From Desulfobacula sp. (GTDB lineage: Bacteria > Desulfobacterota > Desulfobacteria > Desulfobacterales > Desulfobacteraceae): DNA of 64,000 nucleotides. Below, in pieces: positions 1 through 64,000 of the stretch; within the stretch, counting starts at the first letter, position 1; the number at the start of each line of letters is the position of its first letter. The notes below the pieces were generated by a model. The model was given only the letters and a program-made list of their open reading frames with translations, was not told the origin of the DNA and searched no databases. Position numbers and translations under genes: made by a program. The stretch covers positions 1 to 64,000 of the forward strand of contig NZ_JAQYWD010000013.1 in assembly GCF_030145145.1 (NCBI RefSeq). Reading direction: 5' to 3'.

Positions 1-48
1 CCACGACCCGGGCTAACACCTCCATTTATAAATGAATTTTAGTGTCGG
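1..48 (+). other. possible 3' end of an open frame entering the window
   Basis: Frame 1 is open from the first base and reads PRPGLTPPFINEF before a TAG stop at 46-48. It lies directly left of a tandem repeat that resembles an IS21-type element end, so it could be the last residues of a transposition gene. Too little is visible to identify it. Confidence 0.15.
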
Positions 49-63
49 GGTTTTATCACGATT

Positions 64-109
64 AACCGGACAAGTTAATTGTCGTCAACCGGACAGGATA
101 ATTGTCGCA
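64..109. repeat. 23-bp imperfect tandem repeat, IS21-end-like
   Basis: Two adjacent 23-bp units (64-86 and 87-109) each begin AACCGGACA and contain TAATTGTCG; they match at 19 of 23 positions. Multiple short direct repeats at the termini are characteristic of IS21-family elements, so this may be the right end of an element lying mostly outside the window. No transposase is visible to confirm it. Confidence 0.35.
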
Positions 110-446
110 CAATATCGCAATGACCATAAGACGTTCAGAGTATCAATGATACCAGTTCAATTCTTGATAAGCTTTTTAACAATCTGACAGATCAAGCCGA
201 AAAAGTTTATAGGGTTTACCTCTGGCTATTAAGCACGGTATCCTGGAACCAAAAAAACTCCGGACTTTCCCTGTCAGTACACACTTCATTTAAAATTATT
301 CAAACCACAGCATAATAAAACCCGCTGCATAACTTGTATTGACCGGAACCGGACTTTATCAGAATTATCGTCTCCAATAGTTTTTGTGACCTGGAGGATT
401 TGGGAATTTGAAAGGGTACCGTTTGATGGTATTTCAGGTCCGTATA
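110..446. other. stretch without a supported gene
   Basis: No reading frame here has a convincing start, ribosome binding site or recognisable product. On the minus strand this is the sequence downstream of the Shedu cassette's attC-like site, so it may be the remains of the next cassette in the array. Confidence 0.4.
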
Positions 447-509
447 GTTTAACGTGCTGCTGTGAGGCGAGCAACCGTTTCGCGCGGCCTTAACAGCAAA
501 AGGTTATGT
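447..509 (-). repeat. attC-like recombination site 3' of the Shedu gene
   Basis: Read on the minus strand, the 63-bp segment runs from ACATAAC (RYYYAAC-type box, one mismatch) to GTTAAAC (perfect GTTRRRY box). The two arms can pair imperfectly: CTTTTGCTGTTAAGGC on one side against the complement of GTGCTGCTGTGAGGC on the other. The TAA stop of the upstream gene lies inside the first box, which is the usual arrangement in integron gene cassettes. No integron integrase is in the window. Confidence 0.6.
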
Positions 510-1688
510 TTTTTTATTTTCCCATTTTAAATTAAACAATGTTGCTAATGTTTCTGCTTTTTTGAAAATTTCATCAAATGTTACTACTTCCACATCTTTC
601 AGGCTTGTTCTAAAAAGCTCAAAGGATTTTCTCTTTTTTTCCGTATCTAATTCACGCGAAGCATTTCCAACTATAACCACACATCGAGGGTTAAAAACAT
701 CTATTTTATGATCTGTACCATTTGTTATTTCTTTTATGTTTTTTGACAACTCTCTTCTATAGTCTAGTACCTGAACGATTGAACCTGAAAGATCGTTTGA
801 GGGCTTATGCACACCTCTACGATACCTTGTGCCAACAAGTTTTGTCATAGGTGTTTTAATTTCAACCAGAATTGCATCATTTGATGATTCATTTGTATAT
901 AAATAATCTACGAACTTTGCATTTTGTCGGTCAACATTCATGCCACCCACATAAGCTTTATCTTTAATGAAAATTACTGGCACTGAAAATAATTGTGATA
1001 ATACGTAAGGATTTTCGTTGAATACGACTTGCCAGAACTCCTCATTAGAATTTTCTTTGTTCGCGTGCCATTTTTTGATCACATTAATTATTCTACGGGC
1101 TGAGTGACCCATCCATACAACTTCTTCAAGATTGTCCTTAAAAACACACATTGACCTACAACGCTCTGCTGAAGCCATCGCCCAGGCGGCTTTCATGGGG
1201 TCATTTTGCTCTATTGCTTTTTCAGCTATGGAGTTATACATACCAAAAAGAAGAGCCCACCATTCCAAAGTGTTTTGGTTTTCTTTTAATATTTTGAAAA
1301 TATCTTCCGAGTGATCGGGATTATCAATATCAAAATCTTCAATTAATCTCGATTCCTTAAGAATCGAGTTACAGTACTTATCGTTTTCTTTTAGCCGTGA
1401 GAAAAACTTCTCAGGTTCTTTTTCCAATTGGCCTATGAAGATAAGCTTCGAAAACCACGCCAGGCCATACTTTGTTAAAACTGCGTTACTTTTTAATGGA
1501 TTGGCTGACAAATTTATGAAACCTTTTGGAATTGTGAATTTATCACCTTTCTCAACTTTTATTCCATGGCCATTTTCACTGCGCTCTCTTAAGTTGATTT
1601 TCCGTCCACATTTGGAACAAGTTCTTATCACGTATGGTGTAGATAAATCGCTTATATCTATTAAATAATTACATTTATCGCATGACAT
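504..1688 (-). CDS. sduA: Shedu (SduA-like) anti-phage nuclease with N-terminal zinc ribbon
   Basis: 394 residues. The C-terminal part (about 215-385) matches the Shedu/DUF4263 layout: an entry helix FWQVVFNENPYVLSQLF, a core acidic-lysine motif ending VEIKTP (the PD-(D/E)XK-like E-x-K), then a helix with SGSIVQVLDYR and a strand RCVVIVGNA. Shedu proteins are single-gene anti-phage systems that act as DNA nucleases. Residues 3-28 carry two CxxC pairs (CDKC and CSKC), suggesting a zinc ribbon that could serve as the sensor. The middle (about 60-210) is helical and unrecognised. The gene lies in an apparent integron cassette between attC-like sites, and its stop codon falls within the downstream site. 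Family identification is by motif recognition only. Confidence 0.75.
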   Translation of the reverse strand: MSCDKCNYLIDISDLSTPYVIRTCSKCGRKINLRERSENGHGIKVEKGDKFTIPKGFINLSANPLKSNAVLTKYGLAWFSKLIFIGQLEKEPEKFFSRLKENDKYCNSILKESRLIEDFDIDNPDHSEDIFKILKENQNTLEWWALLFGMYNSIAEKAIEQNDPMKAAWAMASAERCRSMCVFKDNLEEVVWMGHSARRIINVIKKWHANKENSNEEFWQVVFNENPYVLSQLFSVPVIFIKDKAYVGGMNVDRQNAKFVDYLYTNESSNDAILVEIKTPMTKLVGTRYRRGVHKPSNDLSGSIVQVLDYRRELSKNIKEITNGTDHKIDVFNPRCVVIVGNASRELDTEKKRKSFELFRTSLKDVEVVTFDEIFKKAETLATLFNLKWENKKT

Positions 1689-1753
1689 TCTGTTTGTTCC
1701 TTATCAGCTCAATTCTAATCCATTCGTCCAACTCATATCTTCATATTTTCAAA

Positions 1754-1811
1754 ACATAACCGCTAATCAGCCGCGCGGTTTTTTGTGTCGGCTACATTAG
1801 CCATGTTATTT
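1754..1811 (-). repeat. attC-like recombination site between two cassettes
   Basis: A 58-bp imperfect palindrome. The plus-strand arm ACATAACCGCTAATCAGCCG (1754-1773) pairs with CGGCTACATTAGCCATGTTA (1789-1808), separated by a short GC/T-rich spacer. It lies 10 bp past the stop of the upstream minus-strand gene and before the Shedu gene. The outer boxes are imperfect (GTTATGT and AAATAAC on the minus strand). Confidence 0.55.
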
Positions 1812-1821
1812 TTTTACGATA

Positions 1822-2397
1822 TCATTTCCATGGTTTAATAATCCGTCTGTCCTCGAATAATATGTCTCTGTATTCAGATCTTATTCTTGCATCGACTGCG
1901 ACGATGCCTTTGTCTTCAGGTTTAAAATTGCCAACACCAAATGAATGCCAATAGTCTGTCCATGTTGAGTTATCATAGATAGGATTTAATATGGAAGAAT
2001 GAGAAGTTATTATCCGGCTATCATTATATCTCTTTAATTCTGTTTCAATAATTATTGATCTACCACACATCCCCTTAATCCTAATATCAAATGGGATATA
2101 CAGATACTGTCTTCCATCAAAAAAACCTTTCTTTTTCCACTCCCATTTGTAACGCCCTGGCGTGAATAGCGCATGCCCAATTTCATTGGTAGATCTATTA
2201 ATTGTAAAATCACAGGCATTTGTGAATTGGTTATGGATTCTATGACAGTTGCTGCATTCAATATAATTCGATTGGATATTACCAATTCGGCGGGTGTCTT
2301 TTTGTCCACAGCTAAAACACTTAGTAATTGTATCCAAAATTGACCCAACTCCCCATCCTACAACTCCATTCAAGAACATTGAGAAAATATCAATCAT
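1822..2397 (-). CDS. unknown zinc-ribbon cassette protein
   Basis: 191 residues, no family recognised. Two CxxC pairs at about residues 27-30 (CFSC) and 48-51 (CSNC) suggest a zinc ribbon in the N-terminal quarter, after a hydrophobic start with a GxxxG-rich stretch (VVGWGVGSIL). The remainder is rich in charged and aromatic residues (KWEWKKKGF, WTDYWHSFG) with no visible catalytic motif. A GGTTATGTTTT sequence lies 11 bp upstream of its start, and the same sequence lies upstream of the neighbouring Shedu gene; both belong to attC-like sites. Position inside a cassette run next to an anti-phage gene makes a defence-related role possible but unproven. Confidence 0.55.
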   Translation of the reverse strand: MIDIFSMFLNGVVGWGVGSILDTITKCFSCGQKDTRRIGNIQSNYIECSNCHRIHNQFTNACDFTINRSTNEIGHALFTPGRYKWEWKKKGFFDGRQYLYIPFDIRIKGMCGRSIIIETELKRYNDSRIITSHSSILNPIYDNSTWTDYWHSFGVGNFKPEDKGIVAVDARIRSEYRDILFEDRRIIKPWK

Positions 2398-2411
2398 TAT
2401 TCATTCCTAAA

Positions 2412-2465
2412 ACATAACCAGTGATTTATGCAGATCTGAATATCATGCAATTTACAATGTTATCC
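2412..2465 (-). repeat. degenerate attC-like site
   Basis: Plus-strand ACATAACC at 2412-2419 is identical to the box at 1754. A partly complementary arm (ATTTATGCA against TGCAATTTAC) lies 3' of it, closing with GTTATCC at 2459. Pairing is weaker than in the two sites to the left, so this is a tentative third member of the set. Confidence 0.35.
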
Positions 2466-2748
2466 GATATGCACCGATAAAAAAATTTGGTTCATAAATC
2501 AGTATCAGTGTTTCAAATTTGAGTAAAGAGCTATTTGACCAATCGCAATCAAATGAACAAAGCTTGAAGAATTCCCCGTCAACAATATTTTCAGAATCTA
2601 TGACTGAGATGGTTCCCAAAGCCAGTACGGAAGGAGAGGCCACCTCACCTTCCAGCAATCCAATCCGGGAAGAATAAAAATGGAAACCTAAGGGTTTACC
2701 CGGATTTACAGGAATGGTATGGGGTGGTATGAGATCAACCCAGATCAA
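2452..2748 (-). CDS. possible cassette ORF, unknown product
   Basis: 98 residues, unrecognised, soluble-looking with a hydrophobic C-terminus. Its TAA stop (2452-2454) falls beside the box of the attC-like site, as expected of a cassette gene. Against it: the first ~35 codons are antisense to an ~80-bp dispersed DNA repeat whose frame is not kept open in the other two copies, and no good ribosome binding site is seen. It could be spurious. Confidence 0.25.
   Translation of the reverse strand: MIWVDLIPPHTIPVNPGKPLGFHFYSSRIGLLEGEVASPSVLALGTISVIDSENIVDGEFFKLCSFDCDWSNSSLLKFETLILIYEPNFFIGAYRITL
2652..2731 (+). repeat. dispersed ~80-bp repeat, copy A
   Basis: First of three copies (also near 4211 and 5580) sharing CCAGCAATCCAA, GAAGAATAAAAATG, TTACCCG, ATTTACAG and GGTGGTATG in the same order. 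This copy contains a perfect AATCCGGG/CCCGGATT inverted pair. It lies just upstream of the NERD-domain gene. The copies do not preserve a common reading frame, so they look like DNA elements rather than gene fragments. Confidence 0.7.
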
Positions 2749-2814
2749 AAAAATTTGAATGATTATTGAATTGTACTTTCGGGGGTTAATTATATTGATT
2801 AAGAGAAATTTAAA

Positions 2815-3720
2815 ATGTCTTTAAAAGAAATGATTTTCAGTCTAATGCCAGCGTGGATCTTCCTATTTTCATGTTTTGTTCCAGTGCTATTGATTTTTTA
2901 TATTTTCAAACATCAAACCAGAAAAAAGAAATCACCTCTGACTATAGATTTATTAAGAAGCCCGGGAGAATCATTAAGAATTCAGATCGATAAAAGTACC
3001 AATGACATCTTAGAAAACTTTTTTTTCCTATGCATTTTTCCTATTATTCTATATTCAGTCAGCATTACACAATATTCATTTTCCCACTGGAAACCGGGAA
3101 TAACCTATTTCATTCTTATGGGTTTGATAATTACCGGCGGTTTGCTTTATTTTGGAAAAAAATTGTATAAACTATTCAAACAACGTAACCATTTACGCAT
3201 AGGATATGAATGTGAAGTTGCCATAGGCCAAAGCCTTCAGAAACTTGCAAAATATGGTTTCAACACATTTCATGATTTCCCAGCACAAAAAAATTTTAAT
3301 ATTGATCATATTGCTGTTGGGCCTCAAGGAATTTTTGCAGTTGAAACTAAAGGCAGAGCTAAATTAAAAAAAGCAGAAAATAACAATTGGAAATTATTAT
3401 TTGATGGGGAAAGACTACGTTTCCCTGGGTGGACAGAAACCGAACCTGTTTCTCAAACAACCCGGCAGGCAAAATGGCTTCAAAATTGGATAAAACAAGC
3501 AACCGGAGATCAACATTATGTGACACCAGTTTTAGCTATTCCAGGATGGTTTATAGATTTCCCCCCCAAACCAAGTGAACTAAAGATCTGCAATGGGAAA
3601 AGTTTTGATTTCCTCACAAAAAACAGAGCTGTATTAACCGAAAAGCAGATAGCGGTTATTTCATTTCAGATTGAAAAAATGTGCAGAAACATTGAATGTA
3701 AATCGTACAATAAAAAATAG
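2815..3720 (+). CDS. membrane-anchored NERD-domain protein
   Basis: 301 residues. Two or three transmembrane segments occupy the first 120 residues (about 12-30, 66-84, 98-114). A NERD (nuclease-related) domain follows from about 130, with the recognisable core FNIDHIAVGPQGIFAVETKG: the Asp in IDH and the E-x-K in VETKG correspond to the restriction-endonuclease-like catalytic pattern. NERD domains are fused to membrane segments in many bacteria and are suspected to act on nucleic acid. The next gene starts 10 bp downstream, so the two are probably co-transcribed. Proximity to the Shedu cassette suggests a defence context but does not prove it. Confidence 0.75.
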   Translation: MSLKEMIFSLMPAWIFLFSCFVPVLLIFYIFKHQTRKKKSPLTIDLLRSPGESLRIQIDKSTNDILENFFFLCIFPIILYSVSITQYSFSHWKPGITYFILMGLIITGGLLYFGKKLYKLFKQRNHLRIGYECEVAIGQSLQKLAKYGFNTFHDFPAQKNFNIDHIAVGPQGIFAVETKGRAKLKKAENNNWKLLFDGERLRFPGWTETEPVSQTTRQAKWLQNWIKQATGDQHYVTPVLAIPGWFIDFPPKPSELKICNGKSFDFLTKNRAVLTEKQIAVISFQIEKMCRNIECKSYNKK

Positions 3721-3730
3721 GATGTAATAT

Positions 3731-4096
3731 ATGAGAAAGAAGACTATGTTTTTTATGATTATTGGGATCTTTTTTATGAGTAATCTGCTTGTTGGTTGTG
3801 CTACAACAGCTCAGACTCAATTTTACCGCCCCGTCAATTATGCTGGAGATCCTTACCAAATTTCTGGAAAATTTGACCCAATGAAAGGTTGGAATGGTGT
3901 TGTGAAAATTTATATTAATAGAATAGAGGTTATTAACAAACCTCTTCCTGTTTTTACGAATTCTACTGACGCTTCGGGAGTATTCGAAGATAAAAAAGTA
4001 TCAACTACCATCACAAGAATAAAAACCTTTTTGTCATCCTATATTCGCGCTGACGTATTTATTGGATCAGAAAGAGCTGCATCTCTTACATTTTAG
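3731..4096 (+). CDS. small putative lipoprotein
   Basis: 121 residues with a type II signal peptide: hydrophobic segment MFFMIIGIFFMSNLLVGC with a lipobox LVGC, so the mature protein starts at Cys23. The remaining ~98 residues are predicted beta-rich and match no family I can name. It follows the NERD gene by 10 bp. Likely lipid-anchored in the outer or inner membrane. Confidence 0.6.
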   Translation: MRKKTMFFMIIGIFFMSNLLVGCATTAQTQFYRPVNYAGDPYQISGKFDPMKGWNGVVKIYINRIEVINKPLPVFTNSTDASGVFEDKKVSTTITRIKTFLSSYIRADVFIGSERAASLTF

Positions 4097-4210
4097 AATC
4101 AAAAGCTAACAACATAAACGGATAATCAAAGATTTAATTAAATATATGAAAGGTTATCGCCACCATGTTGCCAATATTTCCAATATCCGATCCGGCTCGC
4201 GGTATTTGAC

Positions 4211-4287
4211 AGCAATCCAACCAGAGAAGAATAAAAATGGAAGCTAAGAGTTTACCCGATTTACAGATTGGATTTGGAGTGGTATGG
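4211..4287 (+). repeat. dispersed ~80-bp repeat, copy B
   Basis: Same order of blocks as copies A and C. It is followed after ~30 bp by GGAGTTTTGATCGGTAAAGG (4319-4338), a second shared block that also follows copy C and recurs alone at about 5100. It sits directly upstream of the secreted-protein gene at 4362. Confidence 0.7.
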
Positions 4288-4361
4288 GAAAAGAGAAAGT
4301 ATGTTCTTTTTGTTTGGGGGAGTTTTGATCGGTAAAGGAAAGAAAAAGGAGAACGATCATA

Positions 4362-5051
4362 ATGAAAAAGACAATAATTATATTTACTATGCTATTAATA
4401 GCCCCATCCATTTCATATGCGGTAAACATAAACGACCTTCCAGGTGATTATACTTTAACCAGTTTAAAAGTAACCGGTGGTGGTTTAACTTTCCAACCCA
4501 CATCTTTTTCGGGTAGGGCTTCCATGACAGAGAAAGGTTTTGTGATGGATGCGTATATTACTAACATAGACGGTAACGGTGTTAATCTAAACTCCTGTGG
4601 ATTCTACACTTTAGGTACAGATGGACTGACAATTAATATTTCATTAAGGGGTGGGGATTCCGGTACAGTTACCGTGTCATACTCAAACGAGAACCTTTTG
4701 GTTAAAGAGTATGAATATGTGAATAACATTCAATATTTGACTGAGTATACTTTCAAAAAAGATAAATCGTATTACACATCGACAGGATACACCCAAGCCC
4801 AACTTGACCTTGCGGTTTCAAATGCTGTAGAAGCTAAAAACACTGTTATTGCTCAAAAAGATGCTCAGATAGCATCTATGTACACACAGACCCAACTTGA
4901 CCAGGTTGTTTCCAATGCTATGGCAGCTAAAGATGAGATTATATTACAAAAAAACAAAACGATTTCTCAGCTTACCGATATGGACGGTGATAATGTCACT
5001 GATATGATAGATATAATGCTTGGGCTGCAGGTTTTATCTGGAAAGCGATAA
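4362..5051 (+). CDS. secreted protein with coiled repeats and dockerin-like C-terminus
   Basis: 229 residues. A Sec signal peptide (about 1-20, cleavage near SYA-V) precedes a beta-rich domain (about 25-130). Two tandem ~37-residue units follow, each beginning YTQAQLD or YTQTQLD and containing AVSNAVEAK or VVSNAMAAK; these look helical. The C-terminus DMDGDNVTDMIDIMLGLQVL resembles a single dockerin/EF-hand-like calcium loop, a tail common in secreted proteins of sulfate reducers. RBS AAAAGGAG lies upstream of the ATG. Function unknown. Confidence 0.6.
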   Translation: MKKTIIIFTMLLIAPSISYAVNINDLPGDYTLTSLKVTGGGLTFQPTSFSGRASMTEKGFVMDAYITNIDGNGVNLNSCGFYTLGTDGLTINISLRGGDSGTVTVSYSNENLLVKEYEYVNNIQYLTEYTFKKDKSYYTSTGYTQAQLDLAVSNAVEAKNTVIAQKDAQIASMYTQTQLDQVVSNAMAAKDEIILQKNKTISQLTDMDGDNVTDMIDIMLGLQVLSGKR

Positions 5052-5082
5052 AACAACTGCAATGTTTTGTGTGAGCAGCGAC

Positions 5083-5145
5083 TTCCAGACGGGATGTGGC
5101 GGAGTTTTAATGGGTAGGATTGGTTAGCTCAACAATTAAATGAAT
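5083..5145 (+). repeat. partial repeat unit (GGAGTTTTAAT block)
   Basis: Contains GGAGTTTTAATGGGTAGGAT (5101-5120) followed by CAATTAAATGAATC. This matches the 3' part of the unit that follows copy C (GGAGTTTTGATCTGTAGGAT then GATTTGAATGAAC at 5680-5722). It lacks the ~80-bp 5' part. A further GGAGTTTTAATC lies at 5559-5570. Confidence 0.5.
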
Positions 5146-5183
5146 CAAAAAACAAATCACTATTCTTATGGAGCTATTCCGTT

Positions 5184-5555
5184 ATGAAACATAAGAAAAT
5201 GTCCGATATTTTGAAAGAAATGGCCTTAACGGTTTTAAAAGAACCATACGCTATACCATCAAGTGAGGCTGCACATGCCGCCTTACTCCTTTCACATGCT
5301 GCCTGGAACAGGTCAATAGGTCAAATATTCCATGATAAAGATTGCCAACCCATTCTTCAAGAATTTGAAAAATCAAGACCGGGATTCTGGTCAGAGCTAA
5401 AAACCAAAGATTGGAAATCGCTTGTTGATGATCTAATGAACTATAAAAAACAGCACTTTTCTCATGACAAACGTATAGTTGTTGTATGTGGAATGAGAGA
5501 TCACAATGTGCACGTTGAATGGAAAGAAACGAAAAAAGAAAGGCTAATAGATTAG
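5184..5555 (+). CDS. unknown small protein between repeat units
   Basis: 123 residues, no signal peptide or membrane segment, mostly helical by composition. The first half (SSEAAHAALLLSHAAWNRSIG) looks like a helix-rich domain; the end is lysine-rich (HVEWKETKKERLID). No family recognised. It is bracketed by shared repeat blocks at 5101 and 5559, as if it were an independently exchanged module. Confidence 0.5.
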   Translation: MKHKKMSDILKEMALTVLKEPYAIPSSEAAHAALLLSHAAWNRSIGQIFHDKDCQPILQEFEKSRPGFWSELKTKDWKSLVDDLMNYKKQHFSHDKRIVVVCGMRDHNVHVEWKETKKERLID

Positions 5556-5579
5556 CAGGGAGTTTTAATCCCCCAGTCT

Positions 5580-5660
5580 CCAGCAATCCAACCCGGGAAG
5601 AATAAAAATGAAAAAATTAGGAGGTTACCCGATTTACAGGTTGGGTTTGTGGTGGTATGG
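5580..5660 (+). repeat. dispersed ~80-bp repeat, copy C
   Basis: Third copy, beginning CCAGCAATCCAACCCGGGAAG and ending GTGGTGGTATGG, followed at 5680 by GGAGTTTTGATCTGTAGGAT. Within it ATCCAAC and GTTGGGT are 51 bp apart and fit the RYYYAAC/GTTRRRY boxes, but the inner arms do not pair well and the other copies do not keep both boxes. Confidence 0.7.
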
Positions 5661-5722
5661 AAATAGACGAAGCTGATCAGGAGTTTTGATCTGTAGGATT
5701 GACGATTCAAAGATTTGAATGA

Positions 5723-5930
5723 ACTTAATATTTTAAAAGGATCTCGATATCCAATAAAAGAATAAAAAAATATTCGCTTGATTATGCTTCCGCAATATAT
5801 TAGAATCGTAACCGTTGGAATATAAAGACATCCCTTCATGTTCTTGCTGTCCTTCTTCCCAAAATGTTTAGCAACATAGATACGACTATTTCCTAAATCT
5901 TATCCAATTCATATTATAGTTGATCAGATA
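5723..5930. other. AT-rich leader region without a gene
   Basis: No supported gene. It probably contains the promoter for the riboswitch transcript immediately downstream, but no clear -35/-10 pair could be chosen. Confidence 0.3.
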
Positions 5931-6002
5931 GTTAAAGCCAAACCATCCGTAACGATGGGACGAATAATACGGAGTCTTGGAGACAAGACAGCCGGGTTGC
6001 TC
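5931..6002 (+). ncRNA. GEMM-I type cyclic-dinucleotide riboswitch
   Basis: The GEMM-I signature is visible in order: AAAGCCAAACC; a P2 hairpin CCATC..GATGG capped by a GTAA (GNRA) loop; the GGGACG junction; a P3 hairpin GTCTTG/CAAGAC with a GAGA loop; and the 3' strand GCCGGGTTGC. This class binds c-di-GMP, and a variant in Geobacter and relatives binds 3',3'-cGAMP. I could not assign the ligand because the position that distinguishes them is ambiguous in an unaided alignment. The 3' strand is shared with a terminator hairpin, giving a transcription-termination switch ahead of the secreted protein at 6151. Confidence 0.8.
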
Positions 6003-6025
6003 ATATTAAGAGCAACCGTTTTTTT
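5995..6025 (+). terminator. riboswitch-controlled intrinsic terminator
   Basis: Perfect 8-bp stem GGTTGCTC/GAGCAACC (5995-6002, 6010-6017) with a 7-nt loop, then G and seven Ts. The 5' arm GGTTGC is also the closing strand of the riboswitch aptamer, so folding of the aptamer and of the terminator are mutually exclusive. Confidence 0.85.
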
Positions 6026-6049
6026 GAATTTAAGAAGAAGAGAAAGGAG

Positions 6050-6088
6050 ATGATGCCTATGATTGTTCAAATTTACAACCATATCTAA
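6050..6088 (+). CDS. possible 12-codon leader ORF
   Basis: ATG at 6050 (or 6053, 6059) after AGAAAGGAG encodes MMPMIVQIYNHI and ends at TAA 6086-6088. It lies between the riboswitch terminator and the main gene. A short translated ORF here may be accidental. Confidence 0.25.
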   Translation: MMPMIVQIYNHI

Positions 6089-6150
6089 AAAGAACGTTTC
6101 AATCCAGAGAATTAACTGACCAGTTTAAATTAATAATAAGGAGGTATTAT

Positions 6151-8223
6151 ATGAAAAGCAAATTACTGGCGATATCCCTTGTGCTGGGATGGATAATTTT
6201 TACCATTTCCCCAATGGTTTGGGCTGACGACTGCAACTGCGAAAATGAAACCTACACTATAGATGCTGACTTCGATGGTGGTACCTTAGTGAACGTTAAC
6301 CATGAGGATCCAAACAACGACCAATTGCAACTGGACAGTGAAGCAACACCTTTCGGATTTATTTGGGTAGCCGTATCTTCCAAGGGAACCGTTGTCAAAA
6401 TTGATACCGATACCGGAGCAGTGCTGGGTGAATACCGCACCACACCCTCAAGTCAGGGTCTGGGGAACCCGTCTCGGACAACGGTTGACAATGATGGCAG
6501 CGTTTGGGTGGCAAACCGTAACGATGTCTCGAACGGATTTGGGACAATCGTGCATATCGGTCTCCTGGAAAACGGCCAGTGTGAGGACCGCAACGGCAAC
6601 GGAGTCATCGACACCTCCACCGGACTCGGGGACGTAAAGTCATGGACCGATGCCTCAGGAACTCGTGGGGTCGAGACAGCTGACGACGAGTGTATTACTC
6701 ATTATACCCAGGTCAACTCGACAGGCACTAGGCACATCTCCGTTGACGCCAATAACGATGTTTGGGTCAGTGGAATCGGCAATCGGGTTTTTGACCTGGT
6801 CCAAGGCGGGCGGTACGATGTTCCCGGCTCCGGCACCATCATCCGTTCGGAACCCTCGGTTGGCTACGGCGGGTATGGGGGCCTAATAGATCCTAACGGC
6901 GTCATCTGGTCTGCGCGCAACCTTCTGCGCTGGGACGTCGCAAATTTATTGACTGGCCCCAACGGTGACCCTCCAGGAGACTCAATCGGGCCACCTGCTG
7001 TTGGAACGAATTGGTCCGGCCAGAGTTCACCGGATAGCTACGGGCTGTGCATCGATAGCCAGGGAAATGTCTGGAACACTCAGGTAAGTGGAGGCCTGAT
7101 TAACAAGTATAAACCAGATGGCACTTGGTTAGGTGGTTTTTCCCACGGCTGGGAAAATGCACAAGGCTGCGTGGTGGACGGGAATGATGATGTCTGGGTT
7201 GCGCACTCCATTGCTGAGGGGGGCTCCAATACGGTTGGACATATTTTGAATGACGGGACATATATAGGCAACGTCACCTTGGATCCAACCGAGAATGCTT
7301 GGGCCACAGGCGTGGCTGTAGACAGGGAGGGAAAAATATGGGCTACTGGTTATAACAGTAGGAAGGTTTATCGGATAGATCCCACAAAAGACCCTCTCGA
7401 TGCAGATGGTTGGACACCTGTTGGTAAGGTTGATTTTACTTCGGTCAATCTCGGTGGTTTACTCTATAACTATAGCGACATGACTGGAAGCACACTGATC
7501 GCGCCTCCAGACACCGGCACCTGGACGATTATATACGATAGTGGGTGTGCCCTGAATGACTGGACGACGGTGAAAGTGAAATGGGCTTCTGATGAGCCCG
7601 GCGACAGTTCGATTATGGTGGAGGTCTCCTCCAGTGAGGACGGGGTAACATTCGGATCGTCCCAGGTCACGGCAAACGGCGATCCGCTGACAGTGGGCGA
7701 AGGTCAATATTTAAAAGTGATGGTGACCTTTGAGCGAAGCACATATACCGATGATGACAATGATGGTATCAATGATTCTCCAATATTGTACGACCTGACA
7801 GTTGAATGCAATCTGCCGCCCGATTGTTCTCAAGCAGCAGCAAGTATAGATACTATCTGGCCACCGAATCACAATTGGGTAGATATTGGTATAATCGGTG
7901 TAACCGACCCCGATGGTGATCCGGTTACAATCACAATTGATAGCATTAATCAGGATGAGCCCGTCGACACCTATGGTGATGGAAAATTCACCCCTGATGG
8001 CCAGGTAATTGGAACCGATACGGCCTCGGTGCGCGCAGAGCGGGCAGGCAGTAAAAAAGTACCAGGTAACGGTCGCGTTTATCATATCGCCTTCACCGCC
8101 AGTGATGATAAGGGTGGCGAATGCAATGGAGAAGTGCTCGTGGGAGTACCTCATGATCAGGGTCAAGGGAATGTCCCAATAGACGACGGCCCCTCTTATG
8201 ATTCAACGGCGTTATCGCCATAA
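6151..8223 (+). CDS. secreted beta-propeller (NHL/virginiamycin-lyase-like) protein
   Basis: 690 residues with a Sec signal peptide (about 1-25, cleavage near VWA-DD). Residues 40-430 carry repeated blades of the form IDxxGNVWNT, VDGNDDVWVAH and VDREGKIWATG, typical of NHL/SMP-30/virginiamycin-B-lyase propellers. Residues 455-550 form a beta-sandwich, and 555-670 an Ig-like domain with IWPPNHNWVDIGI and TASDDKGGEC, common in adhesive exoproteins. Start chosen at 6151 because AAGGAGG lies 7 bp upstream. Expression is probably controlled by the riboswitch 150 bp upstream, linking it to cyclic-dinucleotide signalling. GC content is higher than in the preceding modules. Role unknown; extracellular or surface structural function is an inference. 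Confidence 0.75.
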   Translation: MKSKLLAISLVLGWIIFTISPMVWADDCNCENETYTIDADFDGGTLVNVNHEDPNNDQLQLDSEATPFGFIWVAVSSKGTVVKIDTDTGAVLGEYRTTPSSQGLGNPSRTTVDNDGSVWVANRNDVSNGFGTIVHIGLLENGQCEDRNGNGVIDTSTGLGDVKSWTDASGTRGVETADDECITHYTQVNSTGTRHISVDANNDVWVSGIGNRVFDLVQGGRYDVPGSGTIIRSEPSVGYGGYGGLIDPNGVIWSARNLLRWDVANLLTGPNGDPPGDSIGPPAVGTNWSGQSSPDSYGLCIDSQGNVWNTQVSGGLINKYKPDGTWLGGFSHGWENAQGCVVDGNDDVWVAHSIAEGGSNTVGHILNDGTYIGNVTLDPTENAWATGVAVDREGKIWATGYNSRKVYRIDPTKDPLDADGWTPVGKVDFTSVNLGGLLYNYSDMTGSTLIAPPDTGTWTIIYDSGCALNDWTTVKVKWASDEPGDSSIMVEVSSSEDGVTFGSSQVTANGDPLTVGEGQYLKVMVTFERSTYTDDDNDGINDSPILYDLTVECNLPPDCSQAAASIDTIWPPNHNWVDIGIIGVTDPDGDPVTITIDSINQDEPVDTYGDGKFTPDGQVIGTDTASVRAERAGSKKVPGNGRVYHIAFTASDDKGGECNGEVLVGVPHDQGQGNVPIDDGPSYDSTALSP

Positions 8224-8250
8224 GTAGGACCAAGGTGACATACCTGGATG

Positions 8251-8281
8251 AAGGCAGGGTCAGAAAGGCCCTGCCTTTTTT
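8251..8281 (+). terminator. intrinsic terminator
   Basis: AAGGCAGGG/CCCTGCCTT stem with a 9-nt loop running into a T-tract, 28 bp after the propeller gene. Confidence 0.85.
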
Positions 8282-8450
8282 GTGCTTTGTCAGTATCCTC
8301 AAAATTTCGATTATATTATATGAACCAAAAGCAGCATCATAAGGATTTTGTAATTGCCCCTTTCTTAAAAATCTGCTCAAACACAATATGATGTATCCTG
8401 TCCGATGAAAATTTTCCAATAAGGGAAACCTCTGCTTTCCAAAAAAACAT

Positions 8451-8480
8451 TTGACATTCTTCTTTTTTTCATGAAATACT
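8451..8480 (+). promoter_or_regulatory. candidate sigma-70 promoter
   Basis: TTGACA (8451-8456), 18-bp spacer, AATACT (8475-8480), about 50 bp upstream of the first gene of the integrative element. The -10 is weak. Confidence 0.35.
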
Positions 8481-8530
8481 AAGCACGGTTCGCTTCCCCG
8501 AGTTGACCAAAGCCCTCGCAAGGGGGCAGC

Positions 8531-9838
8531 ATGACACAATCAGCTTTCGAAAAACCTGTAGACACTCAGTCTGACAAGTTTTTTGCGTTCTGGCCTCCTT
8601 TTATCCAACAATCCAGAAAGGAGGGCATCTTGGAAGTATCTATTCCAAACTTCGACTATTCCGTCTTTGACCCAGAAACAAGAGAATTCCTTCGAGTCAA
8701 AGAAACATTAATCAAAATCAGAACCAATCAGACCGTTATCGAAAACGGGAGGGATCTGTCCGAAGCAAAGGGAAAACTCAACGAAAATGGAGAATTATTC
8801 CATACATGGGTTGAATCTGCTATCGGGATAAAGTTCGAAAGGGCTTATGAGTATATACGAATATACAAACAATTTGGCTCTATTGCGGAATCCGCAATAG
8901 ATAATTTTCAGAAAAGCTCCCTGATTCTTCTGTCTTCGCCATCCACCCCGCCAGAAGCCAAGCGAGAATCTATTGCCAGAGCAGAATCAGGGGAAAAAAT
9001 AACGCATAAGCTGGCCAAAGAAATTCAAGCAAAGCACAAAAAAAAAATCGAAGAAAAAGAAGCCCGTATCAAAGAGCTTGAACAGCCCAAAGCCCCTAAC
9101 CTCGATAACCTTATTCCCCAATTATTGAAAAAATACAAAGGTGCATCTATCACAATCGGAACAGCCAACCGGCTATCTGTGTTAGATGAAGGCCATCAAA
9201 AACTATTCCTGACATACATTGAATCAAGCCAATGGGCCTCAAAAGAAAAGGTATCCGCCATTGATGAAAAGCTCAAGGCCTTGGAGGATCTGAACAAGGC
9301 TATAAAAGAACGCGATGAAATAAGAGAAAAGCTTGATGAGATCGCCACCACCGACACCGCCCAAATCTTTCTTGATAAAGAACAGGCGTTAAAAAAAGCC
9401 AGAAGAGATTATGACAGGCGCATTATTGAAGAACGAAACAAAGCCAGCCTGGAAGCCTCACAGATCCATGAAAGGCTGAATAAAGACAAGATCCATGAGG
9501 CTGAAGCTGAACGGGATAAAGCCAAACGGCAGGAAAACGAGTGGAAGGATAAAGCCAAGGCAGCATGGGACAAACGCAAGGAGCTTGAAGCTAAGGTCAA
9601 GAAGCTTGAAGAGCAATTTGAAGTTGACAACCCAACCAATGTTGACAATGCAAGAGTGCTGCACATCGAAGATGCTGGACATGGTTTTTTGATAGGAATT
9701 AATGAGCTGAGAAAAGATATGATTTTGATTGGCGGAGGCATGGATAGGTCAATTAAGGCTGTCCAGGAAGTCATTGAAAAAGCATCGCTTGAGTTGGCGA
9801 AACTCGTTGAAAACCAAGACGCAATAATCAATATATAA
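8531..9838 (+). CDS. DUF3102-like coiled-coil protein of an integrative element
   Basis: 435 residues. Residues about 50-115 (IKIRTNQTVIENGRDLSEAK, FHTWVESAIGIKFERAYEYI) resemble the DUF3102 domain found on plasmids and integrative elements. A long coiled coil rich in Lys/Glu spans about 155-375. It ends in a globular segment with LIGINELRKDMILIGGG. RBS AAGGGGG precedes the ATG. It is the first gene of an apparent operon leading to an excisionase and integrase. A role in element replication or segregation is plausible but not established. Confidence 0.6.
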   Translation: MTQSAFEKPVDTQSDKFFAFWPPFIQQSRKEGILEVSIPNFDYSVFDPETREFLRVKETLIKIRTNQTVIENGRDLSEAKGKLNENGELFHTWVESAIGIKFERAYEYIRIYKQFGSIAESAIDNFQKSSLILLSSPSTPPEAKRESIARAESGEKITHKLAKEIQAKHKKKIEEKEARIKELEQPKAPNLDNLIPQLLKKYKGASITIGTANRLSVLDEGHQKLFLTYIESSQWASKEKVSAIDEKLKALEDLNKAIKERDEIREKLDEIATTDTAQIFLDKEQALKKARRDYDRRIIEERNKASLEASQIHERLNKDKIHEAEAERDKAKRQENEWKDKAKAAWDKRKELEAKVKKLEEQFEVDNPTNVDNARVLHIEDAGHGFLIGINELRKDMILIGGGMDRSIKAVQEVIEKASLELAKLVENQDAIINI

Positions 9839-9854
9839 AAAAGGAGATCCTTAA

Positions 9855-10511
9855 ATGATTTCAGATTTTGATAAAGAAAGACGGTTAGAACAAAAATATC
9901 AAGGTGTTTTGGCGTATACAGAAGCAAAAGGATTTTTAAGGGAAACTCCATATACATCTGCCAAGATAACTGGTGCGGTAAAAAGGTTTATTAAAGCAGA
10001 AGGAATAGAAAAACCAAAAAATTTCACTGAAATGGAAAGCTTTGTAAATTCACTGGTGGACTTTTACCTTGACGCGAATCCTGAGGCGCATACCGATGGT
10101 GAATTTATTCTCCACCAATCCGTATCAAACTATATCGCCTTCTCTCAAGTCTGGAAAATAAAGGCCAGGACATCAACTATCCTTGATCCAGATCTGATGG
10201 GAACGGTTGGGAATTGGTTGGCTGCAAGAAGTTCGTTGGCTTCCATGTCAATGGTTATTCCGTCAATGGCAAAGAGGGCCAACGGATACAATAAAGAGCT
10301 ATATGACCAAATGAAGCAAGATCTTCCTTATATTTTTCAGAGTTTTTATATCACCGGTCATGCATTATCAAAGGGTAAGGTAGCCCTTCCGGAAAACAAA
10401 TCACAAGAAGCTGTAACAAGAATGATAGGCGCATTTTATGCCGGTGATAAGGGGATTATTGAAGCGGTTGAAAAACTCGATCAGATTGAAAACAAGAAGG
10501 ACTTTGCATAA
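9855..10511 (+). CDS. unknown protein of the integrative element
   Basis: 218 residues, soluble, mixed composition, no family recognised. RBS AAGGAG lies 9 bp upstream. Its stop overlaps the start of the next gene (TAATG), and it begins 16 bp after the DUF3102-like gene, so translational coupling within one operon is likely. Confidence 0.55.
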   Translation: MISDFDKERRLEQKYQGVLAYTEAKGFLRETPYTSAKITGAVKRFIKAEGIEKPKNFTEMESFVNSLVDFYLDANPEAHTDGEFILHQSVSNYIAFSQVWKIKARTSTILDPDLMGTVGNWLAARSSLASMSMVIPSMAKRANGYNKELYDQMKQDLPYIFQSFYITGHALSKGKVALPENKSQEAVTRMIGAFYAGDKGIIEAVEKLDQIENKKDFA

Positions 10512-10699
10512 TGAAAGACCAAATCCAAAAACTGAAGACTTCCGTAGCATACCCAACAACCTCAAATCAACTGCCAGCAACAGAACCGGTGACATTGGTT
10601 TTTCCGAAAACTCATTACAGGAACCCGTTTGATTTTTCACGCCCCGGGAATGTTCATCTTTATCAGGTCCATGGTTTCAAGATGGGGGTGATCAAATGA
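10511..10699 (+). CDS. small unknown protein
   Basis: 62 residues, Pro/Thr-rich in the middle (YPTTSNQLPATEPVTLVFP). Start overlaps the previous stop and its own TGA overlaps the ATG of the following gene. This tight packing on both sides is the main support that it is real. Confidence 0.5.
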   Translation: MKDQIQKLKTSVAYPTTSNQLPATEPVTLVFPKTHYRNPFDFSRPGNVHLYQVHGFKMGVIK

Positions 10700-10959
10700 C
10701 CCACCAAAAAGCCCAGTACCTCCACGCTAAAAAAAGATTCTCCCAAAGATTTGATATACGCATATCCAAGAAGGGTTACAAGAATCTTATCCGTCAAATC
10801 CAAACCAATAAATCTATTTTCATTGAAAGGATCTCCAATAGAAAAACCAACCACCTGGTGGAGCTTGATGGGAATCCCTTTTTGGTGGGGTATGATTCCA
10901 GTACGAAAAGGATTGCGACTGTGTTGCCGGCCAAACGGTTGGAAGAGGTTTATTCATGA
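10696..10959 (+). CDS. small basic unknown protein
   Basis: 87 residues, strongly basic N-terminal half (QKAQYLHAKKRFSQRFDIRI) followed by FIERISNRKTNHLVELDGN and FLVGYDSSTKRIATVLP, a beta-strand pattern. The family is not recognised. The gene overlaps the previous one by 4 bp. Confidence 0.55.
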   Translation: MTHQKAQYLHAKKRFSQRFDIRISKKGYKNLIRQIQTNKSIFIERISNRKTNHLVELDGNPFLVGYDSSTKRIATVLPAKRLEEVYS

Positions 10960-11009
10960 AATACTGGTATGGTGATCTCGTTCAAATGGAATTGTTTTAG
11001 GGATATAAA

Positions 11010-11306
11010 TTGACTGAAACCGATCTTGACATACTCGCTTCAAGGCTTGCAGAAAAGCTTTCGATTCAGCCTCGTTGGTTGAAATTGAAGCAGGCTGCTA
11101 TGTATTCGAGTATCGGAAGATCGGAATTGGTCAGACTGGCAAGCGAAGGTTCAATAGAGGGCTTTCAAGATAAAACGATCAAAACAAAGCCGTGGATTTT
11201 CGATAAAGAGTCTATCGATGGGTACCGGCGCAAGCAATACGGACAATCGATAAATGAGGAAGATGAACAGATTGGACTTGATATCGTCAACTCGATAGGA
11301 TTATAA
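11010..11306 (+). CDS. excisionase-like helix-turn-helix protein
   Basis: 98 residues, TTG start. Residues about 22-70 fit the excisionase/MerR-type HTH pattern: LKLKQAAMYSSIGRSELVRL, then a wing ending in WIFDKESIDGYRR. Such proteins set the direction of site-specific recombination. It ends 2 bp before the integrase gene, the common xis-int order. The ribosome binding site is poor (AGGGAT). Confidence 0.65.
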   Translation: MTETDLDILASRLAEKLSIQPRWLKLKQAAMYSSIGRSELVRLASEGSIEGFQDKTIKTKPWIFDKESIDGYRRKQYGQSINEEDEQIGLDIVNSIGL

Positions 11307-11308
11307 CA

Positions 11309-12343
11309 ATGAACATGGCAAGTTTTTATATTGATAAGTTTAGGATTTTTCAGCGGTCAGAGTATGCTGGGACATATTATATTGAGTTCAAACAGGTCGG
11401 CAAAAGACCCCTGAAAAGATCCCTGAAAACAAAGTGTCCGGACACAGCGGAGAAGCGCGCGCGGATAGCCATTGAAAAGTATTACCAGCGAAAAATTATT
11501 TCCATCCAGAAAGCTAAAGACAAACCCATTCTTGAGTATCTTGACGAATTCTTAGCGGCAAAGGCCTTTGATTCGCATTCGTCAGAAAGGGGATATGTTA
11601 CGGCTGTGAATGTATTCGTCGAATTCATAGGCGATAAGAGCTTGAGATTGATCAATGACAGGGATATTGAAAAATTCAAGCGGCTCCACATTCAAAAGCG
11701 TATAAACAAAGGAACTGGCCCAATAACAAAGATCACCATCAATACTTACCTTGTGAGGCTAAAGGCATTATTCAGGCAGGCAAAGGATGATGGATACATC
11801 GATGCCGTTCCAAAATTCGTAAAGTATAAAATAGGGAAGAGGTTGCCGGTCATCCTTTCCGAATCGGACAAAGAAAAGATCCTGGATTACATCAAGAAAG
11901 AGGACCCACGGTTTTATCAAATTTGTAAGTTTGCCATTTTTACCGGGTGCCGACGTTCAGAGATCCTTTCGGCCAGGTGGGAAAACTTCAACCACTTTAC
12001 GATCCGGGTTGTTGGGAAAGGAGATAAAGAAAGAACGGTCCCTCTTGTTCCCCAGGCGAAGGAGGCTATGGGCACCGTTCAAGGCAATGGGCCTATTTTC
12101 TGGCAGGCACACCCAGACACTTATTCCCATTATTTTAAAAAATATGCCAGGGCCTGTGGTATCCATGGCGTTAATTTCCATAAAATGCGACACACCGCCG
12201 CGACGAATATGCTTGAGGCTGGAATAAACATTTCCGTTGTCCAAAAAGTTTTGGGTCATACCGACCTTTCAACGACGAAAATTTATACCCATATTATGGA
12301 AGAATTTTTGATAAAAGAGATGGAAAAATTTGGGCAAATTTAA
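11309..12343 (+). CDS. int: tyrosine recombinase / phage-type integrase
   Basis: 344 residues. An N-terminal arm-binding and SAM-like core-binding region (about 60-165) precedes the catalytic domain (about 185-335). All catalytic residues are visible: Arg in TGCRRSEIL, Lys in VVGKGDKERTV, His-x-x-Arg in FHKMRHTAA, His in LGHTDL, and the nucleophile Tyr in TTKIYTH. It is expected to integrate the element at the tRNA-derived site found just downstream. It is not an IntI-type integron integrase: no IntI-specific insertion is seen. Confidence 0.9.
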   Translation: MNMASFYIDKFRIFQRSEYAGTYYIEFKQVGKRPLKRSLKTKCPDTAEKRARIAIEKYYQRKIISIQKAKDKPILEYLDEFLAAKAFDSHSSERGYVTAVNVFVEFIGDKSLRLINDRDIEKFKRLHIQKRINKGTGPITKITINTYLVRLKALFRQAKDDGYIDAVPKFVKYKIGKRLPVILSESDKEKILDYIKKEDPRFYQICKFAIFTGCRRSEILSARWENFNHFTIRVVGKGDKERTVPLVPQAKEAMGTVQGNGPIFWQAHPDTYSHYFKKYARACGIHGVNFHKMRHTAATNMLEAGINISVVQKVLGHTDLSTTKIYTHIMEEFLIKEMEKFGQI

Positions 12344-12389
12344 GGGTACTTTACGCCCTGTAGCGCACCCTGCCAGCTTGAGAAGTGCA

Positions 12390-12459
12390 TGGTTACGGGA
12401 TCGGTCAGCCTACTCGTAATGAGCAGGTCTACGGTTCGAATCCGTACATTGGCTCCATA
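12390..12459 (+). tRNA. 3' fragment of tRNA-Thr(CGU), probable attachment site
   Basis: The anticodon arm with loop CTCGTAA, the variable region, a T arm TACGG TTCGAAT CCGTA and the acceptor 3' strand CATTGGC-TCCA are present. No matching 5' acceptor (GCCAATG) or D arm exists upstream. This is the pattern left by an element that integrated into the 3' end of a tRNA gene. It starts about 45 bp after the integrase stop. The intact tRNA gene and the other attachment site are not in the window. Confidence 0.65.
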
Positions 12460-12469
12460 AAATATAATA

Positions 12470-12516
12470 AAAACGGTAGGTTATAAATTTATATAATTTT
12501 GCCGTTTTTTTCTTTC
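12470..12516 (+). terminator. possible terminator after the tRNA fragment
   Basis: AAAACGG and CCGTTTT flank an AT-rich 27-nt stretch and are followed by T residues. The rest of the stretch to 12837 shows no gene. Confidence 0.4.
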
Positions 12517-12837
12517 CAAACATTTCTTTTTGTGTTAAAAAAAAAAATGATTTCACTATTTTGAATCAATTTTATCAGCATTATTTCGGCGCAAAGGGCT
12601 CCTTTTTCGAATTCATCTCTTTTGGAATCATGATCTTATCGATTACGAATGATTAACTCTTTTTGTGTTCTGACTTGCCCAGGTCAGGAAATAGAGTCAC
12701 ATCACTCGGAATTGATCACACGGCATCCCTTCTCCAAATGATACGATATCATTCATGTTATTTTGTCTTCGCTGGACAACTTTTTAGAAAACAGCGCTGA
12801 AATCAAATTTTTTCATGATGAATTGAAGGGAGGATAT

Positions 12838-15800
12838 ATGAAAAAAATATTGTTAAATGGCCTGGTTATTGTAATTTATCTATCGTTTTTTATCCCCCAT
12901 GGATTTGGCGCAACCCTGATACAACTGTCCAAAGAAGGGGCCATTCAGTCACAACTTTCTATGCCCCAGCCCTTTTCGGTTCCACTCCTGAAATCCATTA
13001 TTGGATTAAGCGGACAAGAGGATTTAAAGCTCTTAAAACAGCACACCGAACCTAACAACATCGTCCGATACCGCTACAATCAATTATACAAGGGCATACC
13101 CATATGGGGATATCATATCCTTGTTGCCAGGAACGCATTGGGCAATGTCATCGGGCTTTTCGGCACCAAAGTTACCGATATCGCTCCGGATATCCCGGAT
13201 AATTCGTTGACAGCTCCTGCCATAAACGCCCAGACGGCATTATCCCAGATGAAGCAACGCCATATCACCAACAGCCCGCTATCCGATCAAACCTGGATAT
13301 TTGAAAACGAAGTCAGCAAACAGGTGATCTACATCGATAATAGCAACCAGGCAAAATTAGCCTACCTGGTTTCTTTTTTTGCCGATGTCGAGAAGGGGGG
13401 GCACCCGGCGCGACCAACCCTGATCCTGGATGCGATAACACAGGAGATTCTCAGAGAATTTAATGCCCTGATGCATTCAGACGGCACTGGTCCGGGTGGC
13501 AATGAAAAAACCGGCGAATATTATTACAGTTTAGATTTCCCCGCATTTGACGTCACGCAGTCCGGCATGACATGCACCATGGAGACTGCCGAGGTGAAGA
13601 CCATCAATCTGAATAACAGTCCCCCCATAAACACCGCCTATGCCTATCCCTGCTATGAGAACACGGTCAAGGAAATAAACGGGGCCTTCAGCCCGATCAA
13701 TGATGCCCATTTTTTTGGTGGTATTGTCTGCGATATGTATCATGAATGGTTTGACACCCCCCCCCTGACCTTTCAATTGGTTTTGCGCGTTCACTATGGC
13801 ACCGATTATGAAAATGCCTTCTGGAACGGGTCATCCGTAACATTTGGTGACGGTGCCAGCGTCTTTTACCCGTTGGTGGGATTGGACATTGTCTCCCATG
13901 AAATCGGCCATGGATTTACCGGTCAACATTCCGGTTTGAATTATTCCGGTCAATCCGGTGGTATTAACGAAGCCTTTTCCGATATGGCGGGCGAGGCTGC
14001 TGAATTTTATTTTAGAGGTTCGAATGATTTTCAAATCGGCTATGATATTATTAAAGGTACCGGTGCCCTGCGTTACATGGATGATCCACCCAAAGACGGA
14101 AAGTCCATAGACAGTGCCGATGATTTTTACGTCGGTCAGAATGTTCACTACAGCAGCGGTGTATTTAACAAAGCGTTTTATCTGCTGGCCACCACTGCGG
14201 GGTGGAATACCCGGACAGCATTTGAAGTTTTTGTCAAAGCCAATCAAAACTATTGGCAACCCAGTACTGATTTCGTCACCGGGGCCCAAGGTGTCCTTTA
14301 TGCAGCAATTGATCTCGGATACGCGGCCCAGGACGTTGTTGATGCATTTGCAGAGGTGGATATTTTCATTGACAATCCCCAAAATGGCACTGCTGATTTC
14401 ACGGTTACCACGGATTTGTTAACGGCCAGCTTTACCGACATCAGTTCCTGCAGCGATTGTACGATCATTTCCTGGGACTGGGATTTTGGCGACGGCACCG
14501 GCTCCATTGAGCAGAATCCGGTGCACACCTATTTGGCCCCCGGTACCTATACCGTGACCTTATCGGTAACCGACAATAAGGGGGAGACCAACAGCAAATC
14601 CAAATCGGTCAAGGTGGGCACCCTACCGGAGTACTGTGAGACCGGCGGCAGCAACCAGGCCTTCGAGTGGATTCAAACCGTTTCTGTGGGTGACTTTTCC
14701 AACACCACGGGTGCCAGCAGTTACTCTGACTTTTCCGACCAGGTCATTGAGGTGTCCTGCGGCAGCACCTATGCGATCAGCCTGACACCGGGATTTGCCG
14801 GGTCGGTTTATACCGAATACTGGCGGATCTGGGCGGATCTAAACCAAGACGGGGATTTTGATGATGCTTTTGAGTTGCTTTTTGAGGGCAGTGGCAATGG
14901 CGTGGTGCCCTGCAATATCGCCTTTTCGAGCCAAGCCGTTCCAGGCAAAACGCGGATGCGGGTGTCGATGAAATACGGCAGCTATGCCAGCGACTGCGGC
15001 AGCTTTGTCTACGGTGAGGTGGAAGACTACACCCTGAATATATACAATACCGGACCCATTGAGCCTACTGCGGCATTCAACTATACGGTGGACGGTCTGA
15101 GTGCCACTTTTACCGATGCGAGCCTATCCCCCGGCAGCAGTATTGAAAGCTGGGACTGGAATTTTGGCGACGGTAACAGTGCCACAGACCAACATCCGGA
15201 ACATATCTATACAAAAACGGGAAGCTACATAGTGACCTTAACGGTTACTGCCAGCAATGCCCAGACCGCGAGTATATCCAAAACGATCAACGTTGATGAT
15301 ACCTCGCTGGCGTACTGCGAAAGCAATGGCAGCAATCAGACCTATGAGTGGGTAAAAACCGTTTCAATAGGCAATTTTTCCAATAACTCGGCTGCCAGCG
15401 GGTATTCTGATTTTACAGGTCAAATCATAGAGGTGACCAGTGGCAGCAGCAGTCCGATCAGTCTGACACCGGGCTTTACCGGTTCCGCTTACACTGAATA
15501 CTGGCGCATCTGGGCAGACTTAAATCGCGATAAGGATTTTGACGACATCGGCGAATTTTTGTTTGAAGGCAGCGGTAGCGAAAAAATCTCCGGTCAGATA
15601 ACGATTCCATCAAACATTTCCCCCGGTGATAGCCGTTTACGGGTAACGATGAGCTACGGCAGCAACACTGAAGCCTGCGGAAGCTTTAACTACGGTGAGG
15701 TGGAAGACTATACCCTGAGGGTATCCGACGGGGGACCCGTCGAGCCCACTGCGGCATTCAGCTATACGGTGGACGGTCTGAGTGCCACTTTTACCGATGC

Positions 15801-16410
15801 GAGCCTATCCCCCGGCAGCAGTATTGAAAGCTGGGACTGGAATTTTGGCGACGGTAACAGTGCCACAGACCAACATCCGGAACATATCTATACAAAAACG
15901 GGAAGCTACATAGTGACCTTAACGGTTACTGCCAGCAATGCCCAGACCGCGAGTATATCCAAAACGATCAACGTTGATGATACCTCGCTGGCGTACTGCG
16001 AAAGCAATGGCAGCAATCAGACCTATGAGTGGGTAAAAACCGTTTCAATAGGCAATTTTTCCAATAACTCGGCTGCCAGCGGGTATTCTGATTTTACAGG
16101 TCAAATCATAGAGGTGACCAGTGGCAGCAGCAGTCCGATCGTTCTGACACCGGGCTTTAGTGGTTCCGCTTATAACGAACACTGGCGCATCTGGGCAGAT
16201 TTAAACCGCGATGGTGATTTTGACAATTCCAGTGAACTGCTGTTTGAAGGCAGCGATAACAAAGCGATCTATGGCCAGATGACCATCCCGGCAGATACTC
16301 CGACCGGGACTACCCGATTGCGGATTTCGATGCAATACAAGAGCTATACAGAAGCCTGCGACAATTATGGTTACGGTGAGGTGGAAGATTACACCCTGAA
16401 TATACAATAA
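12838..16410 (+). CDS. secreted thermolysin-type (M4) metalloprotease with PKD and GEVED repeats
   Basis: 1190 residues from the ATG at 12838, chosen because GGGAGG lies just upstream and a signal peptide (MKKILLNGLVIVIYLSFFI) follows directly. Order: propeptide with FTP-like fold (about 50-210), M4 catalytic domain with the zinc motif VSHEIGHGFTGQHS and the third ligand in GGINEAFSDMAGE, then three PKD domains (ISWDWDFGDG, ESWDWNFGDG twice) alternating with three GEVED domains (EYWRIWADLNQDGDFDD, YGEVEDYTL). PKD/GEVED modules usually bind substrates or surfaces. The second and third PKD-GEVED units are nearly identical at DNA level. Likely exported to digest protein outside the cell. Confidence 0.9.
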   Translation: MKKILLNGLVIVIYLSFFIPHGFGATLIQLSKEGAIQSQLSMPQPFSVPLLKSIIGLSGQEDLKLLKQHTEPNNIVRYRYNQLYKGIPIWGYHILVARNALGNVIGLFGTKVTDIAPDIPDNSLTAPAINAQTALSQMKQRHITNSPLSDQTWIFENEVSKQVIYIDNSNQAKLAYLVSFFADVEKGGHPARPTLILDAITQEILREFNALMHSDGTGPGGNEKTGEYYYSLDFPAFDVTQSGMTCTMETAEVKTINLNNSPPINTAYAYPCYENTVKEINGAFSPINDAHFFGGIVCDMYHEWFDTPPLTFQLVLRVHYGTDYENAFWNGSSVTFGDGASVFYPLVGLDIVSHEIGHGFTGQHSGLNYSGQSGGINEAFSDMAGEAAEFYFRGSNDFQIGYDIIKGTGALRYMDDPPKDGKSIDSADDFYVGQNVHYSSGVFNKAFYLLATTAGWNTRTAFEVFVKANQNYWQPSTDFVTGAQGVLYAAIDLGYAAQDVVDAFAEVDIFIDNPQNGTADFTVTTDLLTASFTDISSCSDCTIISWDWDFGDGTGSIEQNPVHTYLAPGTYTVTLSVTDNKGETNSKSKSVKVGTLPEYCETGGSNQAFEWIQTVSVGDFSNTTGASSYSDFSDQVIEVSCGSTYAISLTPGFAGSVYTEYWRIWADLNQDGDFDDAFELLFEGSGNGVVPCNIAFSSQAVPGKTRMRVSMKYGSYASDCGSFVYGEVEDYTLNIYNTGPIEPTAAFNYTVDGLSATFTDASLSPGSSIESWDWNFGDGNSATDQHPEHIYTKTGSYIVTLTVTASNAQTASISKTINVDDTSLAYCESNGSNQTYEWVKTVSIGNFSNNSAASGYSDFTGQIIEVTSGSSSPISLTPGFTGSAYTEYWRIWADLNRDKDFDDIGEFLFEGSGSEKISGQITIPSNISPGDSRLRVTMSYGSNTEACGSFNYGEVEDYTLRVSDGGPVEPTAAFSYTVDGLSATFTDASLSPGSSIESWDWNFGDGNSATDQHPEHIYTKTGSYIVTLTVTASNAQTASISKTINVDDTSLAYCESNGSNQTYEWVKTVSIGNFSNNSAASGYSDFTGQIIEVTSGSSSPIVLTPGFSGSAYNEHWRIWADLNRDGDFDNSSELLFEGSDNKAIYGQMTIPADTPTGTTRLRISMQYKSYTEACDNYGYGEVEDYTLNIQ
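15061..16133 (+). repeat. 681-bp near-identical internal duplication
   Basis: DNA from about 15069 to 15470 recurs at an offset of 681 bp (about 15750-16151) with only a few differences, all at the edges. It covers a PKD domain and the start of a GEVED domain. The first PKD-GEVED unit is clearly diverged, so the duplication or gene conversion is recent. Confidence 0.85.
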
Positions 16411-16640
16411 ACGGCACAACACATTGATGCCATCATCAGACAGGCTAAATATCACCGTCATGGGTCCGGGGGTGAAATACTGTCTTTTTAGCAGATTAAG
16501 CATATTTTTTTCTCAATTATGTAATTTAGTTCTCAAATATATGTATTTTATGTAACAATACTACTTTAACTTCATAGGAAAAAAAATACCTTAAATAACT
16601 GTAAATACTATAGAATAAGGCTCTTGAAACACAAAAAAAA

Positions 16641-16658
16641 TTGGTCTGATTTTTGCAT
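16641..16658 (+). promoter_or_regulatory. candidate sigma-54 promoter for the pilin-like operon
   Basis: TTGGTCTGATTTTTGCAT has the invariant GG-N10-GC spacing and a TTGC -12 element. The rest of the 450-bp stretch from 16411 holds no gene. Chance occurrence cannot be excluded. Confidence 0.3.
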
Positions 16659-16786
16659 TAAAAAAGTACTGAATAAATCTCCGAAATGATCTGTAGACAA
16701 AAAAACAGACTGTCTAAGTCGGTGTTACGTTTCCTGAATTCTCCATGCGCTTTTACTATTTCATAAATTCTTTGGGTTTTTTTAAC

Positions 16787-16812
16787 CATAAAGGGGATAA
16801 TGGCACGAACGC
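16787..16812 (+). repeat. left arm of inverted repeat around the pilin-like gene
   Basis: CATAAAGGGGAT then AATGGCACGAACGC. Its complement occurs at 17454-17476 with one mismatch and a 3-nt indel. Confidence 0.8.
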
Positions 16813-16858
16813 CATGTGTATAACTTATTAATATATAATTAAAAAAGGAGTTGTTCTT

Positions 16859-17428
16859 ATGAAAAAAATTTTTTTTCTGATTATTGTATGTGTTTTTAGT
16901 TTAGGCTTTACACCGGCTGCTTTTGCCGATCTTGAGGGTGAAGCAACTGCCCATGTGTGGGTGGATGTTGTACCGAACGTGGCAGTGGGCGTTCTTGATT
17001 CTCAAGTTGATATTGGCGAAGTACAGATGGGTCAATTTTCGGCTCTAATCGGCTTCAGGATAGACGCCAATATGGAAGACGTAAACCTCTATCCTATGGT
17101 CAGCCACCTCTATAAAGGAGATGATCCTACCAATACTGATGTGGCGCCAATTCTCGTTGCCGAAAGAGAGGGCGTGTTGATTGAACCAACGAATGCGAAT
17201 CCAACTGCTGGTGCAAGTAATGTCGCAGCAAGCGAAACTGCGTTTGGCGATCCTACTCTTGGTGAGTGGGCAGGATGGCAATTTGGGATAATCAATTTTG
17301 AAAGCAGCCAGAATGGTCATTTCAGCCAAGATGTGTTTGTAACCGCCTACTGGGATCAGACCGATCCTGAAAAACCTCAGGGCGAGTACAGTGGATTTGT
17401 AACGCTTTACTGTCTACTGACACCATAA
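16859..17428 (+). CDS. secreted pilin-like subunit
   Basis: 189 residues. A Sec signal peptide (MKKIFFLIIVCVFSLGF, cleavage near AFA-DL) precedes a beta-rich mature domain of ~165 residues with no cysteine pair except one near the C-terminus (TLYCLLTP). The genes that follow encode a PapD-like chaperone and an usher-like porin, so this is most likely the exported subunit of that system, although it shows no standard fimbrial signature. RBS AAAGGAG is 8 bp upstream. The gene is enclosed by an inverted repeat (16787-16812 and 17454-17476), unusual for a fimbrial subunit. Confidence 0.55.
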   Translation: MKKIFFLIIVCVFSLGFTPAAFADLEGEATAHVWVDVVPNVAVGVLDSQVDIGEVQMGQFSALIGFRIDANMEDVNLYPMVSHLYKGDDPTNTDVAPILVAEREGVLIEPTNANPTAGASNVAASETAFGDPTLGEWAGWQFGIINFESSQNGHFSQDVFVTAYWDQTDPEKPQGEYSGFVTLYCLLTP

Positions 17429-17453
17429 ATTGTGATGTCATTTTTTTAAGATA

Positions 17454-17476
17454 GCGTTCGTGCCATCCCTTTTATG
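17454..17476 (-). repeat. right arm of inverted repeat around the pilin-like gene
   Basis: GCGTTCGTGCCAT then CCCTTTTATG, complementary to 16787-16812. It is followed by a separate GC-rich hairpin. Confidence 0.8.
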
Positions 17477-17489
17477 CTTTAAAATAAAA

Positions 17490-17507
17490 GCGGCCCGCAA
17501 GGGCCGC
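17490..17507 (+). terminator. GC-rich hairpin between pilin-like and chaperone genes
   Basis: GCGGCCC-GCAA-GGGCCGC, a perfect 7-bp stem. The T-tract follows only after 12 bases, so it may attenuate transcription or stabilise the upstream message rather than terminate fully, which would give more subunit than chaperone. Confidence 0.5.
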
Positions 17508-17567
17508 AAAATAATAACTTTTTTTTCAAAGCCGTTATTTGGAAGACTAAATTAAAAGGAGCAGTTT

Positions 17568-18368
17568 ATGGGTTTTAAGCATGTTGCAATTGTGACGAAC
17601 ATTTGTCTGCTAATCTGTTTATTTGGTTCACCCCCTCTATTGGCAGGGATATCTATCTCTCCGGCATTCATAGAAGCTGATTTTAACACCAAAAGGCCTT
17701 CGGGACGGTTCATTATCAGAAATACAGGTACTGAAACAGAAAGATATCGAATTGTAGCCAGTCATTTTGTTTTTAATAATAATGGACAGTTAACCAAAAA
17801 AAAGCCGGATGAGAACTCTCTGGTTCCATGGATTAAGTTTAATCCCAAAGAATTTTCACTGCCCCCTAAAAGTAATCGTGCCGTTAGATATGTGATTGTT
17901 CCGAAGGGAAAGATCGAATCCAAGGAATATTGGGGATTTATGGAATTACAGTCCCTGAAAATGAATACTGTAAGTGCAAATGATAATGCCGGCAGAAAAA
18001 TGAAACTAAAAATAATACCAGCAATTCTGGTTCCCATTTTTGCGACAAAAGGCGAGATATCCTACAGTGCAACCGTTGAAGAAACCCAGTTGGTAACCAC
18101 TGAAAAAGGACTGGAAATTGATTCAATGGTAAAAAATACCGGCCAAGGACATCTTTTAATTAAAGGCATTTATGAAATGATCAACAGTTCTGGAGATGTG
18201 GTCGAAAAAGGGGGATTGGGTAAAGGGTATATACTTCCCGGCGGTCAAAGGCGGTTTAAAAGAACCATAAATCCTGAAATACCAAAGGGAGATTTCACAT
18301 TAAATGTGGCCTATTCGGCGCCTAACCTGAAAGGAACGGTAACTGGCAAGGTTCAACACTCGCGGTAA
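17568..18368 (+). CDS. periplasmic PapD-like pilus chaperone
   Basis: 266 residues. A signal peptide (1-26, ending LLAG) precedes two Ig-like domains. Features of the family are visible: SPAFIEADFNTKRPSGRFIIRNTG in the first strands, and FSLPPKSNRAVRYVIVPKG corresponding to the G-strand region that completes pilin subunits. The second domain ends NLKGTVTGKV. RBS AAAGGAG precedes the ATG. It lies 24 bp before the usher gene. Expected to bind unfolded subunits in the periplasm and deliver them to the usher. Confidence 0.75.
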   Translation: MGFKHVAIVTNICLLICLFGSPPLLAGISISPAFIEADFNTKRPSGRFIIRNTGTETERYRIVASHFVFNNNGQLTKKKPDENSLVPWIKFNPKEFSLPPKSNRAVRYVIVPKGKIESKEYWGFMELQSLKMNTVSANDNAGRKMKLKIIPAILVPIFATKGEISYSATVEETQLVTTEKGLEIDSMVKNTGQGHLLIKGIYEMINSSGDVVEKGGLGKGYILPGGQRRFKRTINPEIPKGDFTLNVAYSAPNLKGTVTGKVQHSR

Positions 18369-18391
18369 AAGGATTGTCGTGAAGGGAGCAT

Positions 18392-21300
18392 GTGAATATG
18401 CATATCCTGGTGACACGATCATTCAGTTGTTTTATTCTGCTGGCCTTTTTCTGCATTTATCCTGCCGAGGTTCAGTTACAGGAGGTGAGTACCATAGACA
18501 AGTCTTTCTCGCCGCCTGATCCCCAGGATTCTGTGAAATCCGGTATGCTGGCATCCGGACCAGACACGCCTTCAAATAGTTTCCACTGTGAGGTCGCAGC
18601 GTTTACCCTGAGGGGAAAGCAATCCCGACAAAATTTAACCATTCCAGATCTCGAAATTATGGTCACTGAGGATGAGAAGCGATACTTTCCCCTTTTCAGA
18701 CTGCTCACGGCCCTGAATCTGGAAAAATCAGAAGAAGGGCCCTTTATTATATTTCAACCCGAAGGGTCTCCTCCCATCGTAATTGATCTTCAAAAAAAAA
18801 CAATCGGTGAAAAGAACGCGGGTCAACCCGTCAATTTTATTGATGCCGTTTCCGACATCTCCCAGGAACGAGATATTTTTCTTCCCCCGGAAGTGATCTC
18901 ACAGCTTTTTTTTATGGATCTTAAATGGAACGATATGGAATATGCCTTTAACGCCGCAACAGAAAAATCTCTAACGATCTGGAAACGAGAAGAGGGGACC
19001 TCCCTTTTGTCCATTAAAACCACAGAAATATTGGCCAAACTCCCGGAAGCCCACCCCCCGGCATCCCCCATGCCCAGCAAATTCAGCCTGGATTTTATGG
19101 AACTAAAAGCCCAAGCGCGATACAGGGTCATTGATCCGAATATTTCCGAGGAATTAAATATCAACAGCCTTGAACAGACCTTCTGGGGGTCTCTTATGGA
19201 CGGCCGATACAAGGTTCGGATCAGAGAACCTTCTTTAAATTGGAATAGTGATGGAACTGAATTTAATGATGATCCCCCGATTATGCTGGATTGGGCGCAG
19301 TGGCGATATCGTTCAGAGGCCACTGAAATTGTAGCTGGCGATTCTGTATTTGGCCTGAATCATCTGGTTTTTCCAACTCTGAAGATGACTGGAATTCGTT
19401 TTAACGGCATTTGGGGCCTTGATGAAAAGACGCTCAGTGATCGATCCGGTTTTGGGAAAAGAAATATCTTTGTGCCCCCCCAGACATATTCAGGTTCTGC
19501 ACCTGTGGGATCAACGGTGGAGTTGATTTTAAATGACCGGGTCATTGAAACAACGAAGGTATTGACCAGCCTTCCCACAAGACCCGGGACAGGCATGTAT
19601 CGCTTCGAAGAGATCTCCCTAGCACCTGGTAGCCTTAACGACCTTATCATTCGCATCACGGAACCGAATGGTGAAATAACGGTGATAGAAAAATCCATTC
19701 TCGGCAGTTCCACGTTACTCCCCCAGGGAAATATGGCATTTTTATCCGGTCTGGGCACTAACCGGGATACAGTGGAGTGGGAATCCCGGGGTACTTACCT
19801 GGGTGGCCGGGTTCTCTACGGACTGAATGACCGGTTGACCCTGGGCTCTACCCTTGCATACCAGAAAAATTTTTTTAAACCTGCAACTTTATTCACCTCT
19901 AATTCCTATGAAAGACCATATCCGGATTCAAGCCTGCACACAGGCGCGCAGTTTTCGTGGCAGCCCCTGGCGCATTCAATCCTGTCCGGATATGCTTCCT
20001 GGGTTCAAGGAGAAGAAGGCTATGGTCAAGGTTCTTTCAGCGATTTTGCATACAGTCTGGAATATGAACTGTTTCCCTGGCAGACGGCTAACCTGAATAT
20101 GCTGTATTTCTGGTATGGCCCGGATTTTTTCAATGGGTCTAACCGGAACTTGAGAGACAGAAAAGGATATGTCATCAACCCGGAATGGCGCATCCATCCC
20201 AAATGGCGGCTTGAGTCAGCCTTTGGGGAGGTTAAAAGCAATGTTAATGGGGATCAAACAGAAACCCTTTCCGCTAATTTCCAAAATATGACCCTCAGTT
20301 CATCTATCATCCCCCAGACCACTGTCATTTTTTCCTATGACAGGCTGGCACCGAAATGGGATGAGGCGACCAAGAATCTTGTGTCCATTGGGTTCAGGTC
20401 ACGTCCCTTTTCAGGTTTTTCTTTCAGTGGTACCTATGCCACAGGGGATGACCTGAGCCTTGATGATAACCGGCAATTCTTCCAGGGATTAAGCCTGCCC
20501 GGGATTTCACTCCATGGCTCTCATTCGACATCTGCCGGTATTTCAAAGCGGTTGCCTGTGGGTGGCAGTGTTTCCCTTAATTATTCAAAAACAGACACCC
20601 GGGAGAAAGTGTTGCTGGGACATACAAATATTTTTGATTTTAAAATTCCCGTTGAGGTTCGTACAGAATTGGGATATCAATATGATACCGACTCGTATTC
20701 GTTTAGAAATTTCACTGAAATTCCCTTGAATGCATCTGGAAAATCCCGCCTGGGAATACGAACACAGCTGGATCAAGAGGAGTGGCGGGTTGAACTCTCC
20801 CTTACCTTTAACGAGATATTCAGTTTTTTAGGGAGATCTCCCCGCCGGATAACCGATCGAAGAAGAATTAATCCTGAAAATGGGATTGTTTTCGGCAGGG
20901 TGTATCTGGATCGAAATGCCAATGCCATTTTTGATGAGGGGGAGCAGGGGTTAGACGGCATACCGGTTTTCCTTAACAATCGCAGCCGTATTAAAACCAA
21001 TGAAAAGGGACGATTTATATACTCGGTGAGCGGGAAATCAAAGGAACTTCAACTAAATCTCAAGCCGGATGATATTCCAGCCATTTATAGTTGCACCCAT
21101 GGTCAGCAAAAAGTCCGTTGCCGGGAAGGGGAAATCACCGAGGTCAATTTCGGCCTGACACCGTTAAATATTGTCCAGGGATATGTGGGAAAAATAGGGA
21201 AAGAGAATGAACCAAACTATATCCCGGGTATCAAGGTAAAGATAACCTCTGCCAGTGGAAAAAACTTTAAAGCAGACTCTGTCACGGCAAGTGATGGCAG

Positions 21301-22207
21301 TTATTACCTGGAAGATATCAGGCCTGGAAAATATACCATTCAACTGGCCCCGGAAACCATACCCCCCGGGTTAAAATTTGAAGAAAGGATAAGAACCATC
21401 CAGATTGAGCCGTCCGAAGATCCCCAGGAAATTAAAGTGCCTGATTTTATGGCTTCCCTGGAATCTGAAGAATCACCCACGGCATTAATTCCTTTATCAA
21501 AGAAAGAAAAAGAGATCTCATCTTCCGATGAGAAAAAACCCAAAGACGTTATAAAACCGGATATCCCTGTTGTGATCGATGAAAAAAAGCTTGACCAGAA
21601 AAAAACCAAGCCCACCGCTGCCATAAAAATGGATCAAAACCGGTTGAGTGAACGGTCATCATCCACCAGTGGGGAAAAAGCGAAAAATAATGAACCGATC
21701 CATGGAAACAAAACCACCGTTACTAAGTCACAGGATCCATCACTTGTGATAGAGAAGAAAAAACACAGGGGCAATAAAACTGTGACTCTCCCTTTGGGGA
21801 TCGACGAAAAAAAGGTTGAACAGGAGCAAGCTAAGCCCACCGCTGCCATCAAAACAATTCAGAAATGGTTGAGTGCATGGTCAGAATCCACCAATGAAAA
21901 AACAGCCAGAAACCATAGGACAACCCATGGGAAAAAAACCACCGTCAATCATTCTCTGGATAGGCTATGGGCAATAGAGGATCAAAAACCCAAGGACGAT
22001 AAGGCACTGAATATTCCTCTGGTCATCAATGAAAAAAAGGTTGGCCAGAAGAAAGCCCGGCGGGCCGCTGCCATCGGAATGGTTCAAAAATGTCTGAGTA
22101 CCTGGTCATCCAGAAAAATGGACGCATATACGGCGGTATATACACCGGCGCTTCATTCGGACGGGTTAGCGGAAGAGCAGTTATACCCCATAAAAAAAAT
22201 CAGGTAA
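18392..22207 (+). CDS. usher-like outer membrane protein with SD-repeat-like domains and Lys-rich tail
   Basis: 1271 residues, GTG start at 18392 or ATG at 18398. After an N-terminal hydrophobic segment there is an usher-type domain, then a beta-barrel region (about 225-820) with a plug-like segment (PVGSTVELILNDRVIETTKV). Next come two prealbumin-like domains (VFGRVYLDRNANAIFDEGEQ; YVGKIGKENEPNYIPGIKV). The last ~240 residues are lysine-rich with three similar units (IDEKKLDQKKTKPTAAIK; IDEKKVEQEQAKPTAAIK; INEKKVGQKKARRAAAIG). It ends in WSSRKMDAYTAVYTPALHSD, which resembles the beginning of an NTF2-like domain that then stops. The barrel should secrete the pilin-like subunit; the tail is unusual for ushers. 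Confidence 0.65.
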   Translation: MNMHILVTRSFSCFILLAFFCIYPAEVQLQEVSTIDKSFSPPDPQDSVKSGMLASGPDTPSNSFHCEVAAFTLRGKQSRQNLTIPDLEIMVTEDEKRYFPLFRLLTALNLEKSEEGPFIIFQPEGSPPIVIDLQKKTIGEKNAGQPVNFIDAVSDISQERDIFLPPEVISQLFFMDLKWNDMEYAFNAATEKSLTIWKREEGTSLLSIKTTEILAKLPEAHPPASPMPSKFSLDFMELKAQARYRVIDPNISEELNINSLEQTFWGSLMDGRYKVRIREPSLNWNSDGTEFNDDPPIMLDWAQWRYRSEATEIVAGDSVFGLNHLVFPTLKMTGIRFNGIWGLDEKTLSDRSGFGKRNIFVPPQTYSGSAPVGSTVELILNDRVIETTKVLTSLPTRPGTGMYRFEEISLAPGSLNDLIIRITEPNGEITVIEKSILGSSTLLPQGNMAFLSGLGTNRDTVEWESRGTYLGGRVLYGLNDRLTLGSTLAYQKNFFKPATLFTSNSYERPYPDSSLHTGAQFSWQPLAHSILSGYASWVQGEEGYGQGSFSDFAYSLEYELFPWQTANLNMLYFWYGPDFFNGSNRNLRDRKGYVINPEWRIHPKWRLESAFGEVKSNVNGDQTETLSANFQNMTLSSSIIPQTTVIFSYDRLAPKWDEATKNLVSIGFRSRPFSGFSFSGTYATGDDLSLDDNRQFFQGLSLPGISLHGSHSTSAGISKRLPVGGSVSLNYSKTDTREKVLLGHTNIFDFKIPVEVRTELGYQYDTDSYSFRNFTEIPLNASGKSRLGIRTQLDQEEWRVELSLTFNEIFSFLGRSPRRITDRRRINPENGIVFGRVYLDRNANAIFDEGEQGLDGIPVFLNNRSRIKTNEKGRFIYSVSGKSKELQLNLKPDDIPAIYSCTHGQQKVRCREGEITEVNFGLTPLNIVQGYVGKIGKENEPNYIPGIKVKITSASGKNFKADSVTASDGSYYLEDIRPGKYTIQLAPETIPPGLKFEERIRTIQIEPSEDPQEIKVPDFMASLESEESPTALIPLSKKEKEISSSDEKKPKDVIKPDIPVVIDEKKLDQKKTKPTAAIKMDQNRLSERSSSTSGEKAKNNEPIHGNKTTVTKSQDPSLVIEKKKHRGNKTVTLPLGIDEKKVEQEQAKPTAAIKTIQKWLSAWSESTNEKTARNHRTTHGKKTTVNHSLDRLWAIEDQKPKDDKALNIPLVINEKKVGQKKARRAAAIGMVQKCLSTWSSRKMDAYTAVYTPALHSDGLAEEQLYPIKKIR

Positions 22208-22278
22208 CCCCACCCCTATTATTTTTCTTGACTTAAAAAAATATATATGGTCTATCTGAATCTCAAAAGGAGAAACAG

Positions 22279-22362
22279 ATGAATTTTTGCACAACAAACA
22301 GATCCTACTTTTATTTTGGGTATTATTTTTATACTCGCCTGTCTGTTGCGCACTATCGTTAA
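22279..22362 (+). CDS. Phe/Tyr-rich leader peptide of the DAHP synthase gene
   Basis: 27 codons: ATG preceded by AAAAGGAG, encoding a peptide with 6 Tyr and 4 Phe; residues 10-18 (YFYFGYYFY) are eight aromatics out of nine. It is followed by an intrinsic terminator and then the DAHP synthase gene. This is the classical layout of translation-coupled attenuation: scarcity of charged tRNA-Tyr or tRNA-Phe would stall the ribosome and favour readthrough. Too short to be found by usual gene callers. Confidence 0.85.
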   Translation: MNFCTTNRSYFYFGYYFYTRLSVAHYR

Positions 22363-22370
22363 TATTTAAC

Positions 22371-22407
22371 AAAAAAGCCGCAGGCAGCAAAAGCCTGCGG
22401 CTTTTTT
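22371..22407 (+). terminator. attenuator terminator before DAHP synthase
   Basis: AAAAAAGCCGCAGGC / GCCTGCGGCTTTTTT perfect stem with a 7-nt loop and T-tract. Its 5' arm (GCAGGCAG, 22380-22387) can alternatively pair with CTGTCTGT at 22339-22346 inside the leader ORF, giving a possible antiterminator. Confidence 0.9.
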
Positions 22408-22454
22408 GTTTTTAGGCTGTTGGCTTTTGGATGACACCTGCAAAGGAAAAAGCA

Positions 22455-23498
22455 ATGAAACAGACCTATGATGTAAATGTAAAAAATTTCAAACCCCTTA
22501 TTTCACCTGATGCCATCAAAGAAGAACTTCCGATATCAGATGAGGTGGCAAAAACCGTCCTTAACGGACGTCATGACGTTGAAAACATTTTACAGAAAAA
22601 AGATGACCGGCTTCTTGTGATTGCCGGTCCCTGCTCAATCCATGACATAGATGCCGCCCTTGAGTATGCCCAGAGAATGAATCGGTTACGGGAAGAGGTG
22701 AAAGAAAAAATTAATCTGATGATGCGGGTATATTTTGAAAAACCCAGGACAACCGTGGGATGGAAAGGGTTGATCAATGATCCCTTTCTTGATGCGTCTT
22801 ACGACATGGACGAAGGCTTAAAAAAAGCCAGATCCCTGTTGATCGAAATCAACCAGATGGGGCTTCCCACCACAACGGAAATTCTTGATCCCATCACGCC
22901 CCAGTATATTGCCGGCCTTCTCTCCTGGGTGGCCATTGGTGCAAGGACAACCGAATCCCAAACCCATCGTGAAATGGCCTCCGGCCTTTCCATGCCGGTG
23001 GGATTTAAAAACAGCACGGACGGAAGCCTGGATGCCGCCATCAATGCCATGGTGGCGGCGCGATCCCCCCAGCATTTTCTTGGTGTAGACCCCCAGGGGT
23101 ACACGGCCATCGTCAGCACCACGGGAAACCCCTTCGGCCATATTGTTCTTCGAGGCGGGTCCCACCCCAATTATGATCCGATTTCCGTTGGCAAGGCCCG
23201 GGAAAAACTGAGATCAAAAAAACTGCTGGATGCCGTTATGATAGACTGTTCCCATGATAATTCAGGACAACAATTCAAAGAGCAGTCCTTTGTATTTAAA
23301 AGCGCTCTGGATCAACGAATTGGCGGCAATACCAGCATCATCGGGTTGATGCTGGAAAGTAATCTCTTTGAAGGCAACCAAAAATGCAACGGCGATGTCA
23401 AAACCCTCACCTACGGGATTTCCATAACAGATGAATGCATCTCCTGGGAAACCACAGAACAACTGATCCATTGCGCCTACGACAGGTTATCACAATGA
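22455..23498 (+). CDS. aroF: DAHP synthase, class I (AroF/AroG type)
   Basis: 347 residues from ATG 22455 (AAAGGA 7 bp upstream; an in-frame ATG at 22431 has no site). It condenses phosphoenolpyruvate and erythrose 4-phosphate, the first step of aromatic amino-acid synthesis. Family signatures: LLVIAGPCSIHD, MRVYFEKPRTTVGWKG, GARTTESQTHREMASGL, DCSHDNSGQQF and ISWETTEQL. Length equals E. coli AroF/AroG. Which amino acid inhibits it cannot be read here. Expression is probably attenuated through the Phe/Tyr-rich leader. Its stop overlaps the next start (ATGA). Confidence 0.92.
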   Translation: MKQTYDVNVKNFKPLISPDAIKEELPISDEVAKTVLNGRHDVENILQKKDDRLLVIAGPCSIHDIDAALEYAQRMNRLREEVKEKINLMMRVYFEKPRTTVGWKGLINDPFLDASYDMDEGLKKARSLLIEINQMGLPTTTEILDPITPQYIAGLLSWVAIGARTTESQTHREMASGLSMPVGFKNSTDGSLDAAINAMVAARSPQHFLGVDPQGYTAIVSTTGNPFGHIVLRGGSHPNYDPISVGKAREKLRSKKLLDAVMIDCSHDNSGQQFKEQSFVFKSALDQRIGGNTSIIGLMLESNLFEGNQKCNGDVKTLTYGISITDECISWETTEQLIHCAYDRLSQ

Positions 23499-24676
23499 AA
23501 CTATCTGCCTATGAAAAAAGAGTAAAAAGAAGAATTATTGGCAGGGATCATTCGTTTTTTGCTGTCTGCCCTCCCGGATTAAAAAGACTCTGTAAAGATG
23601 AACTGATGGGGCTGGGGTTCTCTAAAGACACCCTGGACATCATCCCGGGAGGTATCGCGTTTAACACCCGACTGACCACCGGTATGCAGTTAAATCTCAA
23701 TTTGAGAAGCCCTTCAAAACTATTGATGCGGATCAGCCGCTTTAAAGCAGATTCTTTTGAAAAACTGGAAAAAAAAACGGCTGCCATTGACTGGGTCCTC
23801 TATCTGCCACAAAATTGCACCCTCAAATTTAATGTCACCGCCAGAAAATCACGGTTATACCATTCCGATGCCATTGCCCAGCGGTGTGAAAAAATCATTA
23901 CCGCTCAATTGGGATCAGGCAATGGGGTTGTGTCTCCTTCCGGGAACAAATCAACCCAGACGATTCATATCCGGGCGGATCATGATGAGTTTACCATTTC
24001 CCTGGACAGCACCGGAGATCTGTTATTCAAGCGCGGCATCAAACAAAATGTAGGTAAGGCACCGTTGAGAGAAAATCTGGCCTTTGCCATGCTGTACTGG
24101 GCTGGGTTTTCAACCGAAGATATCTTGATGGATCCCATGTGCGGATCCGGTACCTTCTCCCTTGAAGCGGCCATGATGAAAGCCAACGTACCCCCCGGCT
24201 TTTTCCGATCGTTTGCCTTTGAACACTGGCCGGGCTTCAGCCGAAAGGCCTATGATCATATGAAAAAACAGGCCCGAAAAAACATTGTCCATTTTTCAAA
24301 CAAGCAGATTTTTGCCTCGGATATCGATGACATGGCCATAACCGCTCTGGAGCAGAATATCGCCCATGAAATATTCAAGCCGATCATTGATGTCACTAAA
24401 CAAGACTTTTTTTCCATTACCCCTTGCTTGATATCTTCCCCCCAACAGGGGGTGGTGATGTTAAATCCGCCTTACGGGAAAAGACTGGGAGAAAAAATCG
24501 ATGCCCGGTCTATTTATCGTGAAATTGGAAAAAAACTGGCGGCTGATTTTAAGGGATGGCGCGCAGGGATCGTTCTTCCCTCCCGGGAGTGCCAGTCCTA
24601 TCTTGGGCTGAAGCTTGAGCTGAAACCCATATTTCACGGTGGCCTCGAAATTTTTGCCGGTATCGGTATCATTTGA
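23495..24676 (+). CDS. rlmL: THUMP-domain rRNA guanine-N2 methyltransferase (RlmL-like)
   Basis: 393 residues, start at 23495 overlapping the previous stop. An N-terminal THUMP RNA-binding domain (about 20-150) is followed by a Rossmann methyltransferase (about 165-390). The SAM motif is DPMCGSGTFSLEAAM and the catalytic motif is NPPYGKRLG. In E. coli the equivalent domain is the N-terminal half of the RlmKL fusion, which methylates G2445 of 23S rRNA. The other half exists here as a separate gene at 29485. Probably cytoplasmic and acting on 23S rRNA; the exact position is inferred from homology. Confidence 0.8.
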   Translation: MKLSAYEKRVKRRIIGRDHSFFAVCPPGLKRLCKDELMGLGFSKDTLDIIPGGIAFNTRLTTGMQLNLNLRSPSKLLMRISRFKADSFEKLEKKTAAIDWVLYLPQNCTLKFNVTARKSRLYHSDAIAQRCEKIITAQLGSGNGVVSPSGNKSTQTIHIRADHDEFTISLDSTGDLLFKRGIKQNVGKAPLRENLAFAMLYWAGFSTEDILMDPMCGSGTFSLEAAMMKANVPPGFFRSFAFEHWPGFSRKAYDHMKKQARKNIVHFSNKQIFASDIDDMAITALEQNIAHEIFKPIIDVTKQDFFSITPCLISSPQQGVVMLNPPYGKRLGEKIDARSIYREIGKKLAADFKGWRAGIVLPSRECQSYLGLKLELKPIFHGGLEIFAGIGII

Positions 24677-24801
24677 AGACAACTGCGTATTGATTATTCC
24701 GATACGGATGACATATCAAATCGATATTATCATTTTGACAACCCCTGCTTTATTTCTATATTTTCATTTATCATAAGAACTTAAATAACAATTAGGATGG
24801 C

Positions 24802-25596
24802 ATGGAAATAGAACATATTCTGGAAAAAGGATCGGGCAGGTTAAACGAAGACGCGGTTATCATTGAAGACAGTATTTATGGTGTCTTCGACGGGGCCTCC
24901 AGCCTTGATAATAAGGTGTTTGATGGCTGTAAAACCGGCGGGATGATGGCGTCTGCCACTGCAGGACAGATCTTTTCAAAAAATCACTTTCCTTTGATGC
25001 AATTGGGCAGGCAGGCAAATACGGCCATATTATCCAAAATGATGACCCATCAAGTAAATTTAAGTCAGCGACATACGCTATGGAGCACCAGTGCAGCAGT
25101 TGTCAGGGTAGGCAGCAACACCCTTGAATGGCTCCAGACCGGTGATGCCTTTATCATCCTTATATATACCGACGATTCCTACAAAGTCCTGGTAGATAAG
25201 GAAGATCATGATTATGAAACCCTCTTAATGCTCAAAAAAAATTACTCCCACAAGGACCCGGCATTTAAACAACAGGTCAAAAAAATCAGATCAAACATGA
25301 ACAAAACCTATGGGGTCCTCAATGGTGAACCCGGTGCTCTGGATTTTGTCAACAGCGGTTTTCTGCCCCTGGAGGATGTCAAGACCATTCTTTTGTTTAC
25401 CGATGGGTTACAACTTCCCTCCACCATCCCTGAAAAAAAGAAAAATTTCAAACAGTTCATGACACTTTACCAGAAACTGGGTCTGACCGGACTTAAAAAC
25501 CATGTACGACAACTTGAGTCCCAGGACCCGGATATCAGACTATATCCCCGATTCAAATGCCATGACGATATTGCCGCCATTGCCATACATCCATGA
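24802..25596 (+). CDS. PP2C-family protein phosphatase
   Basis: 264 residues. Metal-binding motifs of PPM phosphatases are visible: LNEDA near residue 16, FDGASS at about 30, LEWLQTGDAF at about 112, LLFTDGLQL at about 200 and KCHDDIAAIAIH at the end. No membrane segment or extra domain, so it is a stand-alone cytosolic Ser/Thr phosphatase. RBS is weak (TAGGATGGC). Its partner kinase is not evident nearby. Convergent with the glycosyltransferase gene to the right. Confidence 0.8.
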   Translation: MEIEHILEKGSGRLNEDAVIIEDSIYGVFDGASSLDNKVFDGCKTGGMMASATAGQIFSKNHFPLMQLGRQANTAILSKMMTHQVNLSQRHTLWSTSAAVVRVGSNTLEWLQTGDAFIILIYTDDSYKVLVDKEDHDYETLLMLKKNYSHKDPAFKQQVKKIRSNMNKTYGVLNGEPGALDFVNSGFLPLEDVKTILLFTDGLQLPSTIPEKKKNFKQFMTLYQKLGLTGLKNHVRQLESQDPDIRLYPRFKCHDDIAAIAIHP

Positions 25597-25626
25597 AACA
25601 GGCGGTCTTGATGGCTTTCTGATGGC

Positions 25627-26847
25627 TTACCGGCATACCCGGGTATACACCGTTTCAATCCTTAAAAAAATTTTTTCCCAGGTAAATTGAGACGTTACTG
25701 AGTCAACAAACACCCTATCCGGTTCCGCTGTCGTTAAAATGTCTTCAATCCCTTGCTTCACGGTTCTGGCCAGAAGGCTTTCAAGGTTGACCATGTCTTT
25801 TGCATGGGGAGTATCAATGGTTTTCAGCTTTGGCAAATCGATCATTTTTATCATAAAGGCATGATCTGTCCCAAAAATTTCCTTTGCACCCGGCAATGCA
25901 GTTGTAATAATTCGACATCCACAAGCCAGGGCCTCCATTAACACAAGGGGCAGTCCCTCATAAAACGAGGGCAGTATAAATATATGGGCGCTTCGCATCA
26001 GCGCCCCCAACCCGGCATGGCTTAAAGGCCCATGATAAACCACTTTTGATCCCAGCCGCCTGGCAAGCGCAAGACACCTTTCTTTTTCCCTGCCGGTGCT
26101 GCTGCCGGCCATATGAAGCCTGAAGGGCAGATCTCCAATCTGTTCCAGGCTTTTCAAAAGCCAGGGAACCCCCTTTGCTGAACTGAGTTTACCGGCATAC
26201 ACCAGTTCCACAACACCATGAAATGCTTTGGGGTCATAAAAAAAACAAGACGGATTGTATCCGCCACTGATCACATGAATTTTTAACGGATCGACCCCCA
26301 GGGTTTCCACAATGGTCTGTCGTTGATCACCACTCAATGCAATGATCTGATCAATCTTTTGCAGGTCTTTTTTGATCTGCCTGCCTATATCCGGGCACAG
26401 GTAATGCTGCCGAAGACAGGTCCCGTGACAGGTCGTTACCATGGGGATCCCCGGGGCAATGGTTCTTGCCAGGGCAGACACCACCCACAAATGATGGGTA
26501 TGCAGCAATTCCGGCTGAAACCTGTCCATTGCCTGCCTGATTTTTTCCTCAAAGACCCTCTGATAGGCGACATGATCTGCCTGACCCAGTGTTGAAAAAA
26601 CACTGCTGGGGTAGGGCATGACATCGCTCATGCCCGGGATGGGATAGTCAAGGTCTTTCCCGTCGAACCGGACAAAAAGGCAATGATCCGGGTCAATGAC
26701 AGACCCGGGCATCTCAAATTCAGCCTGAACACCGGCCACCAGATAATTTTCATGGCCCTTTATTGCGCTCTGCCGGATCAGTTCCAGGATAAATTTTCCA
26801 CTCCCGGTAAAATCCGGAGACTGGCTGATGATATGCAGGATTTTCAT
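25627..26847 (-). CDS. GT4-type glycosyltransferase
   Basis: 406 residues from the ATG at 26847, chosen because MKILHIISQSPDFTGSGKFI is the standard first strand and loop of the GT-B fold; an upstream in-frame ATG would add 33 unrelated residues. The donor-binding domain contains YAGKLSSAKGVPWLL and the EX7E-type motif FILPSFYEGLPLVLMEALACG. It transfers a sugar from a nucleotide donor to an unknown acceptor. Divergently transcribed from the DUF547 gene. Confidence 0.85.
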   Translation of the reverse strand: MKILHIISQSPDFTGSGKFILELIRQSAIKGHENYLVAGVQAEFEMPGSVIDPDHCLFVRFDGKDLDYPIPGMSDVMPYPSSVFSTLGQADHVAYQRVFEEKIRQAMDRFQPELLHTHHLWVVSALARTIAPGIPMVTTCHGTCLRQHYLCPDIGRQIKKDLQKIDQIIALSGDQRQTIVETLGVDPLKIHVISGGYNPSCFFYDPKAFHGVVELVYAGKLSSAKGVPWLLKSLEQIGDLPFRLHMAGSSTGREKERCLALARRLGSKVVYHGPLSHAGLGALMRSAHIFILPSFYEGLPLVLMEALACGCRIITTALPGAKEIFGTDHAFMIKMIDLPKLKTIDTPHAKDMVNLESLLARTVKQGIEDILTTAEPDRVFVDSVTSQFTWEKIFLRIETVYTRVCR

Positions 26848-26929
26848 GGAGAAAAAGGTATCACAAGATTGATTTAAATGAAATAATAAGCATAATGAAG
26901 ATCTAACACCAAAAAGTAAGGGGACAGGC

Positions 26930-27676
26930 ATGCAAAAAAGTTTCACCTATGGAGTCGTTTTTTTCATGGTTACACTGTTTGTTGGGACCCAGGCCATGGC
27001 AGCAGGGGATATTGACAATCGGCTATATGCCGCCCTTTTAAAGAAACATGTCATAAACAAAACAGTGAACTATGACGGCTTCAAAAAGGATGAAGCTCAG
27101 CTGGACGCGTATCTGGCCATATTGAGCCACACAGATGTCAAACCGCTTTCAAGAAACAGCCGGTTTGCATTTTACATCAACGCCTATAATGCATTCACCA
27201 TAAAACTGGTTTTAACAAAGTATCCGGGCATTAATTCCATTAAAGAAATCGGCAGTTTTTTTTCCAATCCCTGGAACATTAAATTCATTTCTCTGCAGGG
27301 AAAAACCGTATCCCTTGATTATATCGAGCATGATATCCTCCGGCCAGTCTTCAAAGATCCCCGGATGCATTTTGCCATCAACTGTGCGTCTAAAAGCTGT
27401 CCCCGACTCCGGGAGGAACCCTATGAAGGCGACATCCTGGAAGATCAGCTAACCGACCAGGCCAGCGGCTTTATCAATGACAAGCGGCATACATTTATCA
27501 AGGGCGACACCTTATATATCAGTAAAATTTTCAAATGGTTTGAAGCGGATTTTTCCGACAATCCGCTTTTGTTTATTAAAACCTATGCCTCCGACGAGTT
27601 GAAACAAAGACTCACCCCCCCCGGAAAACCCCTGAAAATTAATTATCTGAACTATGACTGGACACTCAACCGATAA
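26930..27676 (+). CDS. DUF547 family secreted protein
   Basis: 248 residues with a signal peptide (about 1-24, ending AMAA). The DUF547 core is clear: FAFYINAYNAFTIKLVL, a Cys-containing MHFAINCASKSCPRL and ISKIFKWFEADF. The Cys/His/Asn arrangement suggests a papain-like fold, but activity is not established. RBS AAGGGGAC upstream. Confidence 0.85.
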   Translation: MQKSFTYGVVFFMVTLFVGTQAMAAGDIDNRLYAALLKKHVINKTVNYDGFKKDEAQLDAYLAILSHTDVKPLSRNSRFAFYINAYNAFTIKLVLTKYPGINSIKEIGSFFSNPWNIKFISLQGKTVSLDYIEHDILRPVFKDPRMHFAINCASKSCPRLREEPYEGDILEDQLTDQASGFINDKRHTFIKGDTLYISKIFKWFEADFSDNPLLFIKTYASDELKQRLTPPGKPLKINYLNYDWTLNR

Positions 27677-27697
27677 GGGATTCCATCACCCCCTGCC

Positions 27698-28060
27698 CTA
27701 TCCATATCCTGACCCGGCCCCCCCGGCAAGGTGCTTGCCAACCACCCGAATGGCAACCGTACCCTGAACCGGACAGATATGTTCACAGATACCGCATCCA
27801 ATACAAAGTGCCACCACCACATAGGGTTGTTTCAATATAACGGGGTTTCCAAGCCCATCCCGGGTTTTGAGTACATTAAACTTAATGGCTTTATCATGGG
27901 TTGGACAATGTTCTTCACATACAATGCACGAGTGGTTACGCGCATACTTTATTGTCCGCGAACGGCCATGACAGGTGATGCTGCCGCAACAAAACATTTT
28001 ATATAAAAATACGACAGCAGAGCCCCCGACGGGCGATCGGATCGACCCGTTCGGACCCAA
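27698..28060 (-). pseudogene. truncated 4Fe-4S ferredoxin-type protein
   Basis: Only the C-terminal part of an iron-sulfur protein seems to remain: CIVCEEHCP and later CIGCGICEHICP provide cysteines for two [4Fe-4S] clusters. The first ~17 codons of the open frame lie inside a GC-rich palindromic element (28022-28202), so the original N-terminus has probably been lost by insertion or rearrangement. An internal ATG (27997) lacks a ribosome binding site. An intact small ferredoxin is a less likely alternative. Confidence 0.5.
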
Positions 28061-28202
28061 AGGCGATCAGCCCATTTGCCCTGCCGGGCGTTAAGAAGCG
28101 CAGGCTGTTTGAGGACACACCTGCCCGAAGTTCCTGCGCTTTAGACCGGTAGGGCAAATGGGCCGCCGACGGTCCGGGGCCGATCCGATCGCCCGTCGGG
28201 GC
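28022..28202. repeat. 181-bp GC-rich palindromic element
   Basis: Nested inverted arms: a 22-bp perfect outer arm (from 28023: CCCCGACGGGCGATCGGATC, then G; complement ends at 28202), GCCCATTTGCCCTGCCGG at 28070 with CCGGTAGGGCAAATGGGC at 28146, and AAGCGCAGG at 28096 with CCTGCGCTT at 28133. GC content far exceeds the surroundings. It could be a non-autonomous mobile element or a structured RNA. Confidence 0.7.
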
Positions 28203-28253
28203 GGCATAATACCATTTTCGTTATTCGTTGTGTCGGCAGGCCGACATGTGGGT

Positions 28254-28925
28254 TTATATGATTTTCAAATCTGACTTAATGTTATCCAAACCGATTCTAT
28301 CCACCATCCGGCCCATGCGTTCCCGTTTTGAATGTTCCTTGTAGTATGCCATCACCCTGGCCACCATCTCCTGGGCCGCTTCAAACCCAAGACCTTCCAT
28401 CAGTATATCCGCCAGCCTTGGTTTTGCCGAGCCATTGCCGCCAATCATCATTGTCCATCCTTCCTGGGTACCATACAGAGAAATATCCTTAATACAATTT
28501 TCAGCACATTGTATTTTACATCCGCTGACACCGATTTTCATTTTACTGGGAAGCACCATTCCATGGTAAGTTTCATCCAATGCCATGCCCATTTTGATGC
28601 TGTCCTGTTTTGCCAGCCGGCAATAGGTTGTTCCGGGACAGACCTTGATACTTCTGACACAAAGCCCTGTGGCGTGACCGGCATCCATTCCCAGATCCGC
28701 CCAGATGCCATCCACCTGCTCTTCTGTGATGCCCACAAGGGCAATTCTTGCCGCACTGGTAATCTTAACCGCCGATACCGAGTATTTTCGGGCCACATCC
28801 GCCAGTTTCTGGAGTTGATCCGGCGTTATTATTCCGCAGGGAACATGCGGGGCAATGGCATATGTTGCATTGTCCTTGCCTCTTTGACGAATCACCCCTT
28901 TTTCACCATCCTTGAGCATAACCAA
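28254..28925 (-). CDS. small siroheme sulfite/nitrite-reductase-like protein
   Basis: 223 residues, the size of the low-molecular-weight assimilatory-type sulfite reductase of sulfate reducers. Cysteines for the coupled siroheme-[4Fe-4S] centre are visible: CPGTTYC (C-x5-C) and SGCKIQC (C-x3-C). An N-terminal ferredoxin-like half (HVPCGIITPDQLQKLADVAR) also fits. It would reduce sulfite or nitrite in the cytoplasm; the physiological substrate is not known for this subfamily. Confidence 0.8.
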   Translation of the reverse strand: MVMLKDGEKGVIRQRGKDNATYAIAPHVPCGIITPDQLQKLADVARKYSVSAVKITSAARIALVGITEEQVDGIWADLGMDAGHATGLCVRSIKVCPGTTYCRLAKQDSIKMGMALDETYHGMVLPSKMKIGVSGCKIQCAENCIKDISLYGTQEGWTMMIGGNGSAKPRLADILMEGLGFEAAQEMVARVMAYYKEHSKRERMGRMVDRIGLDNIKSDLKII

Positions 28926-29003
28926 TTCCTTTTCTGTTTCTTAATTTATCATGTACGGGCTCAACACCCATATTTTTTTTTGGATTATATCATACTCTTG
29001 ATG

Positions 29004-29090
29004 GACGGGGTCAGGCTTTTTTTATGATGGTATGGCTCAAACGGTCATGACAGACCGGCAAAAGACCAATAACAAACGCCTGACCCCGTC
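29004..29090. repeat. GGGGTCAGGC palindromic element, copy 1
   Basis: Perfect 16-bp terminal inverted arms (ATGGACGGGGTCAGGC and complement) around an ~55-bp core. It is followed by ATTAAAGCTAACATCC, a flank also present at copies 3 and 4. Confidence 0.8.
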
Positions 29091-29128
29091 CATTAAAGCT
29101 AACATCCAAACGTTGCGTTGAATAAAAT

Positions 29129-29270
29129 CAGCAATTCTAATTTTGGCATTTTCTTGAACGGGTCAGGCTTGTTTTATTGTGCTTTTTATCAAAAATCGGT
29201 TCTTGAAGAGGCCAAAAGCGCAATAAAGCAAGCCTGACCCTGGCCTGATGTTTCATATTTAGAATTGCTG
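29129..29270. mobile_element. 142-bp MITE-like element with 9-bp target duplication
   Basis: Perfect 12-bp terminal inverted repeats CAGCAATTCTAA/TTAGAATTGCTG, flanked on both sides by GAATAAAAT (29120-29128 and 29271-29279). Inside is a GGGTCAGGCTT...AAGCCTGACCC palindrome (29160-29240) of the family at 29004. No coding capacity. Confidence 0.75.
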
Positions 29271-29340
29271 GAATAAAATCCGGGAAGTTGCAAATTCATA
29301 CCAACATAGTGTATAAATAAAGGATTCAACTTTTTTATAT

Positions 29341-29426
29341 GGGGTCAGGCTTTCTTTATGGCACTTTTTACCCGTCTGGTTATGCAATAGTGATAAAAAG
29401 TACAATAAAAAAAGCCTGACCCCGTC
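29341..29426. repeat. GGGGTCAGGC palindromic element, copy 3
   Basis: 86 bp, nearly identical to the copy at 43993 (both contain CTTTCTTTATGGCACTTTTT and ACCCGTCTGGT). It lies just upstream of the rlmK-like gene. Confidence 0.8.
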
Positions 29427-29484
29427 GATTAAAGCTAACGTCCGAAAGTTGAGTAAAAGATTCAATGAAACAGGAGAAGGGCGG

Positions 29485-30450
29485 ATGGACAGCCAGACCT
29501 TACAAAAAAAGCATCAACGACAAGCACAAATGCTGGTTGATAAAGTCAAAAAAAAATTCAGGCATTTTCACAAACGGTATAGAAAACAAAATATTTATAT
29601 CTTCAGGCTGTATGACTGGGATATACCGGAAATCAACGCGGTCGTGGACTGGTATGCCGGTCACCTTGTTGTGGGTGAATACAGCCGGAAACAATCCTTT
29701 CCCGGCTGGCTTTCCCTCATGGGCAGATCGGTGGCACGGGCGTTGGACGTCCCTGGTGAAAACCTGCACCTCAAAATCAGGCGGGCCGGTAAAAATGAAG
29801 GGAAAAGATACGAACGGATCGATCATACAAACCAGAAAATTGCCATGGGCGAAAGGGATTTCAAATTCTACATCAATCCAAATGATTATGTGGATACAGG
29901 CGTGTTCTCCGATCACCGGAACACCAGACAGATGGTGCGTGAAAGGGCATTTGACTCCCGTTTTTTAAACCTTTATTGCTATACCGGCTCATTTACCTGC
30001 TATGCCGCAAAAGGGGGTGCCAGACAGACGGTATCCGTGGATCGATCCGTAACCGCCATTAACTGGGCACAGGCGAACCTTGAACTGAACGGCCTGTCAG
30101 ATGCAAAACACATCCTGATCCAGGAAGACACCCTTGATTTTCTTACCACTGCCAAGCCCATGCACCAGGACTTTGATCTGGCCGTTGTCGATCCGCCTTC
30201 CTATTCAACGACGAGAAGAACAAATGGCTATTTTGATATTGCCAAGGATCACCCTCAATTGCTCAATGCTGTATTCAATCTCATGAAAACCGGTGCTAGT
30301 GTTTTTTTTTCCACGAATCATCAAGACTTTGCGTTAAAAACAAAAGACTTGACCGTAACGAATATCCAGGAAATTACGTCAAAAACCATCCCCGAAGATT
30401 ATCAGAACAAGCGAAGGCAAATTCATAGATGCTGGGAAATACAGGTATGA
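29485..30450 (+). CDS. rlmK: RlmK-like 23S rRNA methyltransferase
   Basis: 321 residues from ATG 29485, supported by GGAGAAGGGCGG upstream; a TTG at 29449 would lie in repeat-derived sequence. Features: the region around NDYVDTGVFSDHRNTRQMVR, SAM motif FLNLYCYTGSFTCYAA, acidic VSVDRS, and catalytic VVDPPSYS. This corresponds to the C-terminal half of E. coli RlmKL, which makes m7G2069 in 23S rRNA. The N-terminal half is encoded separately at 23495. Its stop overlaps the start of the following gene. Confidence 0.8.
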   Translation: MDSQTLQKKHQRQAQMLVDKVKKKFRHFHKRYRKQNIYIFRLYDWDIPEINAVVDWYAGHLVVGEYSRKQSFPGWLSLMGRSVARALDVPGENLHLKIRRAGKNEGKRYERIDHTNQKIAMGERDFKFYINPNDYVDTGVFSDHRNTRQMVRERAFDSRFLNLYCYTGSFTCYAAKGGARQTVSVDRSVTAINWAQANLELNGLSDAKHILIQEDTLDFLTTAKPMHQDFDLAVVDPPSYSTTRRTNGYFDIAKDHPQLLNAVFNLMKTGASVFFSTNHQDFALKTKDLTVTNIQEITSKTIPEDYQNKRRQIHRCWEIQV

Positions 30451-30995
30451 TATTCGATCCCTTTGAAAACCGGACCTGCAGGGACATTAGAAATAATCTG
30501 GGCCATGATTTTGTCAAGGCAATTCAGACAAAAGACCCTGGACCGTTTAAAAAGAATATTGCATCATATCCCTCACGGCAACCCAATGGCCCTGTAGCCA
30601 CGTATATCCGTCACCGAACGGATTGTTTTGAAACGATTTTTGATCAAATCATTTCCCATGGAAACCAACCGGATGGGGATATCATAATTTCAATTCTGTT
30701 ATGGAATCTTGAATTGTTTTTTGAATTTCATGAATGGCTGGAAACAGAGTGGCTGAGCGCTCATGGGGCCTGGAAAAACGCATTGCAGGCGCTGATTCTT
30801 TCCGCCATCGTCTATGAACTGCTGACATATGGCAGACGGCTTCCTGCAGAAAAAGTTGCCGCAAAGGCCCTGTTGCTTTTCAAACAGCACAAGGGCATTA
30901 TTCCTGATCTTTTTGATACAAATCTATTGATCTTAAAATTAACCGAACTTGACCCTGTTCCGCCTAAATTCAATATAAAACAACACTATTTTTAA
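30447..30995 (+). CDS. DUF309-like helical protein
   Basis: 182 residues from ATG 30447, which overlaps the preceding stop (ATGA). The central segment LELFFEFHEWLETEWLSAHG matches the F-x3-H-E-x2-E-x-W pattern of DUF309, a small all-helical family of unknown function. The C-terminus (FDTNLLILKLTEL) is less clear. Probably translated together with the methyltransferase. Confidence 0.65.
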   Translation: MIFDPFENRTCRDIRNNLGHDFVKAIQTKDPGPFKKNIASYPSRQPNGPVATYIRHRTDCFETIFDQIISHGNQPDGDIIISILLWNLELFFEFHEWLETEWLSAHGAWKNALQALILSAIVYELLTYGRRLPAEKVAAKALLLFKQHKGIIPDLFDTNLLILKLTELDPVPPKFNIKQHYF

Positions 30996-31005
30996 GGAGG
31001 AAGAT

Positions 31006-31461
31006 ATGGCCTTATTTCTTGTCCAGCACGGACTCAGCCTTTCAAAGGACCTAGACCCGGAAAAGGGACTTTCCAAAGCCGGTGAGGAAGTCACGCAGCG
31101 CATTGCCGATGTGGCAAAGGCCTATGCCATAAATGTGACAAAAATAGTTCATTCGAATAAAAAAAGAGCGGTCCAGACCGCCGCTATTTTCCAGGATACT
31201 TTGCAGCCAACTACCTCTCTGGAAAAGATGTCAGGGATTCAGCCCCTGGACCCTGTAATCCCCTTTGGAGATAGGATTGACCCAACGGCCAATCTTATGG
31301 TGGTGGGGCACCTGCCCTTTATGGAAAAACTGGTTTCGTATCTGACAGCAGGTATTCAGGATATCCGGGTCTACAAATTCCAGAATTCCGGGATTGTCTG
31401 CCTGGACCGGGAAGACAATGACTGGTATATCAAATGGACTTTGAACCCGACTATTTCCTAG
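31006..31461 (+). CDS. sixA: phosphohistidine phosphatase SixA-like
   Basis: 151 residues. The catalytic LVQHGLSLS (an RHG-type motif with Gln for Arg) sits at the N-terminus, and the second histidine lies in LMVVGHLPF. The short length fits SixA rather than phosphoglycerate mutase. SixA removes phosphate from histidine on phosphotransfer proteins. The Gln replacing the first Arg of the RHG triad is unusual and may lower activity. RBS AAGGAGG upstream. Confidence 0.75.
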   Translation: MALFLVQHGLSLSKDLDPEKGLSKAGEEVTQRIADVAKAYAINVTKIVHSNKKRAVQTAAIFQDTLQPTTSLEKMSGIQPLDPVIPFGDRIDPTANLMVVGHLPFMEKLVSYLTAGIQDIRVYKFQNSGIVCLDREDNDWYIKWTLNPTIS

Positions 31462-31472
31462 TGGAGGCTCCC

Positions 31473-31901
31473 ATGTATCTGCCAAACAGGAAAGGATGGC
31501 TTGCCGTTTTATTTATTGTTTTCACCCTGGCTGTTCCTTTTGCCATTATCTTTTATGTGTCCACGGAATCTTATAAAGACCGTCACCATGCCTGGCGTAA
31601 AAATTCTGAAACCGCACGCCTGCCCATCCGTTCAAAAATAACGGCAGACCAGGTATTGCTTGTGAAAAATGAAAAAATCATTATCCACCGTACCGGCCTT
31701 GTTTTCAAAGGATTAACAAACCAGCAGATACAGATTGATCTTTACCTGCTCGATTTGGACCCTGAGGTCCCCTATTCCCTGAATTTCTCTAGAAAGTCAC
31801 TGGTTGAGGGTATCCGGCTCGGCCATGGCATGTATCGCCTCCTTTCCGTAAAAGACACCCTGTTGAAACTCAAAATCCAAGGCGTTTATCCCACCCATTA
31901 A
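31473..31901 (+). CDS. small single-pass membrane protein
   Basis: 142 residues from ATG 31473 (GTGGAGG upstream). One transmembrane helix at about 9-29 (LAVLFIVFTLAVPFAIIF) is followed by a beta-rich extracytoplasmic domain. No family recognised. It starts 12 bp after sixA. Confidence 0.55.
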   Translation: MYLPNRKGWLAVLFIVFTLAVPFAIIFYVSTESYKDRHHAWRKNSETARLPIRSKITADQVLLVKNEKIIIHRTGLVFKGLTNQQIQIDLYLLDLDPEVPYSLNFSRKSLVEGIRLGHGMYRLLSVKDTLLKLKIQGVYPTH

Positions 31902-32099
31902 AAGCGGTCCATTGATTTAGGGACTCGGAAATAAATATTTACGCCATCTGGCTTGGCTTTCAGCGCGTCTTCTGCGTTGCATCAACGGGCACCTATTTTA
32001 AAAAAAACACCCCCTGGTTCAAATAAACATGGCTTTTGTGTTCTTTTCTATTTAAACTCTTGAACATCAGTTGGACGGACACATTTTCCGGAGATAATT

Positions 32100-32477
32100 A
32101 TGATAAAGCTAGTGATGGTTGGAATGGGAGGGTTTGCCGGATCCATCTGCCGGTACATGATCAGTGATGTATCCCAAAGGCTGTTCAATGATCCTTTTTT
32201 CCCTTACGGTACCTTGACCGTTAATGTGGTCGGATGTCTGTTGATTGGCTTATTGGGTGGATTATCTGAATCAAGACACCTCTTCACCCCTGAAATCCGT
32301 GCCCTGGTGCTCATGGGATTTCTAGGCGGATTTACCACTTTTTCAACCTTTGGATATGAGATATTTACGTTTGCCCGGGACGGGCAGTTTGTGTCAGCAC
32401 TGACAAACCTTCTGCTCCATCTAATCCTTGGTTTTGGTTCTGTCTGGCTTGGGTTTTCCATGTCTAAAGTATTATAA
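32100..32477 (+). CDS. crcB: fluoride exporter FluC/CrcB
   Basis: 125 residues with four hydrophobic helices. Family motifs GGFAGSICRYMIS, GTLTVNVVGCLLIG and GFLGGFTTFSTFGYE are present; the paired Phe residues and TTFSTF line the fluoride pore. It works as a dual-topology dimer in the inner membrane. No fluoride riboswitch is recognisable in the 200 bp upstream. Followed 8 bp later by its frequent partner DUF190. Confidence 0.93.
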   Translation: MIKLVMVGMGGFAGSICRYMISDVSQRLFNDPFFPYGTLTVNVVGCLLIGLLGGLSESRHLFTPEIRALVLMGFLGGFTTFSTFGYEIFTFARDGQFVSALTNLLLHLILGFGSVWLGFSMSKVL

Positions 32478-32485
32478 AGGAGGGT

Positions 32486-32824
32486 ATGGGTATGGTTCTT
32501 CCGGAAAAAGGGCATTTGCTCAGGATCTTTATCGGAGAAAGTGATAAACGAAACGGCATCCCGCTTTACGAATGGATTGTAAAAAAAGCAAGGGAACAGG
32601 GATTGGCCGGGGCAACAGTGACCCGGGGCATCTTAGGGTTTGGTGCACATTCAAGGATTCATACCACAAAAATCCTGAGGCTTTCAGAAGATATGCCCAT
32701 GATCATAGAAATTGTCGATACCCTGGAAAAAATTGATAATTTCTTACCGCTCATTGATCATACCATTAAAGAGGGCCTGGCCATTATAGAGGAAATCCAC
32801 ATTCGGTTCTACCGGACACGTTAG
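32486..32824 (+). CDS. DUF190 family protein
   Basis: 112 residues, start at 32486 or 32492 (AAGGAGGG upstream). Core: LLRIFIGESDKRNGIPLYEW, GLAGATVTRGILGFGAHS and PMIIEIVDTLEKI, the PII-like fold of DUF190. These proteins are commonly encoded beside crcB and are thought to modulate the exporter; the mechanism is not known. Confidence 0.85.
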   Translation: MGMVLPEKGHLLRIFIGESDKRNGIPLYEWIVKKAREQGLAGATVTRGILGFGAHSRIHTTKILRLSEDMPMIIEIVDTLEKIDNFLPLIDHTIKEGLAIIEEIHIRFYRTR

Positions 32825-32834
32825 GCGATTTTTA

Positions 32835-32902
32835 TAGCAATTTTCATTATGACGACAACCAAACCGGGTCAGGCAGCTATTGCGTTTTATAATGAATTGC
32901 TG
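32835..32902. mobile_element. 68-bp deleted derivative of the CAGCAATTCT MITE family
   Basis: Terminal arms TAGCAATTTTCATTAT and ATAATGAATTGCTG, with one CGGGTCAGGC inside. The flanks CGATTTTTA and CGGTTTTTG agree at 7 of 9 positions, compatible with an old target duplication. Confidence 0.5.
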
Positions 32903-32985
32903 CGGTTTTTGATAACGGATTGATTTGATGGGCTGTCAATGCTATAACCGCTTACCAGAAGACTGAACGTTACAAGGACACCAAG

Positions 32986-33399
32986 ATGACGGATTCAAAG
33001 AGGAAAGTACACCATTTTTCAGCCCGGGTGTATTACGAAGACACTGACCATTCAGGGGTTGTATACCATGCAAATTATTTAAAATTCTTTGAACGGGCCA
33101 GGGAAGATATCATTGGGATCACTGTCCTTGCCGACATGTGGCATCAGCATGAAATCGGTTTTGCCGTTTACAACGTCACCATCAAATACCATGACGGGGC
33201 AGTTTTCGGAGATCTCCTGGACATCAGAACCACCGTGAAAAAAGAAGGCAGCTACAGGATTGTTTTTTTCCATGAAGCCTGGCGGCCGAATGGATCAAAG
33301 CCGGCTGTCACCTGTACCCTGGAACTTGTCTGCCTGGGACCGAACAAAAAATTAATACCCATTCCGGATTTAGCGTTCTTGATGGGTGTGGAAACGTAA
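32986..33399 (+). CDS. ybgC: YbgC-type acyl-CoA thioesterase
   Basis: 137 residues, hot-dog fold. The signature VYYEDTDHSGVVYHANYLKF contains the catalytic Asp, and FFERARED and VYNVTIKYHDGAVFGD follow. These enzymes hydrolyse short- or long-chain acyl-CoA. The tol-pal genes that usually accompany ybgC are not nearby. Confidence 0.88.
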   Translation: MTDSKRKVHHFSARVYYEDTDHSGVVYHANYLKFFERAREDIIGITVLADMWHQHEIGFAVYNVTIKYHDGAVFGDLLDIRTTVKKEGSYRIVFFHEAWRPNGSKPAVTCTLELVCLGPNKKLIPIPDLAFLMGVET

Positions 33400-33537
33400 T
33401 CCTTTTGCATTTGTCAGGGGACTCCTGACGTCCTTATCCCTCTTTAACTGCCATGTCGCTGACAGTAAAAATCACTTAAATTCCCCATCGATTCTATCTA
33501 TATGAATATCGCAATCTATTAAAATACTCTTTTTTTA

Positions 33538-33564
33538 TTGACAACCACATCCTTGCATTATACT
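33538..33564 (+). promoter_or_regulatory. candidate promoter of the hydrogenase operon
   Basis: TTGACA (33538-33543) and TATACT (33559-33564) with a short 15-bp spacer, in the AT-rich 300-bp gap upstream of hysB. The gap otherwise shows no gene. Confidence 0.35.
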
Positions 33565-33702
33565 CATAATTACTATCTGGCACAATAAAATTAGGCATAT
33601 TTTGTACAAGGATTGACACGGATTCAAAAACAACAGGTGAGATATAACAAAAAATCAGGTGAAAATGGTTCATTAATTTTTAACAGTATCAAGGAGGTGT
33701 CC

Positions 33703-34659
33703 GTGAAAGACAAACTGATGGTATTGGATGAGCAGCAAAAGCAAACAGGGGTTTCCAGAAGGGCTTTTTTGAAAACCATTACAGGAACAGCGGCTGGAAT
33801 CGGTATTTCCCAAGTGTTCAATCCAGTGCTTATTTCAGCAATGGAAAAGGCCCTTGAAACCCATCCGGTTCTCTGGATTCAAGGGCAAAGCTGTACGGGC
33901 TGCTCCGTTTCTCTGTTGAACAGTGTTGACCCTTCGATTGCCGATATCCTTCTCAAAGTGATCAGTCTTCAATTTCATCCCACGATAATGGCTGCTGAAG
34001 GTGGGGTCGCCATGGAAAATCTATTTAAGATTGCCGAAGCCTACAACGGAAAATTCTCTCTGGTCGTTGAGGGAGCCATTCCTGTAGCTGCAGATGGTAA
34101 ATTCTGTATTGTTGGCGAATTTAATCATCAAGAAATGACCATGGTGGACCTTGTCAAAGACCTGGGTAAAAAAGCCGGTTCGGTTCTTGCGGTGGGTGCC
34201 TGCGCCGCATATGGCGGCATTCCGGCTGCGGAAGGCAATGTCACCGGCGCCACCGGCGTTATGGATTTTTTTAAACTGTATGGCATTCAAACTCCGGTTG
34301 TGAACATCCCCGGTTGTCCGCCGCATCCGGACTGGATTGTGGGATCCATTGCCCATCTGTTAACCAAAGGTCTGCCGGAACTGGATGATGATGGACGTCC
34401 GGTCATTTTCTATGGCAATAACATCCATGACAATTGCCCCCATGTTGAGGAATACGATGCCGGGGAAATGGCCATGACACTCTCCGATGCAAAAGGCTGC
34501 CGTATGGATCTGGGATGTAAAGGTCCGGATACCTATGCGGACTGTTACAAACGCAAATGGAACAGCGGCATGAACTGGTGTGTGGACAATGCCGTGTGTA
34601 TCGGGTGTGTTGAGCCCGGCTTTCCAGATGCCTCATCCCCCTTCTATGAACCCGCATAG
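33703..34659 (+). CDS. hysB: periplasmic [NiFeSe] hydrogenase small subunit
   Basis: 318 residues, GTG start at 33703 chosen because AAGGAGGTG lies 3-11 bp upstream; an upstream TTG adds 30 residues without support. A Tat signal SRRAFLKTITG is present, so the folded heterodimer is exported. Iron-sulfur ligands include CTGCSVSLL, VGACAAYGGIPA, PGCPPHPDWIVG, CPHVEEYD and CIGCVEPGFPD, as in group 1 hydrogenases. It passes electrons from the active site of the large subunit encoded 40 bp downstream to a cytochrome c3-type acceptor. Confidence 0.92.
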   Translation: MKDKLMVLDEQQKQTGVSRRAFLKTITGTAAGIGISQVFNPVLISAMEKALETHPVLWIQGQSCTGCSVSLLNSVDPSIADILLKVISLQFHPTIMAAEGGVAMENLFKIAEAYNGKFSLVVEGAIPVAADGKFCIVGEFNHQEMTMVDLVKDLGKKAGSVLAVGACAAYGGIPAAEGNVTGATGVMDFFKLYGIQTPVVNIPGCPPHPDWIVGSIAHLLTKGLPELDDDGRPVIFYGNNIHDNCPHVEEYDAGEMAMTLSDAKGCRMDLGCKGPDTYADCYKRKWNSGMNWCVDNAVCIGCVEPGFPDASSPFYEPA

Positions 34660-34699
34660 CAAAATATCCAAAACTTTTTAAACCTGAGGAGGTTTTATT

Positions 34700-36211
34700 A
34701 TGGCAGGCTGTAAACCACAAGCTGCTCCGGTGGGAGCCGGAAAAAAAATTAAGATTGCCATTGATCCGTTAACCCGGATTGAGGGTCACCTTAAAGCTGA
34801 AGTTGAAGTGAAAGACGGTGTTGTTGTTGATGCCAGAATATTTGGCGGTATGTTCCGGGGTTTTGAACAGATATTGATCGGCAGGGACCCCAGGGATGCG
34901 ATCCAGATTACCCAGCGGATCTGCGGCGTCTGCCCGACGGCCCATGCCACGGCATCTGCCCTGGCACTGGATGATGCGTTCAATGTGACACTCACTGAAA
35001 ACGGCAGAATTGCAAGGAACCTGATTTTAGGGGCCAATTTTTTGCAATCCCATATTCTTCATTTCTATCATCTGGCTGCATTGGATTATGTGAATGGTCC
35101 TGATGTTGCCCCGTTCGTCCCAAGATATGCAAAAAACGATGTCCGTGTTTCCAAAGACATTAACGACATTGCCGTGGGCCAATACCTTGAAGCCCTTGAA
35201 ATCAGAAAAATTCTCCACGAGATGGTCGCCCTTTTGGGGGGAAAAATGCCCCATGTTCAGGGGATTGTTGTGGGAGGAACCACAGAAATTCCCACCCGGG
35301 AAGCGTTAAATGCCTATGCGGATCGTTTCAAGATTGTTAAAAAATTTATCATGGAAAAATATCTCCCCATCGTTTACCTGCTGGCAGGCCCCTACGGGGA
35401 TCTTTTGAAAACCGGCGGCGGATATCACAATTGTGTTGCCTGGGGGGTATTCCCAATGGATAGCGCGGGCAACACACTTCATAAAAGAGGGGTTTTTACC
35501 GAAGGTAAGGACTATCCGGTTAATACAGCTCTCATTAAAGAATATGTAAAATATTCTTATTTTGATGATGCCACAACGGGCTTAACCCCCTCCCAGGGAA
35601 AAACCGTTCCTGCCCCCGACAAAGAAAGGGCTTACAGCTTTATCAAGGCTCCCAGATACAATAACAAACCCCATGAAGCCGGACCCCTTGCAAGAATGTG
35701 GGTCACCAATCCGGAGCTGTCCAAGATCGGCCAGGAAAAACTGGGGGTCAAAAACATGCGGGATATCGGAGACGCGGCATTCTCTATTCTCGGCAGACAT
35801 GTTGCCCGGGCGGAAGAAACGGCCATGGTGGCGGGTGCTGTTGAACAATGGCTGGCAGAAGCCGTGCCCGGCAAAGAGACCTATGTTTCTGCACCCATCC
35901 CGGATTCATCCGAAGGACTTGGGCTCACTGAAGCCCCCCGGGGTGCATTGCTTCACTACATTAACATTAAAGATAAAAAAATTGCCAATTACCAGGTCAC
36001 TTCGGCCACCATCTGGAATGCCAACCCCATGGATGACATGGGCCAGAGAGGCCCCATGGAGCAGGCCCTGATTGGGGTTCCGGTTCCTGACACTGAAAAC
36101 CCGGTGAACGTGGGACGGCTGGTCCGCTCCTTTGACCCCTGACTGGGATGTGCCGTCCACGTGCTGGACGCAGACACCGGCAGAAAAATCAAAGTAGAAA
36201 TTCCATTATAA
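34700..36211 (+). CDS. hysA: [NiFeSe] hydrogenase large subunit, selenocysteine at UGA 36140
   Basis: Read through the in-frame TGA at 36140-36142, the protein has 503 residues. N-terminal ligands lie in RICGVCPTAHATAS. The C-terminal ligand motif becomes DPULGCAVH (DPUxxCxxH), followed by a 16-residue tail VLDADTGRKIKVEIPL that is removed after the His during maturation, then TAA at 36209. Stopping at the TGA would give 480 residues without the second pair of nickel ligands, a non-functional enzyme. A hairpin right after the TGA could act as SECIS. The [NiFeSe] type is typical of sulfate reducers and oxidises H2 in the periplasm. RBS TGAGGAGG is 8 bp upstream. Confidence 0.93.
36143..36180 (+). 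promoter_or_regulatory. candidate bacterial SECIS element
   Basis: Directly 3' of the UGA, CGTCCA/TGGACG forms a 6-bp stem with the 5-nt loop CGTGC (36154-36170), placed about 11 nt from the UGA. Bacterial SECIS hairpins lie at this spacing inside the coding sequence and bind SelB. Confidence 0.6.
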
Positions 36212-36240
36212 TTTAGATGGATTTTACCTGAACAAAACTT

Positions 36241-36273
36241 AAGGGGATGATGTTTTTCATCCCCTTTTTTTTT
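36241..36273 (+). terminator. intrinsic terminator after hysA
   Basis: AAGGGGATGA/TCATCCCCTT stem with a 6-nt loop and a nine-T tract. Confidence 0.9.
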
Positions 36274-36304
36274 ACTCGAAAATCTTTGATGAACAGGGTA
36301 AGTA

Positions 36305-36811
36305 ATGATAACAATTGACAAAATGGAACGTCTATCCAAAATGAAAAAACTGTTAGTACTGGGGGTAGGCAATATCCTCATGACGGACGAAGGAGCCGGA
36401 GTGCATGCGGTTCATGAGTTCTGGAAAGAAAAAGACACATATGATGACACCCTGGTTGATTTTATAGACGGCGGAACCTTTACCCAGGACATCTTCTACC
36501 TGTTTGAAACCTACGAACACGTCCTGGTGTTGGATATTGTCAGGGCCGGGCATGAAGCCGGCACCCTTTACAGCCTTGACGAAGATGATCTGGTAAAAAA
36601 TGAAAAACAGATGTTATCCCTTCATGATATCGATCTGCTGGACTCTCTGGACATGGCCCAGATGAGAGGACACCGGCCCAAGCTGAAGGTGGTGGGGATT
36701 GAACCGGACAAAATTGACTGGGGAACCCAAATGACCCCGGCACTTGTCAAGGCGTTTCCATCCTTCATGCAAGTGGCAAGAAAACAGATTGAAACCCTTT
36801 TAAACGAATAA
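36305..36811 (+). CDS. hysD: hydrogenase maturation endopeptidase (HysD/HybD type)
   Basis: 168 residues from ATG 36305; an alternative start at 36341 gives the usual N-terminus MKKLLVLGVGNILMTDEGAG. Nickel-sensing residues are Glu in MTDEGAG, Asp in VLDIVRAG and His in LSLHDIDLLD. The enzyme cleaves the C-terminal tail of the large subunit after nickel insertion. It sits 93 bp after hysA, beyond a terminator, so it may have its own promoter. Confidence 0.85.
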   Translation: MITIDKMERLSKMKKLLVLGVGNILMTDEGAGVHAVHEFWKEKDTYDDTLVDFIDGGTFTQDIFYLFETYEHVLVLDIVRAGHEAGTLYSLDEDDLVKNEKQMLSLHDIDLLDSLDMAQMRGHRPKLKVVGIEPDKIDWGTQMTPALVKAFPSFMQVARKQIETLLNE

Positions 36812-36879
36812 TTACGACTGACTGCCTGATCGAGAACGCCGTGTTTGGATGGCTCGCAGAGGATTTATTCAAACACCAC

Positions 36880-37890
36880 TTAACAAATTCTGGGCAACTG
36901 GTCTCCCGTCAGCATGTCAATGATTCTCACGCCGCCAATGGCGGTATGAAGGAAGACGCTGCCAGGGTCTTCCCGGGTGACGTCGCCAATGATCATGGCC
37001 TCTTTTCCAAACTCATCCTGCTGGATGATCTCCAACGCTTTTTGGGCATCCCTTTCCGGGACAAAGGCGATCAATTTACCTTCATTGGCAATATAGAGCG
37101 GATCAAACCCCAGCAACTCGCAGGTTCCCCGGACCGCTCCCCTGATGGGCAAAGAGAGTTCATCTATTTTCATTCCCACCCGGGATTGAGCCGCAATCTC
37201 ATTTAACGTTGTCCCCAGGCCCCCCCTTGTGGGATCCCGCAGCACATGGACATCACAGTCAGACTGGACCAGGGACTGAACCATTTTATTTAACGGGGCT
37301 GAATCGGTTTGGATATTTGAATCAAACTGCAGTCCTTCCCGGGAACTTAAGACAGCAATCCCATGATCCGCAATGGTACCGCTGACAATAATTTTATCTC
37401 CGGGTACGGCATTGCAGCCGGACACATCCGTGTGAGGGGGGATCACGCCGATCCCGGACGTATTGATAAAAATCTTATCGGCTTTTCCCTGGGGAACCAC
37501 CTTGGTATCGCCGGTGACAATCCTGACCCCGGCCTTTTGGGCCGCCCTTGCCATGGACTCAAGAATTGTCTTTAACGTCTTTACCGGCAGCCCTTCTTCA
37601 ATAATCAGGCCCACACTGATAAACCTGGGGATGGCGCCGCACATGGCAATATCATTGATGGTACCGTTCACGGCCAGATCTCCGATATTTCCGCCGGGAA
37701 AGAAAATCGGGTCCACCACATACGAGTCAGTGGAAAAAGCAAGTTTGGTGCCGTCAATATCCAGGGTTGCACCGTCATCCTGCTTTGATAATTCAGGATT
37801 TTCAAACAAGGGCAGGATCATATCGGAAAACAACGCGTGGGAAACCTTTCCCCCGGACCCATGGTCGAGTAATATTTTTTCTTCAGTCAT
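36880..37890 (-). CDS. hypE: hydrogenase maturation protein HypE
   Basis: 336 residues. AIR-synthase-like ATPase with LDHGSGGKVSHAL, GGNIGDLAVNGTINDIAMCG and VHVLRDPTRGGLGTTLNEIA. The protein ends PRIC, with the C-terminal cysteine that accepts the carbamoyl group from HypF and is dehydrated to thiocyanate, the source of the cyanide ligands of the NiFe site. Last gene of the hypC-F-D-E run. Confidence 0.95.
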   Translation of the reverse strand: MTEEKILLDHGSGGKVSHALFSDMILPLFENPELSKQDDGATLDIDGTKLAFSTDSYVVDPIFFPGGNIGDLAVNGTINDIAMCGAIPRFISVGLIIEEGLPVKTLKTILESMARAAQKAGVRIVTGDTKVVPQGKADKIFINTSGIGVIPPHTDVSGCNAVPGDKIIVSGTIADHGIAVLSSREGLQFDSNIQTDSAPLNKMVQSLVQSDCDVHVLRDPTRGGLGTTLNEIAAQSRVGMKIDELSLPIRGAVRGTCELLGFDPLYIANEGKLIAFVPERDAQKALEIIQQDEFGKEAMIIGDVTREDPGSVFLHTAIGGVRIIDMLTGDQLPRIC

Positions 37891-37907
37891 TTTTTTTTCC
37901 TGTTCCC

Positions 37908-38993
37908 CTAACTATATCGGTAAAATGCCGCACAAGACCCTTCACTGGAAACCATGCAGGGGCCCACGGGTGTCATGGGGGTGCATTTTGTCTTATAAAG
38001 GGCACAGTCGTAAGGTGTTTTCAACCCCATGAGAATTTCCCCACAGGCACATCCTTTTGGTTCAGGCACATCGGGCATGTCCATTCCAAATTTTATGGCG
38101 GCATCAAATTTTTTAAACGCTTGTTTCAGCTGCATGCCACTGGAAGGAATTTGGCCGATCCCCCTCCAGGTAGCATCACAGATCTCAAACACCTGGTTCA
38201 TGATCTGTTTTGCCTTTTCATTACCGGCATCCGAAACTGCCCGGGCATAGGCATTTTCAAGGGCAGGGGCGCCTGCCTCATTCTGCTGGATCAACCGAAG
38301 GATGGCCGTTAAAATATCAACAGGCTCAAATCCTGCAATCACGGACGGAATATCATATTTCTCAAAGGTATCCTGATACGCACGGGTTCCGGTAATCACA
38401 GAAACATGACCCGGAAGGATAAACCCGTCAATGGAGACACCCTCTGTTTCCATCAATGCAGCCAGGGCCGGGGGGGTGAGTTTATGGGCCGAATAAATGG
38501 AAAAGTTATCCAGTTTTTCCTTGATTCCCATAAGAATGCCGGCCGCAATGGTGGGGATGGTGGTTTCAAATCCCACGGCACAAAATACCACCTCTTTGGC
38601 TTTATTCTCCCGGGCAATGGCAAGGGCATCAGATATCGAATAAACGATCCTCACATCAGCGCCTGACGCTTTCTCCCGGGCCAGGGTCGACCGGGATCCC
38701 GGCACGCGCATGAGATCCCCAAAGGTGGTCACAATCACATTCTTCACCCTTGCAAACGCGACAAAGGCGTCCATATCTCGTTGCGCAGTCACACACACCG
38801 GGCATCCCGGACCGGACAGCAGCGTAATCCCTTCGGGTAACACGCTCCGGATGCCATGCCTGAAAATGGACGTGGTATGGGTACCACACACTTCCATCAA
38901 TCTTAGATTTTTTTTGCTGACCAAATGAATTTTTTTAACAAGACCCCTTGCCAGCAAGGCATCCCTGTATTCTTCAATATATTTTAAACTCAT
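37908..38993 (-). CDS. hypD: hydrogenase maturation protein HypD
   Basis: 361 residues. Motifs MEVCGTHTTSIFRHGIR, LLSGPGCPVCVT, FETTIPTIA and GCACGEILMG hold the conserved cysteines for the [4Fe-4S] cluster and for Fe(CN)2CO assembly together with HypC and HypE. The start is adjacent to the end of hypF. Confidence 0.95.
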   Translation of the reverse strand: MSLKYIEEYRDALLARGLVKKIHLVSKKNLRLMEVCGTHTTSIFRHGIRSVLPEGITLLSGPGCPVCVTAQRDMDAFVAFARVKNVIVTTFGDLMRVPGSRSTLAREKASGADVRIVYSISDALAIARENKAKEVVFCAVGFETTIPTIAAGILMGIKEKLDNFSIYSAHKLTPPALAALMETEGVSIDGFILPGHVSVITGTRAYQDTFEKYDIPSVIAGFEPVDILTAILRLIQQNEAGAPALENAYARAVSDAGNEKAKQIMNQVFEICDATWRGIGQIPSSGMQLKQAFKKFDAAIKFGMDMPDVPEPKGCACGEILMGLKTPYDCALYKTKCTPMTPVGPCMVSSEGSCAAFYRYS

Positions 38994-41318
38994 CTATTCT
39001 TTTCCTTCCCTGGCAGCTGCAATCACTGCTTGCCCCAGACAAATCCCCCCATCCCCAAAGGGAACCTTTGTATGGGTATATACGGTCAAATTGTTTTCTT
39101 CAAGGGCCCTGATCATGAGGTTCAAAATGATATCGTTATTAAACACACCACCTGAAAGGACTATTTTTCTAATCCCGGTCTGCTGGCTCACCGTTACCGC
39201 TGCCATCCGGAATGCCTGGACAAGGGTATGATGAAACGTTGAGCTGATGGTACCGGCAGATCTGTTCTGTCTTAATTCCCCTATCATCTGCCGGATACCG
39301 GGCATTAAATTAATTTCAAAGGAATCGTCCGGGTCATTATGGAGACTTGCTGCCAGTTCGAATGCATAGCCCTCCCCTGTGGAATTTTCATCTGCCAGGG
39401 CTTCCAGTTCCATTGCCGCCTGGCTTTCATGGGAAATTTTATGCCGGATACATAAAAGAGAGGCCACCGCATCAAACAGCCGTCCTGCACTGGATGTCAA
39501 CGGGGAGTTTACGTTTTTTTCCATCATTTTGCCGACAAAAGACAATTTTTCTCTCCCCATCTCCCGGACATAGGGGAGATCCAGGGTTAAAAAATCATTT
39601 CCCATGGCCTGGTAAAGAACCGATGCCGCCATACGCCAGGGCTCCAGAACGGCAGCATCGCCACCGGGCATTTTAAGATAAGACAGGTGGGCTTTCCGCT
39701 TGAAGCCTTTTTGCGTGCATAACAGGATTTCCCCGCCCCAGATGTGGCCGTCTGTCCCATACCCGGTGCCATCCAGGGTGATGGCAATCACCGCTTCATC
39801 CAGATTATTTTCCGCCATACAGGCGGCAGCATGGGCATGGTGATGCTGAATCGCCACTTTTTTTACGGTCTTCTGGGCCAGGGCATATGCGGTACTGTAA
39901 TATCCCGGGTGCATATCATGGGCAATGATCGCCGGCTGGATATCGAACATCTGTTGTAAATGATCAATACTGTCTTGATATACCTCATAACTCTTTACAT
40001 TCTCCAGATCCCCGATATGGGGACTTAAAAATGCATGATGATTCCGGGTCAGACAAATCGTATTTTTGAGCCCGGCGCCACATCCCAGAATTTTCGGTAA
40101 TTTCTGTTTTAAAACAATGGGCAGGGGGGCATACCCCCTTGAACGGCGGATAAATCTTGTCCGGCCGGCCTGGACCCGGACAATGGAATCATCTGCCCGA
40201 AAACAAATCTCCCGGTTGTGTAATAGAACATAATCCGCCATGGAAGAAACCGCGTCCAGTGCATCCTCATTCTCAATGGAAAGCGGTTCTCCTGAACGGT
40301 TACCGGAAGTCATCACCAGAACGCAAGGTCCTTTTTCCAGCAGCAAATAATGCAGGGGCGTATAGGGCAGCATGATCCCGAGGCAAGGGTTAAAGGGCGC
40401 CACTTCCGATGCCAGTCCCGGGATATGCCCCTCCTTGACCTGCTTTTTGGTCAACAGGACAATGGGTCGGGAAACAGATTCCAACAATTCCTTTTCCCGG
40501 CCACTGACATGAACGTGGTCAAACAAAACCGAAGCAGATTCTGCCATCAGGGCAAAGGGCTTATGCGGGCGGCCTTTTCTTTGCCTCAGGCGCTGAACCG
40601 CTGACTGGTTTGCGGCATCGCAGGCCAGATGAAATCCGCCAAGCCCCTTTACGGCAACAATCCTGCCCCGGCTTAAATACTGGGCAGCCAAGGTGATGGC
40701 TGTTTTTGAACCTGATACAATCCGGTTACCCCCCGGGTCTGTCAACGACACCTGGGGACCGCATTCCGGGCAGGCATTGGGCTGGGCATGAAACCGTCTG
40801 TTCAGCGGGTCATCATATTCCTGTTGACAAGCCGCACACATCTTAAAGTGTCGCATGGACGTCTGGGGCCGGTCATAGGGAATATCTTCAATAATCGTAT
40901 ACCGGGGACCGCAATTGGTACAATTGATAAATGGGTATTGGTACCGCCGGTCCCGGGGATCTTTCATTTCAGACAGGCAGTCCCGGCAAAGGGTTACATC
41001 GGGAGAAATTAAAGTACGCCGTTGCTTGGACGTCTGGCTCTTCACAATTTGAAAACAAGAAAATTTCCGGGATGGTGCATCATTGGTGCTAATATGGGTC
41101 ACTGACGCCAGCAACGGGCTCTTATGATATACCTCATTGGAAAATTGCTCAATTTGTTCAGGCAATCCTTCCAAGAGGACACACACGCCAAGGGATGTAT
41201 TGGACACCTCACCGGTGAGGTGGTATTTTTTTGCCAGACCGAATAAAAAAGGTCTAAACCCTACGCCTTGAACCACACCACTGATGTCCAGCCGTTTTAC
41301 AACCCGCGACCCCTTCAT
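38994..41318 (-). CDS. hypF: carbamoyltransferase HypF
   Basis: 774 residues, standard length. Order: acylphosphatase domain (GVVQGVGFRPF, residues 1-95), two zinc fingers (CRDCLSEM...CTNCGPRY and CAACQQEY...CPECG, about 110-190), YrdC-like domain (GGFHLACDA) and Kae1-like domain (HHHAHAAACMAENN). It converts carbamoyl phosphate and ATP to carbamoyl-adenylate and carbamoylates HypE. Lies between hypC and hypD on the minus strand. Confidence 0.95.
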   Translation of the reverse strand: MKGSRVVKRLDISGVVQGVGFRPFLFGLAKKYHLTGEVSNTSLGVCVLLEGLPEQIEQFSNEVYHKSPLLASVTHISTNDAPSRKFSCFQIVKSQTSKQRRTLISPDVTLCRDCLSEMKDPRDRRYQYPFINCTNCGPRYTIIEDIPYDRPQTSMRHFKMCAACQQEYDDPLNRRFHAQPNACPECGPQVSLTDPGGNRIVSGSKTAITLAAQYLSRGRIVAVKGLGGFHLACDAANQSAVQRLRQRKGRPHKPFALMAESASVLFDHVHVSGREKELLESVSRPIVLLTKKQVKEGHIPGLASEVAPFNPCLGIMLPYTPLHYLLLEKGPCVLVMTSGNRSGEPLSIENEDALDAVSSMADYVLLHNREICFRADDSIVRVQAGRTRFIRRSRGYAPLPIVLKQKLPKILGCGAGLKNTICLTRNHHAFLSPHIGDLENVKSYEVYQDSIDHLQQMFDIQPAIIAHDMHPGYYSTAYALAQKTVKKVAIQHHHAHAAACMAENNLDEAVIAITLDGTGYGTDGHIWGGEILLCTQKGFKRKAHLSYLKMPGGDAAVLEPWRMAASVLYQAMGNDFLTLDLPYVREMGREKLSFVGKMMEKNVNSPLTSSAGRLFDAVASLLCIRHKISHESQAAMELEALADENSTGEGYAFELAASLHNDPDDSFEINLMPGIRQMIGELRQNRSAGTISSTFHHTLVQAFRMAAVTVSQQTGIRKIVLSGGVFNNDIILNLMIRALEENNLTVYTHTKVPFGDGGICLGQAVIAAAREGKE

Positions 41319-41324
41319 GAACCG

Positions 41325-41576
41325 TTACACGTCATCATTCAAACCATGGGTCTGTTGAGGATCGGCAGCCAGTATCCGGCGCATATCTTCCAGGGTCTGA
41401 AGGGCAGCCACTTCATCCACCTTGTTGATGGCAAATCCTGCATGGACAATGACATACTCCCCGATCTTCACATCATCCAGAAGCAGGATACTGGTTTCCC
41501 GGACCACACCGTCCACATCCACCCGGGCAACCGTGCTATTGATCTCAATAATTTTAGACGGTACAGCTAAGCACAT
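41325..41576 (-). CDS. hypC: hydrogenase maturation chaperone HypC
   Basis: 83 residues starting MCLAVPSKIIEI, whose Cys2 is the functional residue that binds the iron centre and the large-subunit precursor. The rest (GEYVIVHAGFAINKVDE) fits the OB-like fold. First gene of the minus-strand hyp operon, convergent with the hydrogenase operon. Confidence 0.95.
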   Translation of the reverse strand: MCLAVPSKIIEINSTVARVDVDGVVRETSILLLDDVKIGEYVIVHAGFAINKVDEVAALQTLEDMRRILAADPQQTHGLNDDV

Positions 41577-41661
41577 AGTGTTTACCCCTATTTAAAGTTG
41601 AGGGATGAATATACCACAAAATGACCATTGAACAAACCTTATTTTAAACTTGTCTTCTGTA

Positions 41662-41685
41662 TTGAATGTGATATATTACATCCAA
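41662..41685. promoter_or_regulatory. candidate operator upstream of the GntR regulator
   Basis: TTGAATGT-GATATATT-ACATCCAA: 8-bp arms with one mismatch about an AT-rich centre, 83 bp before the regulator gene and 86 bp from hypC. GntR/FadR-type proteins often bind such dyads. It could serve either direction. Confidence 0.4.
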
Positions 41686-41767
41686 TGTAGTATTCATGGA
41701 TATGATATTCCCGGGTTTATCCGGGAACGCATTTTAAATGACAACAAACCGAAAAAAGGCTTAAACC

Positions 41768-42442
41768 ATGCCCCTCCCTGTAAAAAACAATCAAATACAT
41801 CGTCCTTCCATGCGGGATGAGGTATACAACAAACTGCTGACCTGGATCATGGAAGGGGTTCTCCGTCCCGGGGAAAAATTATTGGACAAGGAACTCGCCG
41901 AACATATGGGTGTGAGCCGAACCCCGGTCCGGGAAGCCCTGCGACGACTTGAAGACAAAGACCTGGTTGAATCCTCGGCAAACCGTTGGACACGGGTATC
42001 TGAAATTTCCTCCCGGGAACCGGAGATGATTTATCCGATCATATGGACCTTGGACGGACTGGCAGCCGCCCTGGCCCTAAAAACCCTGGTTGCCAAAGAT
42101 TTTGAAAAAATGGAACAGGCCAACGCAGTGCTTAAATCCGCCCTTGAAAACAATGATCCCGTGGCCGCATCCAAAGCAGATGCCGCTTTCCACGATGTAT
42201 ATATCGAACGATCACAAAATAACCATCTCATTAAAATCCTTCAGGACCTGAAGGTCCGATACCGCCGATTTGAGGTGTTCTACTTTGAGGGAACCGCCCA
42301 TGCCAAAAACTCCCTTGAAGACCATAAGACCATCATCGCCACTTTAAAAGCAGGAAATTCAGACCTGGCCATCAAAACCATCCACTCAAACTGGCAAAAC
42401 AGCCTTGAGCGACTCAAAGCCGGGACACGCAAACAAAAATAA
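41768..42442 (+). CDS. GntR-family transcriptional regulator (FCD type)
   Basis: 224 residues. Winged helix (about 12-75) with LRPGEKLLDKELAEHMGVSR and TPVREALRRLEDKDLVE, then an all-helical FCD ligand domain (about 85-215) with DAAFHDVYIERSQNNHL and the metal-site histidines (FHDV, EDHKTII). It probably controls the PLP enzyme that starts 61 bp downstream and itself. The ligand is unknown. Confidence 0.88.
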   Translation: MPLPVKNNQIHRPSMRDEVYNKLLTWIMEGVLRPGEKLLDKELAEHMGVSRTPVREALRRLEDKDLVESSANRWTRVSEISSREPEMIYPIIWTLDGLAAALALKTLVAKDFEKMEQANAVLKSALENNDPVAASKADAAFHDVYIERSQNNHLIKILQDLKVRYRRFEVFYFEGTAHAKNSLEDHKTIIATLKAGNSDLAIKTIHSNWQNSLERLKAGTRKQK

Positions 42443-42503
42443 CCCGTCATGCTATTTAATTGTCAAAAAATTGAAAAACACTGTAACAACTTAAGGAAAT
42501 CCC

Positions 42504-43970
42504 ATGATTGATTTAACCATCACCCCTGAAATTCTGGAAAAAAACATTGCCTTTTGCCGGGAAAAAAAAATTATCCTGCCTACCTTTGCCATGATGAAAA
42601 ATCCGGAAACCATACCAACAGCCATGAAAGATCAACTCAAAACCATTGGTTTATGGGATCTTCACTCGGCCAACCTCTTCAGGATAACCTGGCATAATGA
42701 ACAAAAAGATTCAGGCGGCCTCTTTGGGGGGGCAAATCACTTTATCCTTCCCCCGGAACTCACCGGGTGCCGTGCCAATATCATCATGCTGTCAGGACGC
42801 TGGTTTCCCACAGGCGCTCACAAAGTCGGTGCGACGTATGGTTGTCTGGCCCCCGGCCTTGTCACCGGGCAGTTTGACCCCCAGCGAACAAAGGCCGTAT
42901 GGCCTTCCACCGGCAATTACTGCAGGGGCGGAGCCTATATTTCAGCCCTTCTGGCATGCAATGCCATTGCCATTCTCCCTGAAGAAATGTCCCAGGAGCG
43001 GTTTGAGTGGCTCAGTAAAATCGCCGGCCAGGTCATTGCAACGCCGGGATGCGAGTCCAATGTCAAAGAAATTTTTGACAAATGCTGGGAATTGAGGAAC
43101 TCTGGAGAAGACCTTCAAATTTTCAATCAATTTGATGAAATGGGCAATCCATTGTGGCATTACACCGTCACCGGCAATGCCATTGAGGAAATCTTATCCG
43201 TTTATCTCAAGGACAACAAGCGCCTTGCCGGTTATATTTCCTCTTCCGGATCAGGCGGCACACTGGCTGCCGGATACTACCTGAAAAAGCAATTCCCCCA
43301 TACAAAAATAGCCGTGGCAGAGGCGCTCCAGTGCCCGACACTTCTCCAGAATGGTTTCGGCGGCCACCGCATTGAGGGCATCGGAGACAAACATGTCCCC
43401 TGGGTCCACGACTGCAAACAAACGGATTTTGTCATCGCTGTGGATGATGAAGTCCCCATGCGGCTGTTACGTCTCTTTAACGAGGGCATTGGAAGACAGG
43501 CTCTCATAGCAACGGGTGTGGAGGCTGATCTGGTCAATAAGCTGGACCTGCTCGGGATCTCAGGCATCGGCAACATGGTGGCTGCCATCAAATTTGCCAA
43601 ATACAATGAACTGACCGAAGACGATTATGTGGTGAGCATTGCAACGGATTCCATGCAGCTCTACGGTTCAAGGCTCACTGAATTAACCCAAGAACGGGGG
43701 ACTTACTCTCAAACAGATATCCAGCGGGATCTCCAGCTATTGGAATCCGTTGGCATGGATCACATGAAAGAGCTGACCTATTATGACAAAAAAACAATCC
43801 ACAACCTCAAGTACTATACCTGGATCGAGCAGCAGGGCAAAGATGTCAACGAGCTCAACGACCAGTGGTATGACCACGACACCTACTGGACCAGCACCTT
43901 TGACCAGGTAGAACAAATTGACCAGCTGATCACCCAGTTCAATGACCGGGTGGGGCTTCTAAAAGATTAG
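42504..43970 (+). CDS. PLP-dependent fold-type II lyase or synthase
   Basis: 488 residues. The Schiff-base lysine is in GRWFPTGAHKVGATYG, the substrate loop in WPSTGNYCRGGAY and the phosphate-binding glycine loop in SSSGSGGTLAAGY. These place it in the cysteine synthase / threonine synthase / tryptophan synthase beta superfamily, but it is longer than cysteine synthase and I cannot assign a substrate. A ~50-residue C-terminal extension is rich in Asp and Tyr. Located behind a GntR regulator, so probably catabolic. Confidence 0.65.
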   Translation: MIDLTITPEILEKNIAFCREKKIILPTFAMMKNPETIPTAMKDQLKTIGLWDLHSANLFRITWHNEQKDSGGLFGGANHFILPPELTGCRANIIMLSGRWFPTGAHKVGATYGCLAPGLVTGQFDPQRTKAVWPSTGNYCRGGAYISALLACNAIAILPEEMSQERFEWLSKIAGQVIATPGCESNVKEIFDKCWELRNSGEDLQIFNQFDEMGNPLWHYTVTGNAIEEILSVYLKDNKRLAGYISSSGSGGTLAAGYYLKKQFPHTKIAVAEALQCPTLLQNGFGGHRIEGIGDKHVPWVHDCKQTDFVIAVDDEVPMRLLRLFNEGIGRQALIATGVEADLVNKLDLLGISGIGNMVAAIKFAKYNELTEDDYVVSIATDSMQLYGSRLTELTQERGTYSQTDIQRDLQLLESVGMDHMKELTYYDKKTIHNLKYYTWIEQQGKDVNELNDQWYDHDTYWTSTFDQVEQIDQLITQFNDRVGLLKD

Positions 43971-43992
43971 CCGGCTGTTGGCGTTTATTCTT

Positions 43993-44077
43993 GGGGTCAG
44001 GCTTTCTTTATGGCACTTTTTACCCGTCTGGTCATGAAATAGTGATAAAAAGCACCATAAAAAAAGCCTGACCCCGT
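43993..44077. repeat. GGGGTCAGGC palindromic element, copy 4
   Basis: Nearly identical to the copy at 29341. Its conserved right flank (ATTAAAGCTCAAGACCGAAAG) supplies the stop codon and last residues of the phosphatase gene on the minus strand. Confidence 0.8.
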
Positions 44078-44080
44078 CCA

Positions 44081-45865
44081 TTAAAGCTCAAGACCGAAAG
44101 TTGGGTTACATACTTTAACAACAATCAGCGTGATATCGTCCTGACGCTTTTCTCCTTTCCGGAACCGATTGCAGGCATCCATGACAGCGGTTAATATCTG
44201 CTGAGAGGTCAAATGGGCATTTTCCCGTATTATCCTGGACAAATTATCTTTTCCAAATCGTTCTCCATGAGAATTGTGGGCTTCCCAGATACCATCTGTA
44301 TAAAGGAACACAATCTGTCCCTCCGACAACCCGGCAATTTCATTTTCCGTGTATTGCCAGGTATCATCCACCCCCAGGGCAATGCCAGGGCCTTTCAGCT
44401 CAATCACCGTCTTTTGTTTGTCGTCATATAACAATGCCGGATCCTGTCCTGCCCGTACCCATTTCAGGGATTTTTTGCCTGTGTCCATCTCAATGCAGAA
44501 AAGGGTCATAAAATTGCCGGAATCTTTTACATCCTGACACAACTGGCGGTTGACATCGGTTATCACCTGGGCCAGGCGTCCCGGCATGGCCGAGCGTTGG
44601 CGAAAAAAGGCCCTTGACGTCGCCATGAGAAGTGCAGAGGCAATGCCATGCCCGGAAACATCCCCCAAAACAATTCGAATTCGATTTTTCAAGGTATTTT
44701 CAGGCAAAAGGAAATCATAATAATCTCCACCGGTTTCATCACAATAAATGCTGGTACCGGCAATATCGAGCCCGGGAATGTCAGGATTTTTTTGGGGCAG
44801 CAGATTCTGTTGAATCTGCCTTGCCAGACCCAGGGACCGTTGCATTATTTCCCTTTCCTGGAGGCCCTGGGTCATTTCATTCACCACATCCCCGGCATAA
44901 CCAATTTCATCATTGGACACGATTTGAACCTTTTTATCAAATTGTCCTCGCTGAACCGCTTGAAGTACCCTTGCCAAATCTTTCATCGGATCAACAATAT
45001 TATGGCTGAGCAATCGGTTTAATTGGTTGGAAGAAATCAGGGTATAAACAAACAGCACCAAGGTAAAAACGATGACCCCGCGACCATAGGTGACGGCGGA
45101 CACCGGATGTGTCTCAAGTTCCCATTGGAGCGTCAGCAATGTCACCAGCAGAATCATTATGGGAATCACGGCCCCTAACCGGTTGACCAGTTTGATTCGT
45201 CTGGCAATGGATATTTTTGCTGTCCCTTTCAGCTTATTTAGCTGCCCTTTGGGGAAAAAAAAGGGAATCAGCTGTCGGCGGGAAATGGCATCTATTCTCT
45301 GGGAAGCTATGGCGGAAGCAATCAAGCCGACCATACTGGCCCTGGCGGAAAGGATGATCACCGTCCGGTGATCTGACATCCCGGCAAAAGCGGCAAATAA
45401 GCCAACAAGACTCGGTATCAGAATCCACAGGGACACATTAACCGGAACAAAGAGAAAATGAAGATTTAAAAGTCTTCTTTGTGCTGCTTCAATCTGGTCA
45501 CGCAGGGGCATCCCTTTTTTTTTAAACAGCACCAGGCAGTCAGAAATCGGTTTCAGCATGATGCCAATACCCGTTAGGACGAATAGGTATGAAAGACTCA
45601 GTACAAAAACCAGCCTGGGGAAAAATACAGTTACCCCTATTTCCCAAGTCAACGACTGATGTTGACCCAGAATTCGAGATCTAATAAAGTCCAGCGGCGT
45701 AAAAAAATTGAGCACCACAACCACTAAAATACCAATGGTCGTTGCCAGAACCCCGACAATATAATACGGCGCCAGGGTAATCTCAGATAGGGTTGGTTTG
45801 GGTGTACTTTTATCCGAAGCCATTTCCCTGGAGATCGTCCCATTATGTTTTCCATGCATTTGCAA
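44081..45865 (-). CDS. membrane SpoIIE-type (PP2C) phosphatase with HAMP domain
   Basis: 594 residues. Five or six transmembrane helices in the first ~285 residues, a HAMP linker (about 295-345, VSNDEIGYAGDVVNEM), then a SpoIIE/RsbU-type phosphatase (about 370-585) with DETGGDYYDF, LGDVSGHGIASALLMA, FLYTDGIWEAH and RQDDITLIVVK. Such proteins dephosphorylate anti-anti-sigma factors in partner-switching pathways. No partner is adjacent. The last residues (CNPTFGLEL) and stop come from the flank of a repetitive element. Confidence 0.85.
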   Translation of the reverse strand: MQMHGKHNGTISREMASDKSTPKPTLSEITLAPYYIVGVLATTIGILVVVVLNFFTPLDFIRSRILGQHQSLTWEIGVTVFFPRLVFVLSLSYLFVLTGIGIMLKPISDCLVLFKKKGMPLRDQIEAAQRRLLNLHFLFVPVNVSLWILIPSLVGLFAAFAGMSDHRTVIILSARASMVGLIASAIASQRIDAISRRQLIPFFFPKGQLNKLKGTAKISIARRIKLVNRLGAVIPIMILLVTLLTLQWELETHPVSAVTYGRGVIVFTLVLFVYTLISSNQLNRLLSHNIVDPMKDLARVLQAVQRGQFDKKVQIVSNDEIGYAGDVVNEMTQGLQEREIMQRSLGLARQIQQNLLPQKNPDIPGLDIAGTSIYCDETGGDYYDFLLPENTLKNRIRIVLGDVSGHGIASALLMATSRAFFRQRSAMPGRLAQVITDVNRQLCQDVKDSGNFMTLFCIEMDTGKKSLKWVRAGQDPALLYDDKQKTVIELKGPGIALGVDDTWQYTENEIAGLSEGQIVFLYTDGIWEAHNSHGERFGKDNLSRIIRENAHLTSQQILTAVMDACNRFRKGEKRQDDITLIVVKVCNPTFGLEL

Positions 45866-45943
45866 TTAACCTTTCAGACAAAAATTTGATCAAAAGCACC
45901 TCAGACAAATCAAGACTGATGATGGGGTAATTTATCCGGCCCC

Positions 45944-47221
45944 TCACCGTAATGGGGGGGGTGTTTTTTTCAGGCCCAGGGTTTCTCTGGTCAGCAGGTA
46001 GCACAAACCGATAACCGCAAGACAGATGCTGCAAAAGACAAAAGCACTTTTGAAGGCCGGAACCCCCAATGAGGTTCCGGGGTAGAGAAATTTCATCAGG
46101 AATCCCAGTCCCTGTAAAAAAACGGCAACACCGGCCATGGTAAAAAAATTGATGGCGGTCATGGCCAAACCGGCATTTTCATGGGGCACTTGTTCTTTGA
46201 TATGGGCATACATGATCTGGCCGGAACTGCTGAACAGACCAAAACAAAAAAAGAGTACAGATAAAATTTCTTTTCCTGCCGCCTCCGGGAGAAACACCAG
46301 TATCCCCAGAATCATTACCATCCCCCAGATACCGGGAATAATGACCTTTTTTCGAGACCGAAAAACAGTGTCGGATACATATCCGCTCAAGGGACTGCCG
46401 ATGATCAATCCGAGACTCATGAGCAGAAGAATATTGCCTGCTGTAACCGGTGAGAGTCCCGCTGCCTTCATCAAATAGGGCCCTGCCCATAAGGCCTGAA
46501 CAGCAGCAAAAATGCCGTAACGGCAAAAGGTGGAAAAAGAAATGATCCAGAAATCTCGGTGTGCAAAAAGAATTCGGGCCCGTTCCAGTGTATCGCTGAC
46601 TTTGGGACGGGAAGCGCCCTGATTTTCCGGAACAAGTCTGGTGTCGGGCCGATCGGTGACCAGTAGAAAAAACAGGACGGCAATGAGCAAGGTGACCCCA
46701 CCCATGGTCATGAAGCTGTTTCTCCACCCAAGCGCTTGAACCATCAGCACCAGGGGGGTAGCAGCGGCTATATTACCGGCAGTACCGGCGGATACAATAA
46801 TGGCAGAGAGTGTTGCGAACTGTTTTGCCGGGAACCAGATCGTGATCAATTTCAAGGTTCCCATGAAGTTGCAGGCCATGCCAACCCCCAGAAATACCCT
46901 GCCAATGGCCAGTGGAAAATAGGATTCACCCAGGGAAAAAAGAAATGCCCCTGCCACGGCCACCAGGGTAAGAACGGTCATGGTGATTCTGGGGCCAATG
47001 GTGTCAAGAAAAATTCCAACCGGAATCTGCATCAGGGCAAAGGCATAAAAAAAAGCCGCCGACACTGTGCTGAGTTCCCAGGCATCAAGATTCAAATCCT
47101 GTACAAGATTCGGTGCTATCACAGCCACAGATGATCGGTAAAACTGCGATAGAACAAACAGGGCGCCGGCAATGATCAATATCAGCCAGCGGCGGGAAAA
47201 TTTCAGGAATATCGTCTGCAC
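45944..47221 (-). CDS. MFS transporter
   Basis: 425 residues with about 12 hydrophobic helices. The loop 2-3 signature region reads GIFLDTIGPRITM, and the central loop between helices 6 and 7 is hydrophilic (DRPDTRLVPENQGASRPKV). N-terminal YRSSVAVIAPNLVQDLNL is typical of the anion/sugar-acid symporter-like MFS branch. The substrate cannot be told. Upstream of it, 47222-47587 has no supported gene; a small hairpin (AGACGCT/AGCGTCT, 47305-47325) is the only structure seen. Confidence 0.8.
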   Translation of the reverse strand: MQTIFLKFSRRWLILIIAGALFVLSQFYRSSVAVIAPNLVQDLNLDAWELSTVSAAFFYAFALMQIPVGIFLDTIGPRITMTVLTLVAVAGAFLFSLGESYFPLAIGRVFLGVGMACNFMGTLKLITIWFPAKQFATLSAIIVSAGTAGNIAAATPLVLMVQALGWRNSFMTMGGVTLLIAVLFFLLVTDRPDTRLVPENQGASRPKVSDTLERARILFAHRDFWIISFSTFCRYGIFAAVQALWAGPYLMKAAGLSPVTAGNILLLMSLGLIIGSPLSGYVSDTVFRSRKKVIIPGIWGMVMILGILVFLPEAAGKEILSVLFFCFGLFSSSGQIMYAHIKEQVPHENAGLAMTAINFFTMAGVAVFLQGLGFLMKFLYPGTSLGVPAFKSAFVFCSICLAVIGLCYLLTRETLGLKKTPPPLR

Positions 47222-47587
47222 GGTTTACAACACTTTCATTTGATTTTTAAACATAATTTCAGCCGCCATAAAAAACAAGGCCACCGCGACATCGTTAAAG
47301 ACAGAGACGCTGCATATTAGCGTCTGCCTGACATTCTAAACGGTTGCGCCCGCTTATTGAGATCCGTATAAAAATGATTTATCATACCCCATAGGATAGA
47401 AGATAGAAACTTGTTTTTTTTTAAAAAAACCGTCATCATCAAGAGCAGACTGTGTCAGCTGATCAATGTAAAAATGATCCGGCACCGGCATCACAAAGAA
47501 AACCGCAGAATGAATTTGGCAATCTGGAATTGATCTGGTATATCTGGGCAAGTTACCTTGAAACCTTGTAAACAAGTGGAGTAAGAT

Positions 47588-48877
47588 ATCGGATACATCA
47601 ACAAACACATCCTGACTGCCGTTGTTGCGGCGGAAAACGGTGATATTTTTGAACTGGAAGGCTATGGCGCAGCCGGCATGTCCGGCAATACACGGGTGGT
47701 ATTAAAAAAAGACAAAACCGTGCCCCTGCCCCATGGCAGTGAACTGATGATGCTACCCCAGAGAAAACCCATTGTCTATAATATTGTCAAAGACACGTTT
47801 GAGACAATGGAACAAAACCCGTTTAACCTGAAAGAGAAGCTCTTTCCAGTGGCCGTATTTAATTCGCCGGGATATGTCAACCGACATTTCTGTGCCTATG
47901 ATGATGCAGGGATTAAAGATTTTCTGCCATTGTTCGCCTATGGGGCCGTGGGGTTTGGGAAAAACAATTTCCGGTCTGCCGCCCTGCTTGTGGACACTGA
48001 ACCCCGCCAGGATTTGAGGCAAATGCCCCATGAGGGGATCGTCAGCGGCGTGAACCAGATGCAACAAAAATATCCGGATAACCGCCTGATCCGGCATCTT
48101 GAAACCTGTGCGTTACACTATGGCTGTCCTGCCGGGAAAAATTTTTTCCTTAAACGGTATGAAGCCCCCCTGCCCACATCAATGGTATGCAATGCCAATT
48201 GTCTGGGCTGTATCTCTCTTCAAACGGACAATAACCTGTGTGCCTGTCAGGATCGAATCCGGTTTACACCGACCCCTGAAGAGATCGCCCAGATTTCCCT
48301 GGAGCACATTTCCAATGTTAAAAACGCGGTGGTCAGTTTTGGCCAGGGATGTGAAGGAGAACCCTTAACGGCATTCAAGGTTATTGAGCCGGCCATACGA
48401 CGTATCCGGGACAGGACAGACCAGGGCACCATCAACCTGAATACCAACGCCAGCCTGCCCCATCAGGTTGACGTCCTTTGCCGGGCCGGGCTGGATGCCA
48501 TGCGGGTCAGCCTGAATTCGGTGCGAGAAACCTTTTATCAGGCGTATTTCCGGCCCAGGTCCTATCAATTTTCTGATGTTCTCAACAGCATTCAGGCGGC
48601 CAAAAACCAGGGAAAATTTGTTTCCATCAATTACCTTAACTGCCCGGGATTTACCGATTCCCACAAAGAAGTGGCCGCATTAAAGCACTTTATTGAGACC
48701 TTTAAAATCAACATGATCCAGTGGCGCAACCTGAACTTTGATCCCCAAAAATACTGTGCCATCATGTCAAAGGTTGAAGACAGCGGCTCGCCAATTGGTA
48801 TGGGCGCTGTGATCCGGCAGTTGTCTGATGACTTTCCCGAATTGATCCACGGCTATTTTAACCCGTACCTGGGGTAG
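47588..48877 (+). CDS. radical SAM protein, start uncertain
   Basis: The first ATG is at 47678 (399 residues), but coding-like sequence continues upstream in frame (IGYINKHILTAVVAAENGDI, then FELEGYGAAGM) to 47588, where an ATC follows a ribosome-binding-like GTGGAG by 6 bp; the stop before it is at 47582. The radical SAM cluster motif is CNANCLGC (C-x3-C-x2-C), followed by CACQ. TIM-barrel strands VVSFGQGCEGEPL and DAMRVSLNSV fit the family. The N-terminal region (~120 residues before the motif) is unusual. The next gene is an HMGL-type synthase, suggesting a joint pathway. Confidence 0.65.
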   Translation: MGYINKHILTAVVAAENGDIFELEGYGAAGMSGNTRVVLKKDKTVPLPHGSELMMLPQRKPIVYNIVKDTFETMEQNPFNLKEKLFPVAVFNSPGYVNRHFCAYDDAGIKDFLPLFAYGAVGFGKNNFRSAALLVDTEPRQDLRQMPHEGIVSGVNQMQQKYPDNRLIRHLETCALHYGCPAGKNFFLKRYEAPLPTSMVCNANCLGCISLQTDNNLCACQDRIRFTPTPEEIAQISLEHISNVKNAVVSFGQGCEGEPLTAFKVIEPAIRRIRDRTDQGTINLNTNASLPHQVDVLCRAGLDAMRVSLNSVRETFYQAYFRPRSYQFSDVLNSIQAAKNQGKFVSINYLNCPGFTDSHKEVAALKHFIETFKINMIQWRNLNFDPQKYCAIMSKVEDSGSPIGMGAVIRQLSDDFPELIHGYFNPYLG

Positions 48878-48913
48878 TTCAATAACGCCCATGCCCTGAC
48901 GGACACAAAAAAA

Positions 48914-48994
48914 ATGAAAGTTATGAGAGGTGAGTAATGAGTATTGAGGGAGGTATAACGTCTCACTACTCAAAACTCATAACGCACTACTTTC
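48914..48994. repeat. imperfect palindrome between two genes
   Basis: ATGAAAGTTATGAG...TAATGAGT on the left mirrors ACTCAAAACTCATAAC...CTACTTTCAT on the right. It fills the gap between the radical SAM and HMGL-type genes. Confidence 0.5.
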
Positions 48995-49010
48995 ATATAA
49001 AGAGAACACC

Positions 49011-50126
49011 ATGAAAAATAAAAAAATCATCCTCATTGATGAAACCCTGAGAGAAGGCATGCAGTACAGGGGAACCATGTTCTCAATAGCGCAGCGCTTA
49101 AAAATTCTTGACTTTCAGGAACAGCTAGGGGTTGATATCTGCCAGGCAGGGTATCCGCCGGCGCATGCCCGGGAAGCCGATGCAGTCAAAACCCTTGTCA
49201 GCCATGGCCGGAAAAACAGATATAAGATCCGCGTTGCCGCCATGGGAAGGGCCACGCGCCACGATACCGGCATCCTTATGGCCACCGGCGCAAACGACCT
49301 GCATTTACATGTGCACCTGAAAAACAATATGTCCCGGGAAACACTTGACAACGCCCTTGCAGACCTTTCAAACACCATTCAATCGGTCAGAAAACACCTT
49401 TCCCATGCGGTCCTGTCCATTGCCATGCTGGATATCGGCAGATCTGATGCCCCAACCCTGGACCGATGTGTCACATTTTTAAGTCACCAGGGTATCGATA
49501 TGATCTCTTTACCCGACACCTCGGGGATGATGGCCCCCAACCAGGTATTTGACAAAATCCTTCGGCTGTCCGGCAAAACCAGAAAAACCCATATTTCGAT
49601 TCATTGCCACAATGATCTGGGAATGGCATCTGCCAACGCTGTCATGGGGATTCTGGCCGGGGGAAGGGTGCTTGAAGCCTCAGCCCTGGGCATTGGAGAA
49701 AGAAACGGGATTGCCGACCTGTATACCACGGCAAAAACCCTTCAGAACCAGGGGTATACCATCAACATGGATACGGATAATCTCTCTACTTTCAAAGCCT
49801 ATTATGCGTATGTGGATGCCATTGTTTATGAACAGCAGGGACACCACCTGTTAGACGTCAACACCCCTGTCTTTGGCGATGCCGTCAAAACCCATGTGGC
49901 CGGCACCCATGCCGGAGGGGACTATGGGCTGGCCACGGAAGAACACTTCTTTCTCAACATCTTATGCAGTAAGCTTCTGGTAAAAAAATATCTGGCCGCC
50001 CACGCCATGGCGTGTCCGGCCGACAGGCTGGATCTGTTGACCGAGGAAATCAAGTCAACCAGCTCTCAACTGAATCGCTGCCTGACCCGGACAGACATCC
50101 AGCGCCTTATTTCCCTGCTGCATTAA
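49011..50126 (+). CDS. HMGL-type acyltransferase (homocitrate/citramalate synthase-like)
   Basis: 371 residues. TIM-barrel signature IDETLREGMQYRG with the metal Asp and catalytic Arg/Glu, SLPDTSGMMAPNQV, and the metal-binding HCHNDLGMASANAV. Final domain: HVAGTHAGGDYGL. The family condenses acetyl-CoA with a 2-oxo acid. The substrate is not resolvable; the preceding radical SAM gene hints at a specialised pathway rather than leucine synthesis. Confidence 0.75.
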   Translation: MKNKKIILIDETLREGMQYRGTMFSIAQRLKILDFQEQLGVDICQAGYPPAHAREADAVKTLVSHGRKNRYKIRVAAMGRATRHDTGILMATGANDLHLHVHLKNNMSRETLDNALADLSNTIQSVRKHLSHAVLSIAMLDIGRSDAPTLDRCVTFLSHQGIDMISLPDTSGMMAPNQVFDKILRLSGKTRKTHISIHCHNDLGMASANAVMGILAGGRVLEASALGIGERNGIADLYTTAKTLQNQGYTINMDTDNLSTFKAYYAYVDAIVYEQQGHHLLDVNTPVFGDAVKTHVAGTHAGGDYGLATEEHFFLNILCSKLLVKKYLAAHAMACPADRLDLLTEEIKSTSSQLNRCLTRTDIQRLISLLH

Positions 50127-50150
50127 AAAGCCATTGCAATTCAATACGGG

Positions 50151-50309
50151 CAGCAATTCTCATTATAAAATGCAATAGTCGCCGGACAAGGGTCAGGCTT
50201 GCGTTATTGACACTTTTGCCGGTTTCTGCCTTAATGGTTCAGGCTTTGGTCAAAAGCACAATAACACAAGCCTGACCCGATTTGGTTATAATCATAGTGA
50301 GAATTGCGG
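50151..50309. mobile_element. 159-bp MITE-like element with 9-bp target duplication
   Basis: Terminal repeats CAGCAATTCTCA/TGAGAATTGCGG (11 of 12 match) are flanked by CAATACGGG at 50142-50150 and 50310-50318. Inside is a GGGTCAGGCTT...AAGCCTGACCC palindrome. Same family as 29129-29270. Lies between the HMGL-type gene and the P-loop gene. Confidence 0.75.
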
Positions 50310-50391
50310 CAATACGGGTTTGTGTTTGACTAATCCTGAGTTAATACATATACTAACGGGATTGAAAAAATTTTATACTAAGGAATATGGC

Positions 50392-51081
50392 TTGGATATT
50401 GATATTAAAGGAATTGTTATTATTTGTGGAAATTATGGCAGTGGCAAGACCGAAACAGCCATAAATCTAGCGGCAACCCGGAAAAGGGATGGCATTGACG
50501 TAAAAATCGCGGATCTTGATCTGGTCAATCCCTATTTCAGGACCCGGGAGGCAAAAATTTCCCTTGAAGCCATGGGGATTGAGGTGGTATTGCCGGACAA
50601 GCAATACATGCATGCCGATCTTCCCATCCTCACACCGGCGGTGGCCGGGATGATTCAACAGCCGTCTGAACTGACCATTCTGGATGCCGGCGGGGATGAT
50701 GTGGGGGTAACCGTACTGGCGGCTCTGGAAGATCATCTGTCCAAAAAAAAGGTTCAGATGCTGCAGGTGATCAATCGGTTCAGACCGTTTACAGACGATG
50801 TCAAAGGGTGTGTCCGAATAAAAGAAGAGATCGAAGCCACTTCAAAAATAAAAATAACAGGGCTTGTAAGCAATGCCAATCTCATTGACGAGACAACCCC
50901 TGAACATATCTATAAAGGATATGACCTGTTAACCGCTGTATCCGAGGCAACAGGAATTAAAATTGAATTTATCACGGCTTGTTCACATTTAATACCGCAG
51001 CTTGAGTTGGATCGGTTTACCTGTCCGGTATTGGAAATCAACAGGCAACTGAATTTCCCCTGGAAACAGTTTAACCCATAA
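50392..51081 (+). CDS. P-loop ATP-binding protein linked to 2-oxoacid oxidoreductase
   Basis: TTG start at 50392 preferred (AAGGA 9 bp upstream and the natural first strand IKGIVIICGNYGSGKTE), giving about 229 residues. A TTG at 50320 would start inside the target duplication of a MITE. Walker A is GNYGSGKTET; Walker-type Asp in IADLDLVNPYF and TILDAGGDDVG. It resembles the SIMIBI (MinD/CobQ-like) class. Encoded 12 bp before the ferredoxin subunit, so presumably an accessory of that enzyme; the role is unknown. Confidence 0.7.
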   Translation: MDIDIKGIVIICGNYGSGKTETAINLAATRKRDGIDVKIADLDLVNPYFRTREAKISLEAMGIEVVLPDKQYMHADLPILTPAVAGMIQQPSELTILDAGGDDVGVTVLAALEDHLSKKKVQMLQVINRFRPFTDDVKGCVRIKEEIEATSKIKITGLVSNANLIDETTPEHIYKGYDLLTAVSEATGIKIEFITACSHLIPQLELDRFTCPVLEINRQLNFPWKQFNP

Positions 51082-51093
51082 GGAGTAAGCTAA

Positions 51094-51321
51094 ATGAAGT
51101 ATCAACATATCATTGATTCTGAACGGTGCAAGGGATGTGGCCTGTGTGTCAATGTCTGCCCGAAAAATGTTCTTGAAATCACGGATAAGGTGAATGCAAA
51201 AGGACATTTTCCCGCCTATCAGGCCCGGCCGGATGATTGCATTCACTGCACCATGTGCTGTATCATGTGCCCTGATGTTGCCATCAGCATTGTTGAAATC
51301 GAACCAGAGACCATGGAATAA
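51094..51321 (+). CDS. 2-oxoacid:ferredoxin oxidoreductase, ferredoxin (delta) subunit
   Basis: 75 residues with two [4Fe-4S] motifs: CKGCGLCVNVCP and CIHCTMCCIMCP. Small dicluster ferredoxin, first gene of the four-subunit set (delta-alpha-beta-gamma), with close spacing to the alpha gene (19 bp). Confidence 0.9.
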   Translation: MKYQHIIDSERCKGCGLCVNVCPKNVLEITDKVNAKGHFPAYQARPDDCIHCTMCCIMCPDVAISIVEIEPETME

Positions 51322-51340
51322 TTAATTAAGGATAAAAATA

Positions 51341-52408
51341 ATGGCAAAAGTGTTAATGAAAGGAAATGAAGCAATTGGCGAAGCCGCAATCCGGGCGGGT
51401 TGTAAAAATTATTTTGCATATCCCATCACACCCCAGTCGGAAGTGGCCGAATACCTGGCAAAACGATTGCCTGAAGTCGGGGGTGTCTTTTTACAGGGCG
51501 AAAGTGAAGTCGCCGTTGGGTACATGATTTTTGGTGCCGCCGGTGCCGGTGAAAGGGTAATGACCACCTCTTCCAGTCCCGGCATCAGTTTGATGAGTGA
51601 GGCCATCTCCTATATTGCAGGGGCCCAGGTCCCTGCTGTATTTGTCAATATTATGCGGGGCGGTCCGGGTCTGGGCGGAATCCTTCCGTCCCAGGGAGAT
51701 TATTTCCAGGCCACCAAAGGGGGCGGGCATGGCGATTATCACCTGCTGGTGCTGGCACCGGACGGTGTCCAGGAAGCGGTTGAAATGACCATGAATGCCT
51801 TCACCCTGGCAGAAAAATACCGGGGTCCGGTGATGATAATGGGTGACGGGTTGATCGGGCAGATGATGGAACCGGTAGAGTTTCCGGATACCCTTAAAAC
51901 GGAACCGTCCAATAAAGACGATTGGGCCACCAGTGGCATGGACCATCGAAAGAGTGACAAGCGGAATCTGGTCAAATCCCTTTTCCTTGACCCCACCGAG
52001 CTCAACAATAACAACCTTGCCCTGAAAGCCAAATATGATCAGATGAAACGAGAAGAAGTCCTGTATGAGGGGTACAATACCGATACAGACTACACGGTTC
52101 TTATCGTCAGTTACGGCACCATGAGCCGGGTCTGCAAAACCGCCATTGACATGATGAAAGAACAGGGAATTGAGGTCGGTCTCTTAAGGCCCAAAACCCT
52201 GTTTCCATTTCCGGAAAAACCCGTTTTTGACGCAGCGACCAAAGAGAGTTGTAAACATGTTATCAGTATTGAAATGAGCATGGGACAAATGGTCGAGGAT
52301 GTGGAGCGCAGCGTTAAAGGACGGCGGGAAGTTGATTTCTATGGCGAATGCGGTGGTGATATTCCAACACCTGAAAAAATTATCCAGGTGATTAAAGCGC
52401 TGCTCTAA
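51341..52408 (+). CDS. vorB: 2-oxoacid:ferredoxin oxidoreductase, alpha subunit (VorB-like)
   Basis: 355 residues. YFAYPITPQSEVAEYLA, FLQGESEVAVGYMIFGA and TTSSSPGISLMSEAI are the pyrimidine-binding domain signatures, followed by a transketolase-C-like domain (VLIVSYGTMSRVCKTAI). The enzyme oxidatively decarboxylates a branched-chain or similar 2-oxo acid to acyl-CoA, reducing ferredoxin. VorB-type is the closest impression; the KorA type is an alternative. Neighbouring IlvE and acyl-CoA dehydrogenase support branched-chain substrates. Confidence 0.85.
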   Translation: MAKVLMKGNEAIGEAAIRAGCKNYFAYPITPQSEVAEYLAKRLPEVGGVFLQGESEVAVGYMIFGAAGAGERVMTTSSSPGISLMSEAISYIAGAQVPAVFVNIMRGGPGLGGILPSQGDYFQATKGGGHGDYHLLVLAPDGVQEAVEMTMNAFTLAEKYRGPVMIMGDGLIGQMMEPVEFPDTLKTEPSNKDDWATSGMDHRKSDKRNLVKSLFLDPTELNNNNLALKAKYDQMKREEVLYEGYNTDTDYTVLIVSYGTMSRVCKTAIDMMKEQGIEVGLLRPKTLFPFPEKPVFDAATKESCKHVISIEMSMGQMVEDVERSVKGRREVDFYGECGGDIPTPEKIIQVIKALL

Positions 52409-52433
52409 TCGTTAAATTTAGGAGAAAGATATA

Positions 52434-53171
52434 ATGGGAAAAGCATTTTCAAAGCCGGTAAGCTTAAGCGATACCATGACGCATTATTGTCCCGGCTGCA
52501 CCCATGGCATTGTTCACAGGCTTGTGGCAGAAGCCATTGATGACTTGGGTATCCAGGGAAAAACAGTGGGGATTGCCCCGGTAGGGTGTGCCGTGCTGGC
52601 ATATAATTATTTTAATTGTGACTTCCAGGAAGCCGCCCATGGACGGGCACCGGCCATGGCAACAGGAATTAAAAGAGTAAGACCGGATCTCATTGTTTTT
52701 ACTTACCAGGGAGACGGCGACCTTGCCAGTATCGGCATGGGAGAGATCATTCATGCGGCCAACAGGGGGGAGAAATTCACCACTATTTTCATCAACAATG
52801 CCATCTATGGCATGACCGGCGGCCAGATGGCCCCCACCACCATGCCAGGTCAACGGGCCACCACTGCCCCCACAGGCCGGGATACAGAACTGACCGGGAT
52901 GCCCATACGAATGGCCAACCTGTTGAAAGAACTGGTAACCCCCGGTTATGTAACCCGCCAGGCAGTACTAAACCCAAAGCAGATCAATCGAACGAAAAAA
53001 GCAATAAAAAAAGCATTTGAATACCAGGTCGAAGGAAAATGTTTCAGTTTTGTGGAAGTGATCAGCACCTGCCCGACCAACTGGGGTCTGACCCCGCTGG
53101 ATGCGTTAACATGGGCCCAGGACACGCTTCTGCCCTATTATGAACTGGGGGACTACAAGATACCTGAATAG
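52434..53171 (+). CDS. vorA: 2-oxoacid:ferredoxin oxidoreductase, beta subunit
   Basis: 245 residues. Cluster/TPP motif HYCPGCTHGIVHRL, a conserved Cys in GCAVLAYNYFNCDF, and the TPP pyrophosphate loop TYQGDGDLASIGMGE with NNAIYGMTGGQMAPTT. Binds thiamine pyrophosphate and, with the alpha subunit, forms the active site. Paired by position with the alpha and gamma genes. RBS AGGAGAAAG upstream. Confidence 0.85.
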   Translation: MGKAFSKPVSLSDTMTHYCPGCTHGIVHRLVAEAIDDLGIQGKTVGIAPVGCAVLAYNYFNCDFQEAAHGRAPAMATGIKRVRPDLIVFTYQGDGDLASIGMGEIIHAANRGEKFTTIFINNAIYGMTGGQMAPTTMPGQRATTAPTGRDTELTGMPIRMANLLKELVTPGYVTRQAVLNPKQINRTKKAIKKAFEYQVEGKCFSFVEVISTCPTNWGLTPLDALTWAQDTLLPYYELGDYKIPE

Positions 53172-53216
53172 AGGTGATATGTATTTTACTTTTTTAATTG
53201 CTTTTTGGAGAAACCA

Positions 53217-53756
53217 ATGCAAACAGAAATAAAATTTGCAGGATTTGGCGGCCAGGGAATTTTGCTCAGCGCAAAGCTTTTAGCATATGCTGCAATGAAA
53301 CAGGGCTTTTTTGTGGCCTGGGTCCCCTCCTATGGACCTGAAATGAGAGGCGGGACAGCCTATTGCACCGTTGTAATCGGTGACAAGCGCATCGGTTCCC
53401 CCATCATTAAGAACCCCAGCCATCTGGTGGCAATGAACCGCCCGTCCCTGGAAAAATTTGCCAATGATGTAAAACCCGGGGGTGTTATTTTAATCAACAG
53501 TTCTCTCATCCCCACCCGGAGCGGAAGAGAAGATATCATAGAACTTATTGTTCCGGCCAATGACAGCGCCATTGCCGTTGGCAGTGTCAAAGCCGCTAAT
53601 ATCATCGCATTAAGTGCATTTGCCGCAAAAACAAAAATAGTGGATCTGGAACTGTTGAAAGACTGTGTTAAAGCGGAATTTGCCGCCAAGGCAAAAATTA
53701 TTCCGTTGAACATGAAAGCCTTTGACGAAGGCGTGAATATCGCAAACAAGAGTTAA
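53217..53756 (+). CDS. 2-oxoacid:ferredoxin oxidoreductase, gamma subunit
   Basis: 179 residues from ATG 53217 (TTGGAG upstream; a TTG at 53205 is less likely). Motifs IKFAGFGGQGILLSAKLLA and VPSYGPEMRGGTAYC identify the gamma domain that contributes to CoA handling. Last structural subunit of the operon. Confidence 0.88.
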   Translation: MQTEIKFAGFGGQGILLSAKLLAYAAMKQGFFVAWVPSYGPEMRGGTAYCTVVIGDKRIGSPIIKNPSHLVAMNRPSLEKFANDVKPGGVILINSSLIPTRSGREDIIELIVPANDSAIAVGSVKAANIIALSAFAAKTKIVDLELLKDCVKAEFAAKAKIIPLNMKAFDEGVNIANKS

Positions 53757-53787
53757 GGTGACGTTTAAACGTTAAAAGGGGGGCAGC

Positions 53788-54282
53788 ATGATCCGAATAG
53801 AAATATCTCTTTTTCTTAAAAATGTACCGGGTGAACTGGCAAAATTAACCGAGCTTTTGGGCAGTGCAGATATTAACATTGATGCCATCACGATCCAGGA
53901 TGCCTCGGCCTATGTTCAGAACCTTTTTGAGGCCCGGGGCAAATCTTTAAAACGCCATGCCTCCTCTGCCAGCTATAGTTCCATGAGAAGAGATTCTGCT
54001 GAATTTGCCCTGATCCGACTGGTTACCAATCAGCCGGAAAAATCCATGGCGCTGTTAAACGAAAATGATTACCTGTTTGATTCAAAGGAAGTGGTGACCA
54101 TTGAAATTACCAATACCCCTGGTGAATTGACAAAAATCACTAAGAAATTTGGGGAAGAACAGATCAATATTAATTATGTTTACGGGTCTGTATCGGATTC
54201 AGATGGTAAATGCCTGTTTGTTTTCTGTCCTGAGGATGTAAAATCAGCAGCAGCGATTTTTCAAAACGGATACGAAGCGTGA
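53788..54282 (+). CDS. tandem ACT-domain protein
   Basis: 164 residues. Two ACT-type units: IEISLFLKNVPGELAKLTEL at the start and VVTIEITNTPGELTKITKKF in the second half, each with the N-P-G-E-L ligand loop. ACT domains bind amino acids, so this is probably a small sensor, perhaps of branched-chain amino acids, for the operon. No DNA-binding domain is fused. Followed by a strong terminator. Confidence 0.75.
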   Translation: MIRIEISLFLKNVPGELAKLTELLGSADINIDAITIQDASAYVQNLFEARGKSLKRHASSASYSSMRRDSAEFALIRLVTNQPEKSMALLNENDYLFDSKEVVTIEITNTPGELTKITKKFGEEQININYVYGSVSDSDGKCLFVFCPEDVKSAAAIFQNGYEA

Positions 54283-54294
54283 TGAACCATTACT

Positions 54295-54334
54295 AAAGCA
54301 GCCATTTTATATTTTCTTAAAATGGCTGCTTTTT
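54295..54334. terminator. intrinsic terminator between convergent genes
   Basis: AAAGCAGCCATTTT/AAAATGGCTGCTTTTT, a 14-bp perfect stem with A- and T-tracts, so it can work in both directions. Confidence 0.92.
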
Positions 54335-54383
54335 GTCGTCTCTATTACAATCCCAGCAATTTCCGGAGGAAAAAGGATCTCTA

Positions 54384-55538
54384 TCAAAGATTTCGCTTAT
54401 CTTTCAGCATCTGGTTTGAAATAACGATTCTCTGGATCTCACTGGTGCCTTCATAAATGGTAAACACCCGGGCATCCCGATAGAATCGTTCAACGGCATA
54501 CTCTTTGGTAAAGCCGTATCCACCGTGTATTTGAATTGCCCGGGCCGTGATGTCGTTCACCATCTCCGAGGCAAACAGCTTGGCAATGGAGGCTTCCCTG
54601 GTATGGGGGTCTCCCCGGTCTTTCATGGATGCGACGGAAAAAATCAATTGTTTGGCAGCTTCAATCTGGGTGGCCATGTCGGCAATCTGGAACCGGATGG
54701 CCTGATGTTTTGAAATGGGGGTGCCAAATTGTTTTCTTTGTTTTGCGTATTTTACGGCAGCATCAAATGCTGCCATGGCCACACCATAGGATTGAGCAGC
54801 AATTCCGATTCTGCCGCTGTCCAGACCCGACATGGCGATTTTAAACCCGTCCCCTTCGTTCCCCAGTCTATGGGATACAGGGACCCTGCAGTTTTCCAGA
54901 ATTAAATCCGTTGTATCCGATGCCCGCAATCCCATTTTATCTTCCAGGCGGCCCACGATTAAGCCGGGCGTTCCCTTGGGGATAATAAAACAGCTGATCC
55001 CCTTATGCCCTTTGCCCTCATCCGTTTTCGCGGTGACCAGAACCACTTTCGAATGTTTACCCGAGGTAATGAACCGCTTGGTGCCGTTTAAAACATAATG
55101 ATCCTTTTCCCTTACCGCCATTGTTTGCTGGCTCACCGGATCAGATCCGGCATCGGGTTCCGTCAGCCCGAAAGCCCCGATCATCTCGCCGGACGCCAGG
55201 GGAACCAGGAAGTCTTGTTTTTGTTCTTCTGTGCCGAATTTATAAAGACTTTCACACACAATTGAATTTTGAACGGACATGACAACAGAGGTGGATGCAC
55301 AGGAATAGGCAATTTCAGACAAGGCAAGGACATAGGAAATTGTATCTGCAGACTCACCACCATATTGTTCAGGTATCATCATGCCCATTAATCCCAACTC
55401 ACCCATCTGCCTGAAATTTTCTGCGGGAAATTCTTTTGTTTTGTCCCTTTCGGCTGCCGTTGCTGCGATGACTTTCCGGGAAAATTCCCTGACCATATTC
55501 TGAATCATCAATTGTTCATTGGTAAGCTTGAATAACAT
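54384..55538 (-). CDS. acyl-CoA dehydrogenase
   Basis: 384 residues, standard length. Signatures FGLTEPDAGSDPVSQQT, RFITSGKHSKVVLVTA, SGLDSGRIGIAAQSYGVA and QIHGGYGFTKEYAVERFYRD, with the catalytic base in FTIYEGTSEIQRIVIS. FAD enzyme of beta-oxidation; short- or branched-chain type by resemblance. Placed between the 2-oxoacid oxidoreductase operon and the XRE-cupin/IlvE genes, consistent with the step after oxidative decarboxylation of branched-chain 2-oxo acids. Confidence 0.9.
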   Translation of the reverse strand: MLFKLTNEQLMIQNMVREFSRKVIAATAAERDKTKEFPAENFRQMGELGLMGMMIPEQYGGESADTISYVLALSEIAYSCASTSVVMSVQNSIVCESLYKFGTEEQKQDFLVPLASGEMIGAFGLTEPDAGSDPVSQQTMAVREKDHYVLNGTKRFITSGKHSKVVLVTAKTDEGKGHKGISCFIIPKGTPGLIVGRLEDKMGLRASDTTDLILENCRVPVSHRLGNEGDGFKIAMSGLDSGRIGIAAQSYGVAMAAFDAAVKYAKQRKQFGTPISKHQAIRFQIADMATQIEAAKQLIFSVASMKDRGDPHTREASIAKLFASEMVNDITARAIQIHGGYGFTKEYAVERFYRDARVFTIYEGTSEIQRIVISNQMLKDKRNL

Positions 55539-55574
55539 AATTTATCCCTCTTCCCCCCTTATTTCCTTGAACCG

Positions 55575-56135
55575 CTAGGGTGCATACACCACAACAATGA
55601 GCTCAGCATCGGTTTTTCCGGTATTTCGCAAGTCATGTTTAATACTAGAATTAAAATGGAGCGAGTCCCCTTTTTTCAAACGATTGACATGATCCCCCAC
55701 CTGGATTTCCACCCGGCCTTTCAGCACATACACGAATTCCTCTCCCTCATGCTGAAATCCGACACCCCCATGACTTTTTTCTGCCTCAACCACGATCCTG
55801 AAGGGTTTAAGGTGTTTGTTTTCAGCACTGAAGGCCAGGGGGGTGTAGGCATAGTTATCCGTTCGCTTGGTGTAGGCCTGGGATCTTTCCTGAAGGGTGT
55901 CATCCTGCTCTTTTAACAAAAAGCTGGAATCAATATGAAGGGTTCTTGAAATTTGCAACAGGTTCCCGACTGAAGGCCGTTGATCACCTGTCTCAATTTT
56001 TTTGATAACGTCTTTTGACAACCCTGTTTCATTGGCCATGGTATCCAGGCTGATTTTTTTATCCAGCCGAGCCCGCCTTATTCGCTTTCCAATGGGTATG
56101 ATGCCCTTCTTTTTAGCCATGTTATCTCCCATCAT
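55575..56135 (-). CDS. XRE-family regulator with cupin domain
   Basis: 186 residues, start at 56135 or at the internal ATG four residues later. An HTH (about 16-72) with KISLDTMANETGLSKDVIKK and QRPSVGNLLQISRTL is followed by a cupin (about 110-185) with FQHEGEEFVYVLKGRVEI and GDSLHFNSSIKHDLRNTG. These regulators sense small molecules through the cupin. It reads toward the acyl-CoA dehydrogenase gene 36 bp away and likely forms an operon with it. Confidence 0.85.
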   Translation of the reverse strand: MMGDNMAKKKGIIPIGKRIRRARLDKKISLDTMANETGLSKDVIKKIETGDQRPSVGNLLQISRTLHIDSSFLLKEQDDTLQERSQAYTKRTDNYAYTPLAFSAENKHLKPFRIVVEAEKSHGGVGFQHEGEEFVYVLKGRVEIQVGDHVNRLKKGDSLHFNSSIKHDLRNTGKTDAELIVVVYAP

Positions 56136-56162
56136 CTTATGCTGTGAACACCCCCATATTGA

Positions 56163-56178
56163 TTGAGCGCTCGTTCAT
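56163..56178. promoter_or_regulatory. candidate TetR-type operator, site 1
   Basis: TTGAGCGCTCGTTCAT (complement ATGAACGAGCGCTCAA), 28 bp upstream of the XRE-cupin gene. Similar sequences lie upstream of ilvE (57337) and of the gene at the window end (63879). Confidence 0.4.
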
Positions 56179-56224
56179 AATAGTATCATTAAAAAAACCG
56201 ATCCTTCTTTTCCCGGTAAAAAGA

Positions 56225-57289
56225 TTAATCGATGACGTCAATCCAGTTTTCAGTATCATCGGCTTTTCCATATTGGATATCGGTAAGTGCATGATAAAAC
56301 TTCATGGCTGTTTCACCCGGTTTGCCATCCCCAATGGAAAAAACCTTATCTCCATAACGTATTTCCCCCACAGGAGAAATTACAGCAGCGGTTCCCGAAC
56401 CAAACACCTCGGTCAAGTTTCCGTCCGCATGGGCCTTAAAGACTTCATCAATACTGATTTTTCTTTCAGACAGGGTCATGCCCCACTTTTTGGCCAGGCT
56501 GATGACCGAATAGCGGGTGATTCCCGGCAGGATACTCCCATTCAGGTTGGGCGTCACCAGTTCATCTCCGATAAGCAGGAAAATATTCATGGCACCCACC
56601 TCTTCAATATATTTTCTTTCAATGGCATCCAGCCATAGCACCTGGGCATATCCATTCTTCTTGGCTTCTTCCGATGCAAACAGGCTGGCTGCGTAGTTGG
56701 CCGCCGTCTTGAATTCCCCCACTCCCCCCCGGATGGCCCGGACATGATTCTTTTCCACCCAGATTTTAACGGGATTAAGCCCTTCGGCATAGTATGCCCC
56801 CACAGAAGACAGGATGATAAAAAATTTATAGGTATAAGAGGCGCGAACCCCTATAAACGGATCCGTTGCAATAATAGTAGGTCGGATATACAGGGAGGTA
56901 CCAAGGGTTTCGGGAATCCATTTTTCTTCCAGCTTGATCAATTGTTTCATGGCATCCATGACAAAATCAACATCAATCTCCGGGATGCACATGCCTTTTG
57001 CACTCCGGTTCATTCTTTCAAAATTATCCCTGGGTCTGAACAGACAGATCTTTTTATCCGGGGTTTTATACGCTTTTAATCCCTCAAAAATGGCCTGGCC
57101 ATAATGAAACACCATGGCAGACGGGGGAACGGAAAAGTCAGCATAGGGTTCTATTCGAGGGTCATGCCACCCGTTATCTTCAGAATATTCCATGACAAAC
57201 ATATGATCCGTGAACACCTGGCCGAATCCTAAATCAGAATCTTTTGGCCGTGTTCTGTTCGTCTGTACCGGGGTGACTTTAATTTCCAT
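56225..57289 (-). CDS. ilvE: branched-chain amino acid aminotransferase
   Basis: 354 residues from ATG 57289 (GGAGG 5 bp upstream); an earlier in-frame ATG lacks a site. PLP fold type IV. FVMEYSEDNGWHDPRIEPYA at the start, HYGQAIFEGLKAYK, the lysine in VGEFKTAANYAASL, VEEVGAMN-type loop (YIEEVGAMNIFLLI) and EVFGSGTAAVISPVG. This long form is typical of class II IlvE. It interconverts Leu/Ile/Val and their 2-oxo acids, which the oxidoreductase at 51 kb could consume. Confidence 0.92.
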   Translation of the reverse strand: MEIKVTPVQTNRTRPKDSDLGFGQVFTDHMFVMEYSEDNGWHDPRIEPYADFSVPPSAMVFHYGQAIFEGLKAYKTPDKKICLFRPRDNFERMNRSAKGMCIPEIDVDFVMDAMKQLIKLEEKWIPETLGTSLYIRPTIIATDPFIGVRASYTYKFFIILSSVGAYYAEGLNPVKIWVEKNHVRAIRGGVGEFKTAANYAASLFASEEAKKNGYAQVLWLDAIERKYIEEVGAMNIFLLIGDELVTPNLNGSILPGITRYSVISLAKKWGMTLSERKISIDEVFKAHADGNLTEVFGSGTAAVISPVGEIRYGDKVFSIGDGKPGETAMKFYHALTDIQYGKADDTENWIDVID

Positions 57290-57336
57290 TATTTCCTCCA
57301 TAAATTTCATTAAAATTAACATTGCTTTTTAAATTA

Positions 57337-57355
57337 TATGAGCGCTAAACGAATG
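57337..57355. promoter_or_regulatory. candidate TetR-type operator, site 2
   Basis: TATGAGCGCTAAACGAATG, about 48 bp upstream of ilvE, shares the TGAGCGCT half with the sites at 56163 and 63879. Confidence 0.3.
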
Positions 57356-57414
57356 CTTTGTCAAGATAATTTCATCTCTTCTATTATCACAGGCTCATTT
57401 TTCAAGCCATTATA

Positions 57415-57591
57415 TTAAATGATTTGCACACTTAAGACAAAGGAAAAAATGCCCACAACGATATTCTGTTTTTTCCTCCGCTGCTTAACCTCTCTTTGCA
57501 GCAATATCATTTCACTGGCATTTGCAATAAACCCAATAAACGTCCCGCCGCCAAGAACAATAATAAGGATTGCCCCAGTAAGATCCTGCAT
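57415..57591 (-). CDS. small membrane protein, 58 residues
   Basis: ATG at 57591 with AAAAGGAT upstream. The protein begins MQDLTGAILIIVLGGGTFIG, has a basic middle (REVKQRRKKQN) and a second hydrophobic segment IVVGIFSFVLSV before TAA at 57415. Two short transmembrane segments around a positively charged loop make it a plausible real gene. No family is recognised. It lies between ilvE and the divergent threonine dehydrogenase. Confidence 0.45.
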   Translation of the reverse strand: MQDLTGAILIIVLGGGTFIGFIANASEMILLQREVKQRRKKQNIVVGIFSFVLSVQII

Positions 57592-57701
57592 GAATATGTG
57601 ATCCTTTTTTTGAAAGAATTGATAGATGGTATTTCATCAACATTTGTGGTATAGCCATTTTATATGAAAAAATATTAATACACATCATAACTTCATCGGA
57701 C

Positions 57702-58745
57702 ATGTCTGCCATGAAAACCATGAAAGCAATCGTAAAGGCAAAGCCGGAAAAAGGCTTATGGCTTCAGGATGTTCCAATTCCCGGTATTCGCCACAATGAA
57801 GTCTTAATCAAAATCATTAAAACCGCTATCTGCGGAACAGATGTCCATATTTATAACTGGGACAAATGGTCACAGCAAACCATTCCGGTTCCCATGCATA
57901 TCGGCCATGAATTTGTGGGGACCATTGAACACATCGGTTCCCATGTGGTGGATTTTAAACCCGGAGACCTGGTGTCCGGTGAAGGTCATCTGGTGTGCGG
58001 GCATTGCCGGAACTGCCTGGCCGGACGGCGGCACTTGTGCAAGGACACAAAAGGGGTAGGGGTTAACAGAGCCGGTGCCTATGCCGAGTATCTGGCCATA
58101 CCGGTAACAAATGTCTGGTATTGTAATACAACCATCCCCCTGGATGTGCTGGCCTGTTTTGACCCCCTGGGAAATGCCACCCACACGGCATTGTCCTTTG
58201 ATGTTCTGGGTGAAGATGTCCTGATCACCGGTGCCGGCCCCATCGGATGCATGGCCGCAGCCATTGCCAGGCATGCCGGCGCCAGGTTTGTGGTGGTGAC
58301 GGATGTCAACCCGTACCGGCTTGATCTGGCTAAAAAAGCCGGCGCCACCTTGGCCATTGATGTGACCCAACACAGCATTGAACAGGCCCAGAAAGATCTG
58401 GGCATGAAAGAGGGGTTTGATGTGGCCATGGAAATGTCCGGCAATCCAGCGGCCCTGACATCCATTCTGGATAACATGTGCCATGGCGGGAAAATAGCGC
58501 TTCTGGGCATCATGCCCGACGCTGCCAATATTGACTGGAACAAAGTGGTGTTTAACATGTTGACGATCAAGGGCATATATGGCAGGGAAATGTATGAAAC
58601 CTGGTATAAAATGAGCAGCATGATTCAATCCGGGCTTGATATCACACCGTTAATCACCCATAAATTTCATTACACCCAATTTCAAAAAGGGTTTGATGTG
58701 ATGCGATCCGGTCAATCGGGAAAAGTCGTCCTGGACTGGAATTAA
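57702..58745 (+). CDS. tdh: L-threonine 3-dehydrogenase
   Basis: 347 residues, start at 57702 or 57711. Zinc-dependent medium-chain dehydrogenase: catalytic zinc Cys in [16 protein letters not shown], His-Glu in HIGHEFVGT, structural zinc cysteines in [19 protein letters not shown] motif [12 protein letters not shown]. The TDH-typical residues ([17 protein letters not shown]-like GAYAEYL) favour threonine dehydrogenase over sorbitol dehydrogenase. The product 2-amino-3-oxobutyrate would be used by the ligase encoded 44 bp downstream. Confidence 0.9.
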
Positions 58746-58789
58746 CTGACGTCTTCAGTTATTGTCACCTTTTTTCGGAGGTATACAGA

Positions 58790-60013
58790 ATGAGCACCGT
58801 TAAACTTGATCATTCCCTGATGCAGGAATTAGACCTATTAAAGCAGGAAGGACGAGCCAAACCCCCTGAAAGAATTATTGACCACTATATTCCGCCCAAA
58901 GAGGAATATGGCCCTCGATATACATTGGTCGGAAATGATCATGAGTTTATCCGGCTGAACTCCAATTCTTATCTGTCCCTTTCCCATCACCCTGAATTGA
59001 TGGCTGCCGCAGACAAGGCAACCCATGAATTTGGCGTTGGCCCGGGGGCTGTCCGGTTCATAGATGGCACCTTTACGTATCATGCCGGCCTGGAACGAAG
59101 AGTGGCCGCATTTGTAGGAAAGCCCTCCGCTAAAATCTTCAACTCTGCCTACACCGCAAACTGCGGGCTCGCCCTGAGTCTTTCCCACAAGAAAACCCAT
59201 TGGATCGGGGATCAGTTGAACCATAACAGCATTATCCGGGCCATGAGAATCAGCAATATCCCCAGGGCGAACAAGGGTATTTTCAAACACAATGACATGA
59301 CGGACCTGAAACGCTGCCTGGAGGAGGTCCGCCCGGACATGGAACGTGTCATCGTTATCTTTGACGGTATTTTCAGCATGCGGGGGGATTATGCCCCCAT
59401 CGATAAAATCAATGCCCTCTGCCAGGACTACGATTCAAAATTCAAAGACGGGGTTATCACGGTTGTGGATGATTCCCATGGAATCGGTGCCTATGGGGAT
59501 ACCGGCCGGGGCACCTCTGATTTTTGTGGCGCTTCACCCGATATTATCATCGGGACCTTTGGAAAAGCCTTTGGTGTCAACGGGGGATTTATTGCCGGCA
59601 GCCCGACCCTTATCGAATCTGTCCGGCAAACGGCGGATACCTATATTTATACCAATCCGTTAAGTGTTGCAGACTGTGCCGCAGCCATAAAAGCCATTGA
59701 TATCTGTGACAGTGACACGGGTCTCAGCCTGCTGAAAAACTTGAAAGAAAGGACCCTGCAATTCCGGCAGGGGCTTGAACGGCTTGGGAAAGAGTCCATC
59801 CCAGGCCCCCACCCCGTTGTACCGGTACTGGTGAGAGACACCCAGAAAACCCATGAACTTGTGGCCTATTTGTTCGATCAGGGGATTCTGGTGGTGGGAT
59901 TGACGTTTCCCGTGGTGCCCCGGGGGGATGAAACCATCAGATGTCAAATAAATGCCTGTCATACGGCTGCCGATATAGCCTATGTTATTGACTGTTTAAA
60001 CAATTTTGAATGA
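58790..60013 (+). CDS. kbl: 2-amino-3-ketobutyrate CoA ligase-like alpha-oxoamine synthase
   Basis: 407 residues. PLP lysine in IIGTFGKAFGVNGGF; NSNSYLSLSHHPELM, GPGAVRFIDGTFTYHAGLE, FDGIFSMRGDYAPI and VVDDSHGIGAYGDTGRG match the family, which also includes 8-amino-7-oxononanoate synthase. Pairing with tdh indicates KBL function: cleaving 2-amino-3-oxobutyrate with CoA to glycine and acetyl-CoA. RBS CGGAGG precedes the ATG. Confidence 0.88.
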   Translation: MSTVKLDHSLMQELDLLKQEGRAKPPERIIDHYIPPKEEYGPRYTLVGNDHEFIRLNSNSYLSLSHHPELMAAADKATHEFGVGPGAVRFIDGTFTYHAGLERRVAAFVGKPSAKIFNSAYTANCGLALSLSHKKTHWIGDQLNHNSIIRAMRISNIPRANKGIFKHNDMTDLKRCLEEVRPDMERVIVIFDGIFSMRGDYAPIDKINALCQDYDSKFKDGVITVVDDSHGIGAYGDTGRGTSDFCGASPDIIIGTFGKAFGVNGGFIAGSPTLIESVRQTADTYIYTNPLSVADCAAAIKAIDICDSDTGLSLLKNLKERTLQFRQGLERLGKESIPGPHPVVPVLVRDTQKTHELVAYLFDQGILVVGLTFPVVPRGDETIRCQINACHTAADIAYVIDCLNNFE

Positions 60014-60067
60014 CATCAAACATAACGGATTTCCCCATTTGCCTGAAAAAATTAAACAGGAGACTGA

Positions 60068-60592
60068 ATGAACAATCAGAACATTCTTGAAAACAAAAAA
60101 GTGCTTGTGGTGGATGATGAAACAGATATTCTGGAAACCCTTGAAGAGTTGTTGTACATGTGTTCGGTGGATACCGCAGCGACCTTTGAAGAGGCCATTG
60201 TCCTTTTAAAAAACAATGCCTATGATGTTGCGGTATTAGACATCATGGGGGTTAAAGGCTATGATCTTTTGAAAATCACCAACAAACTTGATATCCCCAG
60301 CCTGATGCTGACAGCCCATGCCCTCACCCCGGATAACTTAAAGCAGTCCATTGATCAGGGGGCAGATGCCTATGTCCCCAAAGACAAACTCGTTGATATC
60401 TCGCTGTATATTGCCGACATATTGACGGCCAGAAAAGAAGGGAAAAAAGCCCATTTTAAATGGTTTTCCTTACTCAAACCCGTGTTTGATAAACTATTTG
60501 GTGAAGACTGGCGGAAAAAAGACAGGGACTTCTGGGATGAATTTGATGAACGCCAGATTTCCTCAAGGGAGGACATTCAAAAAATGGAATAG
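60068..60592 (+). CDS. response regulator (receiver domain with C-terminal extension)
   Basis: 174 residues. Receiver domain (about 10-125): acidic pair VVDDETDILE, phospho-acceptor Asp in VAVLDIMGVKGYD, Thr/Ser in LMLTAHALT, Lys in YVPKDKLVD. The last ~45 residues (FKWFSLLKPVFDKLFGEDWR) are not a known output domain. Convergent with a histidine kinase gene one base away, its probable partner. Confidence 0.85.
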   Translation: MNNQNILENKKVLVVDDETDILETLEELLYMCSVDTAATFEEAIVLLKNNAYDVAVLDIMGVKGYDLLKITNKLDIPSLMLTAHALTPDNLKQSIDQGADAYVPKDKLVDISLYIADILTARKEGKKAHFKWFSLLKPVFDKLFGEDWRKKDRDFWDEFDERQISSREDIQKME

Positions 60593-60593
60593 T

Positions 60594-61334
60594 CTACAAG
60601 GGAATTGTCACGATAAATTCAGCCCCTTTTCCATCATCGGAATTCAATTTAAGTACCCCTCCCATATCTTTTAACAATACCATTACCCCGGCAAGCCCGA
60701 GCCCATGGCTTCTAATGGCACTCTCAATGGAAGATCCCCGGGTAAAATAAGTTTCAAAAATTCTTTGGTGATCTGCCAGGGGGATACCCCTGCCATCATT
60801 GCTCACATTTAAAATCAGCTGTTTTTCCACAATACGACCGGAAATGTCCACAACAGAAGCGCGATGCTTAAAGGCATTGATCACAAGATTTCTCAAAATC
60901 TGTCTCACCTTGACCTCATCCAGGCGAACCTTGGCTTTCCAGACGCTAGGATCAAAAGACAATCGGGTGTTATTCGGTTGAATCGCCTGTTCGAGCTCCC
61001 CATAGTCTCGCGCTTTTCGAATCACCTCTGCCACATCGGGGTCGACAAAATCAAAAATTTCCATCAACACACCGGTGACAAGCGATGAAATGGGAAAATC
61101 AGAAAGGATCATGACCCCTTCCCGGGATCTTCCCAATTCCAGCACATCATTGACCAGTCGTTGGGTGGTCAGTGTGTTTCTGATAATTCGTTTGAGAACT
61201 TTAACCTGCTTCTCTGTCAAAGGGCCATAGGACTCCTGTCGATTTAACAGCGACTTTGCACCCGCATCAATGACGGATATGGGAACCTTTAGATCATGAA
61301 TAAGAATCTCTGTTTTGATAGTGGTATCTGACAT
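60594..61334 (-). CDS. soluble histidine kinase
   Basis: 246 residues without sensor or membrane segment. H-box LIHDLKVPISVID with the phospho-accepting His; N-box LRNLVINAFKH; G1 SNDGRGIPLADHQ; G2 SHGLGLAGVMVL. It must receive its signal through another protein. Tail-to-tail with the response regulator and divergent from the large kinase at 61501, so the three may form one pathway. Confidence 0.85.
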   Translation of the reverse strand: MSDTTIKTEILIHDLKVPISVIDAGAKSLLNRQESYGPLTEKQVKVLKRIIRNTLTTQRLVNDVLELGRSREGVMILSDFPISSLVTGVLMEIFDFVDPDVAEVIRKARDYGELEQAIQPNNTRLSFDPSVWKAKVRLDEVKVRQILRNLVINAFKHRASVVDISGRIVEKQLILNVSNDGRGIPLADHQRIFETYFTRGSSIESAIRSHGLGLAGVMVLLKDMGGVLKLNSDDGKGAEFIVTIPL

Positions 61335-61500
61335 TTTTTTCTTTAACCCTTAAAATCCTTGCAATTTCAATCAATGATTTTATATATTGTAGCCGATTGT
61401 GACACATTCACTGCACTTTAACAAAGAACATTTATACGCTTTGAAATAATTTTGTTATACGGGTATCAAATAATCTTGTAAAGCCTTTTGGGATTTATTT

Positions 61501-63858
61501 ATGAAAAACAATGAAGATGATATTCTTGCACTTGAAAACAAGATAAAAAAATTAGAAGCCCAGAATAAAGAGCTGAATAATATTATCTTTAAAGCCCCCA
61601 TTCCCCTGTTTGTTGTCGATAAAACCCATACCATCACCCATTTTAATCAGGCCCTTGAAGCACTGTCAGGACTCTCCGCCCAGGACATGATCGGTACAAA
61701 AGACCAGTGGAAGGCGTTTTATTCGACCCAACGGCCGGTTATGGCAGACCTGATCATTGACCGGTCTTCCGATGCCCAGATTGTTGAGCATTATGGTCAA
61801 AAATACAAGCGATCCGCCAAAGACAAAGAAAGATTTGCCGCCACCGACTTTTTCCAGGACCTGACCGAACAGGGAAAATGGCTTTTCTTTACAGCATCCA
61901 CCTATACGGATGCGCTGGGTCATATGGCCGGTGCGGTTGAAACCCTTCAAGATGTCACCGAGGAAAAGATTGCCGAAAGAGCGACCACTGAACTGTACCG
62001 TATCTATCGGGAGATTCTTGAATTTATTCCCTATCCCATTGTGGTATACGATGACAAAGGATTGGTCTCTTATGCAAATCCTTCTTTTTCAAAGACATTT
62101 GGCTGGTCCCTTGAAGAACTCAAAGGCAAACCCGTCCCGTTTGTACCCGAAGCACTTGAAGCGAAAACCCATGACATGCTCAATAAATTCAAGCGGGAAA
62201 AGTCCCTTACCCGTTATGAGACACAGCGACTGACACGGGAGGGTAAACTTCTGGACGTCATCCTCTGGGCGGCCTCCCAATCAAGGTTTGGAACCGGTTC
62301 AACGGAAACCTTTGTGATCTTAAGGGACATTACCGAAGAGAAACGGCTGGAAGCCAACAACAAAACCATCATGAGAATCAGTGCCGTCTTGCCGGAATAT
62401 CCTGAGCTTGAAGATCTGATGAATTATATTTCAAAAGAGGTTAAAGAACTGTTAAACACGGAAGGGGCCGTGGTACTGCTATACGATGAAATCAAGGAAG
62501 AATTATTTTTCACGGGTGCAGCTTATGATAATTCAGATACCGAAAAAATAGCCAAAACCATCCGGTTTCCAGTGGATTCCCTCCTGGCCGGTGAAATTAT
62601 TAAAACCGGTGAATATGCCCTGGTGAATGATGTTGAAACATCGCCCAAAAATTTCCCTGGCCGGGATGAAAAACTGGGATACAAAACAAAAAGTCTCCTG
62701 GAAGTGCCCATAAAAAGTGAGGACAGAATTATCGGCGTTCTGTGTGCCATTAACAAAAAACAGAACCGGTTTGATTATAATGATATGGAACTGATGACAA
62801 TGATCGCGGGGACATGTGCCATCTCCATCGAAAATGCGCGATTTTCCGAAGCTGTCAGGGAGGCTTACCGAGACGTGGCCTCCATGAACCGGGCCAAAGG
62901 AAAAGCCATCGACCACCTCTCCCATGAGTTGAAGACACCGGTTGCCATCCTTACCGGTTCTCTACAGATCTTAAAGAAAAAACTTGAATCTGTAACCGGC
63001 ATAAAGGTCGATACCACACTGAGCAGGATTGAAAGAAATCTGAACCGGATTGTTGATATCCAGAATGAAGTGGCCGATATCATGGAAGATAAAACCTATT
63101 CGGCCCAAACGCTTTTATTGAAAATGTTTGAGGTCTGCCAGGACGAACTTGAAACCCTCATCCAGGAAAACCTGGCAGCAGACCATCTTGAAACCGCCAT
63201 TACGCAATTGATCGATGAAAAATTCGGTCCCAGGGCCATTCGTTATAGTCCCATTGACGTTTCTGACTATTTCAGGCAACTCTACACGTCCCTTGAGCCT
63301 GAATTTGAGTTCAGATCAATTCACATTAAAATGTCTATGGAACCGCATTTGCCGACACTGGTGCTGCCCGGGGAAATTCTGGGTAAAATGATGGGCGGGC
63401 TGGTGAAAAACGCCATTGAAAATACCCCGGACAACGGCGAAATTCATATTTCCATTGAAACAAAAGAGTCTGGAGTTCTATTTTGTATCCATGACTTTGG
63501 CGTCGGCATTGAAGCGGATGCACAAAAAAGAATCTTTGAAGGATTTTTTACCACCCAGGAGACCCTGCTGTATTCCACCAAAACACCTTTTGCCTTTAAT
63601 GCCGGGGGAAAAGGGGCGGATCTGCTGCGGATGAAGATTTTTTCAGACCGTCTGGGGTATACACTGGAAATGGAATCCCAGCGATGCCGCTTCCTTTTGG
63701 AGAACCAGGACGCAACCTGCCCCGGGGATATTAACCAGTGCCGATTTTGCCATACCCAGGCAGATTGTCTGGATTCAGGATACTCAATTTTTACGATATT
63801 CTTCCCTTTGGGGAAAAAATATGAAAAAGTCTTTGACAAACCTGACCAAATTAACTAA
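61501..63858 (+). CDS. PAS-PAS-GAF histidine kinase with Cys-rich ATPase insertion
   Basis: 785 residues. A short coiled coil, then PAS 1 (about 30-160, PLFVVDKTHTITHFNQALEA), PAS 2 (about 170-285, IPYPIVVYDDKGLVSYANPS), GAF (about 305-450, LEVPIKSEDRIIGVLCAINK), HisKA with HLSHELKTPVAILTGSL, and an HATPase with KNAIENTP and HDFGVGIEAD. Between the G2 region and the last strand is a cysteine-rich stretch (CRFLLENQDATC, CRFCHTQADC) not usual for the domain, perhaps a metal or redox centre. No membrane segments, so cytosolic. A weak RBS precedes the ATG. Confidence 0.85.
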   Translation: MKNNEDDILALENKIKKLEAQNKELNNIIFKAPIPLFVVDKTHTITHFNQALEALSGLSAQDMIGTKDQWKAFYSTQRPVMADLIIDRSSDAQIVEHYGQKYKRSAKDKERFAATDFFQDLTEQGKWLFFTASTYTDALGHMAGAVETLQDVTEEKIAERATTELYRIYREILEFIPYPIVVYDDKGLVSYANPSFSKTFGWSLEELKGKPVPFVPEALEAKTHDMLNKFKREKSLTRYETQRLTREGKLLDVILWAASQSRFGTGSTETFVILRDITEEKRLEANNKTIMRISAVLPEYPELEDLMNYISKEVKELLNTEGAVVLLYDEIKEELFFTGAAYDNSDTEKIAKTIRFPVDSLLAGEIIKTGEYALVNDVETSPKNFPGRDEKLGYKTKSLLEVPIKSEDRIIGVLCAINKKQNRFDYNDMELMTMIAGTCAISIENARFSEAVREAYRDVASMNRAKGKAIDHLSHELKTPVAILTGSLQILKKKLESVTGIKVDTTLSRIERNLNRIVDIQNEVADIMEDKTYSAQTLLLKMFEVCQDELETLIQENLAADHLETAITQLIDEKFGPRAIRYSPIDVSDYFRQLYTSLEPEFEFRSIHIKMSMEPHLPTLVLPGEILGKMMGGLVKNAIENTPDNGEIHISIETKESGVLFCIHDFGVGIEADAQKRIFEGFFTTQETLLYSTKTPFAFNAGGKGADLLRMKIFSDRLGYTLEMESQRCRFLLENQDATCPGDINQCRFCHTQADCLDSGYSIFTIFFPLGKKYEKVFDKPDQIN

Positions 63859-63878
63859 TTACTAGAGACAGATTAAGA

Positions 63879-63894
63879 CTGAGCGCTCGTTTGG
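63879..63894. promoter_or_regulatory. candidate TetR-type operator, site 3
   Basis: CTGAGCGCTCGTTTGG shares GAGCGCTCGTT with the site at 56163; located about 100 bp upstream of the gene entering at the window end. Confidence 0.35.
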
Positions 63895-63992
63895 TTTGTC
63901 AAAGCTTAATAGAAATTGAGTTCCGGTGATGATTGTAAAAAAAGTGAATTGAATTTTTTATGTTTTATTCTTTTTTTGAGGAGTGATGCTTC

Positions 63993-64000
63993 ATGAACAG
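63993..64000 (+). CDS. start of a gene cut by the window end
   Basis: ATG at 63993 with GAGGAG 8 bp upstream; only the first codons are present, so no product can be given. Confidence 0.4.

Follow-up and report, generated by a model that had tools for sequence, protein, structure and literature searches.

A probable selenocysteine codon within the [NiFeSe] hydrogenase large subunit gene hysA of Desulfobacula sp.

Does the UGA codon that interrupts a hydrogenase large subunit gene of Desulfobacula sp. end the protein, or is it read as selenocysteine (Sec)? The gene lies in the window that we analyzed, the first 64,000 nucleotides of contig NZ_JAQYWD010000013.1, and its frame runs from ATG 34700 through 480 codons to a TGA at codon 481 (Table 1). 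When the frame is read through this TGA, 22 more codons follow before TAA 36209-36211, giving a product of 503 residues, and LGCAVH stands directly after the UGA, making DPULGCAVH, followed by a tail of 16 residues. An earlier note, made from the sequence alone, had described the interrupting TGA, this motif, the 16-residue tail and TAA 36209, and we found all of them exactly as described. The same note had warned that automatic annotation would shorten the protein by 23 residues. This holds for a conventional call, which yields the 480-residue ORF and drops 23 residues, and passages of PMC4730141 document such truncation for database entries, but NCBIfam now contains dedicated "exception" models for HysA, HysB and HysD. 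The corrected gene model of hysA thus has 503 residues, not 480.

Table 1 Features of the hys locus and the adjoining hyp genes, in window coordinates.
Feature	Position	Strand	Basis
hysB, [NiFeSe] small subunit	33703..34659	+	NF045520 531.5 bits, cut-off 470; Pfam PF01058, PF14720
hysA, [NiFeSe] hydrogenase large subunit, 503 codons with UGA as predicted Sec	34700..36211	+	NF045518; PDB 4kl8, 1cc1, 5jsu, 2wpn
In-frame UGA codon 481, predicted Sec of DPUxxCxxH	36140..36142	+	Frame; PDB alignment; TGA in relatives
SECIS-type hairpin, 6 bp CGUCCA/UGGACG, loop CGUGC	36154..36170	+	Fold, conservation, published bSECIS constraints
C-terminal tail VLDADTGRKIKVEIPL, 16 codons, removal on maturation expected	36161..36208	+	4kl8, 1cc1, 2wpn chain ends match His487
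Intrinsic-terminator-like hairpin AGGGGATGA...TCATCCCCT plus T run, between hysA and hysD	36239..36275	+	By eye
hysD, NiFeSe hydrogenase maturation protease	36305..36811	+	NF045519 226.4 bits, cut-off 190; PF01750
hypE	36880..37890	-	TIGR02124 459.5 bits, cut-off 251.6
hypD	37908..38993	-	TIGR00075 469.2 bits, cut-off 192.8
hypF	38994..41318	-	TIGR00143 819.9 bits, cut-off 466.1
hypC	41325..41576	-	TIGR00074 81.1 bits, cut-off 48

The read-through product passes the NCBIfam model for HysA (NF045518) with 835.8 bits against a cut-off of 780, and the two partners of the NiFeSe type, the small subunit and the maturation protease, are encoded on either side of it, each above the cut-off of its own model (Table 1). 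Its top matches in the PDB are 4kl8 and 1cc1 (712 and 706.9 bits), followed by 5jsu and 2wpn. We take 2wpn and 5jsu to be the periplasmic [NiFeSe] hydrogenase of Desulfovibrio vulgaris, and 1cc1 and 4kl8 to be that of Desulfomicrobium baculatum. The residue printed as X in 4kl8, 1cc1 and 2wpn aligns with position 481 of HysA, where 5jsu prints C. The earlier note had proposed the alignment to D. vulgaris HysA as a check, and the non-standard residue of 2wpn at this position speaks in favor of Sec. The chains of 4kl8, 1cc1 and 2wpn terminate at the residue matching His487, while 5jsu continues into the tail, so that the query is covered over residues 1-487 by 2wpn and up to residue 501, past the TGA, by 5jsu_B.

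The likeness to the D. vulgaris enzyme extends over the full-length alignment, the Sec position, LGCAVH and the start of the tail (VL). At the other end of the protein, the N-terminus of 2wpn, MSGCTPKAAPAGA, is matched by MAGCKPQAAPVGA in the window HysA, a region reported to be lipoprotein-type in D. vulgaris HysA. The two differ at tail residue 490, which is His in 5jsu and Asp in the window HysA, and in the lineage of their hosts. The D. baculatum enzyme shares the non-standard residue at the same place and a mature end at the matching His; it differs by short stretches that the window protein lacks, of 2 and 6 residues near query positions 151-153 and others further on.

[NiFeSe] hydrogenases carry DPUxxCxxH at their C-terminal nickel motif. 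The earlier note had expected a "fourth set" of nickel ligands at the TGA; the place is right, but DPULGCAVH is the second of two motifs, which together provide four ligands. These are presumably Cys75 and Cys78 in RICGVC (residues 73-78) together with U481 and C484. As judged from its sequence, the product is a [NiFeSe] hydrogenase large subunit HysA of an already known kind, correctly read. The HydDB table places the [NiFeSe] variants under group 1a.

A gene of this kind calls for a Sec machinery, and a complete set of Sec genes is present in this genome of Desulfobacula sp. (5.66 Mb in 89 contigs; only matches above a curated or gathering cut-off were counted). One match each was found for selA (603.1 bits, cut-off 267.9), selB (346.7 bits, cut-off 242.25) and selD (366 bits, cut-off 125), as well as one tRNA-Sec (selC; score 76.5, gathering threshold 47), which ARAGORN also calls as tRNA-Sec with anticodon TCA. 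The earlier note had asked for this search and had named the absence of all sel genes as the main argument that would count against Sec; since SelA, SelB, SelD and tRNA-Sec are all encoded, this argument falls away. A passage of PMC8318568 describing a Sec system in bacteria near Desulfobacula prompted us to check pyrrolysine as well, and the model for the C-terminal part of PylS gave sub-cut-off matches only in the genome, the best at 26.3 against a cut-off of 178.15. General background on Sec in bacteria is given in parts of PMC1794560. The selD gene is itself a candidate selenoprotein gene, with one in-frame TGA in ASGUAAK (positions 1501-2424 of a locus on contig C74 of this genome).

We then compared codon 481 among relatives, for which one genome per species was scanned, 109 matches were confirmed and the best 80 of the 109 were kept as loci. 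These 80 loci fall into 44 with TGA at codon 481, all 61-90% identical to HysA, and 36 with a Cys codon, all at 46% identity or less; the position thus shows the Sec/Cys pairing of homologs. LGCAVH and the tail follow the TGA in all 44 loci that are at least 61% identical. Record titles among these 44 include Desulfobacula, Desulfobacter, Desulfamplus, Desulfobacterium, Desulfomicrobium and Desulfovibrio, and in the protein tree the row nearest to the window is a Desulfobacula record (support 98/92). Given that 5jsu_B aligns beyond the TGA and that the same TGA occurs in all 44 of these loci, it is not there by chance. In three of the 44 (L059, L062 and L064), a second TGA directly after the tail looks like the true stop, so that a single gene would use UGA both for Sec and as a stop, its meaning being set by context.

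When 291 genomes of the class were searched separately, 47 matches exceeded the HysA cut-off, that of the window's own genome included, and each contains exactly one TGA. We fetched 30 of the 47 as loci, and 16 of these 30 proteins were identical to ones fetched earlier, which means that the two samples overlap. HysA is far from universal, as in 244 of the 291 genomes, some of the same genus, nothing passed the cut-off. One TAA, TAG or TGA is also present in some weaker matches; in the one inspected, from the window's own genome (contig C14, see below), the stop is where a tail-less gene truly ends.

The 6-bp hairpin that the earlier note had seen just 3' of the UGA is present at 36154-36170. 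Its sequence is CGTCCA-CGTGC-TGGACG, and 17 nt separate the UGA from the loop. When a longer stretch is folded to minimum energy, the inner 5 bp pair and the C before them is bulged. The bSECIS model given in the legend to Fig. 2 of PMC13188914 has a loop of 3-9 nt, a stem of 4-16 bp and a distance of 16-37 nt from the UGA, and the same source further gives a G in the first two loop positions and a minimum free energy (MFE) of at most -7.5 kcal/mol. In place of the bacterial SECIS predictor named in the earlier note, we compared the hairpin by hand with these published constraints. It agrees with every one, having a 5-nt loop with G in the second position, 6 bp, a distance of 17 nt and, for the 45 nt after UGA 36140, an MFE of -16.6 kcal/mol.

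Against protein-preserving shuffles, the window stretch has a fold z of -1.99, with 24 of 500 shuffles as good or better. Among the 81 rows formed by the window and the best 80 of the 109 loci, 63 were scored; the 18 dropped were 4 UGA genes whose 72-mer duplicated another and 14 Cys genes that end directly behind the motif. The median fold z was -1.34 in the UGA genes (n=41) versus -1.08 in the Cys genes (n=22), with p=0.015 for rows that are not independent. Folding energy alone is weak support for a SECIS, the UGA and Cys genes differing modestly. In Rfam, no gathering-level match was obtained anywhere in the window, and a relaxed search of 36050-36320 (E up to 10) gave no SECIS-named match, its two best weak matches corresponding to the terminator-like hairpin downstream.

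The evolution of the hairpin tells more. We compared 75 UGA genes (the window, the 44 loci and the 30 loci of the second search), which comprise 59 distinct proteins and 48 distinct 54-mers and are related by descent. The inner 5 pairs form in 75 of 75, as does the closing C-G, and the loop reads CGTGC in 70 and CGTGT in 5. One pair varies together with the protein: where the tail has Asp (GAC), the facing Val codon is GTC (50 of 50), and where it has His (CAC), the Val codon is GTG (25 of 25), no other combination being found. Three loci titled Desulfomicrobium sp. (L058, L061 and L062) have the GTG...CAC form of the hairpin, unlike the window. Over the whole gene, the first 45 rows use all four Val codons (the hairpin codon included), the share of GTC being 24% in the Asp group and 30% in the His group, and that of GTG 20% and 33%, respectively.

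The codons themselves are also unusually constant. In these same 45 rows, synonymous diversity is lowest at codons 485-490 (0.103, gene mean 0.492) among 481 six-codon stretches, those containing codon 481 being left out of the scan; the lowest stretch outside the hairpin region is the gene start (0.178). At 167 fully conserved residues with degenerate codons, only 5 codons are wholly invariant, and four of them, 482, 485, 487 and 488, come directly after the UGA. The protein tree requires at least two changes of the Asp/His state on well-supported branches, and the best larger tree three, with the Val codon changing each time. A sign test on independent pairs has 2 pairs and p=0.5, two to three changes being too few events for a formal test of this kind. 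The 75-gene comparison is a clean case of pair-keeping change within a coding region, supporting a bacterial SECIS.

It is possible, at somewhat less than an even chance in our estimate, that the cleaved tail is under two codes, its first residues VHVL[D/H] being conserved for the protease and also because their bases form the hairpin that binds SelB, so that Asp-to-His would be tolerated only if GTC changes silently to GTG as well. Such a double lock may help to explain why Cys versions were not seen in this clade, in which all 44 of the loci at least 61% identical have TGA.

On these direct observations, namely the sequence, the families, the Sec machinery, the conservation of the UGA and that of the hairpin with its pair-keeping change, we place the following reading. 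Region 33703-36811 is almost certainly a hysB-hysA-hysD locus for a periplasmic [NiFeSe] hydrogenase, in which Sec would be inserted at UGA 36140 by means of the hairpin, the tail cleaved and the enzyme exported by the Tat route; Sec insertion, SelB binding, cleavage, export and activity are all inferred from established knowledge of the family. A ribosome arriving at UGA 36140 would meet the hairpin 36154-36170, to which SelB carrying Sec-tRNA-Sec would bind, and after insertion of Sec translation would proceed to UAA 36209. HypC, HypD, HypE and HypF, whose genes adjoin the locus, would help to build the metal center, Cys and Sec of HysA would bind nickel, and HysD would then cut off the 16-residue tail after His487. 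The folded HysA would leave the cytoplasm together with HysB, by means of the Tat signal of HysB.

The plainest alternative is that UGA 36140 is a true stop, leaving a 480-residue protein or a decaying pseudogene. Standard ORF calling does end there, but LGCAVH and the tail persist in all 44 loci at least 61% identical (among the best 80 of 109), the codons beyond the UGA are unusually constant and show pair-keeping changes, and the frames of HysB, HysD and the hyp genes have no internal stop. A true stop would also delete the C-terminal metal-binding motif, which provides nickel ligands in this family. We consider this alternative very improbable. That a Cys codon, TGC or TGT, was turned into TGA by a sequencing or assembly error might be suspected from the Cys found at this position in 36 of the 80 related loci (the best 80 of 109). 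The probability is negligible, since the same TGA stands in other genomes: it is in all 44 loci at least 61% identical, which come from other public records, and in the 47 over-cut-off matches, a set that includes the window's own genome and overlaps the 44-locus sample.

The UGA could instead be translated, as Trp or Cys for instance, through general reassignment or leaky read-through, and not as SECIS-directed Sec. TGA ends just one of 13 window genes checked (29449-45865), which counts in favor of this reading. Against it stand the complete set of SelA, SelB, SelD and tRNA-Sec, the paired changes that maintain the hairpin, and L059, L062 and L064, where the second TGA after the tail reads naturally as the true stop and UGA would be context-dependent; we regard this reading as extremely improbable. 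The proposal of the earlier note, that UGA 36140 encodes Sec, is supported by the HysA, HysB and HysD models, the PDB alignment, the sel genes and the conservation of TGA in relatives, and we retain it as the highly probable reading.

Passages of Tamura et al. 2016 (PMC4730141) report that [NiFeSe] large subunits are truncated at the opal codon in databases, that they can be read through to a second stop, and that SECIS elements were detected; the hosts named there include Desulfotignum, Desulfobacter and Desulfobacterium, whose putative enzymes show the same situation of truncation, read-through and SECIS as the window HysA. The latter is therefore a further case of a known phenomenon. The term Desulfobacula is absent from the main text of that paper, and Desulfobacula HysA was not named in the titles or abstract openings returned by our search of the open literature. 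According to part of PMC10362691, the SECIS of D. baculatum is unlike that of E. coli, and no version of it suited to E. coli could be made that left the protein unaltered. The [NiFeSe] enzymes, a class already well known, attract interest as H2 producers that tolerate oxygen better.

By eye, the hysB gene starts with GTG downstream of AAGGAGG and has a twin-arginine-like motif, SRRAFLK, near its N-terminus. The family match of HysD starts at residue 14, and the true start of hysD may therefore be downstream. Because a terminator-like hairpin lies between hysA and hysD, hysD may have its own promoter or a lower expression; this hairpin (36239-36275) is covered by sub-gathering Rfam matches only.

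The genome encodes a second hydrogenase. On contig C14 (1448-8000 of the stretch 1-8000), a tail-less [NiFe] large subunit with Cys stops right after DPCLACAVH; behind it come a gene for a small subunit whose start is Tat-like, two genes with MCP-signal domains and one with an Hpt domain. Among the best 80 of the 109 loci, whose stretches differ in length, ORFs similar to these chemoreceptor genes are near 10 of the 14 tail-less Cys genes, 0 of the 22 tailed Cys genes and 0 of the 44 Sec genes. In the HydDB material consulted, the only putative chemotactic class belongs to the [FeFe] enzymes, and the sources returned by the literature search, as far as their excerpts extend, gave no description of a tail-less [NiFe] hydrogenase in this arrangement. 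From its sequence and neighbors, the C14 hydrogenase may be exported and sense H2 for a chemosensory pathway, and its association with chemoreceptors may merit a separate study.
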